From assembly GCA_963922205.1 (NCBI GenBank), contig CAWUHX010000394.1, forward strand, positions 124,001 to 188,000: a stretch of DNA of 64,000 bases, written 5' to 3'. Below, in pieces: positions 1 through 64,000 of the stretch (within the stretch, counting starts at the first letter, position 1; each line of letters begins with the position of its first letter). The notes under the pieces are model-generated. The model had not been told where the DNA came from, did no database searches, and saw only the letters and a list, made by a program, of their open reading frames with translations. A program made the translations under genes and the position numbers. Source of the DNA: Romanomermis culicivorax (Eukaryota > Nematoda > Enoplea > Mermithida > Mermithidae).

Positions 1-505
1 CATCTCGAAAAAATGTTGTGCATTATGAAAATAACGATTTTTTTCTAGTGGCCCTCCTTGTATTCTGTATTTGACATCTACAATTTGGCTATCTTCCTCT
101 AAATTCAATTTACTAGGAGGAGATTCAAGTGCACTTAAACTATTTTGTAGTGTCATAGTCCGTACTAAACGTTAGAAAAGTTCTTTGGATTTTTGATCGT
201 TTACTATTTCCGACCAGTCCGCTATCTTATGCTATAACATTGGAAACATAAGGAAAAGTTTGACTCGACTAAAAACTTACGAATGAATATGTCCTTGTAG
301 ATTTTAACATGCCGATTCAGGCAAAAAAATCTTTTTTTAAATATTCAAAATTATCATAAACGATAGCCAGTTTTGTGTCGACGTCACGACTCGGTGTATA
401 AGAGGGATGAACTATCACTTATCGCTTCATGAGGGGATATAATCCCAGAGTCATTAATTTCTTTATAACTCGTGAAAATTCTTCAAGCGCAAGAATATGA
501 ATAAA
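1..505. other. Flank downstream of UTP20, no gene seen
   Basis: AT-rich sequence beyond the 3' end of UTP20. I see no exon, RNA gene or assignable repeat in it. Confidence 0.4.
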
Positions 506-511
506 TTTATT
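506..511 (-). promoter_or_regulatory. Likely UTP20 polyadenylation signal
   Basis: A canonical AATAAA on the minus strand lies about 40 nt downstream of the UTP20 stop codon, followed by AT-rich sequence. The position fits a short 3' UTR. No transcript evidence is available. Confidence 0.5.
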
Positions 512-550
512 CAATCAATCATCATAGAAATTTTCCAGTAAAACAACGCG

Positions 551-3500
551 CTAAGCGCTATTTTTGAATCTTTTGGACTTTCGCTCCATCGGATTTGCGA
601 ATTTACGTTTTTTTGATACTTTTTTATTTTTTTGTTTCAACATTCTACGTTTCGACGCTTTTTCCGGTTCGTTGACAGCCTAAAAAATATAAAAAATACG
701 GAGAGAGCGAAACATTTACGAAAAAACACAATAAAAAAACTGAATTTCGAAAAAATTTTGACGTTAAATTTCTGGAATTTTCTAAGAGTATCAAATATTC
801 CAAAAACTTGACAAATTTTATATTACCCACCTCTAAAGCAACATTTCGCTTTCGTTCTATTCTTTTTTCCGACCAACTACTTTGCGCTTTGGACCAATAG
901 GTGAAAAATTTTTCGACGCCTATCTTCGATTTTATCAATTCGACGATTTCGCTGGACAATAGCTTCAAAGTTTCGTCTGAAAAAAGCAAGAATTCTATCT
1001 TACGGTAATCTCGAAATCAGCATATTCAACAGTAACTCTAGAAACTAACAGATAAATTTTAAAAAAATCGAGTTTATACAAAAAAATCTCACCGGCATCA
1101 GTAGTCAAACTCATTTCTCTATGCAAATTAGGCAATAAGATGGGTAAAACGCCGTCTAACTCTTCATCGTCGCAATCTAAAATTAAACTGGCGAACCATT
1201 TGAAAATGTTGTTTCGCTGAAATAACACATTCGAAAAATGATTTATTTACTAAAAAAATTTGGAAAAATTTACTCTTAAATTTTGCTCTTTATATTGCGC
1301 GATTTCGAAGCGACAAATTCTACCCATTTGTACGGTGAGCCATTTCAAACTGGCTCTGTAATCTTTATCCGAATCTACTTCTTGTCGACGAAGGGTTGAA
1401 GAATCGTCTCCTTTTTTGGAAATTAAGCGAATGCAGCGACCGATGAAAACGATATTTTTGATAATCTGCAATAAAAACGGCAAGAATGAACACGATTCAT
1501 TTAGTTGGGCTTGTTTCTACAAAAACGGAAATAACTGTCAATTACTGTGAGCAAAAGGACGAGATATTGAGAATTTTGAACGATACACCTTCAGATCAAA
1601 TCGAATTTCTTCGCTCACGTGAACAGTAAAATAGTCAATTACATGGTCATCATGTACAATTTTGAGACCACAACGTACATACGTGCACATAAGGGGGTAA
1701 GCGGTAAACCCTCTTACCTGAGACCCTGCACTGATAAAAATCGTCAAACATCCCCTGGCTGTTTTTTGATTATTTTTATGACACATATAATTTTGGACTT
1801 TCTTTTTGTTTTTTGCCCGCTCACCTCCATCCCCTCGATGAAAAGTAACGACCCTCCCCCAGGAAAATTCCTGCCGAGCATATCTGGACGACAATGTATA
1901 TTCAACGTTTTGTCTCAACAGTATCCTCTCACTTCACTACTTTCAAGCAACACTTTTTGAAGATAAACTAATTTGTTCTGAAATTTTAGAACATGTCCCA
2001 AGAGACTCTAATTTTTCTATTTTCGAAATTTAAAATTTCAGCAAATTTAGATTTTAAGTTCTACGATACTCTCAAAAATTCAAATTTAGGTATTTATGTA
2101 ATCTTATCGTGACCGCTCTTCAGAATCCTGAACTTTAACATCTACAATGAATATTATATACTTGTCCACAAACCTGTAGCCAGGAATTTTTTTCGGGGGG
2201 GGCACACTTTTTTTCACTCAATTTACCGTAAAATTGGCATTTCTGACTTGACTTTCTTTTTTCTAACTTGACTTGAAACAAAAACCAAAGGTCCCACCTT
2301 TGCCTTTCTTCAACACTTGAAACATTTCGGGGAGGGGCCATGGCTCCCCCAAACCCCTGCCTACAGGCCTGCTTGTTCAAAAAAAGCCCGTACGACTTTA
2401 TAGTAGTCAGAGCCGATAGAGGCTTCGTTTTTTGCAACCCGCATATTCTATGTAGTAGAATGTCATTTTTCGGAATTCACTGAATTTTCAACCATTTTTT
2501 GCAGATTATTTTTGGGAAAACTTTTTAAAAAAATTTGAACGGAAAAACAACAAGAAATACATTTTGAGACCGTAATTTTGATCAGCTCTGTACGGTTTCT
2601 GATCAATATTGCAAATAAACGAAATCTTTTTAACCACAAATTTGATTTGCTTGATTATTATACTAAATAATCGCAGTCCAGACACCGTTTAAATTTTCAT
2701 CAATAGTAAAACATGCTTGAGTTAAGATGTATACACGTACAAACAATATCCCGAAACTGCCAATTTTCAAATTATAAAGAACTGACATAAAAAATAATGG
2801 TAATCTCAGAGCACACTGAAACTACGCATGTGAAATTCTAAATAAAAAATTATGGTTGACTATAGTTTAGTTTTGAAAGAAAATTCAAATACTTTAACAC
2901 GAGTGGATGAGATACCAAAACGAGCACTCCAGGTGGGTCGTTCTTCTGGACCAAACCGTAACTTTTCAGATTTTACTTGTTCGGCCAAATCTTCTTTACA
3001 TTCGGCCATTCTTAGACGTTGTATAAACGAGAGGCACAACGTTTTAATAACGGGTCGACAATTTTCGAGTAGATAATCTTGGTCGGACGAAGTGGAGGGC
3101 TTACACGAATATTGGGCGATTTCTTCCGGTTTATAACAGCCCAAAAATGAACCAATCAAACGACAAGTCGAATGTTGAACCCATAAATGCGGGTGGTCCA
3201 AGAGTTTGAGAATTTGCTCTGCAAAGATGAGAATATTTGTAAAACCTTCTAATACATATATATAAAGCGGAGAAATTACGCCAAATCCGATTAATTATCG
3301 ATCGTAAATTAGATTCACGAATTAAATTAACTTGTTCGGTGAACAATTTTTCGAAAAATACCAAAATTAAATAAACGACATGATCGATTAACGATTTTTG
3401 CTGAGCTTCCTCCTGTTCTTCGTCGTCCAGTAATTTATATTTTATAGAAAGATTTTCTAAAACATTCAAGCAAGCGTTCGTTGATTTTTTCACCAAATTA

Positions 3501-6500
3501 GCGTCCATTAGTTTATCATCAACCGCCAATAAACATAATAATTGAGCGGCTAATTTTTTGTGCGCGAGCTAAAAATTTAAATATAACAGAAAAAAGTCAT
3601 AGAAAAAAGAAAGGTCGGCGAAAAAAATTTCCCAAATTTTGCGTGTACCTCTTCGCCATTCAGCCAATCAAAAATCATCTGTATCATGGAATTTAAAATC
3701 GATTGATCATCGATCTTTTTCAAAAGAGTTTTTAGCACATCGGCCGTTTTTCTTCTAATTTTACTCGATTCGTCGTCGACCAACAATGATCCCAAGTGTA
3801 CGAACAAAAACGGAGCCAAAGCTTTAAAATGACCCTTTAAAAAAAGAACGTAAAAACGAGGAGTCAAATTTTAATTAAAAAAAGCTTACATTTTCGTCAA
3901 CATCGTTGATGAGCAAGTTCAACATTTCTAAAGCCGAATCTCTACCCGATTCGTATTCGTACTGCAATTGAGCGCAAAAAAATTTCAAACTTTTGTGTAC
4001 GTTACGGGCTTTTAAACCGCTCGGATAATTTTGCATGTAAAATTTGATGACTTGACGCGATTGTTCCCTGACCGAATCGCTTTGAGATTCAATGGCCAAT
4101 TTTTCTAGTATTGTAATTATTTGCCGAATTTCCGGGCAAGACAGTTTTCTATGTAAAATTGCCTGAAAGAAATAGTTAATGAAGGTGATCATAAATTTCA
4201 GATTGAAAATCTAATTAAATGTACAATAAAAAATAGAAATGAGTAAATCAAACGTCAAAATTTTAATATAGTTACACAGTAAAATATGTGGACACTAAGT
4301 TCAGAATTTCACTTTTTCTACTGGTTGCTGAATAGAATAACTCACCTTTAGCAAACTGAAGGCAGTTGTCTGTTTCTGACTATCATATAAATCGGCCTCG
4401 ATATATGTCAACAGAATTTTCAGCTGTTTGATGCTCAGCGTGGCGCATTCCAATTCTCGAATGATGGTGGTTAGAGTCTAGAAAAAACTGTACATGTAAT
4501 GTAATGCATATGTACACTACAAATGTCAATAATGGATTCATAGATTTGCAGAAAATGTTAAGGCTTCTGAACATACTAACAGATTTTCCTGAATTCAGCA
4601 GAGTAAAAAAATGTAAATCGACTCGATACGTGTTAAAGCCCATTTTTATTCTACCAATTTTCAAATAAGTTCTAAATTTCGGTAGAAAGTTGATATAAGA
4701 CAAAAAGTTATCAACTTTAATAAATTTCATCCACTATCTCCAATGTGAAGTCAGTATCATAAAATTTATCGATGTTGATACATTTCATTTTTTGGCACTT
4801 AGAATTAAAAAAAAATCGGTGTAATTGACACTATCGAATCAATCAAAAATATACATGTAACGGGACCCCAAGGTCTAGGGGCAAGATCAGGTGACTTTGT
4901 TGGTGCATGGGGTCACATTCATCAAAATTTTAGAAGGCGGTATCTGGAGAAAAACAATTCGAATTTTTCACCAAAAAAGTCCAAAAACGGTTCGGATCGG
5001 AAAACAGTAATTTTTGTCTAAAAAACCATCGAAAATGTATTCATGGCTCGAAGCGTCGAGAAATTTGACGTTTTTGATAATTTTTTGTTAAAAAATTGAC
5101 ATTTTTGATCAAGAGTTAATATTTCTCAGACCAAAAGTATGGGAGTTCCAACGACTACCATATGGCTAGCCATATGACCGAAAATTTCTGGCGAGGGGTC
5201 CTATAGCACATTTCCCCAATTGCATGTATGATCAAAAGTAAAATTCTATTTTTATTGGAGATAATTTGAAATTTATAATTAATTAGAAAGCTATAAATTT
5301 AATGGCAAGTCGGGTATAAAATTCATCAATTGAAAAATGTCATCTTTTGGACAGTTTCTGGAAATTCCCATCGAAATGAAGAAAATGGGCTTTAATAAAT
5401 CATCCAAAGAATGAAACTTCGTTTCTACTGCACGATTCTGTGTAGATAGGCATTGAAAAACCAAAATTTCTTAAGCTAAATACATTTTGCGCCTTTGGGC
5501 ACACTGGTGGGCGAGTTATTTGAACGTAATAATGGAATAAGCTCCAACCTTAAACAATATGGACAGTAATTCGCTATTTTCGCCTTTACACGCAGATCCC
5601 AGACCAGCGAATCTGGACAAAAGCACGAAAAGTTGCGTCATCAGTGGCCCGGAAGATTTTTCCCACGACTGTAAGGGAAATTTAATCATGTGATTCAAAC
5701 AACGCATCGAAACGCTAACGACCTGAAAAAAGAGAAAGTGCCTGCATTTTTATACAAGTTACATGTAACAACATGCATTAATTTTTCTCTTTCACCTTAG
5801 TTTGTTTAGCTTTCAAACATCGCAATAAAATTTCTATGAACGGATCCAACATGGAACAAAATTTGGCCGAAATTTCGTGCATGGTTTGTTGATTTTTCAA
5901 CAAATTATCCAAAATTTCGCACGCGAATATCAACAAAACGTGTAAACCCTGAGTTTTAGATTTTGAAATGGCCGTGTTTTGCCCTAGGCCGATTCGAGGC
6001 GGAGTTGGATCGAGCAAAAGGCAACTTTGCGGTCGGTAGGATTTATTTTCGACTTTATCGGCCGAACTTGCAATGCTTGAACTGCGGCGGAGAAAAAATG
6101 AGACTTACACAACTCAGCGTTGACTACAATATTTTTACTTTTTCAACGATTCGTCGCCTAAATTCATCTTTTCGACATTTTCCGTCAGAATATTGTGCAC
6201 AAAAATCATCAAAAATTCGCTGTTTAAATTCGAATTTAAAATTAGCCCTTGAGCGATATGTTTTAAGGCATCGTTAACACGTGTTACCATCTTGTGCGAA
6301 AATTTTTCTTCGAGAATCTAATTAACAAAAAAAAAACGGTGAGGCCAAATTCATTGCATTTTTGAATTTACGTTTTTTAGTGGACCAATAATCGAATTGA
6401 GCCTATGATCGCTGACCAATCGGCCCAAAATTTTATACGTCGCTAACGTTTTGTTAGATTTTGCTTCTTTCAGATTTCTAGTGATTTCATCGACTTCTTT

Positions 6501-9500
6501 TTGATCAGCGATGGCGCCAAACAGGTCGTTGTTAAAAATCTAAAAATTATAGAAAAAAATGCTAAAAATGGATCAAAATTACAAATTCTATCGCAATGTG
6601 TGACTTTTGTGTGCCTTTACAGGACATAATGTAAAAGGGTATACTTGAATCAATTCATCTAAGCACGGATCTAAATCCCCGGGCGACAATTTATCGACCA
6701 TAGCGTCTAGTAAAACGTGAACCGTGAAAGTCAAAACGTGGACTTGATAACCGCGAGTCAAAATTTCTTTCATTTCTTTAACAATGTAGGGCAAATATAC
6801 TGGTCCCAAACATTGGGCCGAACTACACAAAATCTTGCGCGTCGTTTCGCGTATGTCAAACGATCGACTTTTCAACATTTGACAAATTTTGGCCAAAATG
6901 CTAGAGAAAAAAGACAATGCTAAAAATTCAGTTTCCTATATTTCCTATCGTTGACATTGAACTTACTTAGATAAGTTCATTTCCAAATATTTATCCCCTA
7001 ATTTTTGTAACAATTTAATCAAGGCCAGCGCCAACGGGACGCGTAAAATTTCTTCGTCTTCGTCGTAAACTTTGCTCTTCATAGTTTTATGGGCTTTATC
7101 GGTCGATGTTTTCATTACCAAACAATTTTGTAACTGGGGAATAAATTCTTTATTGATCACATCAAAAATTTTGCGTTTATTTTCGTCTATTTTGATCATT
7201 TCATTGTTTGTTACAAGCGGTTCTTCAATTTTATCTTGATTTTCAGGTACAATTGAAACATCTAAAGTTTTGACGTCGAAATGGAACGAATCGAGGATCG
7301 ATACGATTATTCTATAACGATTGTAAAATTACATTGTATGGAGTAAAGAATTAACTTTCCTTATTTTTCAAGTTCTCAGATTTCGAAAACTTGATGATAA
7401 TTCAAAAGAGAAATAGCACATATTCAAAACATAATTCTCCGGATTTTATAATAATAAGCTCACTTGACTAGCAACTTTTGCTTTTCCACATCTTTCCTCA
7501 GTCTTTGCAGGTAATATTTGAGCATGGCGTTATAACGTTTCCATGAAGCTTTTTTACAATATACGGCCAAAAATCTGACACTTTCACCAATAAGAGCCGA
7601 ATTCGAAGCGTACGCAGGATCGAAAATGAACGCGTAACAAAGCGGCCAAACGAAATTGAACAACACTTCACTGTGAACTTTTACGCGGGCGTCAGCGTTT
7701 TCTAATTTTTCGCAAATTCGACGGACAGCCCTTACTTTTCTATGTGTCTGAAAGCAAAAAGTTTTGTTATTAGCTTCTGTATACAAGTTCGATCAAATCC
7801 GATAATCAAAAACATTACAAAGCAAATTAACCTGGATGTGTGTCACATTCTCGAAAAAGTTCAACTCTTGATCCGGATCACTAATATCCGATAATTCAAA
7901 TAATCCGATCAATTTCGGGTGATCAGGAAAAAATTTAACGCAACAACCTAACAGGTTCATCAGTTCGTTCCGAACAGCCTAAATAAATGAATGAATTATT
8001 TTATTAAAAATCATCAGATTATAAATTTATACTTCATTTCTGGATTTAAGATTATCCTTGATGCAAGGTAAGATTTTCAAAGTTAAAAATGCTCGATTTT
8101 CGCTCTCGTCGTATCTTTGATGCAGATATTCGATCAATAAACGCAAAGAATGCCCGGCATTATCTCTTAGGGACATATCATCAACCTAAAAAGAAAATAT
8201 GAGAACAAATCATTTTATGACAGCTACTACAGCGAAAGAAAAGAATTTCATTACCTGTACGATGGTGTATAGACAGTTATTGGACATAAGCCACGAATGA
8301 ACGTCCGAAAAATTGAAGCTCGAATCATTCTTTAATAGCTTATTAAATTTCGAGAAGGCGACTAAACGCCGGTCGTAATCGGGTTCATCTAGACGTTTCG
8401 GATTCCACGAATTTAACTGACAAAAAAAGAACAAAATTAAATGAAAAAAAACTCAATTATAAAAAAAATATTGAATTTTTATGTTATTCAAGCTAACTCA
8501 GAGGAGAAAAAACGATTCAATCAAAAACAACTAGCGCAGCAGAATTTGCCGGAAAAATTCATCAAAGAATTATAGTGATTCGAACAAAACGAACTTCCCA
8601 CGTAAAACTCACATCATTGATCATGCCAGAAATTTCTTTCAACGTTGCACAGTCTTGGGTGAAACGATCGAACAAAACGATCAAATTGTCTCTCGATTGA
8701 CGGTTATTGATAAAACGAAAACATTCGATCACATTGCTAAATATGGAAAACCATGAAATTTCTAGAATTTCCGGCAATTGACAAAAAATCAAATTCTTCT
8801 AAGAAAAATCGTAATAATTTCTGAGAAAAAATGCAACTACTTAGTAGTCCGCAATTGAACTATAGAAAAAAGTTCAAAAACTTACGACAAAAATGCTGTC
8901 TTATCATCCACGGATCGTAGTAAACAATCCACGCTTTTTACCAAATCTGCTTCAATAGCCTAGAATTGAAAAAATGTGTGATACGAATATTCTAATTTGT
9001 GGCCTATGTACATATGTATAAGAAATTAGTTTCTTACGTGTGTAATAATGTGTGGTAGGTAACAAATACTCGTAAAAATCCTTAACATAAATACTTACCG
9101 GATTTTTTACAGTTTTCGCTTTCAAAACGTCGAATAAAATTGTCAACAATTGCACGGCATTCTCAGCTTTAGGAGCAGATTCGGTCAAAACTTGTAAAAT
9201 TTTCATCCACTTTTCGTTACGGCATAAAGTAGGCGACGATTTTCCATTTCTTTTGTCGCTAGCGACCGCGGCGCATTTTCGACTGATAAATTTCAATAGA
9301 ACATTTGAATAAGGCAGTAAAATTTGCGTCCCGAAATTCAATTGCATTGTATTTTCTTCGTCAATGATTTTCCTAGAAAATTGCGACGAAAATTCCAAAA
9401 TTGGACCTGGTTTGGGTTCATCGTCGTTGTCGCGCTGTTGATTAACGGGTGAAAAATCGGCAGTAGTGATCAAATTGAAAATTATTTGACTAATGAGATC

Positions 9501-12500
9501 GCGCGATTTCACAGGCAAATTTTCGTCGTTCAAACTTTCGATCAACAATTGGAGCAATGTTTTATCGGTTTTATGTGGTAGATAAACGGCCAGCATGGGG
9601 AAAAATCTAAAAAATTTGTTGTAAAACTAGAACACAAAGATGCAAAAAAACGAAAAGAGTAGACATTAATACAAGTTATTACCACACCTGTGCATTGAGG
9701 GTACGGTAGGGGTATTACCCCTACCAGGCCCGGCGGATGCCCGTTACTAAACCACGGATTTTTGGCAGATAAGCATTTACTGTTTGGATTTTTAGAACCA
9801 TTACATGAGTTGCTACCAGTCTTTTTAATCCAGAAGCTGACCTACTTGCACTGCTAAGGAATTTCGGCCGACCAACTTTCTCTGCTTGGGTTTCCTTACA
9901 CAAAACCATTAATTATTTACTACCTGCAAAATCTCTGTTAACCCCTCAGGCTGACTGACCATGCACAAGTATATTACATACAGAGAAAAAATATAACGAC
10001 AAATGAAAAAATTAAAGAAAAATCAAACTTTTCTTACAAACCTTGGTATGCCGCTCCAAATGGTACATAATTTCAAAGTTTCATTGGACAACAAGGCAAA
10101 ACACTCTGATTTTTCTGTAACATGATTCAAGCAATAAACAAACAATCCTTCGATTTCGGAAGATTCGAAGGGATAATTTTCGAAATGTTCGCAAAACTGA
10201 AATTGAAATAAATTTTCTCGATGAAAATTTCAATATATTCCTTTAAGCTACAAATTATTACTTCAGTAATACGAGCGATCAGTTCGTTTCTCAATTTTTT
10301 ACTCATTTTGACGAAATGCGCGTGGATGTTTTGTCTTTCAGCTTGAATTTTTCCGAAAATCGAGCCCAAAATGAGGCATATTCGTAGCAATTTTGATCGA
10401 TACGTACTGTCCAACGTGAACCCTAATTGCTTAATTACCGACGACAGATGAGTCAAAACACTGAAAAATATCACACGTTACGATACGAGCAGGAGTTGCA
10501 TAATATTAGAATTTACCCCTTAATTTTCCGGAAGCTTATCGACTTCGAAAAATCGTACGTTTTCATAACATGGTCGCAATTCAGTAGGATATTGTCGTCG
10601 GATAAAATATCTCCCAACGGGGCGAATAAGTAATCCAAAAAACATGACAATTCGTTGGCCTGACAGCTAGCCAAGAAACGATAAATTTGTCGTTTACGAT
10701 TTTCATTCGATCCTTTGCCGAGTAGGCGACCGTATAACAGTCTGAAGAAAACGAGAACGTCAAGAGTATTTTTTATTCGTGTTCTATATAATGCGTCTCA
10801 CTGCATAATTTCTAGTCAAAAATCGTTTATTTTTGGGACAAATCAAAGGACAATCTAATTAATGACATAAACATTACCTCAAAAGAATGGGTATAACGTC
10901 AGTTCGATGTTCTGCTTGCAACACGTTCACTTCAGAATCAATATTAAACAAGACTAATTCATCTTTGAATTGTTTATCGTTCAACAATCCGCTCAAGTGT
11001 GATCTAAAAGTTCAAAAAACAAATAAATGTATGAGAAATATGAAAATTCTACTCATTTTACAGATTCGACGTATATATTACCTGTATTGTTCCAAGGATT
11101 TTGATTTGTAGGCTAGAATGCAATCCAGCGCCGCTTTCTGAACATCTGGTCTTCCGTGCATAAGAAGCTTTGAAAAACGAATTAAAACTGTTGTTACAAG
11201 AATGAAACAAAAAATTACATTAAATCAGTCCCGAAATCATATTTATAAAATTACCAACAGGTACATAGGAAAGGCTTCTGCCCGTGGGTAGTTTTCGTCC
11301 ATGGCTTGTAGATATGAAAAATTCTGCACTCATAAAAAGTGGCAGAAATGAAATTAAAAACTCTCCGTAAAAATTTATCTTTGGTTGATACACCAAAATC
11401 TCTGATGACCAAAAAGATACACCATTAACAAAACCTAAATTCCTGGGTAGGATTTTTCATACCTCGCGGTAGAGAGACCCACCTGCTTTATGAATATTAC
11501 AATTTTTTTTTGCAAATTTTACTGGAATCTAAAAATTCGAAAATCATTGATTAAAACTGCTACATTCAAACACTGGTTCAAGCTAGTATTCAATACGGAA
11601 TGACCAAAAAATCTAAATGCACAATTTACCTGAAAATACAACGTTTTCAGCTGTTTTTCCTTCGCAATACTTTTGATATCGTTAAATTTAGAATAAACAG
11701 TCAAACAACTGATCAATGTTCTGAAAAATAATCAATTTTACTTTACACAATTTACAAACCAAGTATTCAAGCAAAATTAATCATCCTCACGTAAGTTGAC
11801 GAGCAGCAACTTGATTTTTACAAACGTCCTTGGATTGCCTGTCGTCGTCCTCGGGCTCCTTGTTGATCTCAATCAGCAAATTATCTGTACGGCCCGTCTT
11901 GCTGTCTAAACGAAGTTCTTTTCTGAAATAAGCACATTCTCATCGAACAGCAAAAAAGAGATCGTCATTTCGTCAAAAGGGTTTTAGTTCCAATTCTAGA
12001 AGTTCATTCCAAGAAAGACAAGGGAAGTCGATCGCGTCTGCTCAAAAGAAAAAAAAAATCGATTGAAAACTACTAACGTAGGCACTTACTCGACCAAATT
12101 TAGGATCAATTCGGACAAAAATCTGCTTTTCGATTGAGCTAAATCGGCAAAATTTTCCATGCTTTTCCACAACAAAAGGCGAAAATTCGCGTAATTTGAA
12201 GCGATTTTTCCCAACAATTCTTTTTGTTCATTTTCGTGACCGATTTTGTCGCAATTCGACAGTTTTAGAATCAACGACTTGCTAAATTTCGATTGTCTTT
12301 CCGTTGACGCGGATAATTCGAAAGTTTCATATTTTTCTTAGAGAAAAAAGTAACAACACGATTATGACATCTTCCAGCTTCTATTTTAATTTATTTACAG
12401 GGAAACATAGTCATTCATCATGTAATTTCTTGAAATATCGTGACTACCCTCTTACCGATGGATGTAGTGACATTTTTGTGAGCCAAATTCAAAGCATGAC

Positions 12501-15500
12501 CGAAAATTTCCCAAAAATCGATCGAAGTTTGCAACCGAGCGTGCGTTTCGATCACTTGGTTTAAAGCCGGTGTCAATAACGTAAAATTGACGTTCAATTG
12601 ACCGAGCAAAAATTTTATCGTCAACTGAAAATGAATTGAAAAACAGTTAAATGACGGAAGATATTCTGAACATAGGAAAACGGTAGACCAAAGCGACTTT
12701 CCGTACTGCTTTAAAAGATTTCTTGTCGCCATCGCTTGGTAATAAGGTTTCGTATTCAGAAGCCGACAATTTAGTGTAAAGACGAATTTTTTCTCGATAA
12801 TTCTGTAAATCTAAACTGATTCTTTCGCATTTGAGGGCTAAATCAGGAAAATTCTATAAAAAGATCGATATTCAGCAAATAACACGAAATAATCGATTTT
12901 TGGCATGTTACCGTTTCGAAGCGCTCTTCTTCGTAGATAGAGAGTATCTGCAAACTTTTCACTCGAATCTTCTGGAACGGTGATAATAAATTGTCTTGTA
13001 ATAAAGACGAGGCTTCTTGTTTGGGGAGGTATTCGATCGATAAATTTGGAAGAACGTTCAGCATCCAATGTAAAACATTTAACGTTAATAATTTAAACGA
13101 ACTTTCTCTATAAAAATCGGGTTCGTCAACTATATTTGAAAATTGGAATAGAAAATACCTGGCAATGAATTTCACATCAGAAATTAAATAAAAAAGATCT
13201 TTAAATAAGGGTTGCTTCAAGGTCCGAGGCGGGGTAAAGCGACTTTTTTTGTGGGTGCGGTCATCAATTGCCCAAAAATTTAGCTATTAAAGGGAAAAAG
13301 TCGATTTTTTGTCCAAAAAGTCAGAAAGAGGTTCAAAAAATATGAATTTTTGCCTAATAAACTATGAAAATACGTTATTGTCGAGCAAGGCGCCGAAAAA
13401 TCTGCATTAGAATCTTTTACCATAAAAATTAATCTTTTTGAATTCTTCCGACCTTATGGATGGGGTTCCCACGGCTAGCCCATTTCAGTTATATGATTGG
13501 TAAATCTTGAGGGGTCACCATATTGGCCAGCAATATGGTCGATAATTTCTGAGAGTTTTTATGGCATTTCCCGTCCCTCCCCCAATTTTTGATATCGTAC
13601 CTCAAGATTTCAAATAATGTTCCGAATTCTAAACCCACAATAGCGAAATTAGAAATTTTGGCGCATCTGAGCAGAAGAATCAGGCTGAAATTGAGAAATT
13701 CTGGATCGCGCTCATCCCGATTGTATTCTTTCAACACGTTATCTAATAATTTCTTTAGTAAATGTTGGTCAATCCTTGGAAATTGAGGAACAAGAAATAA
13801 ACAGGTCAAGAATTTGTCTCGACTTGTCGTAAAATCTTCATAATTATTCAAAAATTCCGTTACGAATCGACATAAATTTTTTGAATTTTTGCAGTACGAA
13901 TTCGACGTCAATTCTAAAATTGACTCGGAAGTAATGCGTTCGACACTATCCGGTTCGTCTAAATTACATTCACCGCAAAGTTGGCAGTAAAATTCTAAAA
14001 TATGTTCATTTTGACAACTACGATTTTCGAAATAGCCTTGTAAACTCGGCCATAAAAAATAAAAATTTGAACAATCGATAAGTTTTTCTAAAAATTCGAA
14101 TAAAACGTCGTCGAAAGTTTCGTCGTCTGGCAATATTCGTAATAAAAGCTGGAAAACAGCCTGCAAATTTTGTTTCGGAACTTTACCGCCAGATTCGACG
14201 ATAAAAAACTCGATGACATTCAGAAGCAACGTAAGCAACTTTTTGGAGCTTTCTTTGAATTCAAAATTTTCGATCGTAGGTTTTAGAATTTCGTCGAAAA
14301 TTTGATTGTAATTTGCATGTAACAAACTCGATCGTTTATTTTGCGTCCAAACGAGCAAATTTTCGTATAGATTCGGTAGACGTTCAACATTCTCTTTACT
14401 GTTCGCCATTTTTGTGATTAGACAAGGTAAAAGTTGAACCAAATCTTCAGATTTGATACCGAACGTCAGTTTTTTGGTCAATTCGAGGCTAACTTGGCAG
14501 CCCGAGCATCCTGGATTAGCCGTCGTTGCACACTTTTCCAAAATTGTTTCGTAAAACTAGTGGAAAGAAAATATGTAGTACCTAGGTAATAATAAAACAA
14601 TGAATAAAATAGATTCGGGATGGGGATGGTAGTAAACTTATTCCATATGATTCTTATTTATAATTTTAAAAATGCACGGAACGATAAAATATTTCAAAGA
14701 TCAATATAATTTTGAGCTGTACCCTTTCCCGAATTACAGCATGTATTAAGCGGAATATTTCAAAATTTTTTGGACATCATTGTCTAGCAATAGGTGTGGA
14801 ATTACGAGTAATAGGAATGTTTCGATTGGTCGAAAACGTGAAAACCGGTATTTTCCCAAAATCGAAACTGAAACCGTGATAATGAAAATTGGAAAACCGA
14901 AAACAAGATTTTTGGAAGGTAATTTTTCGGATATCACTTCTGTTTTACGTATTTTATATAGTGAAAATATTCTTGAAGCTGCCTGCAAGCTTTTTTTCAT
15001 TCTGAATTGAATCCTTGAAACAGAAGTCCCCAAGGTCAAATTTTTCAGGTAAGGGTAGAGTTGAAAATTTGCGAGGGTACTGTAGCTAAATGTCCACTAA
15101 ACACTTCATGTTGCCTCAAAATTAGGAACCCAGAGATCAATATTTAGGACTTTAGATGGGGGTAACAGCCCCTCATATCCCTCACTATTGGGTTGTCTGC
15201 TTTGAAAACTTCCTGTTAAAAATTATTGCTTTCAACTCGCATCGCAACTCATAAATAGTTCATTAGAAAGTGTCAATCAATATAACAGGACCTTGAATAT
15301 TGAGGGAACATATTCTCTCGTTTCCAAACACAGTACAAGCATATTTGTCTTGTCACAAGTTTCATATAAAAATCTCGATTTTCTGACAAGTGATATTGTC
15401 GAACTTTTCGACGTATATATGGCACAATTCTAATAGTTCGAGAGTATTTTGGGTAGAGCTGAACTGGATAGAGAGCTAGAGTAAAAAATTTCATTTTTAT

Positions 15501-18414
15501 AAAAATCTTAGGCCAATATAATAAATGTTACATAAGGGATAGAGGGATAAATCCTCCTACCTGAGACCTTGGAAACCCCCTGGCCCGAAAAAATTGTCAA
15601 ACGCCCTCTGAACTTTTTAGAAGAAAATTATTTGATTATTTTATACATATTATGTAAGATAAACACACTTGTGGCTCTATTTTGTTCTTTTGTGCGCCCA
15701 TCCTCCCAGCCTCCTCGATGAAAAGTCCGATGACCCTCCCCACTGGAAAATTCTTGTCGTACATGTTTGATGCATACAAAGAGGCTCGTGCAAAAAATAT
15801 GGTGATGCAGGGCAAAAAGTCATGGCACGACATGACCTAAGCAATAAATAGATACTGCTCGATAAACCAGAAGACAAGAAGAAACTAAAAACACTATGAA
15901 AAGTGAACTTTTTCAAATAAATTCGACTCAGAAAAAATTTTACTAAAATTATACGAATTTAGTTCAACTATTCAACCAAACCGTATAACTTTATAATTTT
16001 AGCATCAAAAGTTGGACCTGTTAATTTTATTCATCAGGATGATTGTTTTTGACAACGTAAAATGTTTCCATATAAATAATGTTCATTAACATTTTGTTGT
16101 TATATTCAGACGCTTGCTTTTATTGACGAAATACACTGTGTATGTGTCCACCTCTTGTTTTTAAACAGTAAAACCAAAACCGAAGTCACGACTCTGAAAT
16201 TAGCAAGACCGACGTCGAGACCAGGGATTCAAAAATTCTAAAACCGGAACCGGAAAACCCAGAAAGGTGAAACCGGACCATCTTTGAAAATTAAAAAATA
16301 TTGCTGTTCTCTTTTTTGAAATTATCAAAATTTTGGGCGGAATGGTAAACCTTCGATGATGTGGAAAATTGCGTTAAAGTGGATGAAATCCATATGCGCA
16401 GGCCTGTAGGCAGAGGAGGGGTTGGGGGAGCCATGCCCCACCCCGAAATGTTTGAGGTGCTAAAAAGGCAACGGTGAACTTTTCGTTTTTTTTTCAAGTC
16501 AAGTCAGAAATGCCAATTTTTCGGTAAATTGAGTGAAAAAAAATGTGTGGCCCCCTCCCCAGAAAAAATTCCTGGCTACAGGCTTGCGTATGCGCATTAT
16601 CTTACCTCGCGGGCAGTTGTGTGTAGTGTCTTTTTTACACTCTGCATAGCCTGAAAGACCAATTCAGCAATACATTCGTCCGTTGCTTTTCCAGAATCGA
16701 CCTTATCGCAGCAAAAATCCAAAAATGAAGCGAAATCATCGTGCTGAAGTGAAAAAATGAATACATTAATGAGCTTTCATGAGGAAGAATTTTCACTTAA
16801 AGACCTTTCTAATCAAGTAAGAAACCGATTCTGCAGCAAACCTTCGCATATAATCGCGTTTGTGAGCCACTAGCGGTAAGAATCGCCTATAAAATCGGTT
16901 TAAAACGAAAAGCAAAGAAAAATGATCAGAAAATTTATACTCGAAAATGAGCTCAAGTTGCCCCGTAGAATGTTTATTACGAAATAAATGGGCGTAAAAG
17001 GTGAAGCATTTCTCCAAAAGGTCGACGTCGTTGTTTGTGGCTGCTTTTAGTAGTATGTTTTGAACCGTGTCGAAGAAATTCCAAAAGTAAGGTCGAAAAT
17101 CTTGTTGTAGGTCGCGATATACCCCAATTGAAAGGCTTTAAAAAGAATTGGAGTAAAAACCGATATGTATGTAGTCGTTATGTGTGAAGTGTCGATAGGC
17201 ATAACATATACATAAAAGCGATACATAAAATTGGGGGTTTACGGTAGCCACAGGGACCCCATACTATTGATAAGAAAAAAACTGAAAAATGTCAGCTTTT
17301 TAATGAACAATGGTCATTTTAGAATAAAAAACGGTTCAAAAATATCAATTTTCTTAGCGCTTAGCGCCATAAATATATTTTGTGGTTTTTGACACAAACA
17401 TATTTTGGATCATTTTTCAAACTTTTTTGTTGGAATAATCGAAATTTTTTCTTCAAGACCCCTAGAATTTTGAGTAATCGAATATGCCCAGCTTAAAAAA
17501 TCGCTTTCTCCCGAGAAGCCGGAGTTCAGGGCATCAGACTTCAGGGCGGGTGTCCGAACCAGAGGTCCCCAAGGTCAGATTTTTTAGCTGGGGGTAAAGT
17601 TGATAATTTGCGGGAGTAGTGTAGCTGAATGTCTACTGAACACTTCATTTTGTCTCAAAATTAAGCAGCCAGTGATCAATGTTTAGGACTTTAAATGGGA
17701 GTAATACCCCCCTCATACCCCTCCCCATGGGGCAGTCTGGTTCGGGCACTCACAATTATCTGACCAAAACCTGCAAAACGCCAAGTTTAAGACCAAAAAT
17801 GGCTAGTTTTAATCAAAGTATGAAAGGGGACCAATTTTATGGCGTTTTGTTTCAATAATTTCTGAAGTCGATCGGATCACTTCGGATCGGACCCTCAATT
17901 CTGATGCACAAAATGGCTTACTCCAGCAAAGCAGGCATGCAAAGACTATCTTCGACATTAAGATGATGAATTAGGGCGTCGGTGATCGGTTTCTAAAAAA
18001 TAACGAAGGAAATAATCGGCAGTAACGTATAATAATGCATATTTTGAAATTTCAAACCTGTAAATGTAGCACTTGGGCATATGTTTGCAAGTTGCCCCTG
18101 GGAATACTTTTCTTGAAATCGTCTAGAAATAATATTTCATAAAATGTGGAAATCAAGGAAAAGCATTTATAAATAAATACCAAAATGTAGAGTTCCGTTT
18201 AAATCCGACCATTCCTCTAATTTTTCTAAAAAATAGGATTCAATATCGTCCGGATTTCTTTTCCGCTTTAAAAATATTGTATCAACTCGGATGGCTTCCA
18301 AACGTTCGCGGAAACCAGCGAACTATATCAAAAAAAAAAATGAACAACTAACCGACACTTCTTCGTTAGAATAGTAAATCATACCTTGAACGTGTTATTC
18401 TTTTTCTTAGTCAT
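551..18414 (-). CDS. UTP20: UTP20 (DRIM), small-subunit processome HEAT-repeat protein
   Basis: UTP20 is a nucleolar scaffold of the U3 snoRNP/SSU processome, needed for 18S rRNA maturation; animal homologues are about 2,700-2,800 residues of HEAT-type helices. The start is the ATG at 18414-18412 (MTKKKNNTFK, then a GT donor). The second exon, 18323-18181, reads FAGFRERLEAIRVDTIFLK and parallels the family N-terminus. Other matching blocks are RDYMRRFAAESVSYLIRK (about 16.8 kb), RGYQVHVLTFTVHVLLDAM followed by a GDLD motif (about 6.7 kb), SKVYDEDEEILRVPLALAL (about 7.1 kb) and HPHLWVQHSTCRLIGSFLG (about 3.15 kb). The last exon, about 680-551, is a Lys/Arg-rich tail ending NSA before TAG, a probable nucleolar signal. 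There are several dozen exons; most introns are under 100 bp. Long repeat-bearing introns lie at about 1470-2910, 4500-5515, 9605-10040, 13217-13597, 14558-16605 and 17140-17925. The HEAT repeats diverge, so exact exon borders in the middle are not all settled. Identity is firm. Confidence 0.95.
1678..1890 (+). repeat. hAT-like MITE, family A copy 1
   Basis: Short repeat in a UTP20 intron. It starts CATACGTGCACATAAGGGGG, carries the ACCTGAGACCCTG and AAAATCGTCAAACA blocks, and ends near GAGCATATCTGG. Two other copies are seen (about 15525-15790 and 44958-45217). Flanks ACAACGTA and ACAATGTA (7 of 8) fit an 8-bp target duplication. Non-coding; predicted reading frames over it are spurious. Confidence 0.7.
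2169..2371 (-). repeat. hAT-like MITE, family B copy 1
   Basis: Repeat with inverted CCTGTAG ends, inserted in a UTP20 intron. It is inverted relative to its relative at 16401-16588; both contain AAATTGGCATTTCTGACTTG-like sequence and a block of G/C runs. Flanking CTTGTCCA and CTTGTTCA match at 7 of 8 positions, as expected for an aged 8-bp target duplication. Confidence 0.7.
4850..5230 (+). repeat. hAT-like MITE, family C copy 1
   Basis: Repeat in a UTP20 intron that starts TATACATGTAACGGGACC and ends GCATGTATG, an inverted ATACATG pair. The interior holds GGTCTAGGGGC, a CGAAGCGTCGAGAAA hairpin word and GGCTAGCCATATG. Flanks ATCAAAAA and ATCAAAAG agree at 7 of 8. A sister copy is at about 59905-60319 and a degenerate relative at 13217-13597. 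Confidence 0.65.
9620..10040. other. UTP20 intron with a GC-richer insert
   Basis: A long intron between UTP20 exons. The part around 9686-9960 is less AT-rich than its surroundings and contains GGGGTATTACCCC, a short perfect palindrome. A 62-residue minus-strand frame here (9721-9909) resembles nothing I recognise. It is probably an insertion of unknown class. Confidence 0.35.
13217..13597 (+). repeat. Degenerate family C-like repeat in UTP20 intron
   Basis: This intron contains GGTCCGAGGCGGGG near its start, then AAAAAGTC/AAAAAATATG spacer sequence, a GGCGCCGAAAAA word, a CCATATTGGCCAGCAATATGG palindrome-like stretch and CCCCAATTTTTG. The order resembles family C, but the ends are decayed and no target duplication is visible. 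Confidence 0.4.
15017..15203 (+). repeat. Family D dispersed repeat, copy 1
   Basis: Shares AAGTCCCCAAGGTCA, GTAGCTAAATGTCCACTAAA and ATTTAGGACTTTA with copies at 17550-17749 and 44108-44295, in the same orientation. It lies in the 2 kb UTP20 intron. Non-coding. Confidence 0.7.
15525..15790 (+). repeat. MITE family A, copy 2 (degenerate ends)
   Basis: Carries the family A core (ACCTGAGACCTTGG, AAAATTGTCAAACGCC, then CCCACTGGAAAATTCTTG) inside the 2 kb UTP20 intron. The left end has drifted and no target duplication could be called. Confidence 0.6.
16401..16588 (+). repeat. hAT-like MITE, family B copy 2, perfect 8-bp duplication
   Basis: Starts GGCCTGTAGGCAG and ends CTACAGGCTTGCG. It is flanked on both sides by TATGCGCA (16393-16400 and 16589-16596), a perfect 8-bp direct repeat, and lies directly upstream of a UTP20 exon. 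It is the inverted relative of 2169-2371. Confidence 0.75.
17550..17749 (+). repeat. Family D dispersed repeat, copy 2, with terminal inverted repeats
   Basis: Ends GTGTCCGAACCAGAGGTCCCC and, reading inward from the right, GTGCCCGAACCAGACTGCCCC. This is the best-preserved family D copy. It sits in a UTP20 intron. No clear target duplication. Confidence 0.7.
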
Positions 18415-18539
18415 TGCTAATTATACATAACAAGTTATTGAATAGTTCTGAAATAAAAACCTATATTGGCGAGAAATTCATGTGTCGTGCATGGATTAGA
18501 AGACTGACCACATGAAAAATCTAACATGATAACTTATCT

Positions 18540-19012
18540 ATAAAATTTGACATGACAAGAGGAGATTTCGAACTGGGATTACCCGAGTTTTATAGACCTG
18601 AAGGTGTCTGTTGTGAACTGCAGAGCCTTATAAATAACGATTGTCGCGGAATGTCAATACGCAAAAAAAATTTCCGGCAGATTAGTATCTTTTTTGAGCT
18701 CTCCCTTGTCATCATAGAGGACTTAACCGTCGATTTCTCATGTAATTCAAAGTCATTATGCTCTTGGATAGTTTGCTAGAAAATTTGTTTCACAATGCTA
18801 ATAGATTAGACTTCGATCAAACTCAAAAATTTCAAATGTTTCCTCAATTTAAATGAATTAACGGATCTAAAAACAAAAGAAGGTTTGAAAAAGCTCAAAA
18901 ATACATAAATAAAGCGTCTATGAGCACTTTTAAGCGAAAAACGACTTCGGGAAAATGGGGTAACAAATTTTGACCCCTTCTCCCATTTGGGGAAGAGGAG
19001 AAAAAAACACTG
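18540..19012 (+). repeat. Right-hand remnant of a palindrome-word hAT-like element
   Basis: The stretch from about 18710 (TTATGCTCTTGGATAGTTTG) is shared with 26060-26150 and 50880-50960, which lie inside delimited hAT-like elements. It ends in GAGAAAAAAACACTG, the family terminus. The matching left end is missing, so this copy is truncated. The subterminal word here is CCCCTTCTCCCATTTGGGG. Confidence 0.55.
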
Positions 19013-19800
19013 GCCTATACAATTAGAAATTTGGGGATTATTTAAAAGCTATTCCACTGTTTTTGAAAAATTGAATTTTTTTCTTCAATTTTGATGGCTC
19101 TTGAGATATCAGAACGGTTCGAATAAATCAAGGAATGTATAAGCATTTTTAAGCGAAAAAACGACCTGGGCAATTTGGAAAACAAATTTTAGCTTTTTTC
19201 TTCACTAGTTTGTGAAAGGTCTTCGAGAAAAAGCATCTGACCATCGGTTTTCCGTAGAGACCCTTTCGCCATTTGGCGAAAGAGGTCAAAATTTTATTCG
19301 CCATTTTCGCTTAAAAATGCGAACATATGTATTGCTTTATTTATATATTTTTGAACTTTTTTGAACATATTCATGATTCTGCAGTAAATAATTAATCAAA
19401 AATGAAAAACAAAAGTTTTTGATTTTTGGGTCAGATTATGATAAGAACTTATCAAAAGTCATAGTATCAAAAAAGTTAACAGAAAATCAAAGCGAGAAAA
19501 ACTTAAATTGCATATAAATTCGACGGCTGACATATCTGTGCTTGGTGAAAATGAATAATCATAGACTGCATTTGAATTATTCTTTCTTCCGGCGCGCAGC
19601 GCTGGAAAAATTTTCGGATCCAGATAGTTAAAAACGTTGGAAGATGAATCTTTCCAAGACTGATTTCATGATTTAAAATTTCATTTTTTTGGCCTAATGA
19701 TGTTAAAAATCTGCGGATGTTTTATACCTGCTAACCAGCTAAAAAATCAGCTTAAAGTCAACGATGTTGTTAAGGCCTGTTCCCTGTTTCCGCTACTCGG
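19013..19800. other. Intergenic, repeat-rich, no gene
   Basis: Contains a TTCGCCATTTGGCGAAA palindrome (about 19270), a relative of the palindrome words in the hAT-like elements, and one CGGCGCGCAGCGCTGG hairpin word (about 19590). No coding signal. Confidence 0.4.
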
Positions 19801-19817
19801 GGCTTCAGTAAAAGTTG

Positions 19818-19891
19818 GGCTCGATCCGGGACTTGAACCCGGGATCTTGCGGCTGCCGTCCGCACGCTCTAACCAACTGAGCCAACCGAGC
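19818..19891 (-). tRNA. tRNA-like cloverleaf with GGC anticodon (Ala-type), possibly a pseudogene or SINE head
   Basis: The minus strand folds as a full cloverleaf: 7-bp acceptor stem (GCTCGGT with ATCGAGC), D arm with GGCTCAGTTGGTTAGAGC (A box), 5-bp anticodon stem TGCGG/CCGCA, loop ACGGCAG, 5-nt variable region, and T arm CCGGG-TTCAAGT-CCCGG (B box). A TTTT terminator follows just downstream. Oddities are C at position 33 instead of the near-universal U, a GGC anticodon that animals hardly ever use for Ala, and no G3:U70 pair, the Ala identity element. The promoter boxes look intact; a working tRNA-Ala is doubtful. Confidence 0.55.
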
Positions 19892-20214
19892 AACGGAGAG
19901 GGTGCTCTCTTTTTTGCAACAAATCGTAGTTGAGGTGGTTGCTGTGACCACTCTCAACAATGTTTCATAAATTTGAGCATAACAACAAATTCGTAAATAG
20001 ATTTCCTTTACGAAGCGCCGAAAATTTTATGAAGTTTTGATACTAAAATCATGGTTCTTTTTTAACACAATGCTAATGAAAATTGTAGTCGCGCAAAAAA
20101 AAGTAATACAAATTGAGGAAAATTAGCAGTCGCGCTAATGGGAGTCGTTCTAAAAAAGAAAATCATGAATAGTACGCTGGAATATGGATGTTTTCGACAT
20201 TTATTTCCTTGATA

Positions 20215-21230
20215 AGTGGCAGAGCACCCCATGGGGGAGGGGTATGGGGGGGGGGTATTACCCCCGTCTTAGATTTGGAAATTCATTTACTACCCCCATA
20301 AAAACAGCTCACTATAGCAAAAAATTTTGGTAGACTTCATCCTCTCCCCAGTAGGTTATACTAATTCGAGAAAAATTGCAGAATGTGTGATTCTGAGGAA
20401 TTACTCACTGCTCTTTTTGACACATTTACTGAGCAAATGATAATGGGAAAGTATGCAACTTCTGTGCCATATAGCGATTTTTAGGAAAGGATATCAGCAC
20501 ATTAATATATACTACTTGTAGGAAATCATTATAAATATAATTGGGAGATGAAATAATGACTTATGTATATGTGATTAATCAAAAAATCGCTCCTTGGGAA
20601 GAAAAACATTATGTTCTTAAAATTCTTCCTCTTCATGCTATCCTTTCCTTTTCCCCGCTTCTGCGTTGGGTCTTCTGTGCGCAAATGGTTACCCAAGCTG
20701 TGGCATACTTTCCTGCTATGAGTTGAGACATGCGAGGTCTGTTGACATGGATCAGAAGTGCTACTTGGTTTCAAACTCGTAGTTCATAGTCTAACGTGAT
20801 TAATAATACTAAAGCCACATTCAGCATCAGGACTTTCAATTGGAAGCACTGTTCCAAGCCTAATCAGTGATGGGATAAGCCCATACTGCTGAAGATGCTG
20901 GTTGAAATAATGTTTCCAACCGTACGTCGTGCCCGATTCTTGAAATGTGCAGGAAACAGTTGGCACAACAGTCTTCAAAGTGTGACTATTCTGTACGTAT
21001 AATTAGTGCATTAAAGTTGCATGATTGGGAGCTGGAAAATGGAGTTGAAATAGTAGGGGCATTATTCATTTTTGTGAGTTCTATGTGGTTAGAGTACTAC
21101 AACTCCCCCCTACTTCGCAAAAAGTTGGGAGCAAAAAAAAGAAAAAAAAGGTCATGGCGTATTTCAAGTACTACCCTTAAAATTTACGATTTTACCCCTA
21201 CCTAAATTTTCGACCTTGGGGACCTCCGAT
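20215..21230 (-). mobile_element. Longer family D-type element carrying a hAT transposase remnant
   Basis: In minus orientation this begins GGAGGTCCCCAAGGTCG (right edge) and ends ATACCCCTCCCCCATGGGGTG (left edge), the same outer sequences as the roughly 190-bp family D copies. The interior, absent from those copies, holds the hAT transposase fragment. It looks like a longer relative of family D. No target duplication was found. Confidence 0.45.
20540..20990 (-). pseudogene. hAT transposase C-terminal dimerisation-domain fragment
   Basis: The minus frame reads LGTVLPIESPDAECGFSII. This matches the hAT/ZMYM-type C-terminal dimerisation signature (a V-P-x-S-x-A-x-C-E-R-G/S-F-S pattern in intact relatives), with the Glu-Arg pair altered. 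Upstream residues NQHLQQYGLIPSLI fit the preceding helix. Stops appear soon after. A decayed fragment, recognised by motif only. Confidence 0.5.
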
Positions 21231-21479
21231 AAGTGGTCTAATTTTTAATTCAATTCAATAATTTTTTACAGTCGGATAAAATGTAAAAAATCATATTGAA
21301 AGCATGCCACTTGATTTCTAAATTCAGAAAAGTAACCAAAAATTTGGATTAATCAATCAGCAATATCTGTCACTGTCTCAAACTAATGTTTCAATCATTT
21401 GCCAAATGCAAGAAAATATGTTCACAAAGTTAAAAAATTTGTAAAGACCACGAAAAAATCGAAAAAATCATCATTTTCT

Positions 21480-22051
21480 TGAATGAATGAAAAGAATTTA
21501 TTACCTGTCAAAGTGAACGCAAAATTACAATACAAAATATAATTAAACGAGAAAGAGGAAATAAAAATGAATAAACGTGGAAGATAAATTTTAAGTTTTG
21601 AACGAATAATTTAAAGACAAAAAACAGCGATATAAGGACAAGGGTATGCGCTACAGTAAACAATTTAGTGACAAGTAAAAGGAAAAGCAGGTAACATTTT
21701 TGTAACAGGCGAACGCGCTCCTCCAAGATAATCTGAGAAATCAATTTCGGCGATTTTCATTTTGAACGTGTGTAAATTGGAAGAACTGAGAATTTCGTTT
21801 GAAAGTCGATTCCAGATATTAATATATTTATTGGAGAAATCATATGACCTAACATTTGTCTTTGCTTTATCAGGTTTGAGTTTGTGGTCATTTTTACGAC
21901 GGGTAGACTCGAAATCGCTGCTAATAAAAAAGTCAGATTTTTGGAGACAGGATTGTCCCTTTATAATTTGAAACATCATACATAATGCAAGGCGTAGTCG
22001 ACGTATTTCCAAGCTATCCAAGCATAGCTCCGTCAAAAGCTCTTTCTTCAA
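21480..22051 (-). pseudogene. CR1/L2-like LINE, 3' end of reverse transcriptase ORF
   Basis: The minus frame reads LDSLEIRRLRLALCMMFQII and later FSNKYINIWNRLSNEILSSS then FKMKIAEID. This is the typical C-terminal tail of CR1/L2/jockey-type reverse transcriptases (SLExRRxRxDL ... WNxLPxxVVxAxSxxxFKxxL). Only the last 110 or so residues and an AT-rich 3' region (to about 21480) remain, a 5' truncation as expected for LINE copies. Confidence 0.65.
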
Positions 22052-22069
22052 ACACTAAGACTCAATATC

Positions 22070-22683
22070 AAGGACAAACTGATATTTTCTAGGTGGTAAC
22101 AACTATTGAATGCTAACTAATAATTGAAGTAGACATGCTTACGGTCGCGCCTGAGCTGGATTATAGCAAACAACGATCAAAATAATCCGGAAAATTTTGG
22201 GGTTTGCCTTCTAAAATGCACCATAATGCACCTTCCAAACTTTAAAATCTCAAAATTTTTTCGCATTTCCAGATTTTTTTCGCCAAAAACATCGACTTGA
22301 CGAAAAAAAACGCGGGGCAGAGTGCAAAAAGTTAACCATACAACAACTAAAATTGAAAAATCAGACGAGCAACCAAAAATTAGCATTTCTCAACCAGCTA
22401 GATCATCTGTCACTGTTTCAGGTGTTTATTTCATTTTCCAAATGCAAAAAGGTTATGTTTAAAAAGCTCAAAGATTTGTAAAGATCACACAAAAATTTTG
22501 TGACAAAAACGAAATAATCTTGATTTTCGTCAAATACCTTGACGCAATATCAAGGATGAACCGATTAAACATTATGATTAAACAAAGAGATGAGATTTTC
22601 TAGTAGGTAAAAACTATTGAATACTAACTAGTAAGTGAAGTAGATATGCCTACGGTCGCGCCTTAGCTGGATTATAGCAAACA
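22070..22683 (+). repeat. Two direct copies of a ~110-bp unit
   Basis: 22070-22170 and 22560-22683 both contain an ATATCAAGGA start, ACTATTGAAT, TGAAGTAGA and GGTCGCGCC...AGCTGGATTATAGCAAAC. The spacer holds a GTTTGCCTTCTAAAATGC block related to the hAT-like element bodies. Class unknown. Confidence 0.5.
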
Positions 22684-22685
22684 TG

Positions 22686-23615
22686 CAGTGTTTTTTTATG
22701 AAATCTTTTTGCCCCATTTGAGGGGAAACCCCAAAAAATTTTTCCTCATGGGGAAAAATCTATCTTTTAGTTTCATTGCTTAAAAATCGCTCGAAATCAT
22801 TTCTGATGTGTTTTTTGAACGTTTCTCATTAACTTACATCTTATTCCGCCAAAAAACCGAAATTTTTTTTGCAAAAAGTTTCGAGCTATGACCTGCTTGT
22901 GAATAAATATTTAAGTGAGTTTACATGAGCCAAGCAAAAGAATAATTCAACGGCACAACCTTTCTTTGACGACATGAAGCAACCTAATTTTGACATAACA
23001 AGTAAATCAAACAGTACTTTGATAAAAAGATAACAATCAAAAATAAAATTTTAAAACTGATTCTGAACAGCTGACAATCTGACATAAAGGTATGAACTTG
23101 ACCACATGGTTTTTTCTGCAAAGGCCACGTTCCAATGTGCAACTTGGGGAAAAATTTTGGTTGCACAGATAAATTTTTGTTTGTTCACTCTAAAATCAAT
23201 AAATTTGCTTAATTTTACCGGAAAAACCACCAAAAGCTAGTTTTCTTCTATTTCATTCGATTCGCGCCGGTTTTAGACTTTTAAGATCAAATTTTCTGAG
23301 TTTTGAAGAGAAAATGAAAAGACTGGTATGAGTAACTTGTTCGACGCCTGGCGCCGAAAATTTTTCTGGGGTTTTGATATTTAAGAACGCTGAAAAATGA
23401 ACCTTTTCAACTTTTATTTCCTGGACAGAAGGTTTAATTTTTCAGTGAATTCAATGAATTTTCAGTCGGGCAGACTACAATTCAAAAACTAGGAAAGCAA
23501 CCAAGAATTTTGATTCTTCAACCAGTAAGAATTCCCACTTGGACTCAAAATATTTTAATCACACAAATGTCAAAATCTTTTTAAAGATCGCAAAAAGACA
23601 TTGGGAAAATAACCG
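22686..23615. other. Intergenic, partial hAT-like left end, no gene
   Basis: Starts with a GCAGTGTTTTTTTATG terminus followed by the palindrome word GCCCCATTTGAGGGG and a second GGGGAAAAA word, the left-end layout of the hAT-like family. No right end or 8-bp duplication was found. Also contains a GACGCCTGGCGCCGAAAATT hairpin word near 23345. Confidence 0.4.
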
Positions 23616-23619
23616 AGAA

Positions 23620-23895
23620 AAATAATAATAATAATAATATTTTATTCGATAGTCGATTGTAAAAAAATGCAAAAAAACGGTTAGCAAAAAACAGTTAATA
23701 CAAAAAAATGTAATACGGATTAATGAAGTGTAATAATCGACTATACAGGCGACTGAAGACGAAAAAACGCGCTGACACAGACGCCTAATTAATTACCCAG
23801 TAAAGTTTGTTTGTCTACATTTTTCAGACGATGCATGAAGGATGTTACATTAGATGTCGTGATAACAGACTGAGGAAGCTTGTTCTTATAATAAA
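23620..23895 (-). pseudogene. Second CR1-like LINE 3' fragment with (ATT)n tail
   Basis: The minus frame reads NKLPQSVITTSNVTSFMHRL then LLGN and stop, the WNxLPxxVVxAxSVxxFKxxL tail of CR1-like reverse transcriptases. Downstream on that strand the copy ends in an ATT/AAT microsatellite (about 23622-23642), as seen at CR1-type 3' ends. Confidence 0.6.
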
Positions 23896-24575
23896 ATAAC
23901 TATAATAAATAAATTAATTAAAATATCGCTTTTCGTTAAATTCTCAAAAAAACGACACCAGATCAATTATTTATCCATAATATTTTGAAAATTAAAAGCT
24001 AAAGCATTAACTAGAATGACATTTTCTAACCGCGCATTCATACCCGTATCCAGCATTTATATAAAAAAGGGGGGAATTTTCAAAAATTTTTTTACAATTT
24101 ATTGAATAAAGAGAAAATCATTTTTGCAGTAAAGGCGACTTATTTTCAGTTAGTTTATGTGTGCTTGGATTAGTGGCTAAAGTCTATGTTTGACGAAAAG
24201 TATGTAAATATAATAATTTAATTTGGGAATTGTGATGTTATATAAGTAGAATTATATTGCTGAAAATTTTATCCTAAAAAAATTTAGGGGGGGGGATTCC
24301 CCCCCCCCTTCCCCTTTTAAATACGGGTCTGCGCGCATTGGAATAATATAGAAAAATAATTAAGTAATTAAAATCCGGCACGAAGCGTACGAAAATTTCA
24401 ACAATTTTCAATTTTATAACGCGTAAAATGCACCTCCGAAAAGGAAACCATCAAAAAATTTTTCCTCAAATTGGTGCCTAGGTACGAAAAAATTTGCCTC
24501 AATTTTAAAAAAATCCTCAAAAATGGTCGATTGAGGAAAAAACTGTGCAAACATGATCAAATGATCCTTACCGGC

Positions 24576-25366
24576 CAGTGCTTTTTTTATGCACGGACCT
24601 TTGTGCCTATTGACACAAAGAGTTAAAAAAATTTGTGCCAATGGCACAAAAAATTTTTTCACCCTAATAACATGCTGCAAACCTTTGAAAAGTTTTATGC
24701 CAAAAGTTTGATAAAAACATAACTAAAGATACTTTTACTGCTCTAATTTACATAAAAATCGTGCCTACTCCATTTTATCTAACCACGTCAGTGAGATACG
24801 AAAAACTGATCGAGGAAACGGTTTCCATATGATTCGTAATGAAATCAAATGCTGCGAGAAGTCAGATATTTCCATGGAAGTTGTCAGGAAGTTTGTATAT
24901 TTTTCTTCAATTTTTGGCTGCGAATTTCTTCCTAACAGCGATATAAAGATTAAATTAAGGATGTCTATAAGTCGCGTCGTCGAAATTTTGGTTGAAAAAT
25001 TGTGCCAAAATTGCCAATTTTTCTGTTCGAATCAAACACAAAAAATAAAAAGTTCCTATTCCAAATCCCACTGAATGAAAAGGAGAAGTTAAGATTTTCC
25101 ATTCTCTCACCAGTCAACGACAATCTCAAAGTCTGTTGCGATAATACAAATATACTATTAGAATGGAATTCGCTCGCGTTTGATACAAATAGAAGTAGTC
25201 AATATCATGAGGCGCAAAGCGCCGAGTAAATTTTGCGTTTTCAGCCCCTAAAATTACTAAAATCAAGGAAATTCAGCGTTAGATTAGTCAAAAAATTTGT
25301 GCCGATTGACACAAATGCTCAAAATTTTTTGTGCCAAAACCCATGTTTTGGCACAAAAAAATACTG
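24576..25366 (+). mobile_element. hAT-like element, word GTGCC/GGCAC, copy 1
   Basis: Starts CAGTGCTTTTTTTATGCACGG and ends GGCACAAAAAAATACTG. Subterminal repeats of TTTGTGCCAATGGCACAAA lie at both ends. The body is shared with 52210-53056 (GTGCCTACTCC..., CAGTGAGA). Flanks TTACCGGC and TTACACCGGC differ by a 2-bp indel, compatible with a disturbed 8-bp duplication, because another element is inserted immediately to the right. No transposase is encoded. Confidence 0.65.
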
Positions 25367-25377
25367 TTACACCGGCG

Positions 25378-26566
25378 CACTGTTTTTTTTCCACATTTGC
25401 ACTATAATGTGAAAAAAAATCTGGAATGTGGAAAAAATTTTTGAGGTCTTTCCCCAAATGTGGAAGAAAAATTTGGGGTTTTCATATTGAAAAGATGCAT
25501 TTTAGGAGGTCCAAATCTCAAAATTTTCCGGCGCTTCGCGCCGGTTATAACTTTAATAATCATCATCATTATTCATTAAGTAGCTCAGGCGCGGCTTTTA
25601 TCATGTCTACCTTCATTTATCACTTAATCTATAATAGTTTTCATCATCTTAAACGTAGTATCTCATGTTTTAATTGGTAATCTTCAACGTTTTATCATAA
25701 TATTTAATGAAGATTCGCATTTTTTCCTTTTGAGAAAGATCAATACACGTCAAGTCTCTATGATTTATGATGCGATTATTTCTTTGCTAACATAAAATCA
25801 ATTGAAAAGCTTCTTGGAAATATCTTTCGGAAATTTATACTCTTCCTACTCATATATTTTCGACCAAGTTCATGAGAGTTTACAAATAAATTACAGATTT
25901 CAAAATCTTGGCCAACCCTGTACCCAAAATCATTTCCCCCCAACCCCCCCCCCCCAGTTTGGAAGAAAATTTAAAAAATTTTCAAAAAAGTGTATGTTTT
26001 TTGGCTTTTTTTGGGAAAAATTTCGACTTTTTCCTGCCCCCCCCCCCCAACTGGTCGAAGGTCTTACAGTTATGGACTTGACCATTAATTTCTTGTGTAA
26101 TTCAAGTCAATTATGCTCTTGGATAGTTTGCTAGAAAATTTGTTCAACAATGCTTGTAGATTAGGCTTTTAAGTCGAACATTTCAATTTTTTCTCCAATT
26201 TTAATGAATTAATTTCTCTAAAAACACCGTAAGGCTTGAAAAAGCTCAAAAACGGTGCGATAAAACGTCTGTGAGCATTTTTAACCAAAAAACGAGGATT
26301 TTATGACGAAAAAATTTTTTTCCACATGTGGAAAAAAATTTGACTGCTTTCCACATTTGTGGAAAAAAGTTCGTGGAAAAAAAGTGATGATCGGAATGAT
26401 TATCAGAATGCTTTAAAAAGCTCGAAAACACTAACATGAAGCGTTTATGAGCATTTTCAAGCGAAAAACGAGGATTTTAAGACCAAAAAAAAATTTTCCC
26501 ACATGTGGAAAAAAATTTGACCCCTTTCCACATTTGTGGAAAGAAGTTCGTGGAAAAAAAACAGTG
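25378..26566 (+). mobile_element. hAT-like element, word CCACAT/ATGTGG, perfect 8-bp duplication
   Basis: Starts CACTGTTTTTTTTCCACA and ends TGGAAAAAAAACAGTG, about 15-bp terminal inverted repeats. It is flanked by CACCGGCG on both sides (25370-25377 and 26567-26574). Subterminal CCACATTTGTGG and CCACATGTGG words occur near both ends. It contains the hairpin word CCGGCGCTTCGCGCCGG (about 25530), a family K block (25908-26075), and an AT-rich body shared with 49954-51257. Non-autonomous. Confidence 0.8.
25908..26075 (+). repeat. Family K dispersed repeat, nested copy
   Basis: Shares the GGCCAACCCTGTACCCAAAA-type start and the CCCCAACTGGTCG...GTCTTACAG end with copies at 27838-28055, 48930-49130 and (inverted) 51695-51950. 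G and C homopolymer runs are expanded here. Confidence 0.6.
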
Positions 26567-27004
26567 CACCGGCGCAGCACTAACAGTCCGAAAATTTTGA
26601 GGTTTTGACCTTCTAAAATGCATCGGAACGCAACTCCTTTCCGACTTGAGAATCCCAAAAAAATTTTCGCTATTAGACGAAAGAGCCTGAAATTTTTCTC
26701 GCATTTCTTCCAGAATTTTTTCGCCAAAATTATCGATTTGGCCAAAAAAAACGGCGTAAATTTTTCTGCGAATATAGTAAAAGGAGTTGAATGTGAGTAT
26801 CAATATTTGATCGGCGTAAGCTTGACGAATCAATATCCAAATCATCGAACTGCGCTTTCTTGATTTACATAACGAGCCAATCTGAACATCAAAAGAATTT
26901 CGAAAGTCGGAGTTTACACAGCAGTGTCACTTCTACGTTTTTTACACACGTGTCGTTCTACCCGTATGTTTGTCATCTAATCTAACCATATTAGTTACAT
27001 AATC

Positions 27005-30000
27005 ATGACCAATCGGTCAAGAAACGCTAACGACGATCGACATGCTTCAGCCGCGCAGAAAACATCCGGATCGAAAGCCGCTTTCAGTAACGTCGCGAAA
27101 AAGTCGTCAGGTTCCGGTCTTGCCAATCGTACCGTATTCAATTTTCAATTTACGACCAGCGCCGACGACGCTGACGTCAATAAAATGGCCAACGAAATCG
27201 TCGGACGATTGCGGACATTTTTTCTGAGAGCCGACCGATCGAACGAACTTTTGTTCGCTCTACCGATCGATCTATTCGATAAACTGATGGACGCCGCTAT
27301 GATCATTTTTTTGAAGCAACCGACCTTGCTGGAAATACCGGCTCCGACGGCTATTTTCGGCGATATTCACGGTCAATTAGAAGATCTTGTGAGCTGGTGA
27401 GCAAGATTTCACAAAAAAAACTGATGAGCAAGTGATATCTTCAGTTTACTGTATGTTTCAGGATTAGTCTTAAGGCAATGTCTTTCACGTTCAGGCAGCA
27501 GGCAACACCGCGCGTGATGGCCGCTAGCCGCTTGTTTAGCGGTCGCCGTTTGCAATTTTTCAAGTTTACTGTACAAATTTCAATCTGAATTTTGGCAGTC
27601 TTGCTCGCTACATGAAGATTAATTTTCTGATGGTTGCAATAGATAATTTGAACCATAAAAAGTTGTTTAATCCATTCTTTCGAGGTTGTCATTTTAAGAA
27701 ATTAACGATTTCTTGTCCGAAAATTACATATACCTTTGATTTTCAGCTCGGCCTTTGTGAAGATAATATGGTCAGCGCGAAACTTAGAAGGTCGATCCTG
27801 CTTTATTTTATCTGAGAAACGATTGGGGACACCTCCAATTCGGTGGAACCATACCCAAATGTCGGGATTCCCCATCTCGGGAAAATTCGAAAAAATTTGG
27901 AATAAAGTGGCTCTTTAGGGCTTTCTTTTGGGGACATTTTCGAAGTTTTCGGTTTTTTTACCTTCTTGGGAATTTTTCGGGATTGAGAATTTCGGGATGC
28001 TACCCCAAAATTTTGGGTTTACCCCTTAACTGGTCGGACCTCTTACAAGAAATTCTATATTAAAGTAATATTTTAAATTTATACCGCTGGCAAGCACTAA
28101 GATTGCACAAAAAATTGGTCGAAAACTGAGAAAAAATTTGAAATTTCAGAAATTCGGCAATTTTCTACGAATTTTTAATTTAAAATCATCGGAAGGATGC
28201 ATTTTAGCAATAAAGTCAATTAAAATTGCCGAACAAACAATAATTTTTGCAAAAAAACTGCGATGAAAATGGTTTAAAATTAACATTTCAGTGCGAGCAG
28301 TGCCTAGCTAAGATTGCCAGCGGGGATTTCGGTCGTCACGCGCGACACCGCTCGCGGCCTGGCCACTTGTCATATGTCCGTTCCCAAGCGGGCGATCGGT
28401 TCACGCTTGATTTTGATTCGTCCATTTTTTCTTTTTACTGTAGCGTGACGCGGGAAGTGTGAAGTGACGTTCCGCCTTTAGGATTCTTAATTGACGTGGA
28501 TGGATTATCGGTCTCAAAGAATTGTCGAAATGTCATTATTGAAATTTCGACTTTTGGGTAACCGGATTTTTTCAAAACACTGTCGAACATATAAAAATCG
28601 TTATCAAGCTGAAATCAATCAAAAGCAAAAAATACCAAAAACTTTCACAATATTGTTCAACGAAAATCATTTAAAAAGTGTGTTTTTCTCAACTCCAGCT
28701 AATTTTTCAAATGTTTTACTTCGCAAATAGATTTCGCTGTATAAAATTGATTAAAGCCCATTAAATTTAAAATGATTAGACGCAGCATCAATTTTAAACA
28801 CAATTTTCACTTAGCGGTAAACTTCATACCGTAGCAAAACGCTAAATTTTGTCGTGAAAAACATCATGCTTATCTACTGTCGATTTGAACAAAGAAGCGA
28901 CGATGCATGAGTGCTTACTCGAGAAATTTTGACCATTTAATCAATTAGAAAATTTAATGAAATTTTCAGCTGTTCTGTTTGCTGCTCACTGACGAGGAAT
29001 TTTTTTCATATGAGATCGCTGCTCAAAATGAATGGAGTATAGTCAACGTATATGACACTCAATTGATGACAGGTGTACAAAAAATCCAATGATTTATTCG
29101 AAAGTAGATACTTTTTCATGCAGGATGCTACAATGTCAAAAAACTCAATTCGGATGAAAAATCATATCAGCATATTAAAACCATATTGAAGCATATTAGA
29201 TGGTGGAAATCCAAACATTCAAAAATACATAAATCAGGTCTAATTCTTAAGTGAGCGATTCCCTATTGAGCGAATTCCAAATAAACAATGTCTCCCATAT
29301 AGTTCTTGTACAATTCGGCACGCTGTATTTGCTATTAAATTTTATCTTTTGTGATTTTTCCTTCCTTCTTACCTACTTTTCATATATGTTTTTTGCTTTT
29401 ACTTCTTTATCTTTGTCTTTTTCTATTCTCCTGATTCTTTCTCTTTTTTGTTCCTTTTTTCACATTATTTTTTCTTTTTACCTTGCTGCTTTCTCTATCT
29501 TGCTTCTTTTTTCTTGTCACTTTTTTCATGTTCTTTTCTTTTTCTAATGCTTTTCCACTTATTTTCACTTATTCTTATTGTCTTCATTTTCGTTGATGAC
29601 GTTTCCTTTCTCTTTATGTTTTGTTTCTTCCAGCATTCTTCTGTTTATGTTTTTATGAAGAATTCACACTTACAACGATGAAAGACTCAAGCATGTCGAA
29701 CTGAACAAGAATTTTACGGTTATTATGACAACTTGTAATGTATCGTATCATGAGCAAAAAAAGTAAAAATTAGATGACAAGAAGGCAAAAATGAGAGGTA
29801 GCAGATACGAAAACGTAAAAACATGGATAAACGAAAATATAAGCAATACACACTGAAAACGGAAGAAAAAAGAAATACACACAAAGAAAAATATTAGGTA
29901 AAGAAGGAAAATATAAAAAAGTGTACATTCTCGATTGCTCGTTTGGAATCGTCCAATTGAGAATGCGCTCGCTTGAGAATTCAATCACTTGGGAATTCGC

Positions 30001-33000
30001 TCAATTGGGAATCGCTCAATTGGACTTCGCTCAATCGGGAATCGCTCAATTGGAATTCGCTCATTTGGAAATTCGCTGAATTGGGAATCACTCACTTGGG
30101 AATCGTTCACATGAGAAGAATACCCCATTATATATACCACATTTATGCAATTTTTGGTGTAAATATGACTTACATGGAAAGAAACTTTTTTTTCGAAAAT
30201 AATCGCAACAGAGTACATTGTAACATTTTCGGATTTCGTATCTGGAGACTTTTCTCACAAGGCAAAGAAGAATTTTATAGCTAGTAAAATATGCCGACAA
30301 GAAAATTACTGTAGGCCATCTGTTGCAGAGATTCTGCATGCAAGTGTTTTCGAAATCTTTTCTGATAAAATCATGTAAGGTTGCATTTCATCATATGAGA
30401 CTACCCTGTGGGAAAACCTGCATTTATAAACTTTTGACGTTTTGACAGTGGTGCATAGCACGTCAAGTTTAAACTGTTTAGATTTTCCCAGTTTAGTATC
30501 CAAGAGGCAGCTGCTAAATTTTCCTGATTTGTCTAAATTCAAAATTTCAGATCGGCTACAGTGTTTCCTGCATCAATTTGAAAATTTGATGGTTTCGCTC
30601 GTTTTTGAAGATTGCTGGAAATACTTCTTCCCAGCATTAGTCCCGCTTATTGGCAGGGTCCACTTGTCGGCATGCCCGTCTCCATTCGGCCCGGTCGTTC
30701 AGTCGCATCGCTGTCCGTGCCGCCGAGTTTTCCACGTGTCCATACCACTGTAGCCTTCCTTCTCGCATCTTTTCTGTAATGGGTGCCACACCTATGCACC
30801 TTCAAACGTCATCATTAAGAACATGGTCGAATCTTGTTAAGCCAAGGGCCCATTGTAGCATCCTCGTTTCCATAAGGTGGAGCACCTGCTCATGCTTGGA
30901 GCTCGCTGGCGAACATTCTGAACCATAGAGGGCGACAGGGTGGACCACGGTCTTGTAGACTTTAGCCTTAAGTCAGATTGGCATCTGGCGATCACAAAGA
31001 ATGCCAGTGACCTGGGGCCACTTCATCCAGGCCACGTTCATGCGGGCCCTTGCGTCTGGGAGCATATCACCATCACTGCTGATGATGGAGCCAATGTACT
31101 TAAATTGTGTCATTTTCCTTAAGTCTTCTCTACAGACGTTGATATTTCCATCAGTTTGCAGGCCACATTCCATGGTCTTCTTGATTTTCAGCTTCAATCC
31201 ATTCTCATCCAATCAGTTGTTCCATCGCTGGGTTTGATGCTGGAGTTCTCGCCATCCTTCATATCCTTCATCCGCCAGAAGGACGTCATCAGTGTGGAGA
31301 GGACAAAGAGCAGGGCTGAGAGAGCTGAAGACTGGTGAATGCCGATGTTGATGTCAAAACGTGGTGATGTGCCCACAGGGCATCTGATGGCACTAGTCAC
31401 ATTATGGTAAAGCAGCTTGACCCACAGGAAGTAGATTTTGGGAACATTGTGCAATCATAGGGCCTGCCAAATGAGTTTGTGGGGGATCTAATCAAATGCC
31501 TTTTCCAGGTCCAGAAATGCCATATGGACTGGCTTGTTCTTCTTTCAGTGCTTCTCCATGAGTAGCCGGGCAGCATGGATGGCATCTGTCACCCCACATC
31601 CCTTCACAAAATGGCACTGGTTTAGCCTGATGTTGATAATCTTGCAGAGCTTCGCGTCGAGGACCCTCTAAAAGTTGAGGACCCACCATATGGCTAAGGT
31701 GGCGGATTGGCTGGTAGTTGGAACAGTGCAAAACCTCGCCTTTGCCCTTCCATATTGGCACCGTGATACTGGTTGTTCAAACTGATGGGACTGCACCCAC
31801 TTCAGTGATGTGGTTGAAGAGGCTGGTTAGAATGTTGGCTTCTCGATGGCCGAGGATCTTCCACACTTCGGTTGAAATGTCGTCAGGTCCAGTGGCCTTG
31901 CTGTTCTTCATCCTCTTGACTGCAGCTTCAACTTCCACTGTGGTCATTGGCAGGACTGGTCCAGGGATTGGGTCGGCACTTTGAATGGGCGGGTGGGGAA
32001 ATTCTTTATTGCAGATACCTGAGAAGTAGTCCCTCCACCATTTAAGAATGGCAGGAGGGTCCCATAGGGCCTAGTGGTCGCTGTCTTTGATGTGCTTGAC
32101 TTGGCCAATATCCTGCATTGCTTGGTATCTTATACTGTCCATGCGGTAGATCATGTTTGCTCCTTCAGGCTTCTCCAGCTCTTCGTACAGCCGGTCAAAG
32201 TGTGCAGCCTTCGCCACTGCCATTGCTCATTTCACTGCCGATTTGAGGTTCTTGTAATGTTGGTAGTCCCCATCAGTGTGAGAATCGCACCACGCCTTTA
32301 GTGCCAGCTTATTCTCCTTGACGGAAGCTTGTACTTCTTCATTCCACCACCATATTTGCTTATCAATAAATTTCTTCCTCAGTTTTGTCTCACTGAGGAC
32401 ATCACTTGTCACCTGATCAAACTGGCTGGCCGCATCCTCCCAGATAGCTGTCCCTTGCTGGTCAGAGTCCATGTTGATCGTATCGAGGCCAGCAGTCAAC
32501 TGAGCCTTGTGTTCATGTAGGTGCCACCACTTGATCTTCTTTGCTGTCGTGGTTCGAAGTATCCGCTTCTGCCCAAGGTCAAGCTGGATATCTAAATTTG
32601 ACTTTCTTGCTGACGACCAATTTGAGGTCTCATCGCTATAGCATCCAGAAGTCGATTTTGATTGCTCTCCCACTGCTCATGTATTTGATCAGGTCGGCTG
32701 GCCGCTTTTCAAAGAACGTGTTGGCAATGGTGAGGTTGTGTGCTTCAGTACAGTCCAAGATGCGGTCGCCATCATCATTGTGAATGCCAAAACCTTGGCC
32801 TTCATGGCACTGTGCATAGCCGTCTTTCATTGCTCCAACATGGCCGTTGAGGTCTCCTCCAATCACCAGATGTTCGCTGGGTTCAAATGAACATATGTGG
32901 ATATCGAGGCTCTCCCAGAATTCGTCTTTCTGATTGATGTTGGTACAGTTGGTCAGTGGGGCGTAACAGGAGATGACTCGGAGAGCCACTGCGCCAGAGG

Positions 33001-36000
33001 GAATCTTGAGTGACATGAGCCGGTCCAACACCTGGATGACTTTGATGATGCTATCTCTGAGCCTTTCACTGACTACTATGCCGATGCCCCTTTGTTTTGC
33101 TCATTCACCATTGTAGAATAACTTGAAACCTTCGCCGATTTCTTTGGCTTTGGCACCCTTCTATTTCATCTCCATGTGATATCGATGCAGTGAGTCTTGA
33201 GGGTGCCACACAGCTTGAAGCTCCGTCTGGTCATTGTGCCGATGTTGATTATGCCAACTCGCAGTTGGACTAGCTTCTTTAGCTCGCCTCATCCAATGGC
33301 GGGTAGTCCTCGCTCATTTCTCACATCGTTTGGGTGAGGATGGCGTGCCTCGCCTCCAGGGGACGTCCTAGCCCTATGACCAAAATTTTGATTTGACATG
33401 TCATAAGATGTGACTGAAAATAGTCCAACCGGTGCATTGCTCCATCTGTCTTTGGATCCCTCCTTCTTTTTCAGCCCCGCTTGGGACCGTCCCTGGCGGA
33501 GTTAAATACAACGTGAAAAAGTCGGATAGATTTTGTGAAGCCGAAGGGCTACAGTTTCGACGTGATACAAAAATTTGAATGGATTCATAAGAATGGTGTA
33601 ATCTCGAGTAATCACACCCTGATGACAAAGCTTTTTGGAAAGAATTTTGAACATGGAAAAAATCATGAAACTACCACATACGCGAAAGTTACAGTAAGCA
33701 CAATGAATCAAAGGTTATTCGAATGTGTGCCCGGGCCGGTTTCATCAAAGAGACTTGAGCTCCAGCTGAGCTGCAGCTTAACTTTCCCGATATGTTTTGT
33801 GCGTATGAGTTAAGCTACAGCTGAGTCACAGCTCAACGGCAATGGTATAACATATAGAGTTACAGCTTAAGCAGCAGCTCAGCTGGAGCTTAAGTCTTTT
33901 TGGTGATACCGGCCCCCGCTCTACTTTCTCTATTCCTCGATTTTCAAGGTTTGATTTCATCGGCTGGCCGCCGTTAAATCGTTATTTGTTCCTGGGCGAT
34001 TACGTCGATCGCGGCGATTACAGTATCGAAACGGCCACTTTATTAATCGCTCTGAAAGTCCTCTTCCCCGACCGTCTATTTTTATTACGCGGTAACCACG
34101 AAACGGCAGTCACCAATAAAACCTACGGTTTCTACGACGAGTGAGGAAAAACATTTTCGTTTTCGTTTTTGAAACACCCTGTTTCAATGTTCCATATCAA
34201 CAGATGCTATAATAGAGGACCACCAGATCAAGGGATTTATTTGTACAAAAGATTCAATCATACATTTTCTTGTATGCCGATCGCGGCCCTGGTAAGTCTT
34301 TATAATGTTGTGGATAAAATTTTAGCCTAATTTGCATAAAATTCATGCATTTAAGGTGGCCAATCAATTGTTCTGCATGCACGGCGGTAAGATTCAGTAT
34401 ATACGGTCTGTATGCTCAAAGTTGGAATAAAAAAATCATACATGTCATTTTTACTCAAGATTTTTGACTCAAAAAATTGTCGAAGGTCATATGGGTAAGA
34501 TCATAAATTTCAGTCCTATGTGGCATATGATTTAGTAAAAAATCTGGAATGGTAGTTACATTGCACGTTTCATTATTTGGGAGCATTTGAAAGAAAGAGA
34601 TTATAGAATCATATTCTAGATTTGTCGCCATAGTGATAGCTCTGACATGATAAAATTCCGAACTGTAAGGAGTTATTTTCTTGAGCCCTTTCTGATACCA
34701 GGACACCTGAGCTCAAAATTGCAAAAGTAGATTTAAAACTGGAACTCTTGTTAAGGCTCATGAGTAATTCTTGATATCTTTATGGATGATATTCAGTGTA
34801 ACATTATTTGCATAAATTTTATTCGCGATTCTTCGTCAAAAATTCCTTTGTCTTGCATTGATCAGGGTATTGGTGAATGGAAAAGTTGGAAAATTACGAA
34901 AAATAACGCCAGAGTGAACTTTAAGCCCAATTCAGCAGTAAAAAATCCTATGATTTTTATCGCCGGCGGTTGCCGATAGCCGCCGATTTCTCGGGAATTC
35001 CGTTGGTGACTGTTCCCGAGTTTACCAATTCAGAAAAGAAAAAATACATATCTTCATATTTTGTCGACGACAATGAGCAACAGTCGGCGACTGTCGCCGA
35101 TTTTAGTCCTAGGAATCGGGGATGAAATTCTGGAAAAGAACACTACTCTCTTTTTTAGGACTGTCGCCGATTTTTTACATGCTAAGCATAGTAAGAAAAA
35201 GTTGTTCGAGGCATCATAAGGTTATTTTTAGCTTTGCCTAAACAATATTAAACCTAAAAAAACACCCATTGTGCATATTTATATTATCCACATGTGTGGG
35301 AAGAAAATTTTGTTTGGTTATTTTCAGGTGCAGCCTTACCTTGTTTTCTCTTAGGGAAATGTCTATACTCGTTTTCCCCAAATGTTACCATGTTTCTTGA
35401 TCGTGTTCTTATTCCCTGAACATTCATTTCCCTCGAATGTCCCGTTTCCCCCAAAGCCCCTATTCCCCGAAGGACCCGATTCCCTGAATGATGAATAAAC
35501 TTCCCATTTCTCCGAACAATGCCTTAGTCCCTATTACCCGAACGTCCCGATTCCCCGAACACTGGATAAAATAATATTCTCGATTCTCCGAATGATTAAT
35601 AAAATTTTATAAATCCACGGCTGTCGCCGATTGATGCCGATTAGATCCTAGGAATCGGCGACAGTCGATGTTTCACTTCTGAATAGGGCACTACATTGAA
35701 AAAGCGAGTTGTACATAATTTCTGGAAAATTTTTAACATCGGCAAAAAAATTTTAAGCTTCAAGGTCGTTTTATTTGTCTGAAAAATTCTCAACCTGCTT
35801 ACTAACGCCATAGCTGGAAAAACCGATCAATTTCTTAAATAAGTGTGTAAAATTTGACTTTTTAGGCTTATCTCCACAATTGAAAAGTTTCGATCAAATA
35901 AGACGAATTCGACGGCCCGTTAACGTTACCGATTTCGGATTATTTTGCGACCTTTGTTGGTCCGACCCGTGCGCGACCATGCAACAGGACGAAGCTTACG

Positions 36001-37966
36001 TGACGAGCGCCCGAGGCGCCGGTTATTATTTCGGTAGAGCGACGGCCAAAGATTTTTGTGATCGTATGAAAATATGGGGCATAGTTCGAGCTCATCAGGT
36101 GATGGTTAAAGCACTTGAAAGTTTCTTGACGTCGGAAAAATGCTGCTCATTTTGCCTTCTGTTCATTGTTAGGCTTTCTGAAGCTATATTTGCTGACTTT
36201 GAGGCTTGCTTTCATCGAAACACGAGATTATGCAATTCATGAAATTGATTGTTGTTTGTCGTAACTTAAAAGTTAGAAATTCGGAGGAAAAATCGAGTTA
36301 ACCCTTAGAAAATCGTGCTTTTTTGTACCTCAGGTTTGACAATACACATGGAGTAAAAGTGATGAATATGCAAATTAGACGTAAACATGTTCGAAGGATC
36401 TGAAGTTGTAGCAGTGAGAAACCTGCCGTTAGATGATAGTTTCATATGAAAAAATGATGTGGCCAAAACATAATTCTGCTTTTGCAATACATCAGCCATC
36501 ATCTCTCAAATATTTATTGTGACACAATGTTTCATGTCTCATTTTCCTGAGAATATTTTGGGATCTGATGGTCGTAAATGGTTGAAACTTAATCAGGGAT
36601 ATGAGACAAAAAAATTCCCTACAGCTGCTGAGAATTTTAGACCTCGAGTGCAATCAGCAGCTTCAAAAACAGGCAAAAACAAGAGTACTTGAAAATTTTT
36701 TGAGTGCACGGCTGATGATCAGATGTGTGATTTTATTCAACATGCGAGAAATCAAACCTGATTGAAAAAAAGAAAACATGTGCATCTTGATTTTAGAAAA
36801 AAAGAATCAAGTTGCGACGATTAAATATGGAATAAGATTGATTCGAGAAGATCAAGTGCATTTTGATTTTAGAAAAAAAGAAATCAACTTCAACTTAATT
36901 GACCGAAAAAATCACGATGCATCATGACTTCAAAAAAAGAAATCAAGAGCATCATGATTTCGGAAAAAATAAGCCAAGTTGCAACTTGATCAGAAAAAGA
37001 AATCAGATCGCAACTTGATTCCCAGGAAGTCAAATTCGACATAGTATCAGAAAAAAATCAAGATTCATCTTAACTAAATGCATCTTCATTCGAAAAGAAA
37101 TTATCTTGATTACTAAAAAATAAATTATCTTTTAATTGAAAAATTAATTCAAGGACGAAGTAATTTGAAAATTTTTCGAACGGAGCAATCATTAGCTTTG
37201 TTCTCCGCCTCCTCATACCTTCCAACGATTTTCGATGCAGAGGTACGCAGGGGGATGGCGCCAACTACTTGATTTTTGGTGGTGTCGAGTGGGTATTTTG
37301 CACAAGGAATAAGGGATAAATTTATTTTTTGAAAAAAATTATTTCATTAGATTTTCAAAAGAAACAAACAAAAAACTTTCCTCTTCCTAAAATGCTTCCT
37401 GAAAATTATAGAAAGTTTCGCATTTCAGTAATTTTTTTCTCCCCGCTCAGAACGCGAATAAAGAAAAAATTTCAAAATTCCCAAAAACGAAAAAATAGCG
37501 CAGCTCAATAGAACAACGATTTGGAAAATGTGAATAACTTTGTGAACAAGAAAAAATGAACATAAGCGATTAACTTCGGCAACAAAACAGTAGGTTCAGT
37601 TACATGCAATTTTGAAAATTTTGAAAGAGTGAAGAAACATTAATTTCTTCACTATGTTGGGATGCAAAAATAAACGTCATGCTAATCCGTTTTTAGTAGA
37701 CTTGGTCATCATCACTAAATCCAGCATCTATCATTTTCGCTTCAATACATGTAGTATTTTCAAAGGAACGAATTTTTGGTTCATAGGTTCCCGAAGAAAA
37801 TCGAGGCTATCAAATAAATTTCGACGATTCGGGCGGCGGGGGCGCCGTGATTACGGTATTTAGCGCGCCTGCCTATCAAAAGCAAAAGAACGATGGGGCC
37901 GTCATGTTCGTCGATAAACATTTGGAAATTTCGTTCAAAATTTTGAAACCGTTGAAACACCGGTGA
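27005..37966 (+). CDS. PP1-like PPP-family serine/threonine phosphatase, six exons
   Basis: Metal-dependent Ser/Thr phosphatase of the PPP family, closest in layout to PP1. Exons 27005-27396, 33949-34140, 34204-34291, 34356-34386, 35866-36098 and 37787-37966 join in phase to 371 residues and stop. Residues 1-55 are a Ser/Lys/Arg-rich extension. The core motifs follow in order: [43 protein letters not shown] and SAPAY. All metal ligands and the catalytic His of GNHE are present. Two departures stand out: SAPNYC is SAPAYQ, losing the Cys of PP1 that microcystin binds covalently, and the GWGENDRG segment of PP1 is replaced by a different sequence ending [10 protein letters not shown]. Intron 1 (6.5 kb) holds an antisense LINE and several MITEs; introns 2-4 are 63 bp, 64 bp and 1.5 kb. 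Sub-family (PP1 proper or a lineage-specific PP1-like enzyme) is unresolved. Confidence 0.93.
27838..28055 (+). repeat. Family K dispersed repeat in PPP intron 1
   Basis: Contains AACCATACCCAAATGTCGGG near its start and CCCCAAAATTTTGGGTTTAC then AACTGGTCGGACCTCTTACA at its end, as in other family K copies. Confidence 0.6.
29236..30125 (+). mobile_element. Foldback-like element 1, arm word GAATCGCTCAATTGG
   Basis: The right arm (about 29940-30115) is a tandem array of roughly 15-bp units, GAATCGCTCAATTGG and variants. The left edge (29250-29282) carries two units in the opposite strand sense (GAGCGATTCCC, GAGCGAATTCC). The interior goes from T-rich (29330-29640) to A-rich (29750-29930). No target duplication is recognised, so the outer limits are approximate. 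Confidence 0.5.
30970..31761 (-). pseudogene. RTE reverse-transcriptase remnant in several frames
   Basis: RT motifs in order but in different frames: the KGKGE...YQPI block (31.7 kb), the palm region with [13 protein letters not shown] (about 31.3 kb), [17 protein letters not shown] (31.28 kb), then the thumb with [10 protein letters not shown] (31.1 kb). At least two frameshifts and in-frame stops. Confidence 0.8.
32636..33031 (-). pseudogene. RTE endonuclease-domain remnant
   Basis: The longest open piece of the LINE N-terminal half. It has the apurinic-type endonuclease signatures VISCYAP and GGDLNGHVG, followed by NTFFEKR. The final SDH box is not seen in frame. Confidence 0.8.
33733..33914. 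repeat. Palindromic MITE, ~42-bp inverted ends (GGGCCGGTTTCA)
   Basis: The left end GGGCCGGTTTCATCAAAGAG continues ACTTGAGCTCCAGCTGAGCTG; the right end is its imperfect reverse complement. The interior repeats CAGCTGAG/CTCAGCTG words. It ends only 34 bp before the PPP exon 2 acceptor. GGGCCGGTTTCACCAA-type ends are common in animal MITEs. Confidence 0.75.
34440..34665 (-). repeat. Diverged MITE of family L in PPP intron 4
   Basis: Contains ATTATTTGGGAGCATTTGAA and an ACTCAAAAAATTGTCGAAGG block matching other family L copies, but its terminal CTATAGTCTG has decayed. Confidence 0.4.
34924..35689. repeat. Family E element, ends AGCCCAATTCAG / CTGAATAGGGC
   Basis: Inverted ends AGCCCAATTCAGCAGT and CACTTCTGAATAGGGC match the 87-bp palindromic MITE at 59235-59321. 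Next to each end lie GTCGCCGATT/AATCGGCGAC words with CCTAGGAATCGG. The middle carries the tandem array described separately. It lies in PPP intron 4. Confidence 0.65.
35395..35600 (+). repeat. Irregular tandem array, word CGATTCCCCGAACGTCC
   Basis: About ten imperfect units of 15-17 bp, for example GAACGTCCCGATTCCCCGAA, some interrupted by GATTAATAAA. The period and style match the arms of the foldback-like elements elsewhere in the window, but no convincing inverted partner array was found. Confidence 0.6.
36770..37090 (+). repeat. A-rich degenerate tandem repeat in PPP intron 5
   Basis: Repeated GAAAAAAAGAAATCAA alternating with short blocks such as AGTTGCAACTTGATT and GTGCATC. Unit length is about 30-40 bp and irregular. 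A partly inverted counterpart (GCGATGCATCTTG words, 38570-38710) lies beyond the PPP stop, so exon 6 sits between them. Confidence 0.5.
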
Positions 37967-39110
37967 TACACCGATTATTTGGGCAGCAGTGACAATAAGA
38001 ATATGGACATATTTTCGACAACGATAATTTATGAACTAACGCTGATGAAATATTACGCAATATTTTTACTGAAAGAGTAAACCAATATAAAGTATAGTTT
38101 GAACCATTTTTCTCGTTATTGAAGACGGTGCCGACTTCCATGTTCTCTTGATGGATTCCACTCGCTTGCTGTTTCAAAACTCCTAGCGACCTTCTTGCCA
38201 TTTCCAAAAAAAATCTATTCAAATTATCGTTTGTTTATCGCGTTCATGAGCAGGTAGAGAATGGCCTTAGAACATCCGGAAGAGTCTGAAATTGCGATTA
38301 TTTTCCGAAATTACCGCATTTTGGGTAAGAAACAAGCATTTTTGACGTTTTCGTGAGAATATCGAATATTTTTTTAATGAAAAACCAACATCGGATTCCC
38401 CGCGCAAAATAACCCTTCCCCCCTCTGCCATTGCCGTAAAAATCAAGGGGCCCACTGCCACAGCAAGCCGTGAACTCAGAAATCCACTTTGGAGGCGGAG
38501 CAACGCCTTTGATTGGCTAGTTTCAGAAATTTTTATCCTCTTATGTGCCGTCCATCTTGATTTTTTTTCAAGATTATTTTGAAGAAAATGCGATGTACTT
38601 GAAAAAATTGCGATGCACTTCGGAAAGAAATTTGATTATCGAAAAATTCTTACATCTTGTTTTTTTCTGCGATGCATCTTGCAATTTTTGAGATGCATCT
38701 TGAAAAAATGTTGGGCATGTTCGAAGGTAACAATTTTTTCATGTAGCAACAAGTTTTTTCAAGTGGCCACACTCAAATTAAATTGATTTTGTGTGAACGA
38801 TTCCGATGAGATTGATTTTTGTTATTTTTTTATTTAGAAGCAGACTCTAGCTATGATACTGCGTGTAAAAAACCCAGGACTTTCAAAAAATACACAAGTA
38901 TGCGAGTAAATTGAAAAATATCAACTGTACCTAATGTTATGTCCTCATACTTTGGTCTTATCATTGCTTTTATAGTCTCACGGCTTGTCTTTGAGTGTAT
39001 GACTTGATAATAGTAAAAAACATAAGCTACCGTCATCAGGTCACATCCGCCGCCTGATTATTCCAGTCTCTTTCACTGTTCAAACACTTCTGTCATTGGA
39101 TCATATCCGC
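37967..39110. other. Flank between PPP gene and foldback element 2
   Basis: Holds the PPP 3' UTR (a weak AATATAAAG around 38085 may serve as poly(A) signal) and GATGCATCTTG-word repeats at 38570-38710. No gene. Confidence 0.4.
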
Positions 39111-39552
39111 CATCACTACGGTTTCAACCCTATTCAGCGAAACACACAAAAGCGAAACCCAAAATAGCGAGACTCGATACAGCGATTCTCAAAACAGCGA
39201 TGTCTCAAAACAGTGACTCTCGATACAGCGATGTCTCAATACAGCATCCTCAAAGTAGCGATGTCTCAATACGACAATTCTCAATACAGCGATTCTCAAA
39301 ACAGCGAACTCAGAACAGATTCTCAAAATAGCGAATTTTCAAAAAAATTATTTTTGAATAGATTGGAAAAATGGGGATTGGGTGGGGTAGACGTTTTGGC
39401 GCATGGCCTATTTGGTCCTCCATTTCGATTTGGTGGATGCTGGTTGTCACATATTTTGGCACGAATCGCTAGATTTCTCACATTATGGCTCTATATCATG
39501 TGTTTTCATGACATTTCAGCTTTTTATTCTGGTTTCTTTATTATTAACATAT

Positions 39553-39801
39553 CTATAGTCTTTTTTTATAAAATGCTTCCAAATTGAAAAATGACACAAA
39601 TCGGTACTGTCGTCAAAATCGTTAATATAGAGCTCTTGCTTTAAAATTTCTTACTCAAAAAAATGTTAAAGGTTAGCTCAGTATGCTCACAAATTTCCAG
39701 TCTTACATGATATATTGTTTATCAGAAAATCGTGAAAATCTGAAATACTACTTGCTTTCCACTTTCATTATTTGGAAGCATTTCAAGAAAAACAGACTAT
39801 A
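39553..39801 (+). repeat. Family L MITE, ends TATAGTCTGTTTTT
   Basis: Starts CTATAGTCTTTTTTTATAAA and ends TTTCAAGAAAAACAGACTATA, inverted ends of about 25 bp, with TTCCAAATTGAAAAATGACA inside. Nested in foldback element 2. Relatives at 55303-55512, 59531-59775 and 61775-62030. Ends in TA are compatible with a TA duplication (Tc1/mariner-like), but this is inference. Confidence 0.65.
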
Positions 39802-40509
39802 CATGCATGTTTTTTGTTTCTTTTTTCCCTTATTGACTTATTTCCTTTTATTCTCTTCTTATTTGAGCCACTTGTTGTTCTTTTTGTTCAATTTTTTCAG
39901 GTTGTGTACATCTGTTTTATTTTTTACGTTGTACTTTTTATTATATTATTTTATTTTTCGTTTCTTTATTATTTGTTTTTTATTTCGCATTTACTGCTTA
40001 ATTATTTTAATTATTTCATTTTATTTGTTTATTTCATTTTGTTTTACTGATTTCTTTGATTTAATTTTTTCTGCAATTAAGCTCCATATGAAAAAATTTT
40101 AATTTGGAATCCTTATGATAATTTTTTGTTCTTGTTTTCTTGTAAACGTTTTGCAAAAATATTTTTCTGATGTCCGCGTTTACTCCAAAGTGTAACGAAG
40201 AGTGAAATTTTGTAAGATCTCATTTTTCCGACTAATGTAAAAAAAAGATGTTTTTCATTTCTGTACAAATAGGTTTTCTTTTGCTGCAATTTCAGTTACT
40301 TTCGTTAAGTACTTTGTTTTCGTCTTTTTCTATTGTTTAACCGTCATTCCGAGAAACACCAAAAATCTAATAATTACAAAAATATCCAACAATCGGCCTG
40401 TGCACACAGCAGGGCCCTTTTCGATAATCCACATAAAATTATGCAAAAGCCCAAATGTATGCAAAACACGAGCTGTGCATGCTCACATGTGACAATCTAC
40501 AGTAACCGC

Positions 40510-40690
40510 ACAGTATGGCACCTGTGCACTGGGATGGGCGGTCCAAAAGACTGCCCAATTTTGATTGGTTCCACGACTACGTCCATATGGATAGTCAACA
40601 CGAGAATCGAGGAGATTCTCATTCTTATTCTTCGACGACTTTCGGTTCTCACGCTTACGTTTTGGGAACCATTTTTTCGAGCGTAGGGTC
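40510..40690 (+). other. Possible captured exon fragment, unknown protein
   Basis: An open frame reading DWFHDYVHMDSQHENRGDSH then SYSSTTFGSHAYVLGTIFSS is followed by GTAGGG, a possible donor. Codon choice (TCG, CGA, TCT) resembles that of the real exons here and contrasts with the AT-rich surroundings. It lies inside foldback element 2. I recognise no family. It may be a captured host exon or chance. Confidence 0.25.
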
Positions 40691-41995
40691 GTCCCTACAA
40701 CACTGCAATTGTCGACTTTTCAAGCGCCAGGGAACCTGCCCTACGGCCAACGACAATTGGATCGTCACCCTTTGCTCACCTTTGGGGCTTTTGCATCGCA
40801 TACAGTATACCCGTGTAATCGCCCGCAACTTTTCTTTTGACTATCGGAACGACAGACGTTTTAACTGGAACTTAATTTCGTGTAACTATTCAATTTGTTA
40901 TTTATTTTAAATATTAAAATATCCAAAAGCCCCCCCCCTTTTCGCATTTCAACGTCACATCGGCGTGACAAAAGGCTCACTGTCACTTATCGCGCGAATC
41001 TATCCTCGCTTCGCGCGAGCGAAGGTAGCGAGTATAGAATCTAGCGATGGCGCGATATCACCAGCGGCACGTTAGCTTACTGCGGCAATTTTAATTTTTT
41101 TAGAAATAGTAATTTTTCACCAGTTCAAAGTGGTTTTGTTTTCGATTCATATTATACTTTCAAATTATTGGAAAAAGCCTAAATAATATTTATTATATAG
41201 CACACAACGAACTATAAAAACGAAAAATTGGTTGAATTTTCGATATTCCCTACACCAAAATTTTTCAAGAGTTGATACTCCGACGTCAAAGATGTCAAGG
41301 AAAAAAAGTTTTTCAGAAATTAGGGTAATTAAAACAACACGGATGATGAAAAGAACAAAATAAAATTGAGATTTTCAAAAATCCTAAATTTTAAGAGAAT
41401 TTTCAAACAAAATCAGTCGGGCAGATGCAGACCAGCAATAAATTTGATTAAAATCTCCAAATAAACATTAATATTACAGAAAACGGGGATGAAAATGGAC
41501 AGAAATTAAAAATTTGACCTTCTTCGCTCGAAGGGATATCGCTAGTTTAGAAAATTTTCTATCCTCGCGATGAGCGAAACGCGATACAGTAAACTTATCT
41601 TTCCATCGCGCATAGAACTTTTTGCTGTATCGAGATTCGCTCTTTGTTTTGAGAATCGCTGTATTGAGACTTAGCTATTTTAAGTGTCGCTGTATTGGCG
41701 ACACGCCATTACTACCACGGAACTATTGCAACATCACACAATAGGCTACATATGTTATGATAAAAATAACATGCTTTCATGATTCTTGAAAATCCTGATA
41801 AGAGATCAAATAAATGCAGTAAGAGAATATATACGACAAAGCGCACTACACGAAGAGAGGCGCAGAGCTATTCCGAATGTGTGAATTTCTTTTATCGGGA
41901 ATACAACAAATAATTCACAAAAGAAAATTCAGTCACAAATAATAACAGAATCGTTTCAAATAACCAAAAAACTAAACGCGAAATTGAAAAAATAA

Positions 41996-43577
41996 CTAAA
42001 ATTCTAGCTTCAATTTTAAAAATTCTTTCAACGAATCGATATTCCATCCTTCGATATTAACGGATTGTTCGACTTGACCGTCGTCGTTTAGAAAATTCAA
42101 TTTGGGCAACGCGCCGGGTTTATGAACGTGTTCCAAACCCGACCAAATTTTAAAATCTTTCGAATTGATGAAATCTATTAAATTAAAGGGAAATAAAATT
42201 ATTTACAATTGAATAAAAAAATAAACGTCTATGAAAAATGAATCGAATTATACACAAAATAATAAAACAAATAAATTAATTAGCTGAAAATTGAAGTTTT
42301 TTAAAAAGGGTGGAGAAGGTTCATGGAATTTTATATCAAGATACTCACCGGTGATATGAGGAAACATTCCGAATTTACAACGACACATAACTAGTTGTGC
42401 ACGATTGTATTTCTAAAAAAACAATTTGCATTATTAATCCAACAGTCCATTTAGAATACAAATTAAGAAACTGACGAACTTTTAAAAAATATTTTATCGA
42501 CTCGATGAGTGAAGTTTAGAATATTTATCCTACGAGAAGAAAGAAGATTTCCAAAAATTTTGATTGACACTAAGCTTTTTCTATCTCAACCTTCTCACAC
42601 GCATGATCTAACACATATTTGATTTTTCATAATTAAATAGCAGTAAAAGATTTTAATAGCTTCATATGTAATTTCAATATTTTTGTTATAGGAAAATATG
42701 ATAATTCAATTAAGAACAACGAGTTTTAGGAAAATATTATTGCACATAATGAATGAACCGCGTACATATCCTATTTCTCAAGCTTTTAAATTGTTTACAA
42801 TGATAAAATATAAACACTATAAACAGTCTATAAAACATTTCAGAATAGAAAAATATGATAAAGTTTCCGATTTTCTAATTTTGGTTTAAAAAACATACTT
42901 GTTTAAGTTTAATCACTCAGTAATTTGATTTGATTTACTAGACAACTGCAGTTTCCAAACGCGAATAGAAATTTTTGGGTAATTGCGATACTAATTAAGA
43001 TAGTTTCCAACAGTTTTCCCAAATAAAATCCCCGTTTTCCAGGTCATTTTCCAAAAATTTTCAGACCAGAAACAGGCAGTAATTGATACGTATAAAATGG
43101 TAAATGATTTGTTCATCAGAAGCTGTGATATAGACGTTATAAAGCACATAAGATAATAAAAAATATTATCAAATCGATTTTAAAATATTTTAAACTCATT
43201 TCCAGCTGAGCGATTTATAGGCTCAACAAATTTTTTTCCGACTTTAAATAATTTAATTCCAACCGCCGTATTTTTTCTGTCTCGGTAACAGCTCATTTTC
43301 CGTTAAGGAACTCACTGTTTTTAAAGTTTCTTTGTTCAGAATCACTCTTTTTTCCACATTTTTTAAGAATGATAATTCTTAGTTCATAAACATTACTTAA
43401 TCTTACCTTTTCTTCTTGACTAGCGGGAGTTGAACAACATTTTTCGCAGGTGGATTTTAAAGCGTCCAATTTCCATCGATATAATTCTTGGCAACCGTCG
43501 CACGTTAAGGCGGGCGTGAATCCGTGAGGTCGACAGGCGTCTTCGTCGAAAATGAAGTCGGCGAAAAGTGTACAAAT
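41996..43577 (-). CDS. SELENOF: SELENOF (Sep15), cysteine form, 5' exon missing
   Basis: SELENOF is an ER-lumen thioredoxin-like oxidoreductase that binds UGGT and acts in glycoprotein quality control. Three minus-strand exons join in phase: 43577-43407, 42412-42349 and 41996-42174. The first has DEDACRPHGFTPALTCDGC and KSTCEKCCS, the Cys-rich UGGT-binding region. The second has QLVMCRCKFGMFPHITG, the redox site of vertebrate CGU(Sec)K type. The third has LNFLNDDGQVEQSVNIEGW and ends KLEF-stop. The Sec position is TGT (Cys), so the site is C-R-C, and neither UGA recoding nor a SECIS is required. The signal-peptide exon upstream of 43577 was not found; introns are 173 bp and about 1 kb. Confidence 0.92.
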
Positions 43578-44940
43578 CTAAATAAGCAAAATACGCACTG
43601 CATGCAAAAGCTTGTATTCACAAAATTTTTTTGCCTTTCTGAATGTAGAAAAAGACGTGTGGAATGAGCATTATTACTAATAATTTAGTCATTCATCATT
43701 AAGCAGTAGACAAAACTTGGAAGGTACTCAGCCTGGCCACTCGCCAGGGAAGATATAACTGACAAGAGAAATCTACCAGAATGCTAAAATTGAAAAAAAA
43801 CAAAAACAAAAAATTAAGGTTCAAATATTAAAAAAGATATTTCTGACTGATCTCGACAAGATCTATTCACTGTTGCCTACCGTTGTTACGTTTTTGAAGA
43901 CAAATAATCTAATCGCCTGAAATAAAGTACGTTCTCGCTCAAACTTCTCAAACTGAAAAACTCAAAAAAACTAAATTTTGAAAGGCGAGTTTTCGCTAGC
44001 CCTGGAAAAAGAATACGGTTGTAGGAAACTAGAAATCATAGTACGCATAAGGCTACAAAACTTTTACGGTTTCACTAAAATAAATATTTTTCATTTGGAG
44101 AATAGAGGACAGAAATCCGCAAGGTCAGGTATTCAGATAGGGATAGAGTTAAAAATTCGCGGAAGTAGTGTAGCTAAATGTCCACTAAACACGCTATTTT
44201 TCCGGAGGTTAGGCAATCACTCACTGAGCAATTTTTCGAACTGGGGGTAGCAGCAATATTCTCCTCATACTCCTCCCTGTGGGGCAGTCTGATGGAGGAC
44301 AATATTTTCATCTAATGCATTCAGTTTTTCCTCGAATGAGGTCTTTGAAGATTTTAGTTTTATTCGATCAAGATCTCAAAATTTTCTGGCGCTCAGTGCC
44401 GGGTCATCCTTATAACAGTCATTATTTTTCAACAGGAACAGCCGTTACCATGTCCCCCTGACTTATCAATTACCTTACAACATTTTTATCGACTGAAGTA
44501 TGTCATGTCTTTGTTTAATCGTTAATCTTTGGCATTTTGTTAGAATTTTAACGTGGGCTTTTCTCCATGAAGTTTTCCGTTGCTCGAAGTTTTCCAAACG
44601 TTGTAAACGTAAATTTTATTTAGAAAACGATAAAAACATCGTTCTAGACTAAAAATTTAAAGCTTCTATTTAGGGAATAATTACTAAGAATTAGGGAAGA
44701 ATTGTTAAGAAGATTCATTCCCCAACATTTTAGATTATAAAAATTCGAAACGTTTTCCGGTGCAAAATTAAATCTGCAATTCGAATCACAGAAATGTCAG
44801 CAGCAGTTAAATTCCTTGGAAGTCAATCGCTATTATGCTTTTCATCGTTGTATAATCTCTATTTTGTCGTCTGTTAGCACTGTCTGACTTAATTTCTAAC
44901 TAAATTTTTTGTCTTTTCCTCATTTTAATGAAATACTGAT
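43578..44940. other. Region upstream of SELENOF exon 2; one repeat, no exon identified
   Basis: The missing SELENOF 5' exon should lie here or further right. The only assignable piece is a family D copy at 44108-44295. A GGCGCTCAGTGCCGGG hairpin word follows at about 44385. Confidence 0.4.
44108..44295 (+). repeat. Family D dispersed repeat, copy 3
   Basis: Shares AAGGTCAGGTATTCAG, GTGTAGCTAAATGTCCACTA and CCTGTGGGGCAGTCTGATGG with copies at about 15.0 and 17.5 kb. Confidence 0.65.
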
Positions 44941-44957
44941 TTCTGGAACGTCAGAAT

Positions 44958-45217
44958 CATACATGCACATAGGGGGTAGGGGGGGTAAACCCCCATACCT
45001 GAGACCCTGGCCACCCGCTCCTGACCAAAAAAAATCGTCAAACACCCCCCCTGAACCTTTTCCAAGACAAGTTTTTTGATGATTCTTATGCATATTGTGT
45101 ATGAAAAACAGGCTTGCAAAACTTTTTTTTTGTTTTTTTGCTCACCCACCCCCCATACCCCCTTGGAAAAAAGTCCATGGACCCTCACCCCTGGAAAATT
45201 CTTGCTGTGCATGTCTG
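44958..45217 (+). repeat. MITE family A, copy 3, perfect 8-bp duplication
   Basis: Starts CATACATGCACATAGGGGG and ends TTGCTGTGCATGTCTG, an inverted pair. It is flanked by GTCAGAAT on both sides (44950-44957 and 45218-45225). This is the best-preserved family A copy and supports hAT-type integration. Confidence 0.8.
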
Positions 45218-45939
45218 GTCAGAATGCTTTAATAACAATGATTAATTAAGTCGAAAATAATATGTCGTAAATATAAAGAATAAATATACGTGAAAGGCGT
45301 AACATCTAAAGAAATTAGCGAATTAAGTTACACCTCTAAGAAAGGTATCAAATTTACTCTTGAAGGATATCAGAAAAGTTTGAGTAAACTTCCGAAATGC
45401 ATAAAGCATTTGCAGCCACTATATGAGCGTTTTTTAAAGACAAGAAAAAATTCAAAGTTTGGTCGTCATTGTTCCTTTCCCCAAATCGGGTTATTTTAAG
45501 GAAAAAATTCGGAAATGTGGAGAAAATTTTAGGTACGGTATGGTTCACATGTGCGAAAACAAAGTTTATTCGCACACAGCAACCGAATTTCATAATCCTT
45601 TTTGACGTTTTGTTATGATTAGAAAATTACTGGCTCCAGATATATTAGAATGTTCAATCAAGCTCAAAAACATAAATAAAGCATCTCTCGAAATTTTTGA
45701 ACGGAAAAACAACTAACGCCAAAATAGGGGAAATATGGTTTAAATCTTTCGCCGAATGGCGAAAAAATTACGGTCATCAATTTTTGCAGAAGAATAAGCT
45801 GGAATAAATACATTTTTCGACGTTTTAGAAGCCGTTTTTTTGTTTAAATTAAGCGACGTTGTTAATTTTAGAGCCAACAACAAAAAATTTCCCTGTGCAA
45901 CCAAATTTTCCCCATGTTGTACATTGCAACGTGGTCTGT

Positions 45940-46100
45940 GCAGAAAACCCCGGGCTGAGAAGCTATCTAGCCGTGTTATCTAAACAGCCACGCGGCTATC
46001 TAGCCAAGAAAAGTACATTTTGACTCAGTGCGGCAATCTAGCAACCGGCCAAAAAACTCTGTGCGGAAATATTCAAAGAAAAAAGGTGTATGGTGTATAA
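45940..46100. repeat. Word-rich stretch, GGCTATCTAGCC
   Basis: Several GCTATCTAGCC-type palindromic words with AGCAACCGGCC at irregular spacing, in the style of the foldback arms but too short to define an element. Confidence 0.35.
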
Positions 46101-47533
46101 AAGTTTGAGCATAACGCCGGGCTAAACTATTTTATAGATGCACTAAAATCAGTATTTTTCAGTTCTTGCATGAAAATCTGAGCATTTGGAGGATGACATT
46201 AAAACACATTTTCATCTGCAGTCGGTTCCAAGAAAGTGTCTCTCGCGCGAAAATTTGCTATGTCTCTCGATTTTTGCTCTGTTTTGGCTCTACGAGAGAC
46301 AAAAGACGGAAATTGGATTCCACGAAATTGTCTCTGACAGAGAGATGCTCTAAGAACTGGCTCTCTTGGAGAGCGGCTCTGTGAAATGGCTCTACAAGAG
46401 ACAGTTTAGAGCCAAATAGGTTCCACGAACCAAAAAAAGTTCTCACGCGAGCAAGAGCAGAGCCATAAGTTGCAAGCTTGCTAGGATCGCGAAAGTCGCG
46501 AAAGAGAGGAGCATAGCTCCTCTCTTTCGCGATTTTTTCCCCGTACGGCAGAAAATTTTTTTTTTATTTAGCATTGTAGATTCAAAAATTGACATTTTTG
46601 TTCAAAATGGAGCGCCGAAGACACAGTAAAACGACATTTTTTACGGAAGGGGTCATCGATTGCCAGAAATTACCTCAGGAACGGAGACAATAAAGAAAAT
46701 AAATCGATTTTTTTGGACTAAAAAGTTCACAAATCACCTCAAAAAGTAGTTTTCATCTACAAAAACCATGAAAAAACGACGACCCAAAAAATTGACGTTT
46801 TGACCTTTTTTGCTTGAGAAAACACGATTTTTCAACACACAACTTTACCATTTTCGACAGTTTTTTCCCGAATTACCTGCCAAACAATTGCCATTTTAGT
46901 TGATTTTTTTCTTCAAAAATTAACATTTTTACCAAGAAATTGATCTTTTTAATCGCATTGTGAGAGCTCCGGACCGTTGAGTAAACGATCAAAGCCATTT
47001 TTAGAGGGATGGAGTTGACAACTTTCTGAAGTCAAGAGGAGGGGGTCACGCAGTGCTCAAAAATTCGTTTTTTTGACCAAAAAATGGACAAATCATGCCC
47101 TTGATCAATTAATTTTTACTCTAAAAATAATACTGAACATCATTTCGGCGTTAAGCGCCGGAAAAAAATTTCTCCAAGAAAGATGTATTTTTGGTCGATT
47201 TCCGGCCTGTCAACAGCTGGAAGTTGGGGGAGAGAGTCGTCGACAACTGCATATACGATTTAAAATTTTGGGGGACATTTTTGACCATTTTTGTAGAGAA
47301 ATAACTATTAAGTGCCAGAAAAATAACTTTTCTGACCTTCTCGTTCAGAAACCATCATTCTCGACCGGAAATCTGACATTTTTGAAAGTTTTATGTTCGA
47401 GAAAGGACCACATTCTACTAAAAAGCTGACATTATCGATTGTTATTTATACGAAAATTTATATTTTGCATAGGAAAATTGATGTTTTCTAGGTTTTTTTG
47501 TTCAAAAACATACCGGTAATTGGAGGGAGTTAG

Positions 47534-48911
47534 TAGGGATGGGCCGGATCGACTTTTTTGGCGACAGCGGATCCGGATCTTGAGGAACAGATCCGACCGG
47601 ATCCGGATCGGATCTTTCAATAAGTATATGTACTATGTCTAATTTGTCTAAAATTGAGTTGTATGAATTTATATTCATTGGTGTCAATAGATTAATAGAT
47701 TATAAATGATTGAAATGTTCGTTTATTGAAATAGTTAACATGTACTAATTAGTAATTTTCATTCATTAAATTGTATTCATGCTTAGATTAATATTGGTTT
47801 CATCAGAAAATAAATGAATAGAAATGGATACTTTTTTCAGAAATTATGGATTCAAGTTCTTCTTTCACTAGCAGAGTGTGGGACTACTTCACAGTGTCCC
47901 CAGATGATGAAGAAAAGGCAAAGTGCAATAAATGCAGAATCCAGTTATCCAGAAAAGGTTGTGCTACTGGATGTCAGAGAAAACATTTGGAGAGGAAACA
48001 TATGGCAATTGCGGCTAAATCAAAAGAAGATAATGAAAATATAAGTAATTGTGGAACGAATTGCTACTAGTATAGTCATGTTAGAAAATTAATTTTTGTG
48101 TTTTCTTTAAAGATAGCCAGAAAACTGAACCTAGCAACTCAAAAACCAAATTAGAAACTTAAATCTCAAACGTCTCTGGACAATCGCTTCATGCAGAAAG
48201 TAAACTTGAATTAGCACCGGCGAAAAGTGTCCCCTATGGACAGCTAGTCAGTGGTGCTGGTCAAATTTATGACCCTACCAAAAATTGTTTGAAGGGTGGT
48301 ACTGTTGAAAAATTACTGTTTCTCAAGTATAATTTTGCTACCATTGCAGTATTTTTGTATAAGCCTCTTTGTACCTGTACAAAGATCGGCCACAAAGTCT
48401 TTGTACGAAGAAATTTTTTTTGTACACTGAAAAAACCATGATCTTTTATGTATTTTCGAACAAAGTTTCTTCCCAATAGCACTCGAGTTCCCGTCTTACA
48501 AATTAAGAAAATATACTCATAACTTTCATAAATCTGAAAAACTTCAAGTTAAACCTGAAATTTCTGAAAATTAGTTTCATGATGCTTCTCAATTTAAACT
48601 CGGCTTCATGTTTAAAATTAAAATTGCAAAAAAGTTGAAAAAATAGATTTTGACGTTCTGAAATGGGCCAAAATTCGCCTTTTCCATACAGGAGGACCGC
48701 CAACATTTTTTTCTTTACTGGAAATTTTTTCTCCAGAAAGCACGATTTGTAGAAAAATAGTATTGCAAAGAATTATAAAATCCGGCGCGAAGCGCCGGAA
48801 AATTTTTGGTGTTTTCTAATACTGCAAAATTTTATGTGAATAATAATGAATAAAGATCCGATTATGACCGCATCTTAATCATTGACAACAGCGGATCCCG
48901 ATCCATCTCTA
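47534..48911 (+). mobile_element. hAT element with BED zinc finger, perfect 8-bp duplication
   Basis: Ends TAGGGATGGGCCGGATCGAC and, from the right, TAGAGATGGATCGGGATCCG, the TAGGGATG-type ends known from hAT elements. Flanked by GGAGTTAG at 47526-47533 and 48912-48919. The BED exon lies near the left end. The catalytic domain is absent, so this is an internally deleted copy; the rest (about 48260-48870) is family H repeat sequence also present at 57220-57880. Confidence 0.85.
47846..48070 (+). pseudogene. BED-type zinc finger exon of a hAT transposase
   Basis: A 74-codon frame reads SRVWDYFTVSPDDEEKAKCN then KCRIQLSRKG and HLERKH, the BED finger pattern (aromatic pair, C-x2-C, H-x4-H). After a possible intron, about 48170-48215 reads QTSLDNRFMQK, the short linker that usually follows BED fingers in hAT proteins. 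No RNase-H fold follows, so the gene is broken. Confidence 0.8.
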
Positions 48912-48929
48912 GGAGTTAGTCATCCCCAA

Positions 48930-49130
48930 CTTGGTCAAACCTATACCCAACACCCCGCCCCAAACTCGGAAAAATTGAGAAAAAAGTGATTCTTTTGGTA
49001 TTTTTTGGGAAAATTTTCGAACTTTTTTTTTACTTTTTTCGACCCCCCTTCAATTTTGAAAATTTCGGAACGCCACCCCAAAATTTGGGTTTACCCTCTC
49101 CCCCAACTGGTCGGACCTCTTACAGGTATG
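48930..49130 (+). repeat. Family K dispersed repeat
   Basis: CAACTTGGTCAAACCTATACC start and CCCCCAACTGGTCGGACCTC end, same order as the other family K copies. Confidence 0.6.
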
Positions 49131-49149
49131 TTCAAAAAAGGCCATTTTT

Positions 49150-49605
49150 TCACCGAAATTAAAGTTTCCGACCGTTTTTTGTTCCGAAACAGAATTTTGT
49201 GCAGAAATTTCTTGACGGTTTTTCGGAAATTACCAGTTCCTGCCAAAAAATGATAATTTTGACCGTTTTTCTGGTTCAATAATGTCCCTATTCCACGAGA
49301 AATTTTCACTTTTAACCAAACCTGAATGTTTCCTAGCAAAGATTGACAATTGTCATCATTTTTTGTTCGAAAGTCACGATTTTCTAGCAAAAGTTGATAT
49401 TTTCAACTGTTTTTCGTTCCAAAATCATTATATTCCAGTAGAAAATTTCACATTTTTGACCGTTTTCTATTCAAAAATGAGCATGGTCTACTAAAATCAA
49501 AATTTTTTAACCGTTTTTTGTTAAAAACTCACCGTTTTCAACTAAAAGTTAAAATTTTTCAGCATTTTCTGCTCTAAAATCAATATTTTCCATCGAAAAA
49601 TTAAA
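49150..49605 (+). repeat. Minisatellite, ~58-bp units
   Basis: About eight diverged units of the form GACATTTTTGACCGTTTTTT, then GTTCAAAAATCA, then a TTTTCTAGCAAAA block. Related units occur at 46690-47510 and, singly, inside family C repeats. Confidence 0.65.
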
Positions 49606-49953
49606 CCACTTATTTTATAAATATAGCCGTATAGAAAATTAGCATAAACACAGAAACGCACGCAAAAATTGTTTTAAATGAAGAGGAGAGATAAAAACTT
49701 TATCAGGGAAGCGCTAAAGTGTCAAAATTGACGTAAATTTTTATCACAGCGCTGTCTCTCTTTTTGCTCTAATCGTGCTCTCTTTTTGGCTCTCGTGAGC
49801 AAGCTCGCGAGCACATTTGTGGAACGGATTTCCATAGCCAACTCAGAGCCGTCTCTCGAGAGACTATCTCAGCAGAGCCAAAAAACTGGCTCTGTCTCTG
49901 CTCTAAACTAGCTCTCGGAGAGCAATATTCATGGAACCGGCTGCTGATGTATT

Positions 49954-51257
49954 CAGTGTTTTTTTTGCACCGTGCAAAACTTTTTTTTCAGGTTTTTTGC
50001 ACCGTGCAAAAAAATATCAAATGTGAAAAAAATTTGGTGTTTTCATATAGAAAAGATGCATTTTGGTGCATTTTAGTAGGTCCAAATCTCAAAATTTTTC
50101 GGCGCTTCGCGCCGGGTATAAATTTAATATCATTATTATTTATTGTCAAGCTCAGGCGCGGCTTTTAGCATGTCTAACTTCACTTATCACTAATTTTTCA
50201 TAGTTTTCATCGTCTTGAACGTATTATTTCATGTCTAATTGGCAATCTCCAATATATCATTATATTTGATGAAGATCTCCATTTTTCCTCCATACGTTTT
50301 TGGAGAAAGATCAACACATCAATTTGGTGCATTTTAGAAGGTCATAATGTCGAAATTTTCCGGCGCAACTTTAATATCATTATTATGTGTTACATAGCTC
50401 AGACGCGGCTTTCATAATGTGTACCTCCACATATCATTTAAGGTATAATAGTTTTCATCATCCCAAACGTATTATCTCATGTTTTAAACAGTAATCTTCA
50501 ATATTATCTTGATATTTAATGAAGATTCACAGTTTTTCCTTGTAACATTTTTTGAGAAAGATCAATACGTCAAGTCTCTAAACTTTTAGAAGCGATTATT
50601 CCTTTCTTAACGTAAAATCAATTCAGAAGCTTCATGGAAGTAGTTTTCGGAAATTCCTACACTTCCACTCATATCATTTCGGCCAAGTTCATGAGAGTCG
50701 ACGAATAAATTACTGGTTTTAAAATTTTTCAAATAATAAAATTCTAAAAATTACGACTTTTAAACACAAAATTTGAATCTAATTCGTGAAATAAATGTTT
50801 GGAAAATTGATTTTGCTGCGTCGGCGAATGTCAATAGACGAAAAATTTTTCTATCTTTTTTGGGGCTTTTACTTGTCATCATAGAGGACTTAACCATCGA
50901 TTTATCATCTAATGCAAATTCATTATGCTACTAGACAGTTTTATATAAAATTTGTTTCACAACAATGCTTGTAAATTAGACTTGAAACTCGAAAATTTCA
51001 ATTTTTTGCTAAATTTTAATGTTTGAAGTTATAAGTAAAATTTGAAAATTACGCTGATTTGGTTTAGTCTTTCGCCATGGCGTAGAATAACACAGGATAC
51101 TTATTTATTACAAATGAAATATTGGCTGCTGTTTGTACATGTGCAAATGAGTCATGTACAAAAAAACCTGTTTATAGTACAAAAAAAATTTTGGTGTGCA
51201 AAACTTTTCTGGTGATTTTTTTGCACTGTGCAAAACAGCTCGTGCAAAAAAACACTA
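49954..51257 (+). mobile_element. hAT-like element, word GCAC/GTGC, 8-bp duplication
   Basis: Starts CAGTGTTTTTTTTGCACCGT and ends GTGCAAAAAAACACTA. Flanks GATGTATT (49946-49953) and GATGCATT (51258-51265) agree at 7 of 8. Subterminal words TTGCACCGTGCAAAA lie at both ends. The body is shared with 25378-26566, including CGGCGCTTCGCGCCGG and CTCAGGCGCGGCTTTTA; a roughly 300-bp stretch of it is duplicated in tandem (about 50030-50340 and 50325-50600). Confidence 0.75.
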
Positions 51258-51694
51258 GATGCATTCCATGAACACGTCCATCGAATTTGACATTGGAATA
51301 TTATCCTTAAAATAGTAAACTAATGGTTTTTTTCGCAGAGACCTTTTTGCCATTTAACGAGCGGTCAAAATTTTCGTCGTTTTTGGCAATTATTTTTTTT
51401 CGCTCGAAAATACTCACAAGTTACACAAGCGTCATTTAACGCTTTTTTGAGTTGATTGGAACATTCTCATGCGTTTTCAGTTATTAATTTGCTAATAATG
51501 AAATTTTTGATCCTCTAAATTGAACAAAAAATGCACCTTTCCGTATTAGATGAATATTTTTTCCCGCAATTCGGCGACATACCTGTAATTGTGGGGGTGG
51601 AGGATTGGGGAGGCTGACCTCTGCGCAGCTTGGTTGAACCCTACAACTAAATTTTGAGACCCCAACTCGAAGAAAGTAGTTTTTTCTGGCTTTT

Positions 51695-51985
51695 TTGGGC
51701 ATACCTGTAAGAGGGCCGACCAGTTGGGGGGAGAGTAAACCCAAAATTTTGGGGTAGGGGTCCCAAAATTTCTAAAATTTTGGGGAGGGGAGTCGAAAAA
51801 CGCCCATAAAAAGTCCAAAAATTCTCGAAAATTGTCACCAAAAAAGCCATTTTTTTCCTGATTTTTTCCAATTTTTCAGAGTTTGGGGAGGTTGGGTTGG
51901 GGGTGGGGGTCCCAACATTTTGGTATAGGGTTCGACCAAGTTGGGGGTGGGGGTCCCCCCAACCTCCCCCAATTACAGGTATGTG
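51695..51985 (-). repeat. Family K dispersed repeat, inverted copy
   Basis: The reverse complement contains CCCAAAATTTTGGGTTTACT and CCAACTGGTCGGCCCTCTTAC. The left and right edges both carry ACATACCTGTAA-type words. G-runs are expanded. Confidence 0.6.
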
Positions 51986-52209
51986 TATGTTTACTTTCCA
52001 GGTTTTTTCGCCAAAAACACCGATTTGGCGAAAAAACAGTACAATAAGTAAATCAACAGAAAATCGAAGTTATTACAATAAAATTTGAAACTTCTCGAAA
52101 CTTACATAAATTTGCAGCACAACCAAGCTATTGGGTATGAAGGACATTTTTAGCGATACCAAAATTGATGTGGGGGCGCCCGCCTAAAGCCGAGAATTTG
52201 ATATTCAAC

Positions 52210-53056
52210 CAGCGTTTTTTTTTTTGTGCACGGACATTTGTGCCAATTGGCACAAGAGGCCAAAAAAATTTGTGCCAATGGCACAAAAAATTTTTTTTTC
52301 ACTAGAGATATACTGAAAACTGCGGAAAAGTTTTAGGCCAAAAGTTTGATAAAAATTTATTGTTTAACGCATTAATTTTTTGTAAAAATCGTGCCCAACC
52401 TATTTTTCAGCTGACCATGTCAGTGAGAAGAGAAAAAACTGTGCAACAAAATAGTTCACGAAATTCCAAAAAGAAATGGAATGCTGAGACAATTTAAATA
52501 GCTCTAGAACTGTTCAGGAAGTTCAAATTGATTCAATTTTCGACTACGAACGAATATCTATGTTATGTATATTTAACAACCATGTAAAGACTAGAGAAAA
52601 TAAAGTCGAAAATCGCGTTAATTTTCGATCGAAACATTTTGCTATTATCAACGACATCGATTTTTCTGTTTGAATCAATCAAACACAAAAAGTATAACAA
52701 TTTCAGTTTTAAATCCGAATCTGACCGAATGAAGAGAGAATATTCAGAATTTCTTTTCACTCATCAGTCATGACAGCCGATAAAGTTTGCTGCAACGATA
52801 CTAATACACTGTTGGAAGGGAAATCGTTCGCGTTCGGGTCCGATATACGAATAGAAAATATTATATTCGTTAACTCGGCGCGAAGCGCCGAAAATTTTTT
52901 GCATTTTCAGCCCCTAAAACGTCTAAAAATCAAGGAAATTTAATTTTTGACCAGCCAAAATTTTTGTGCCAATTGGCACAAACGCTCGAAAATTTTTGTG
53001 CCATTCCAAATTTTTTTGTGCCAAAAACCATGTTTTGGCACAAAAAAAAAACACTG
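52210..53056 (+). mobile_element. hAT-like element, word GTGCC/GGCAC, perfect 8-bp duplication
   Basis: Starts CAGCGTTTTTTTTTTTTGTG and ends GGCACAAAAAAAAAACACTG. Flanked by TATTCAAC at 52202-52209 and 53057-53064. Words TGTGCCAATTGGCACA occur at both ends. The body matches 24576-25366, including GGCGCGAAGCGCCGAAAATT. Non-autonomous. Confidence 0.8.
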
Positions 53057-53402
53057 TATTCAACACAGAAAATTTTCGCAACACAGTAAAATCATTAAAA
53101 CTATGTAAATGGACTACCTTGATAAATGATTACGTGTAGAAAACTCACACAAGAAATAATCCGTCAACTATTCACCTGATTTCAGTCTGTTCGTGAGAAT
53201 TATTTATCCTTTCCTGCGGTCCCGTCTAGCACCATGCCGTTTCGGCTCCGGCCAATGCGGCGCTGGCCATTTCGGCTCCTGACATATGCAAAAACATATG
53301 CAAAAATACAACAAAAAAATTTCATATGCAAAAACAAAGTAATGAAAAATCAGAATTACTTTCCCGGTCGCTTTTTGAGGCTATAGTAATTGTGTGAAAG
53401 AA

Positions 53403-54917
53403 ATGTGTCTCGCTACAGCGAGCGTTCCACAATAGCCACCATCTCACTTTAGCCACCAAAGTGTGTATAGGCATTCCACTATAATCACCAGTCAAACAAC
53501 ATGTGAATATCCCACTAAAGCTACTGTCTCACCATACATGCACAGCATAGAAATTCTGCAGGGGGTCAACCAAGACAGGGGGTGGGATACAAAATTTTTT
53601 TTTCATTCTTGATAACGGAAAGAAAGGTCTTCTAACATCCAAGCAGCATATTCTTCAGCCTATAATAGTCACTGCACTTTTTAAAGTTTTAATGTTACTT
53701 TTTTGGAATCAAGTATGCTTTGTTTAGAAAAAATGGTTAAAAAACAGTATTATTCCCATTTTTATGACGACTTTTTCTTCTCTCTTGATCATTTTCCTTC
53801 GTCATCTTCTCAATCATTGTTGGGGGAGTCGAATCTGCTGGGGGTCGGCAAGGATCTGCTGGGGGTCAAAACTCCCCAAACCTCCCCACGTGCATGTATG
53901 TGTCTCACTGTGGCCGAGATTGCCCGGAAAACAAATAAAAGAGCACACAAAGGCACCACAATATTTGATCGAAATAAACTATGTTGGAGTAGCTTCTTTT
54001 ATTATCATACGTTTAATGAAGCAGCAAACGCTGATCTATGAAATTCCTGCGGAATCTTATTTTTTATTTCGGAAAAGTCTCAGAAGAGGTTAAACAATGA
54101 TACAGTTGGTCAATATTTCAAGCATCTTGGATATAAAAATTAAGAAATTGAAGCTCCAGACGCACGTGTTAGGCTAACAAGGTATTATCATGACGGATCC
54201 AAATCAAGGGCATGCAAATAAATGTTCTCCAATGGGTAAATTGAAATTGAAACCATCAAATTGGACCGTGCAACCCTCGAAAAATGTAGAACCCAAGGAA
54301 CAAGACCATTAGCGGCTTACCGAGAAATGATAAACGGAATTCCATGACAAGTACAACGGGAGGCAAGATTAGACACTTATTGTAAATGAAATGCAACGTA
54401 ATGATGAAATTCGAGGATCATTATATCGGTGTGCTTCAAAACAGCTTTTCCTAACCCAAAAAAAAACACGGCAACTCTATAGCTTGTTATGCTAATGCAA
54501 ATCTCAGAGGTAAAACATTAATGGGATCTAACTAAAAGATCCTAAATATGCTAATGACCCAAGATATCTTACTGTTGACCACGACATAGCAGTAGCCAAA
54601 AGAGAATTTCGTTAAAATCATTAGTATAAGGCACGTATGGCATTTTTTGAACGGCCTTATGGTTCTGTTTCATTCTGGAGACAATTGGAGACTTCCTTCA
54701 AAAGTTGGCCGAATGCCTACCGGATTGTTTGCCCATCCATAATCCATTGTATGACATATAAACACCCGTAAAATCGTTGATGGCTGTTGCGAGACAGTGG
54801 CTGAAGTGAATCAGTCACTAAGTGACAGTTGGCTATTGTGCGACGTCTATTGATAGTTTGATGGCTGTACTGAAGATAGTGGCTGTTGTTGAACGATGGC
54901 TGTAGTGATACGGGCCG
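53403..54917. mobile_element. Foldback-like element 3, arm word TAGCCACC, 11-bp flanking duplication
   Basis: The left arm starts GTGTCTCGCTACAGCGAGCG then TTCCACAATAGCCACCATC. The right arm (54757-54917), read inward, gives TATCACTACAGCCATCGTTC then AACAACAGCCACT, a clear inverted match. GTGTGAAAGAA flanks both sides (53392-53402 and 54918-54928), so a 9-11 bp target duplication. A family I MITE is inserted in the left arm with its own 8-bp duplication. The interior (53.9-54.7 kb) has no intact ORF. Confidence 0.7.
53533..53900 (+). repeat. MITE family I, copy 1, perfect 8-bp duplication
   Basis: Starts CATACATGCACAGCATAG and ends CACGTGCATGTATG. Flanked by TGTCTCAC at 53525-53532 and 53901-53908, which are part of the foldback 3 arm, so this insertion is younger than that arm. 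Contains CTGCTGGGGGTC repeats. Confidence 0.85.
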
Positions 54918-55302
54918 GTGTGAAAGAATATGTAATGACAGAATAAAATGCACTACTAACAAGAGAAAGAAGAAACAGTGGCAGGAAAAGAGTTGCAAAA
55001 ATAAAAAATTGTTTCAGAAAAGGAAAAAGATGCTTTTTTACTGAAAATATCGAAAGTGATGCTACAAAAAACTAATGCATAAGATGCAACAAATAAAAAA
55101 TAGCTAATAGTATTTTTCCTTGGAATTCTTCCAAATAATTAGAATGGGAAGCTAGTATTGTTTCAGACTTTAAAGATTTTTAACTACACTGTATGTCACA
55201 TAGCGCCAAACACCTGCGAGCATTCTCAACTAATCTTTAGCTATTTTTTTAATAAAAAATTTCATAGTCAAAAATTTGTGAAAACGGTTTTAACGACAGT
55301 GC

Positions 55303-55512
55303 TAATTTTTATAAAATGCTTCCAAATTGAAAACCGACACAGATCAGAACTGTCGTCAAAATCGCTGGTATAGAGCTCCTACAGTAAGATTTTCCACGCG
55401 AAAAATTTCCAATGGTTAGTTCAGTACGTTTACCGGAAAATCATGAAAATGTGAAATACTACTTGCTTTTCACTTTCATAATTTAGAAGCATCTCGATAA
55501 AAACAGACTATA
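55303..55512 (+). repeat. Family L MITE
   Basis: Has ATAAAATGCTTCCAAATTGA, TAGAGCTCCTACAGTAAGAT and the AAAACAGACTATAG right end; the left end is weak. Confidence 0.6.
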
Positions 55513-55823
55513 GGCAAAGCAGTTTCATTTCTATACGGAAAAAATATCAGACAAAACAAATTATAGTCACAGATTCCTTTTGAAGCTTTTTTTCTGTCGT
55601 TTTCCGACAGCAAAAAATACAAAGAAAAATATAATGATAAAGAAGGAATAAGATGAAGAGTAGAAAGAAAATAAGTGAAGAAAATGAAAAAAATTAGGCA
55701 AAAGAAAAAAGTTTGGCGCTGAAATAGCACGGCCAATGTAAACTTCGAGTTACACTACAATTGTTACATTACTTCAAAATTGATCGTATTCTCATTTCCA
55801 CTGTGCTTGTATCCTAAATTGAA

Positions 55824-58229
55824 ATGTCAACTTCCGAAGAAACTGCTAAAGCTTACGCTCGATCGAAGGCCGGAATTCTTCGTATCGTTGAGTTGGTGAG
55901 TGACGATTATTCCTGGTTTTTACGTCGAAATGCAAAAAATAAAAAAATATTTTCGAAAATGGTGATTTGAGCGCGTGCTGATCAAAATTCTCCGCAAACT
56001 TTCATCCCAACAGTAAATTTTAGTTTTTATTTGTTGTTGCAGATCATCGCCATCATTATTTCGATAGTCAGTAAGTGTTGTGCCCTTTTACACGAGTGTA
56101 AAACTGATCTCTAATTTTTTAAATTTTCTACAGTAAGCTTCTACCACGAAGGTTTGCGTCAAAATTATATATGGGCCTTCATCATCTACTGGTGTATGGT
56201 TGCATGCGTCATTATGATCATCGTTTCTTTGGTAATGCATTGTTGCGGTAAAGAATGTCCTTGTGTAAGTTTTCTCCGCTTTACATTTTTCGTCCGGTTT
56301 TCTCATCTTTTTCAAATCTTTAGGAATTTTGGTTTTGCGTTTTCGGTGCATGCGTTTATTTTGCCTGGGGCGCTTGCTTGATTTTCATCGTTCTCCGTTG
56401 GGACCGAAGCGCCGATTCCATATGGGTCGGAGCGGTGAGTTTATACCGATTCCTATATTCAGGCTTCGTCATCGGAAAATTCCGATTTTTCACACTAGAT
56501 TTATGAATTTAAGGATGAGGTGCAGTATACATTAGCTAAGGTTATAGTGTAGAAGAGAGAATCAGGTGTAAATTTCGAAATGAAATGTGTAGTTGTTCCG
56601 CAATCCTTTCGGACTTCACTTCACACCAATCATTTCTCCTTGTCAGGCTTTTGTTTGTTCTGAAAATCAGGAGCCAAATAGCTCCTAGGCCTAAATTTTT
56701 AGGAGGCAAATTTAAATTTTGGGAGCCAAAAATTTTAATCGAAGACATACATGCACGTGGGGAGTTTGGGGAGGGGTTTTGACCCCCAGCAGATTCTTGC
56801 TGACCCCAGCAATAATTGATAAATTGATGAAGAAAAATGAGCAAGAGAGAAGAGAAAGTCGTCATAAAAATGGAAATGGTGCTGTAGCTTAACAATTTTT
56901 CTAAACAAGGCATACTTGATCCCAAAGGAGTAACATTATAACTTTAAAAAGTGCATTCTACGATTATTATTCTACATATCTGACTAATATAGTTGTAAGA
57001 ATATGCTGTTCGGACGTTAGAATACCTTTCTTTTCGTTATCATGAACGAAAAAAAATTTGGTGTTCCACCCCCTGTTCTGGCTGACCCCCAGCAGAATTT
57101 CTATGCTGTGCATGTATGATCGAAGAATATGGAAAAATAGGCTTGTAATACGCTGTGGAATGTAACAGTTATATGGATATTCAATCAGTTGATACGTATT
57201 CAAAAAATAACTGTTCAAAATTTTATTTCCTATAAGGGTTTTTCTGGTGCCTCTTCCTACAAAGATCGGTCGCAAAATCTTTGTACGCAGAAAATTATGC
57301 AAAAAACCACGATATTTCATCGCAGAAACTTTCGTCAAAGATAGCACTCGAGTTCACGACCTTCAGGCACAAAAGTTTTGAAAAATGCAGCTTCTGTTTT
57401 TATTCCTTCGTTATCTCCTATCTTTACGGCGCGTAGCGTCGAAAAATTTTTTAGATTCTGACATTCTAAAATGCTGCAAAATCAATTTAAAGATCTTATT
57501 CAATAAAGTGAAAAAACATGTTTTTATCATTATACATTTTAAAAATTCATAATTTCATAAACTTTAAGTTAAATTTCAAATTCCTGGAAATCACTTCGGT
57601 GATGGATATGTCTGAATTTCAATTCGGCGCCATGTTTAAAATTATAATCACAAATAATTGGAAAAATTGAGACTTTGACCTACTTAAATGCACCAAAATT
57701 CATTTTTTCCATGTTAAACCCCCATATTTTCCCCCTTTTTCGAAATTTTTCCCTCAAAAAGTATGATATTTGGAAAAGCAGTGGCCAGACTAATTTGATG
57801 AATTATTGAATAAAATCCGGCGTGAATCGCTGGGGAATTTTCTGTTTTCGATTTCAATGCCTATTTAAAATTCAATGAAAATAATTATAATAAATCAAAA
57901 TCAAAGTTTTAGGAGCTATGGCTCTTAGATTTACATTTTTAGGAGCCATTTCCAAATTTTTAGGGACCCAGGCCCCTAAAAGTCTCCTCCTTGTGAACTG
58001 CCCTCAAATTTGTGTACATTTCCCAAAAATTAATATTTTTTCCTCAAGATGAGTGTGAACTGCATAAGGTCAAATTTCGCATGGAGATCGTTAACATATC
58101 CATTCGATCTTCCCGAGGTTACAGTTGCGCTCGAGCAGTCGAAAGGTTGAAATGAATCCATTATTTCAGATTTTATCTTTGGTCAACGGCGGTCTGTTCG
58201 TCTACGATGCTTGGTCCGGTCGAGATTAG
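55824..58229 (+). CDS. Four-pass MARVEL-like membrane protein
   Basis: Exons 55824-55895, 56043-56070, 56134-56264, 56324-56434 and 58170-58229 join in phase to 133 residues and a TAG stop. The start is MSTSEETAKAYARSKAG, a short cytosolic N-terminus. Four hydrophobic segments follow: about residues 18-35 (GILRIVELIIAIIISIVI), 45-68 (YIWAFIIYWCMVACVIMIIV), 78-100 (FWFCVFGACVYFAWGAC..) and 110-125 (WVGAILSLVNGGLFVYDAW). Size and four-helix layout, with an N-G-G-L-F-x-Y-D-A end, fit MARVEL-type tetraspan proteins of vesicle or junction membranes. Assignment to a named subfamily is not possible. A small loop carries HCCGKECPCE, a Cys cluster that may be palmitoylated. Introns are 147, 63, 59 and 1,735 bp; the last holds the inverted family I MITE and a family H repeat. 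Confidence 0.85.
56746..57118 (-). repeat. MITE family I, copy 2, perfect 8-bp duplication, in intron
   Basis: Inverted relative to 53533-53900, with the same CATACATGCAC ends and GACCCCCAGCAGA words. Flanked by ATCGAAGA at 56738-56745 and 57119-57126. Inside the last intron of the MARVEL-like gene. Confidence 0.85.
57220..57880 (+). repeat. Family H dispersed repeat in MARVEL-like gene intron
   Basis: Shares a TACAAAGATCGG...CTTTGTACG word, a block of TAAACTTTAAGTTAAATTTC type, and a hairpin-like GGCGCGTAGCGTCGAAAAA with 48340-48870 inside the BED-hAT element. Confidence 0.55.
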
Positions 58230-58458
58230 ACGTCTATGAATGTTTAACGCAACGATCATTGTTCAAAAAAGTGTGTTTAAAATGTAATTGTAATCTGGTT
58301 TATCGTTTTCGCTCCATATTATAACGTTTTAATTTATTTATTGATCAAAACTTGAATTTTTTATTTTTGTCGAGTATTTTGCGAAGATAGGCCAATCGAA
58401 CTATGTACAAAGTCGTCGCCTTCCGTATGTTTTTTGTAAAATACTTCTAAAATTTAAA

Positions 58459-58518
58459 AATAAAAATTGATACTGCCGCGAAATTTGCCGTATTGTTAAA
58501 TGTTAATTGTGAAATAAA
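58459..58518 (+). promoter_or_regulatory. Candidate poly(A) signals of the MARVEL-like gene
   Basis: AATAAA at 58459-58464 and again at 58513-58518, 230-290 nt after the stop, on the coding strand. Either could end the transcript before the oppositely oriented NPC2 3' end. Confidence 0.45.
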
Positions 58519-58714
58519 ATAGTCAGAAAATCGTAAATGTGCGAAATATTACTCACTGTCTTATGGGCCTTTCAAGAAGAACAAGATTTCTGCATGATTA
58601 ATTAGCTACACGAATTTTATAATAGCGACCACAGAAAACAGGATTTTTTGAATAACGAAAACTTTACTCTTCACAGTCACAGTCATAGTAAATGCAATTA
58701 AATCATGTCTGGCG

Positions 58715-61602
58715 TCACGCGGTTATGTGGGCTTTGAATTTTGCACAAATAATATCTTTGCTGTTTTCGTCCACCAATTCCCATTCGATGACGACCGACA
58801 GCTGAAAGTAGTATAGATTTTCATAACATTCAAGAATGATTCCAATTACGGAAGTACGGTGTGTAAAGTATCCTGGCTAATAAATTTCAGAGTGTCAAAG
58901 ATTTTTGTCATGAACACTATAAAGCATCACGAGGTTTCATCTACAGTAATTTCCTGTTAATTTTATGCGAAACGGATGTATGGGATAAAGTTCTTTATCT
59001 GCCTCTACTGTGTTGAATTTTATGAAAAACTTTTTCTGTGTTTCTATTACTGTATCGGTGAATTCACAGCTCAAAAGTTTTACTCTAAATTTTCCATTGT
59101 AAAAAGCCGACGTCATCTAGCTCAAAAATTCATATGCTTAAACTTTACAGTCTTACGCTTGTCGAAGCCATATGGAGCAATAAAAAAATTTATGGTGAGT
59201 TTTGAGCCAACTGGAAAGGGCATCATCAAAGTGTAAAGCCCGATTCAGAAGTGCAGTCGCCGACTGTCGCCGATTGTCGGCGACAAAAATACTCGGATTT
59301 TTCACTTCTGAATAGGGCTTTAACAATCTATCGAGGCATTTTATAGTTCATATCTACCTCTGGTATGTTACACTGATAATTTTAGTTTCTGGACTATGTC
59401 AACAAAGCTACTTTTGAAAATATTTCATCACGGAATTTTAGAGCTTGGTATCATCAAGAATTGGAAATGATCTTTCCTCCTGTGGACAAAGATTTATCAA
59501 AATGCACGCTTCACAATCTTTTGCTCTATACTATAGTCTGTTTTTCTTGAAACGCTACTAAATAATGAAGACGGAAAGCAAGTAGTATTACAGGTTTTCA
59601 CGTTTTTCTGAACAACAATATATTATGTAAAACTGGAAACTTGTGAGCATACTGACTTAACCTTTAACATTTTTTCGAGTGAGAAATTTTAAAGCAAGAG
59701 CTAACGATTTTGACGACAGTACCGATTTGTGTCATTTTTCAATTTGGAAGCATTTTATAAAAAAACAGACTATAGTTCCTACGATCACTTAAGAGAAGTT
59801 CCTGCGTCACACTTATGCAAATTTCGGCGTAAGAAGGTCTCATGGCTTAGCGTAACATTACTTAGGCGGCTCTGAGCTAGCTAGCTACAAAATGTTTCAT
59901 TATTTATACATGTAACGGAGCCCTGAGATCTCGGGGGTCGGGCAACTTTCTTGCGGCCGGGGGTCGCACATTCCGTAGAATTTTAGGGGAGGAGTTCTGA
60001 AAGAAAAAAACAATTTTTTCGTTAAGAAAGTCCGAAAAATGATTCATTTTCGTCTAAAAACCGTAAAAAATGTATTTTGATGTGAAGCGCCGAGAAAATT
60101 AACGTTTTTGATTATTTGTTTGTTCAAGAATTGACATCTTTCTTTCATCAAAAAATTGACTTTTTTTCCAGTATTTTTCCGACCCAAAGGTATTGGGATG
60201 GCTACCGCAGGGTCGTCATTGGATTGAAAGCTGGGGGAGGAGGGTCGCCCAATGGCTAGCCATATGGCCGACTATTTCTGTGGGGTCCTATAGCACTCCC
60301 CCTCAATTAGATGTATGACCACAACTTGCAAGTCGATTTTTTTGACAATGAACTGAAAATAAAATAACATGCTTCTTTTAAGTACGATAAAAAATTTCCA
60401 TGATATCGTTCAACGCAAAACTTTTTGGATTTTCACTCAAAAATTGTCAGGGTTCGTTTATTCAGCAGGTTCACATATTCCCAGTATAATGTGAAACTCC
60501 AGAAAACCTTAAAAATATGAACTATAGTGTTTTATTTGCTTTCCTGTTTTATTTAGGAGTATTTTATTTAGGAGTATAAAAACAGACAGTAATTAGGGTA
60601 ATTTTAACTATTGTCATTCTTTTTTTTACTTGATCAAAAATATAGCTTGAAATTAGATATTTTTCTTCATGAAATGTTTGCAAACTCAAAAATGATATTG
60701 CAATCATTCAAAATACTTATCCTACACGCTACAATTCTTGAATTAAAAACTGTTAGAGCGAAGTGGAAGGGTGTCACAAACTTGGGGATTTTCTGCAGGT
60801 AAAACATACCAAAAATTTAATTCTTTTCTTTTGTTTTCTTGTTTTTAATTTTGCACTTTTTGTAATAGTCATTTCGAAAAAAGATCGCCAGTCTTAGGGA
60901 AACTCTACGAAATTGATTGATCGCTAGATTATCGTTTAAAATAACGTACCGAAGGATAAATGGACTTAATTTCTAAACTCTGGTTATACGAATTGTCCGA
61001 TTCGGCTACCAACGGGCATTCGAGACCGGAATCTCGGCATCCGTCCGGATTGGGCAGCGGAAACGGCATGGGAATTCCGTCGATGATGCCATGGACGACT
61101 GCTTTCACTTTATTAATCTGAGATTCTCAAAAGAAGGAAGGAACGACGAATAACAGTTTGTTTTTCAGAATAAATTCATTTTGAAAATTACAGTATACAC
61201 AAATTCGACAAAAAATAGCAGCCCAGTTATGGACAAATTTTCAAGATTTTTATCTATAAAAAATTGATTTCAATTGTTCAGCGCAACACTCAATCAAAGA
61301 AGTATAGAAAATTTTAATAACAAAATTCACTATGAATAACTATAGCTCGTGATATATTGTGGCTATAGATGTAAAATTTTAATTTGAGAAACTAGAGTAA
61401 ATAGTCTAGTTTATGAGCGAAACTCGAACATTTCAACTTGACAGACTGACCTACAAAAGATTTTTTAGGCGAGCCATTTTTGGAATATCCCGTATTTTCT
61501 TACTCGGTTTGAATTTAATCGTGATCGTAGGCTTCGTTCCCCGTTTCAACGAACAATTATCGATGTTGTCACAAGGATCGACATCGATACCAGTCAGGAA
61601 GG
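58715..61602 (-). CDS. NPC2: NPC2-type (ML domain) sterol/lipid-binding secreted protein, 5' exon missing
   Basis: NPC2 carries cholesterol from late endosomes and lysosomes to NPC1; animals often have several secreted paralogues. Exons 61602-61504, 61125-60950 and 58801-58715 join in phase. Exon one reads GIDVDPCDNIDNCSLKRGTK. Exon two reads KAVVHGIIDGIPMPFPLPNP then DGCRDSGLECPL, matching the family VHG-I and PFP-x-P-x-x-GC-x-x-G core. Exon three reads LSVVIEWELVDENSKDIIC and ends KAHITA-stop. Cys positions fit the second and third conserved disulphides. The exon with the signal peptide and first Cys-Gly was not found upstream of 61602. Introns are 378 bp and 2,148 bp; the latter holds MITEs of families C, E and L. 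Could be a paralogue and not the orthologue of vertebrate NPC2. Confidence 0.9.
59235..59321. repeat. Palindromic mini-MITE, family E
   Basis: 87 bp that is nearly one hairpin: AAAGCCCGATTCAGAAGTG and its complement CACTTCTGAATAGGGCTTT at the ends, GTCGCCGACTGTCGCCGA inside. Same ends as 34924-35689. In the NPC2 intron. Confidence 0.75.
59531..59775 (-). repeat. Family L MITE, best copy
   Basis: Starts CTATAGTCTGTTTTTCTTGA and ends AAAAAAACAGACTATAG. 245 bp with AAAGCAAGTAGTATT and GACGACAGTACCGATTTGTG inside. In the NPC2 intron. Confidence 0.75.
59905..60319 (+). repeat. MITE family C, copy 2
   Basis: TATACATGTAACGGAGCCCT start, GAAGCGCCGAGAAAAT, GGCTAGCCATATGGCCGA and GATGTATG end, in the order seen at 4850-5230. 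In the NPC2 intron. Confidence 0.7.
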
Positions 61603-61774
61603 CTGTAGACGATCCTGCAGATTGAAAACCTCTTTATATTTCACTTTGATAAGATAGAATAACTTTTTTACAAATGAGTAGCGTCAACTTAAGTAAAATT
61701 ATGCTAATCAGCACAAGTTATAAGAATAATTATGAAGTATAGCCTATAGCATCTCAAAGACTACAGTATCTGAA

Positions 61775-62030
61775 CTATAGTCTGTTTTTCTTCAAATGCT
61801 TACAAATTATCAAAGAGCAAAGTAAGTAGTACTCTATTTCAAATTTTTAAGATTTCTGGCTAAATGAATCCCATAGAATTCCAATTCGTAGACTTAATTA
61901 ACTAACCTTTAACAATTTTTTGAATGAAAAATCTTGCAGTAAAAATTTTCTGTAAAAAATGTTGACAACAGTAATGATTGATGTCATTTTTGAATTTAGC
62001 AGCATTTTGTAAAAAAAGAACTTTAATCTA
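61775..62030 (-). repeat. Family L MITE upstream of NPC2 exon
   Basis: CTATAGTCTGTTTTTCTTCA at the left and AGCAGCATTTTGTAAAAAAA at the right, with AACCTTTAACAATTTTTTGA inside. Right terminus partly decayed. Confidence 0.6.
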
Positions 62031-62232
62031 TTTTACGTCCTGTAGTTTATGTCAAATATGCTAGTTTCCGCCAGCGAATCTTGCTGACACAAAAATTTGA
62101 GTGAATGTGGTGAACACAGTGAAAAATTCTATAAGTACAACCGGGAGGTTACTAATTTTAGGAAGCCAATGTAGCTAACAGTAAAATTGTAATAGGCATC
62201 AGATGTACCATTGGATTGAAAATGTAACTGAA

Positions 62233-63727
62233 GGTACCGAAATAATAGAGCTCGGACATTAGAGCGCAAAGACATTAGAGCGCAGGACAATAGAGCGCAG
62301 GGACATAAGAGCGCAGGACAATAAAGCGCAGGGACATAAGAGCGCAGGATAATAGAGCGCAGGGACATTAGAGCGCAGGACAATAGAGCGCAGGGACATT
62401 AGAGCGCAGGACGATAGAGCACGGGACAATAGAGCGCAGAGACATAAGAGCGCAATACAATAAAGCGCAGGGACATAAGAGCGCAGGACAAATTAGCGCA
62501 GCGACATTAGAGCGCAGGATAATAGAGTGCAAGGACATTAGAGCGCAGGATGATAGAGCGCAAGGACATTAGAGCGCAGGACAATAGAGCGCAGGGACAT
62601 TAGAGCGCAGGACGATAGAGCACGGGACAATAGAGCGCAGGGACAATAGAGCGCAAGGACAATAGAGCGCAGGACAACAGAGCGCGGACATTAGAGCGCG
62701 GACATTAGGCGCAGGACAATAGAGCGAAGGGAGAACAGAGCGCGGACATTAGAGACAATACAGTAGCGGTTGCAGGGGCGGGGCGGCCGCGCCTCCTAAA
62801 GTCATGGTATAAAAATTAAAATTATCAAGATAATGGTTAAACGCAAACTATCAGAAATCTACAAAACTTAATTAAATACTGTAGCCAAAATCAACTTTTT
62901 TCGAATTTTTTCTTCATTCATCTATCCTCTATTTTCTTGCCGGTTGTCCCATTGTTTCGTCTTTTTTTCGTTTTGTCTTATTTAGAAAAAATTTCAAGAA
63001 AAGAAAGAAAAAATCGTCTGCATATCGAAGCAAATAATTCAACAAAAATATAAAAATTGTAAATAAAAAATTTCCGCCCCTCCCCCGAAAAAAATTTTTC
63101 GTCGGCCATTGAGACAATAGAGCGCAGGACAATAACGGATGGGCGCAATAGAGCGCAGGACGATAGAGCATGGATAGTAGTGCACAGAAAAATTAGATCA
63201 GAGAAAAATAAAAAAACGAAAATAAAATAATCGAAAATAACTACATTTCAGCCCAAAAATGCTTTCTTTAATTTTTTCGTGTCTCTGAAGAAGTTCAGGT
63301 CAAAGCCAAAACGTTTTTACACCATGGAATACTTTGTCAAAAGTTGCGAAAAAAATTGTAGATATTTGACCTTTGAACCTTCGAATAACATTGTTTCATT
63401 TTGTTATTTTCGAATTCATCTTCAATTTCTAACCCGCATGCAGAATCACACACGTAATTTTTTGCCAGCCTTTGAAATAAAGCTACTTGCTCAGTATTCT
63501 TTTTTCATGTTCAAAAGCAATTTAAAATTCGCGTTCATTGCAGATCACGGAAAGTTGGTTAAAATTTTTTCAAACCAATAGATGCGCCCTATTGTCCCTG
63601 CGCTCTATTGTCCTTGCGCTCTATTGCCCTGCGCCCTAATGTCCGCGCTCTAGTGTCCTGCGCTCTAATGTCCCTGCGCTCTATTGTCGTGCGCTCTAAT
63701 GTCCCTGCGCTCTAATATCCGGTCAGG
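62233..63727. mobile_element. Foldback-like element 4, arm word GAGCGCAGGACATTA, perfect 9-bp duplication
   Basis: The left arm (about 62260-62760) is a tandem array of about 30 units of 15-16 bp (GAGCGCAGGACAATA and GAGCGCAGGGACATTA). The right arm (about 63583-63715) is the same word on the other strand (TGTCCCTGCGCTCTAA). A few units lie at 63108-63180. Outer ends GGTACCGAAATAATAGAGC and, from the right, CCTGACCGGATATTAGAGC pair imperfectly. GTAACTGAA flanks both sides (62224-62232 and 63728-63736). The interior has a short GC-rich patch (GGGGCGGGGCGGCCGCG) but no recognisable gene. Confidence 0.8.
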
Positions 63728-63779
63728 GTAACTGAAATTTATTGATGTCGAATCAATAATATTTATGCCTACCGTTAGT

Positions 63780-63955
63780 TTCAAGAAACAGCATTCGCGA
63801 GGAGAATAAAGAGGAAATTTTTGTTGATGAGGATGTCTTCAACTTCCCGGATCAAAATCTACGAGCCGAGATTCGTGACCTTCTCACGTTCCCAGACAGT
63901 TATATATTGGATCACTTCTATTATAGAATACCGAAGAAAATGGGCAAGGTCAATT
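63780..63955 (+). CDS. Possible exon of an unknown gene at the window edge
   Basis: After a CTACCGTTAG acceptor-like site, a frame reads IREENKEEIFVDEDVFNFPD, then LRAEIRDLLTFPDSYILDHF and YYRIPKKMGK. It stops shortly after 63955 unless spliced at AAG|GTCAAT. Acidic and aromatic-rich composition and GAG/GAC codon use resemble real exons, and it lies outside the foldback element. I recognise no family. The rest of the gene would lie beyond 64000. Confidence 0.4.
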
Positions 63956-64000
63956 TACTCTGAAAAAACCGGCGCAGCGACAAGAAAAAATACGTTAAAC

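Follow-up and report, generated by a model that had tools for sequence, protein, structure and literature searches.

Foldback Elements with Arms Built from Tandem Words in the Nematode Romanomermis culicivorax: Probable Non-autonomous Members of Several Phantom-type Mutator Families

Long inverted arms composed of short tandem units and enclosing differing middles characterize the Drosophila FB and sea-urchin TU elements, whose units are 31 and 15 bp, respectively. The elements analyzed here resemble FB and TU, as these are described, in arm architecture. Phantom MULEs are said to have been treated by Marquez and Pritham in 2010. PMC6446971 gives for Phantom a MULE domain, FLYWCH in some members, duplications of 8–10 bp and TIRs of 18–613 bp, and notes mini-satellites in aphid members; sea urchin is named among the foldbacks in PMC4079207. 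Tm1 of Meloidogyne, the root-knot nematode, is a Mutator/Foldback family of the Phantom subclass, with composite TIRs in which 13–15-bp units are tandemly repeated in variable number, ends that carry asymmetric 7-bp motifs with a GGA after them, a purine-rich Motif D, interiors that differ, duplications of 8–10 bp (mostly 9), and an autonomous element with a FLYWCH+MULE transposase (PMC3169594). In Galileo, a foldback of the P-element superfamily, binding sites for the transposase lie in the tandem repeats of the long TIR, and binding is subfamily-specific (PMC3688188); however, the Galileo transposase is a THAP protein of the P superfamily, unlike the MULE proteins found here, and the likeness is therefore one of mechanism only.

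The window analyzed is a stretch of 64,000 nucleotides of R. culicivorax contig CAWUHX010000394.1 (positions 124,001 to 188,000, forward strand), and the coordinates of its elements, E1 to E5, are positions in this window. An SL1 RNA search, run as a guide to the place of the host among nematodes, gave no signal in this genome or in the controls and thus says nothing about the host phylum. Inverted arms of tandem ∼15–17-bp words are present in four of the five (E1, E2, E3, and E5), which very probably belong, as non-autonomous elements, to several families of Phantom-type Mutator/foldback transposons. No transposase or transposase remnant was found in these four or in the copies compared with them, the search giving other short repeats only; for this reason the four are classed as non-autonomous, and their assignment follows termini, arms, and duplications. 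The likeness to Tm1 extends to tandem-unit TIRs, ∼9-bp duplications, differing interiors, and FLYWCH+MULE proteins in the same genome, and the putative placement with Phantom follows shared features (MULE domain, FLYWCH in some, 8–10-bp duplications). The view of the initial annotation that no described family has this combination is wrong, since Tm1, with the same parts, has been published (PMC3169594). The kind is already known, but varied families occur here in one genome, with words that are different yet partly related, and they offer a good test of how the enzyme recognizes its DNA.

E1 (39,120..41,706, forward strand) has a left arm (39,120..39,345, forward strand) that begins with the terminal motif GGTTTCA and continues in tandem 15-bp units of the CAGCGATTCTCAAAA type, and a right arm (41,600..41,706, reverse strand) with the terminal motif GCGTGTC. 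Its target-site duplications, CATCACTAC (39,111..39,119) and CATTACTAC (41,707..41,715), both on the forward strand, agree at 8 of 9 positions and directly adjoin the terminal motif of the family. The segment 39,100–39,800 has 55 matches in the genome, and C131 has a partial relative of the empty site; just 4 of the 10 scored copies of the family have a duplication. In E3 (62,233..63,727, forward strand), the arms (∼62,234–62,765 and 63,575–63,727) consist of AGCGCAGGACATTAG-type words with a period of 15–16/31, and the duplication GTAACTGAA, identical at 9/9 on the two sides (62,224..62,232 and 63,728..63,736, forward strand), again directly adjoins the family terminal motif. E5 (29,237..30,125, forward strand) has a short left arm and the family ends GGTCTATTCCC and GGGTATTCTC; its flanks in the window, read by hand as CATAAATCA and CATTATATA, agree at 6/9, which is no recognized duplication. 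The E5 family has a duplication in just 4 of 12 scored copies, among which the window copy is counted even though the duplication scan set wrong ends for it. Autocorrelation gave best lags of 15 for the left and 31 for the right arm of E1, 31 for each arm of E3 (next 16 and 15), 15 for E5, and 17 and 32 for the left and right arms of E2, respectively; Tandem Repeats Finder listed arrays for E1, E3, and E5, and the E2 arms are absent from its list. In scattered genomic copies of E1, E3, and E5, family-specific asymmetric termini lie just outside the tandem arms.

E2 (53,401..54,917, forward strand) has ∼17-bp AGCC-type words and is inserted in another interspersed repeat. Its flanks are identical over 11/11 bases, GTGTGAAAGAA, of which we read the first 9, GTGTGAAAG, as the true duplication (53,392..53,400 and 54,918..54,926, forward strand) and the last two as matching by chance; this limit is set by nine empty sites and by the relatives L010 and L011. 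When the two flanks were joined, 38 of 40 matches crossed the junction, the remaining two being the window's own halves, and in the empty sites that were fetched the duplicated stretch is single-copy in 9/9, with a short gap beside it in C110. A high-copy ∼370-bp repeat lies within the element (53,533..53,900, forward strand), and the L010 and L011 matches jump over this stretch. The 9-bp-type duplications claimed for E1, E2, and E3 were thus recovered in all three.

Thirty loci were fetched in a search for the MULE domain (PF10551), and six families picked in this way, M15, M18, M40, M47, M67, and M68, have that domain between tandem-word arms. Both arms were seen at 15 loci, one array in the stretch read at 7, and none at one (L044), and 7 loci form a separate armless group; L045 has an array on one side only, despite more sequence having been read on each side. 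In M40, no array was present in the first 1.5-kb flanks, and in a test set beforehand both arms were found further out, with the word CAATCCGTCCCCCA. An N-terminal FLYWCH finger scores over the Pfam cut-off in four of the six families (M15, M40, M47, and M67); in M18 the frame tried matched RYYR-CCHC below the cut-off but not FLYWCH, and the N-terminal frame tried in M68 gave no Pfam match. Units are mostly ∼13–17 bp, those of M18, at 18 bp, and of M68, at about 20 bp, being longer. The initial annotation had advised looking for an autonomous MULE-type copy: six armed MULE families are present in the genome, but none of the 30 loci combines a MULE domain with the exact words of E1, E2, E3, or E5. 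Movement of the window elements by these MULE proteins is inferred, and the elements, with their word-built ends, are most likely moved by this known enzyme class. Asymmetric ends occur in E1, E3, E5, M15, M47, and M67. The Tm1-like arrangement of a 7-bp end followed by GGA is seen at both M47 ends (GATTCTA-GGA and CGTGTCC-GGA) and at one E3 end (CGTGACC-GGA, similar to the second M47 terminus); GGA is also present at one M67 end and absent in E1, E5, and M15.

The copies scored for duplications numbered 40 and came from five families (E1, E3, E5, M15, and M47); 23 of them have a duplication of ≥8/9, as compared with 4 of 338 mismatched flank pairs, a control that rules out chance flanking repeats and bears out the duplications proposed at the outset. 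Forty-six copies were examined, and six, in which an end motif was not found, were left out; among these, L080 scored 8/9, as did L111/L112, in which the right end was clearly set wrongly. Of the four control hits, two pair L054 with L057, duplicates of one insertion, and in the remaining two L052 is paired with L054 and with L057, at 8/9. With L054 and L057 taken as one insertion, 22 of 39 copies have a duplication; a search with the joined flanks of L057 gave matches only at the two loci that carry the insertion. Duplications were also sought in M67 and M18, where GCTACAGTA and CGAAATAAT, respectively, were read on both sides. The arms are tandem arrays of variable copy number, as they would be if they were ordinary minisatellites or satellite fragments inverted by accident and flanked by chance repeats, but terminal motifs recur together with duplications, E2 has empty sites, and transposase domains lie between the arms. 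These observations contradict an origin from unrelated satellites and make such an account exceedingly improbable.

The words had been described as simply different, a statement that does not hold, as several pairs align in the same orientation above controls. In a comparison of whole arms, E1/E5, E1/E2, E3/E5, E3/M15, and E5/M15 exceeded all three controls in the same orientation, and the similarity summed over the 15 pairs of six families was 265, versus 153, 155, and 133 in the control orientations. Judged from their sequences, therefore, the arm words are partly related and not all independent. M18 arms were not above controls when compared with E1, E5, and M15. A comparison of hand-drawn words, which the whole-arm comparison replaced, gave same-strand p values of ≤0.01 for E1/E5, E1/E2, E5/E3, and a second E3 word with M18, and an opposite-strand p of 0.010 for E5/M15. 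Orientation flips of the CAAT box did as well in 80/256 (k=4), 128/256 (k=5), and 256/256 (k=6) cases, a result that is negative or, as CAATTG is its own reverse complement, uninformative. Word similarity and transposase identity are correlated (Spearman rho 0.70, reached by 10 of 720 family permutations), a result from six families that is carried mainly by two close pairs; for M15/M47 the words are more similar on opposite strands (0.28) than on the same strand (0.14). Tm1 has one core word common to two genomes, whereas ten differing words were seen in this one; its Motif C consensus, CGATTCAGTATCCGC, differs from the words found here and has no significant likeness in E1, E2, E3, E5, M15, or M18, the six families compared.

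Independent foldback families of unrelated origin, drawn from several superfamilies and convergent in their tandem arms, would account for the differences of M18 and M68 in words and N-termini, for the presence of E4, which has inverted ends and belongs to another superfamily, in the same window, and for the fact that Galileo, of the P superfamily, also has foldback arms (PMC3688188). The MULE domains are no independent evidence against convergence, since the six M families were found by that domain. Nevertheless, the 9-bp duplications in E1, E3, E5, M15, and M47, the similar termini CGTGACC-GGA of E3 and CGTGTCC-GGA of M47, and the same-orientation similarity of the arms argue against unrelated origins, which we regard as improbable.

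The FLYWCH DNA-binding domain of the transposase probably recognizes the word, and each arm would be an array of binding sites that grows and shrinks by slippage or unequal exchange; array length differs from one arm to the other and among copies, which fits such expansion and contraction and agrees with the slippage originally suggested. Each autonomous lineage would alter its word together with its own transposase, and non-autonomous elements would use whichever transposase reads their word. It is possible, at somewhat short of an even chance, that the foldback word-families of this genome, of which there are at least 10 (six with a transposase and four so far only non-autonomous), are a radiation in which the ∼15-bp words are FLYWCH transposase-binding sites and go back to a single ancestral word that had a CAAT core. 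Each transposase lineage would then have re-written the variable half, arms and enzyme would form matched pairs, and non-autonomous elements would track the code of their driver. Alternatively, the arrays may be a mere by-product of replication slippage, the enzyme reading the outermost 7–10 bp alone. The outermost asymmetric motifs are indeed conserved within families, and array length varies freely; but arrays are kept in 6/6 MULE families examined, word likeness tracks transposase likeness, and the tandem repeats of Galileo hold transposase-binding sites (PMC3688188), and we consider a by-product unlikely. In the radiation just described, the words would amount to a naturally occurring set of cis/trans recognition codes by which transposon families are kept apart. 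PMC3688188 (2013) called the role of Foldback/Phantom tandem arms as transposase-binding sites untested; the diversity of words in one genome makes the idea testable, as the six armed MULE families, which differ in their words and of which four have FLYWCH, supply matched and mismatched enzyme/word pairs. Such pairs could yield recognition rules for transposase FLYWCH fingers, and the families may account for many minisatellite-like arrays in this genome as transposon ends.

E4 (46,219..49,943, forward strand; ends CAGTCGGTTCC and GGAACCGGCTG) is not a member of the foldback class. The initial annotation counted it as a fifth element with inverted word arms, which holds for E1, E2, E3, and E5 but not for E4, another transposon without arm similarity; as one of two elements without a recognized duplication, which is true of the window copy of E5, whereas E4 has 3-bp CTG duplications (46,216–46,218 and 49,944–49,946); and as a product of one mechanism acting on diversifying ends, a proposal that stands for the ∼9-bp duplications at diversified ends and the MULE domains between arms but fails for E4, which is of another superfamily than E1–E3 and E5. 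The best autocorrelation lags of E4 are 29 and 22, at 0.36–0.37, and in the whole-arm comparison its arms were no more similar to those of other families than controls were; this and the 3-bp CWG duplication, in place of one of 9 bp, rule it out as a fellow member. A stretch coding for a BED zinc finger (47,849..48,067, forward strand; PF02892, E=2.1e-11) would fit hAT too, though the 8-bp duplication of hAT was not seen, the best agreement in ten copies being 5/8. Duplications of 3-bp CWG are typical of PIF/Harbinger-type elements, to which E4 is alike in this feature only, and as a lead it may be filed near them; a copy-specific CWG repeat is present in 10 of 11 E4 copies, versus 42 of 110 mismatched pairs.

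The initial annotation ascribed inverted arms of tandem words of about 15 bp to five elements in the window, and this holds for the four non-autonomous foldback elements, E1, E2, E3, and E5. The best autocorrelation lags of the arms are 15 and 31 for E1 (39120-41706), 31, followed by 15-16, for E3 (62233-63727), 15 for E5 (29237-30125), and 17 or 32 for E2 (53401-54917); the 31-bp units of E3 number 16.7 in the left arm and 4.3 in the right. For the fifth element, E4 (46219-49943), the best lags are 29 and 22, at 0.36-0.37. In the assembly (359 Mb, 595 contigs), where the window occupies C394:124001-188000, there are at least 55 matches to window 39100-39800 of E1, at least 134 to E5, and at least 236 to E3, with 40 candidates scored in each case. 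Outside the tandem units, the two ends are unlike each other in three of the families (GGTTTCACCCC and GCGTGTCCCC in E1, GGTCTATTCCC and GGGTATTCTC in E5, and GGTACCGAGACATT and CGTGACCGGACATT in E3), the pattern published for Tm1, a Meloidogyne Mutator/Foldback family of the Phantom subclass. Within E1, an inverted repeat with AAATGCTTCCAAAT ends (39562-39792) overlaps a repeat (39587-39799) that is present also in L010-L012, L056, and L084, among other loci.

E4 has ends of CAGYCGGTTCC/GGAACCGGCTG (46216-49946 including the duplications), a match to the BED finger (PF02892), and a left end that recurs with 88-93% matches in at least 39 other places. Its duplication is a 3-bp CWG, matching within copies in 10/11 cases versus 42/110 mismatched pairs at an offset that was the best of a scan across lengths and offsets, and whole-arm comparison revealed no similarity of its arms to those of the other elements. 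These features together place E4 in another superfamily. The CWG duplication recalls PIF/Harbinger, which we take to be a lead only.

Flanking duplications of the 9-bp type, also attributed to the class initially, are borne out in the window by E1 (8/9), E3 (9/9), and E2 (about 9 bp), but not by E4; the flanks of E5 agree at 6/9 by hand reading, the scan having misplaced the ends of this copy. Duplications were sought in 46 copies from five families (E1, 13; E3, 11; E5, 13; and the MULE-bearing genomic families M15, 7, and M47, 2), and both end motifs were located in 40, for which the 9 bp outside each end were compared with a slack of 3 bases. At least 8 of 9 positions agree in 23/40 copies (E1, 4/10; E3, 7/9; E5, 4/12; M15, 6/7; M47, 2/2), as scored with terminal motifs taken from these very copies, compared with 4/338 chance pairings of the left flank of one copy with the right flank of another (E1, 0/90; E3, 0/72; E5, 0/132; M47, 0/2; M15, 4/42). 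Two of the four M15 control matches pair L054 with L057, and the other two pair each of these with L052, at 8/9. L054 and L057 lie 0.3 Mb apart on C90 with flanks and duplication in common and are one insertion, probably copied together with its surroundings; counting them once gives 22/39. Among the six copies left out of scoring, L080 and L111/L112 also reach 8/9, although one end of L111/L112 is misplaced. Duplications of 9 bp were also read from the sequences of M67 (GCTACAGTA) and M18 (CGAAATAAT). Beside an end of the E3 copy L109 (C343:250980-251200) stands GTAACTGAA, the same 9 letters as in the duplication of E3 in the window, which may reflect chance, target preference, or shared descent. 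The outer flanks of another E3 copy, L099/L100 (C245:347220-347560 and 349000-349280), are near-exact mutual reverse complements, and this copy may occupy the middle of a palindrome or an assembly artifact.

The sequence into which E2 is inserted is itself another interspersed repeat, and 38/40 scored matches to the joined flanks cross the junction, the remaining two being the window's own halves. The duplicated stretch is single in all nine empty sites fetched, mostly as GTGTAAAAG then AGTATATAAAG, with a short gap at this position in the C110 site; E2 therefore duplicated about 9 bp. In two relatives of E2, L010 and L011, the insertion is present between similar flanks, and so the three look like one insertion duplicated along with its surroundings. 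A high-copy repeat of about 370 bp (53533-53900) inside E2, the source of most genomic matches listed for the E2 query, is bypassed where E2 matches these two relatives. A partial relative of the E1 site on C131 continues past the junction with one copy, at 80% identity and with little covered beyond the junction, and the joined-flank search for L057 gave no empty site.

Transposase-bearing copies of the MULE type are present in the same genome. The MULE domain (PF10551) has at least 122 matches at E ≤ 0.001, with 150 of 248 candidates scored, and both inverted arms surround it in 15 of the 30 loci fetched, within 1.5 kb in nine and after flank extension in six more (L047, L048, L067; L040, L049, L068). 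Seven loci have an array on one side of the stretch examined (L043, L045, L046, L050, L053, L055, L063); in L045, the only one of these extended, no second arm was seen. L044, with no array within 1.5 kb, clusters with L049 and has an N-terminal frame nearly that of L040. Seven armless loci (L058-L062, L064, L065) form two clusters of a separate MULE group; the one frame scanned, that of L059, contains SWIM and ZSWIM1-3 RNase H-like domains, and open frames are very long in several of these loci. Arm words and frames, with clustering that mixed strands as a guide only, group 23 loci into six families: M15 (11 loci), M47 (5), M40 (3), M18 (2), M67 (1), and M68 (1). FLYWCH fingers are found in M15, M40, M47, and M67; the M18 frame has no FLYWCH match and resembles RYYR-CCHC only below the cutoff, and no finger was matched in the M68 frame.

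The arm words, from outside inward and rotated by hand, are CAATACAGCGATTCT (E1), CAATTGAGCGATTCC (E5), CAATAGAGCGCAGGA (E3), CAATAGCCACCATCTCA (E2), CAATTGGGTGAATGA (M15), CAATTGCTCGCAAACA (M47), CAATTCGCCCCCAGA (M67), CAATCCGTCCCCCA (M40), CATTAGCAGCCTACTGCA (M18), and CAAAAGCGCAGTCAATGTT (M68). All ten differ, but not all are independent. Local alignments of whole arms in the 15 pairs of E1, E2, E3, E5, M15, and M18 (M47, M67, M40, and M68 being left out) total 265 when both arms have the same orientation, versus 153 for the opposite strand, 155 reversed, and 133 for the complement. Five pairs are clearly above all three controls (E1/E5, 45; E3/M15, 38; E5/M15, 31; E1/E2, 26; E3/E5, 19), and the other 10 are no more than 2 points above them, if above at all. 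Among nine consensus words (E2 left out), the common CAAT/CAATT block was reached by 4/400 letter shuffles at k = 4 and by 0/400 at both k = 5 and k = 6, but orientation flips were equally good in 80/256, 128/256, and 256/256 cases, respectively, because CAATTG is palindromic. Some pairs of words therefore have support for relatedness, and the case for a shared CAAT core is suggestive. M40, which had been reserved as a test case while its arms were still unseen, has arms and a word with CAAT.

Across the six families, MULE domain identity and word similarity have a Spearman correlation of 0.70, reached by 10 of 720 permutations, so that likeness of transposase and of word may go together, a result that, with six families, is suggestive only. 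The closest enzymes, those of M40 and M67 (62% identical), also have the closest words; the M15 and M40 enzymes, however, are 53% identical although their words score 0 for similarity, and the M15 and M47 words fit better on the opposite strand. Directly observed are 9-bp duplications at insertions, asymmetric ends specific to each family, arms made of arrays, and MULE coding stretches between the arms, with FLYWCH as well in some families. The finger may bind the repeated word, a putative binding site, and the array would then increase the chance of the enzyme finding the right ends; slippage could change array length, which in M15 loci ranges from 4.8 to 12.1 units on one side and 2.8 to 14.9 on the other. 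For Galileo, a published study describes binding sites within the arm repeats and binding that varies between subfamilies, and states that arm-repeat binding in Foldback and Phantom elements was untested (PMC3688188).

The initial reading of a single transposition mechanism acting on diversifying ends retains the 9-bp duplications and the MULE domains between arms, but E4 belongs elsewhere and the class is already known. Contrary to the suggestion that no described family has this combination, Tm1 has the parts of the architecture of E1-E3, E5, and the MULE-bearing families: tandem units of 13-15 bp, asymmetric ends followed by GGA, 8-10-bp duplications in 45/53 elements, differing interiors, and a FLYWCH-MULE transposase (PMC3169594). 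A 2019 MULE survey gives Phantom duplications of 8-10 bp and TIRs of 18-613 bp (PMC6446971). The window elements E1, E2, E3, and E5 are therefore classed as non-autonomous examples of an already described kind. The part worth following is the diversity of words inside one genome; the literature searches turned up no description of a single genome in which numerous different arm words are matched to their transposases, which does not prove that none has been published. An SL1 RNA search drew a blank in the host and in the controls alike, and no phylum is claimed from it. Elsewhere in the window, a stretch on the minus strand matches UTP20 below the cutoff, and a GC-rich stretch (32230-33100; 0.46-0.47), perhaps a non-LTR retrotransposon remnant, matches endonuclease-reverse transcriptase (PF14529), also below the cutoff.
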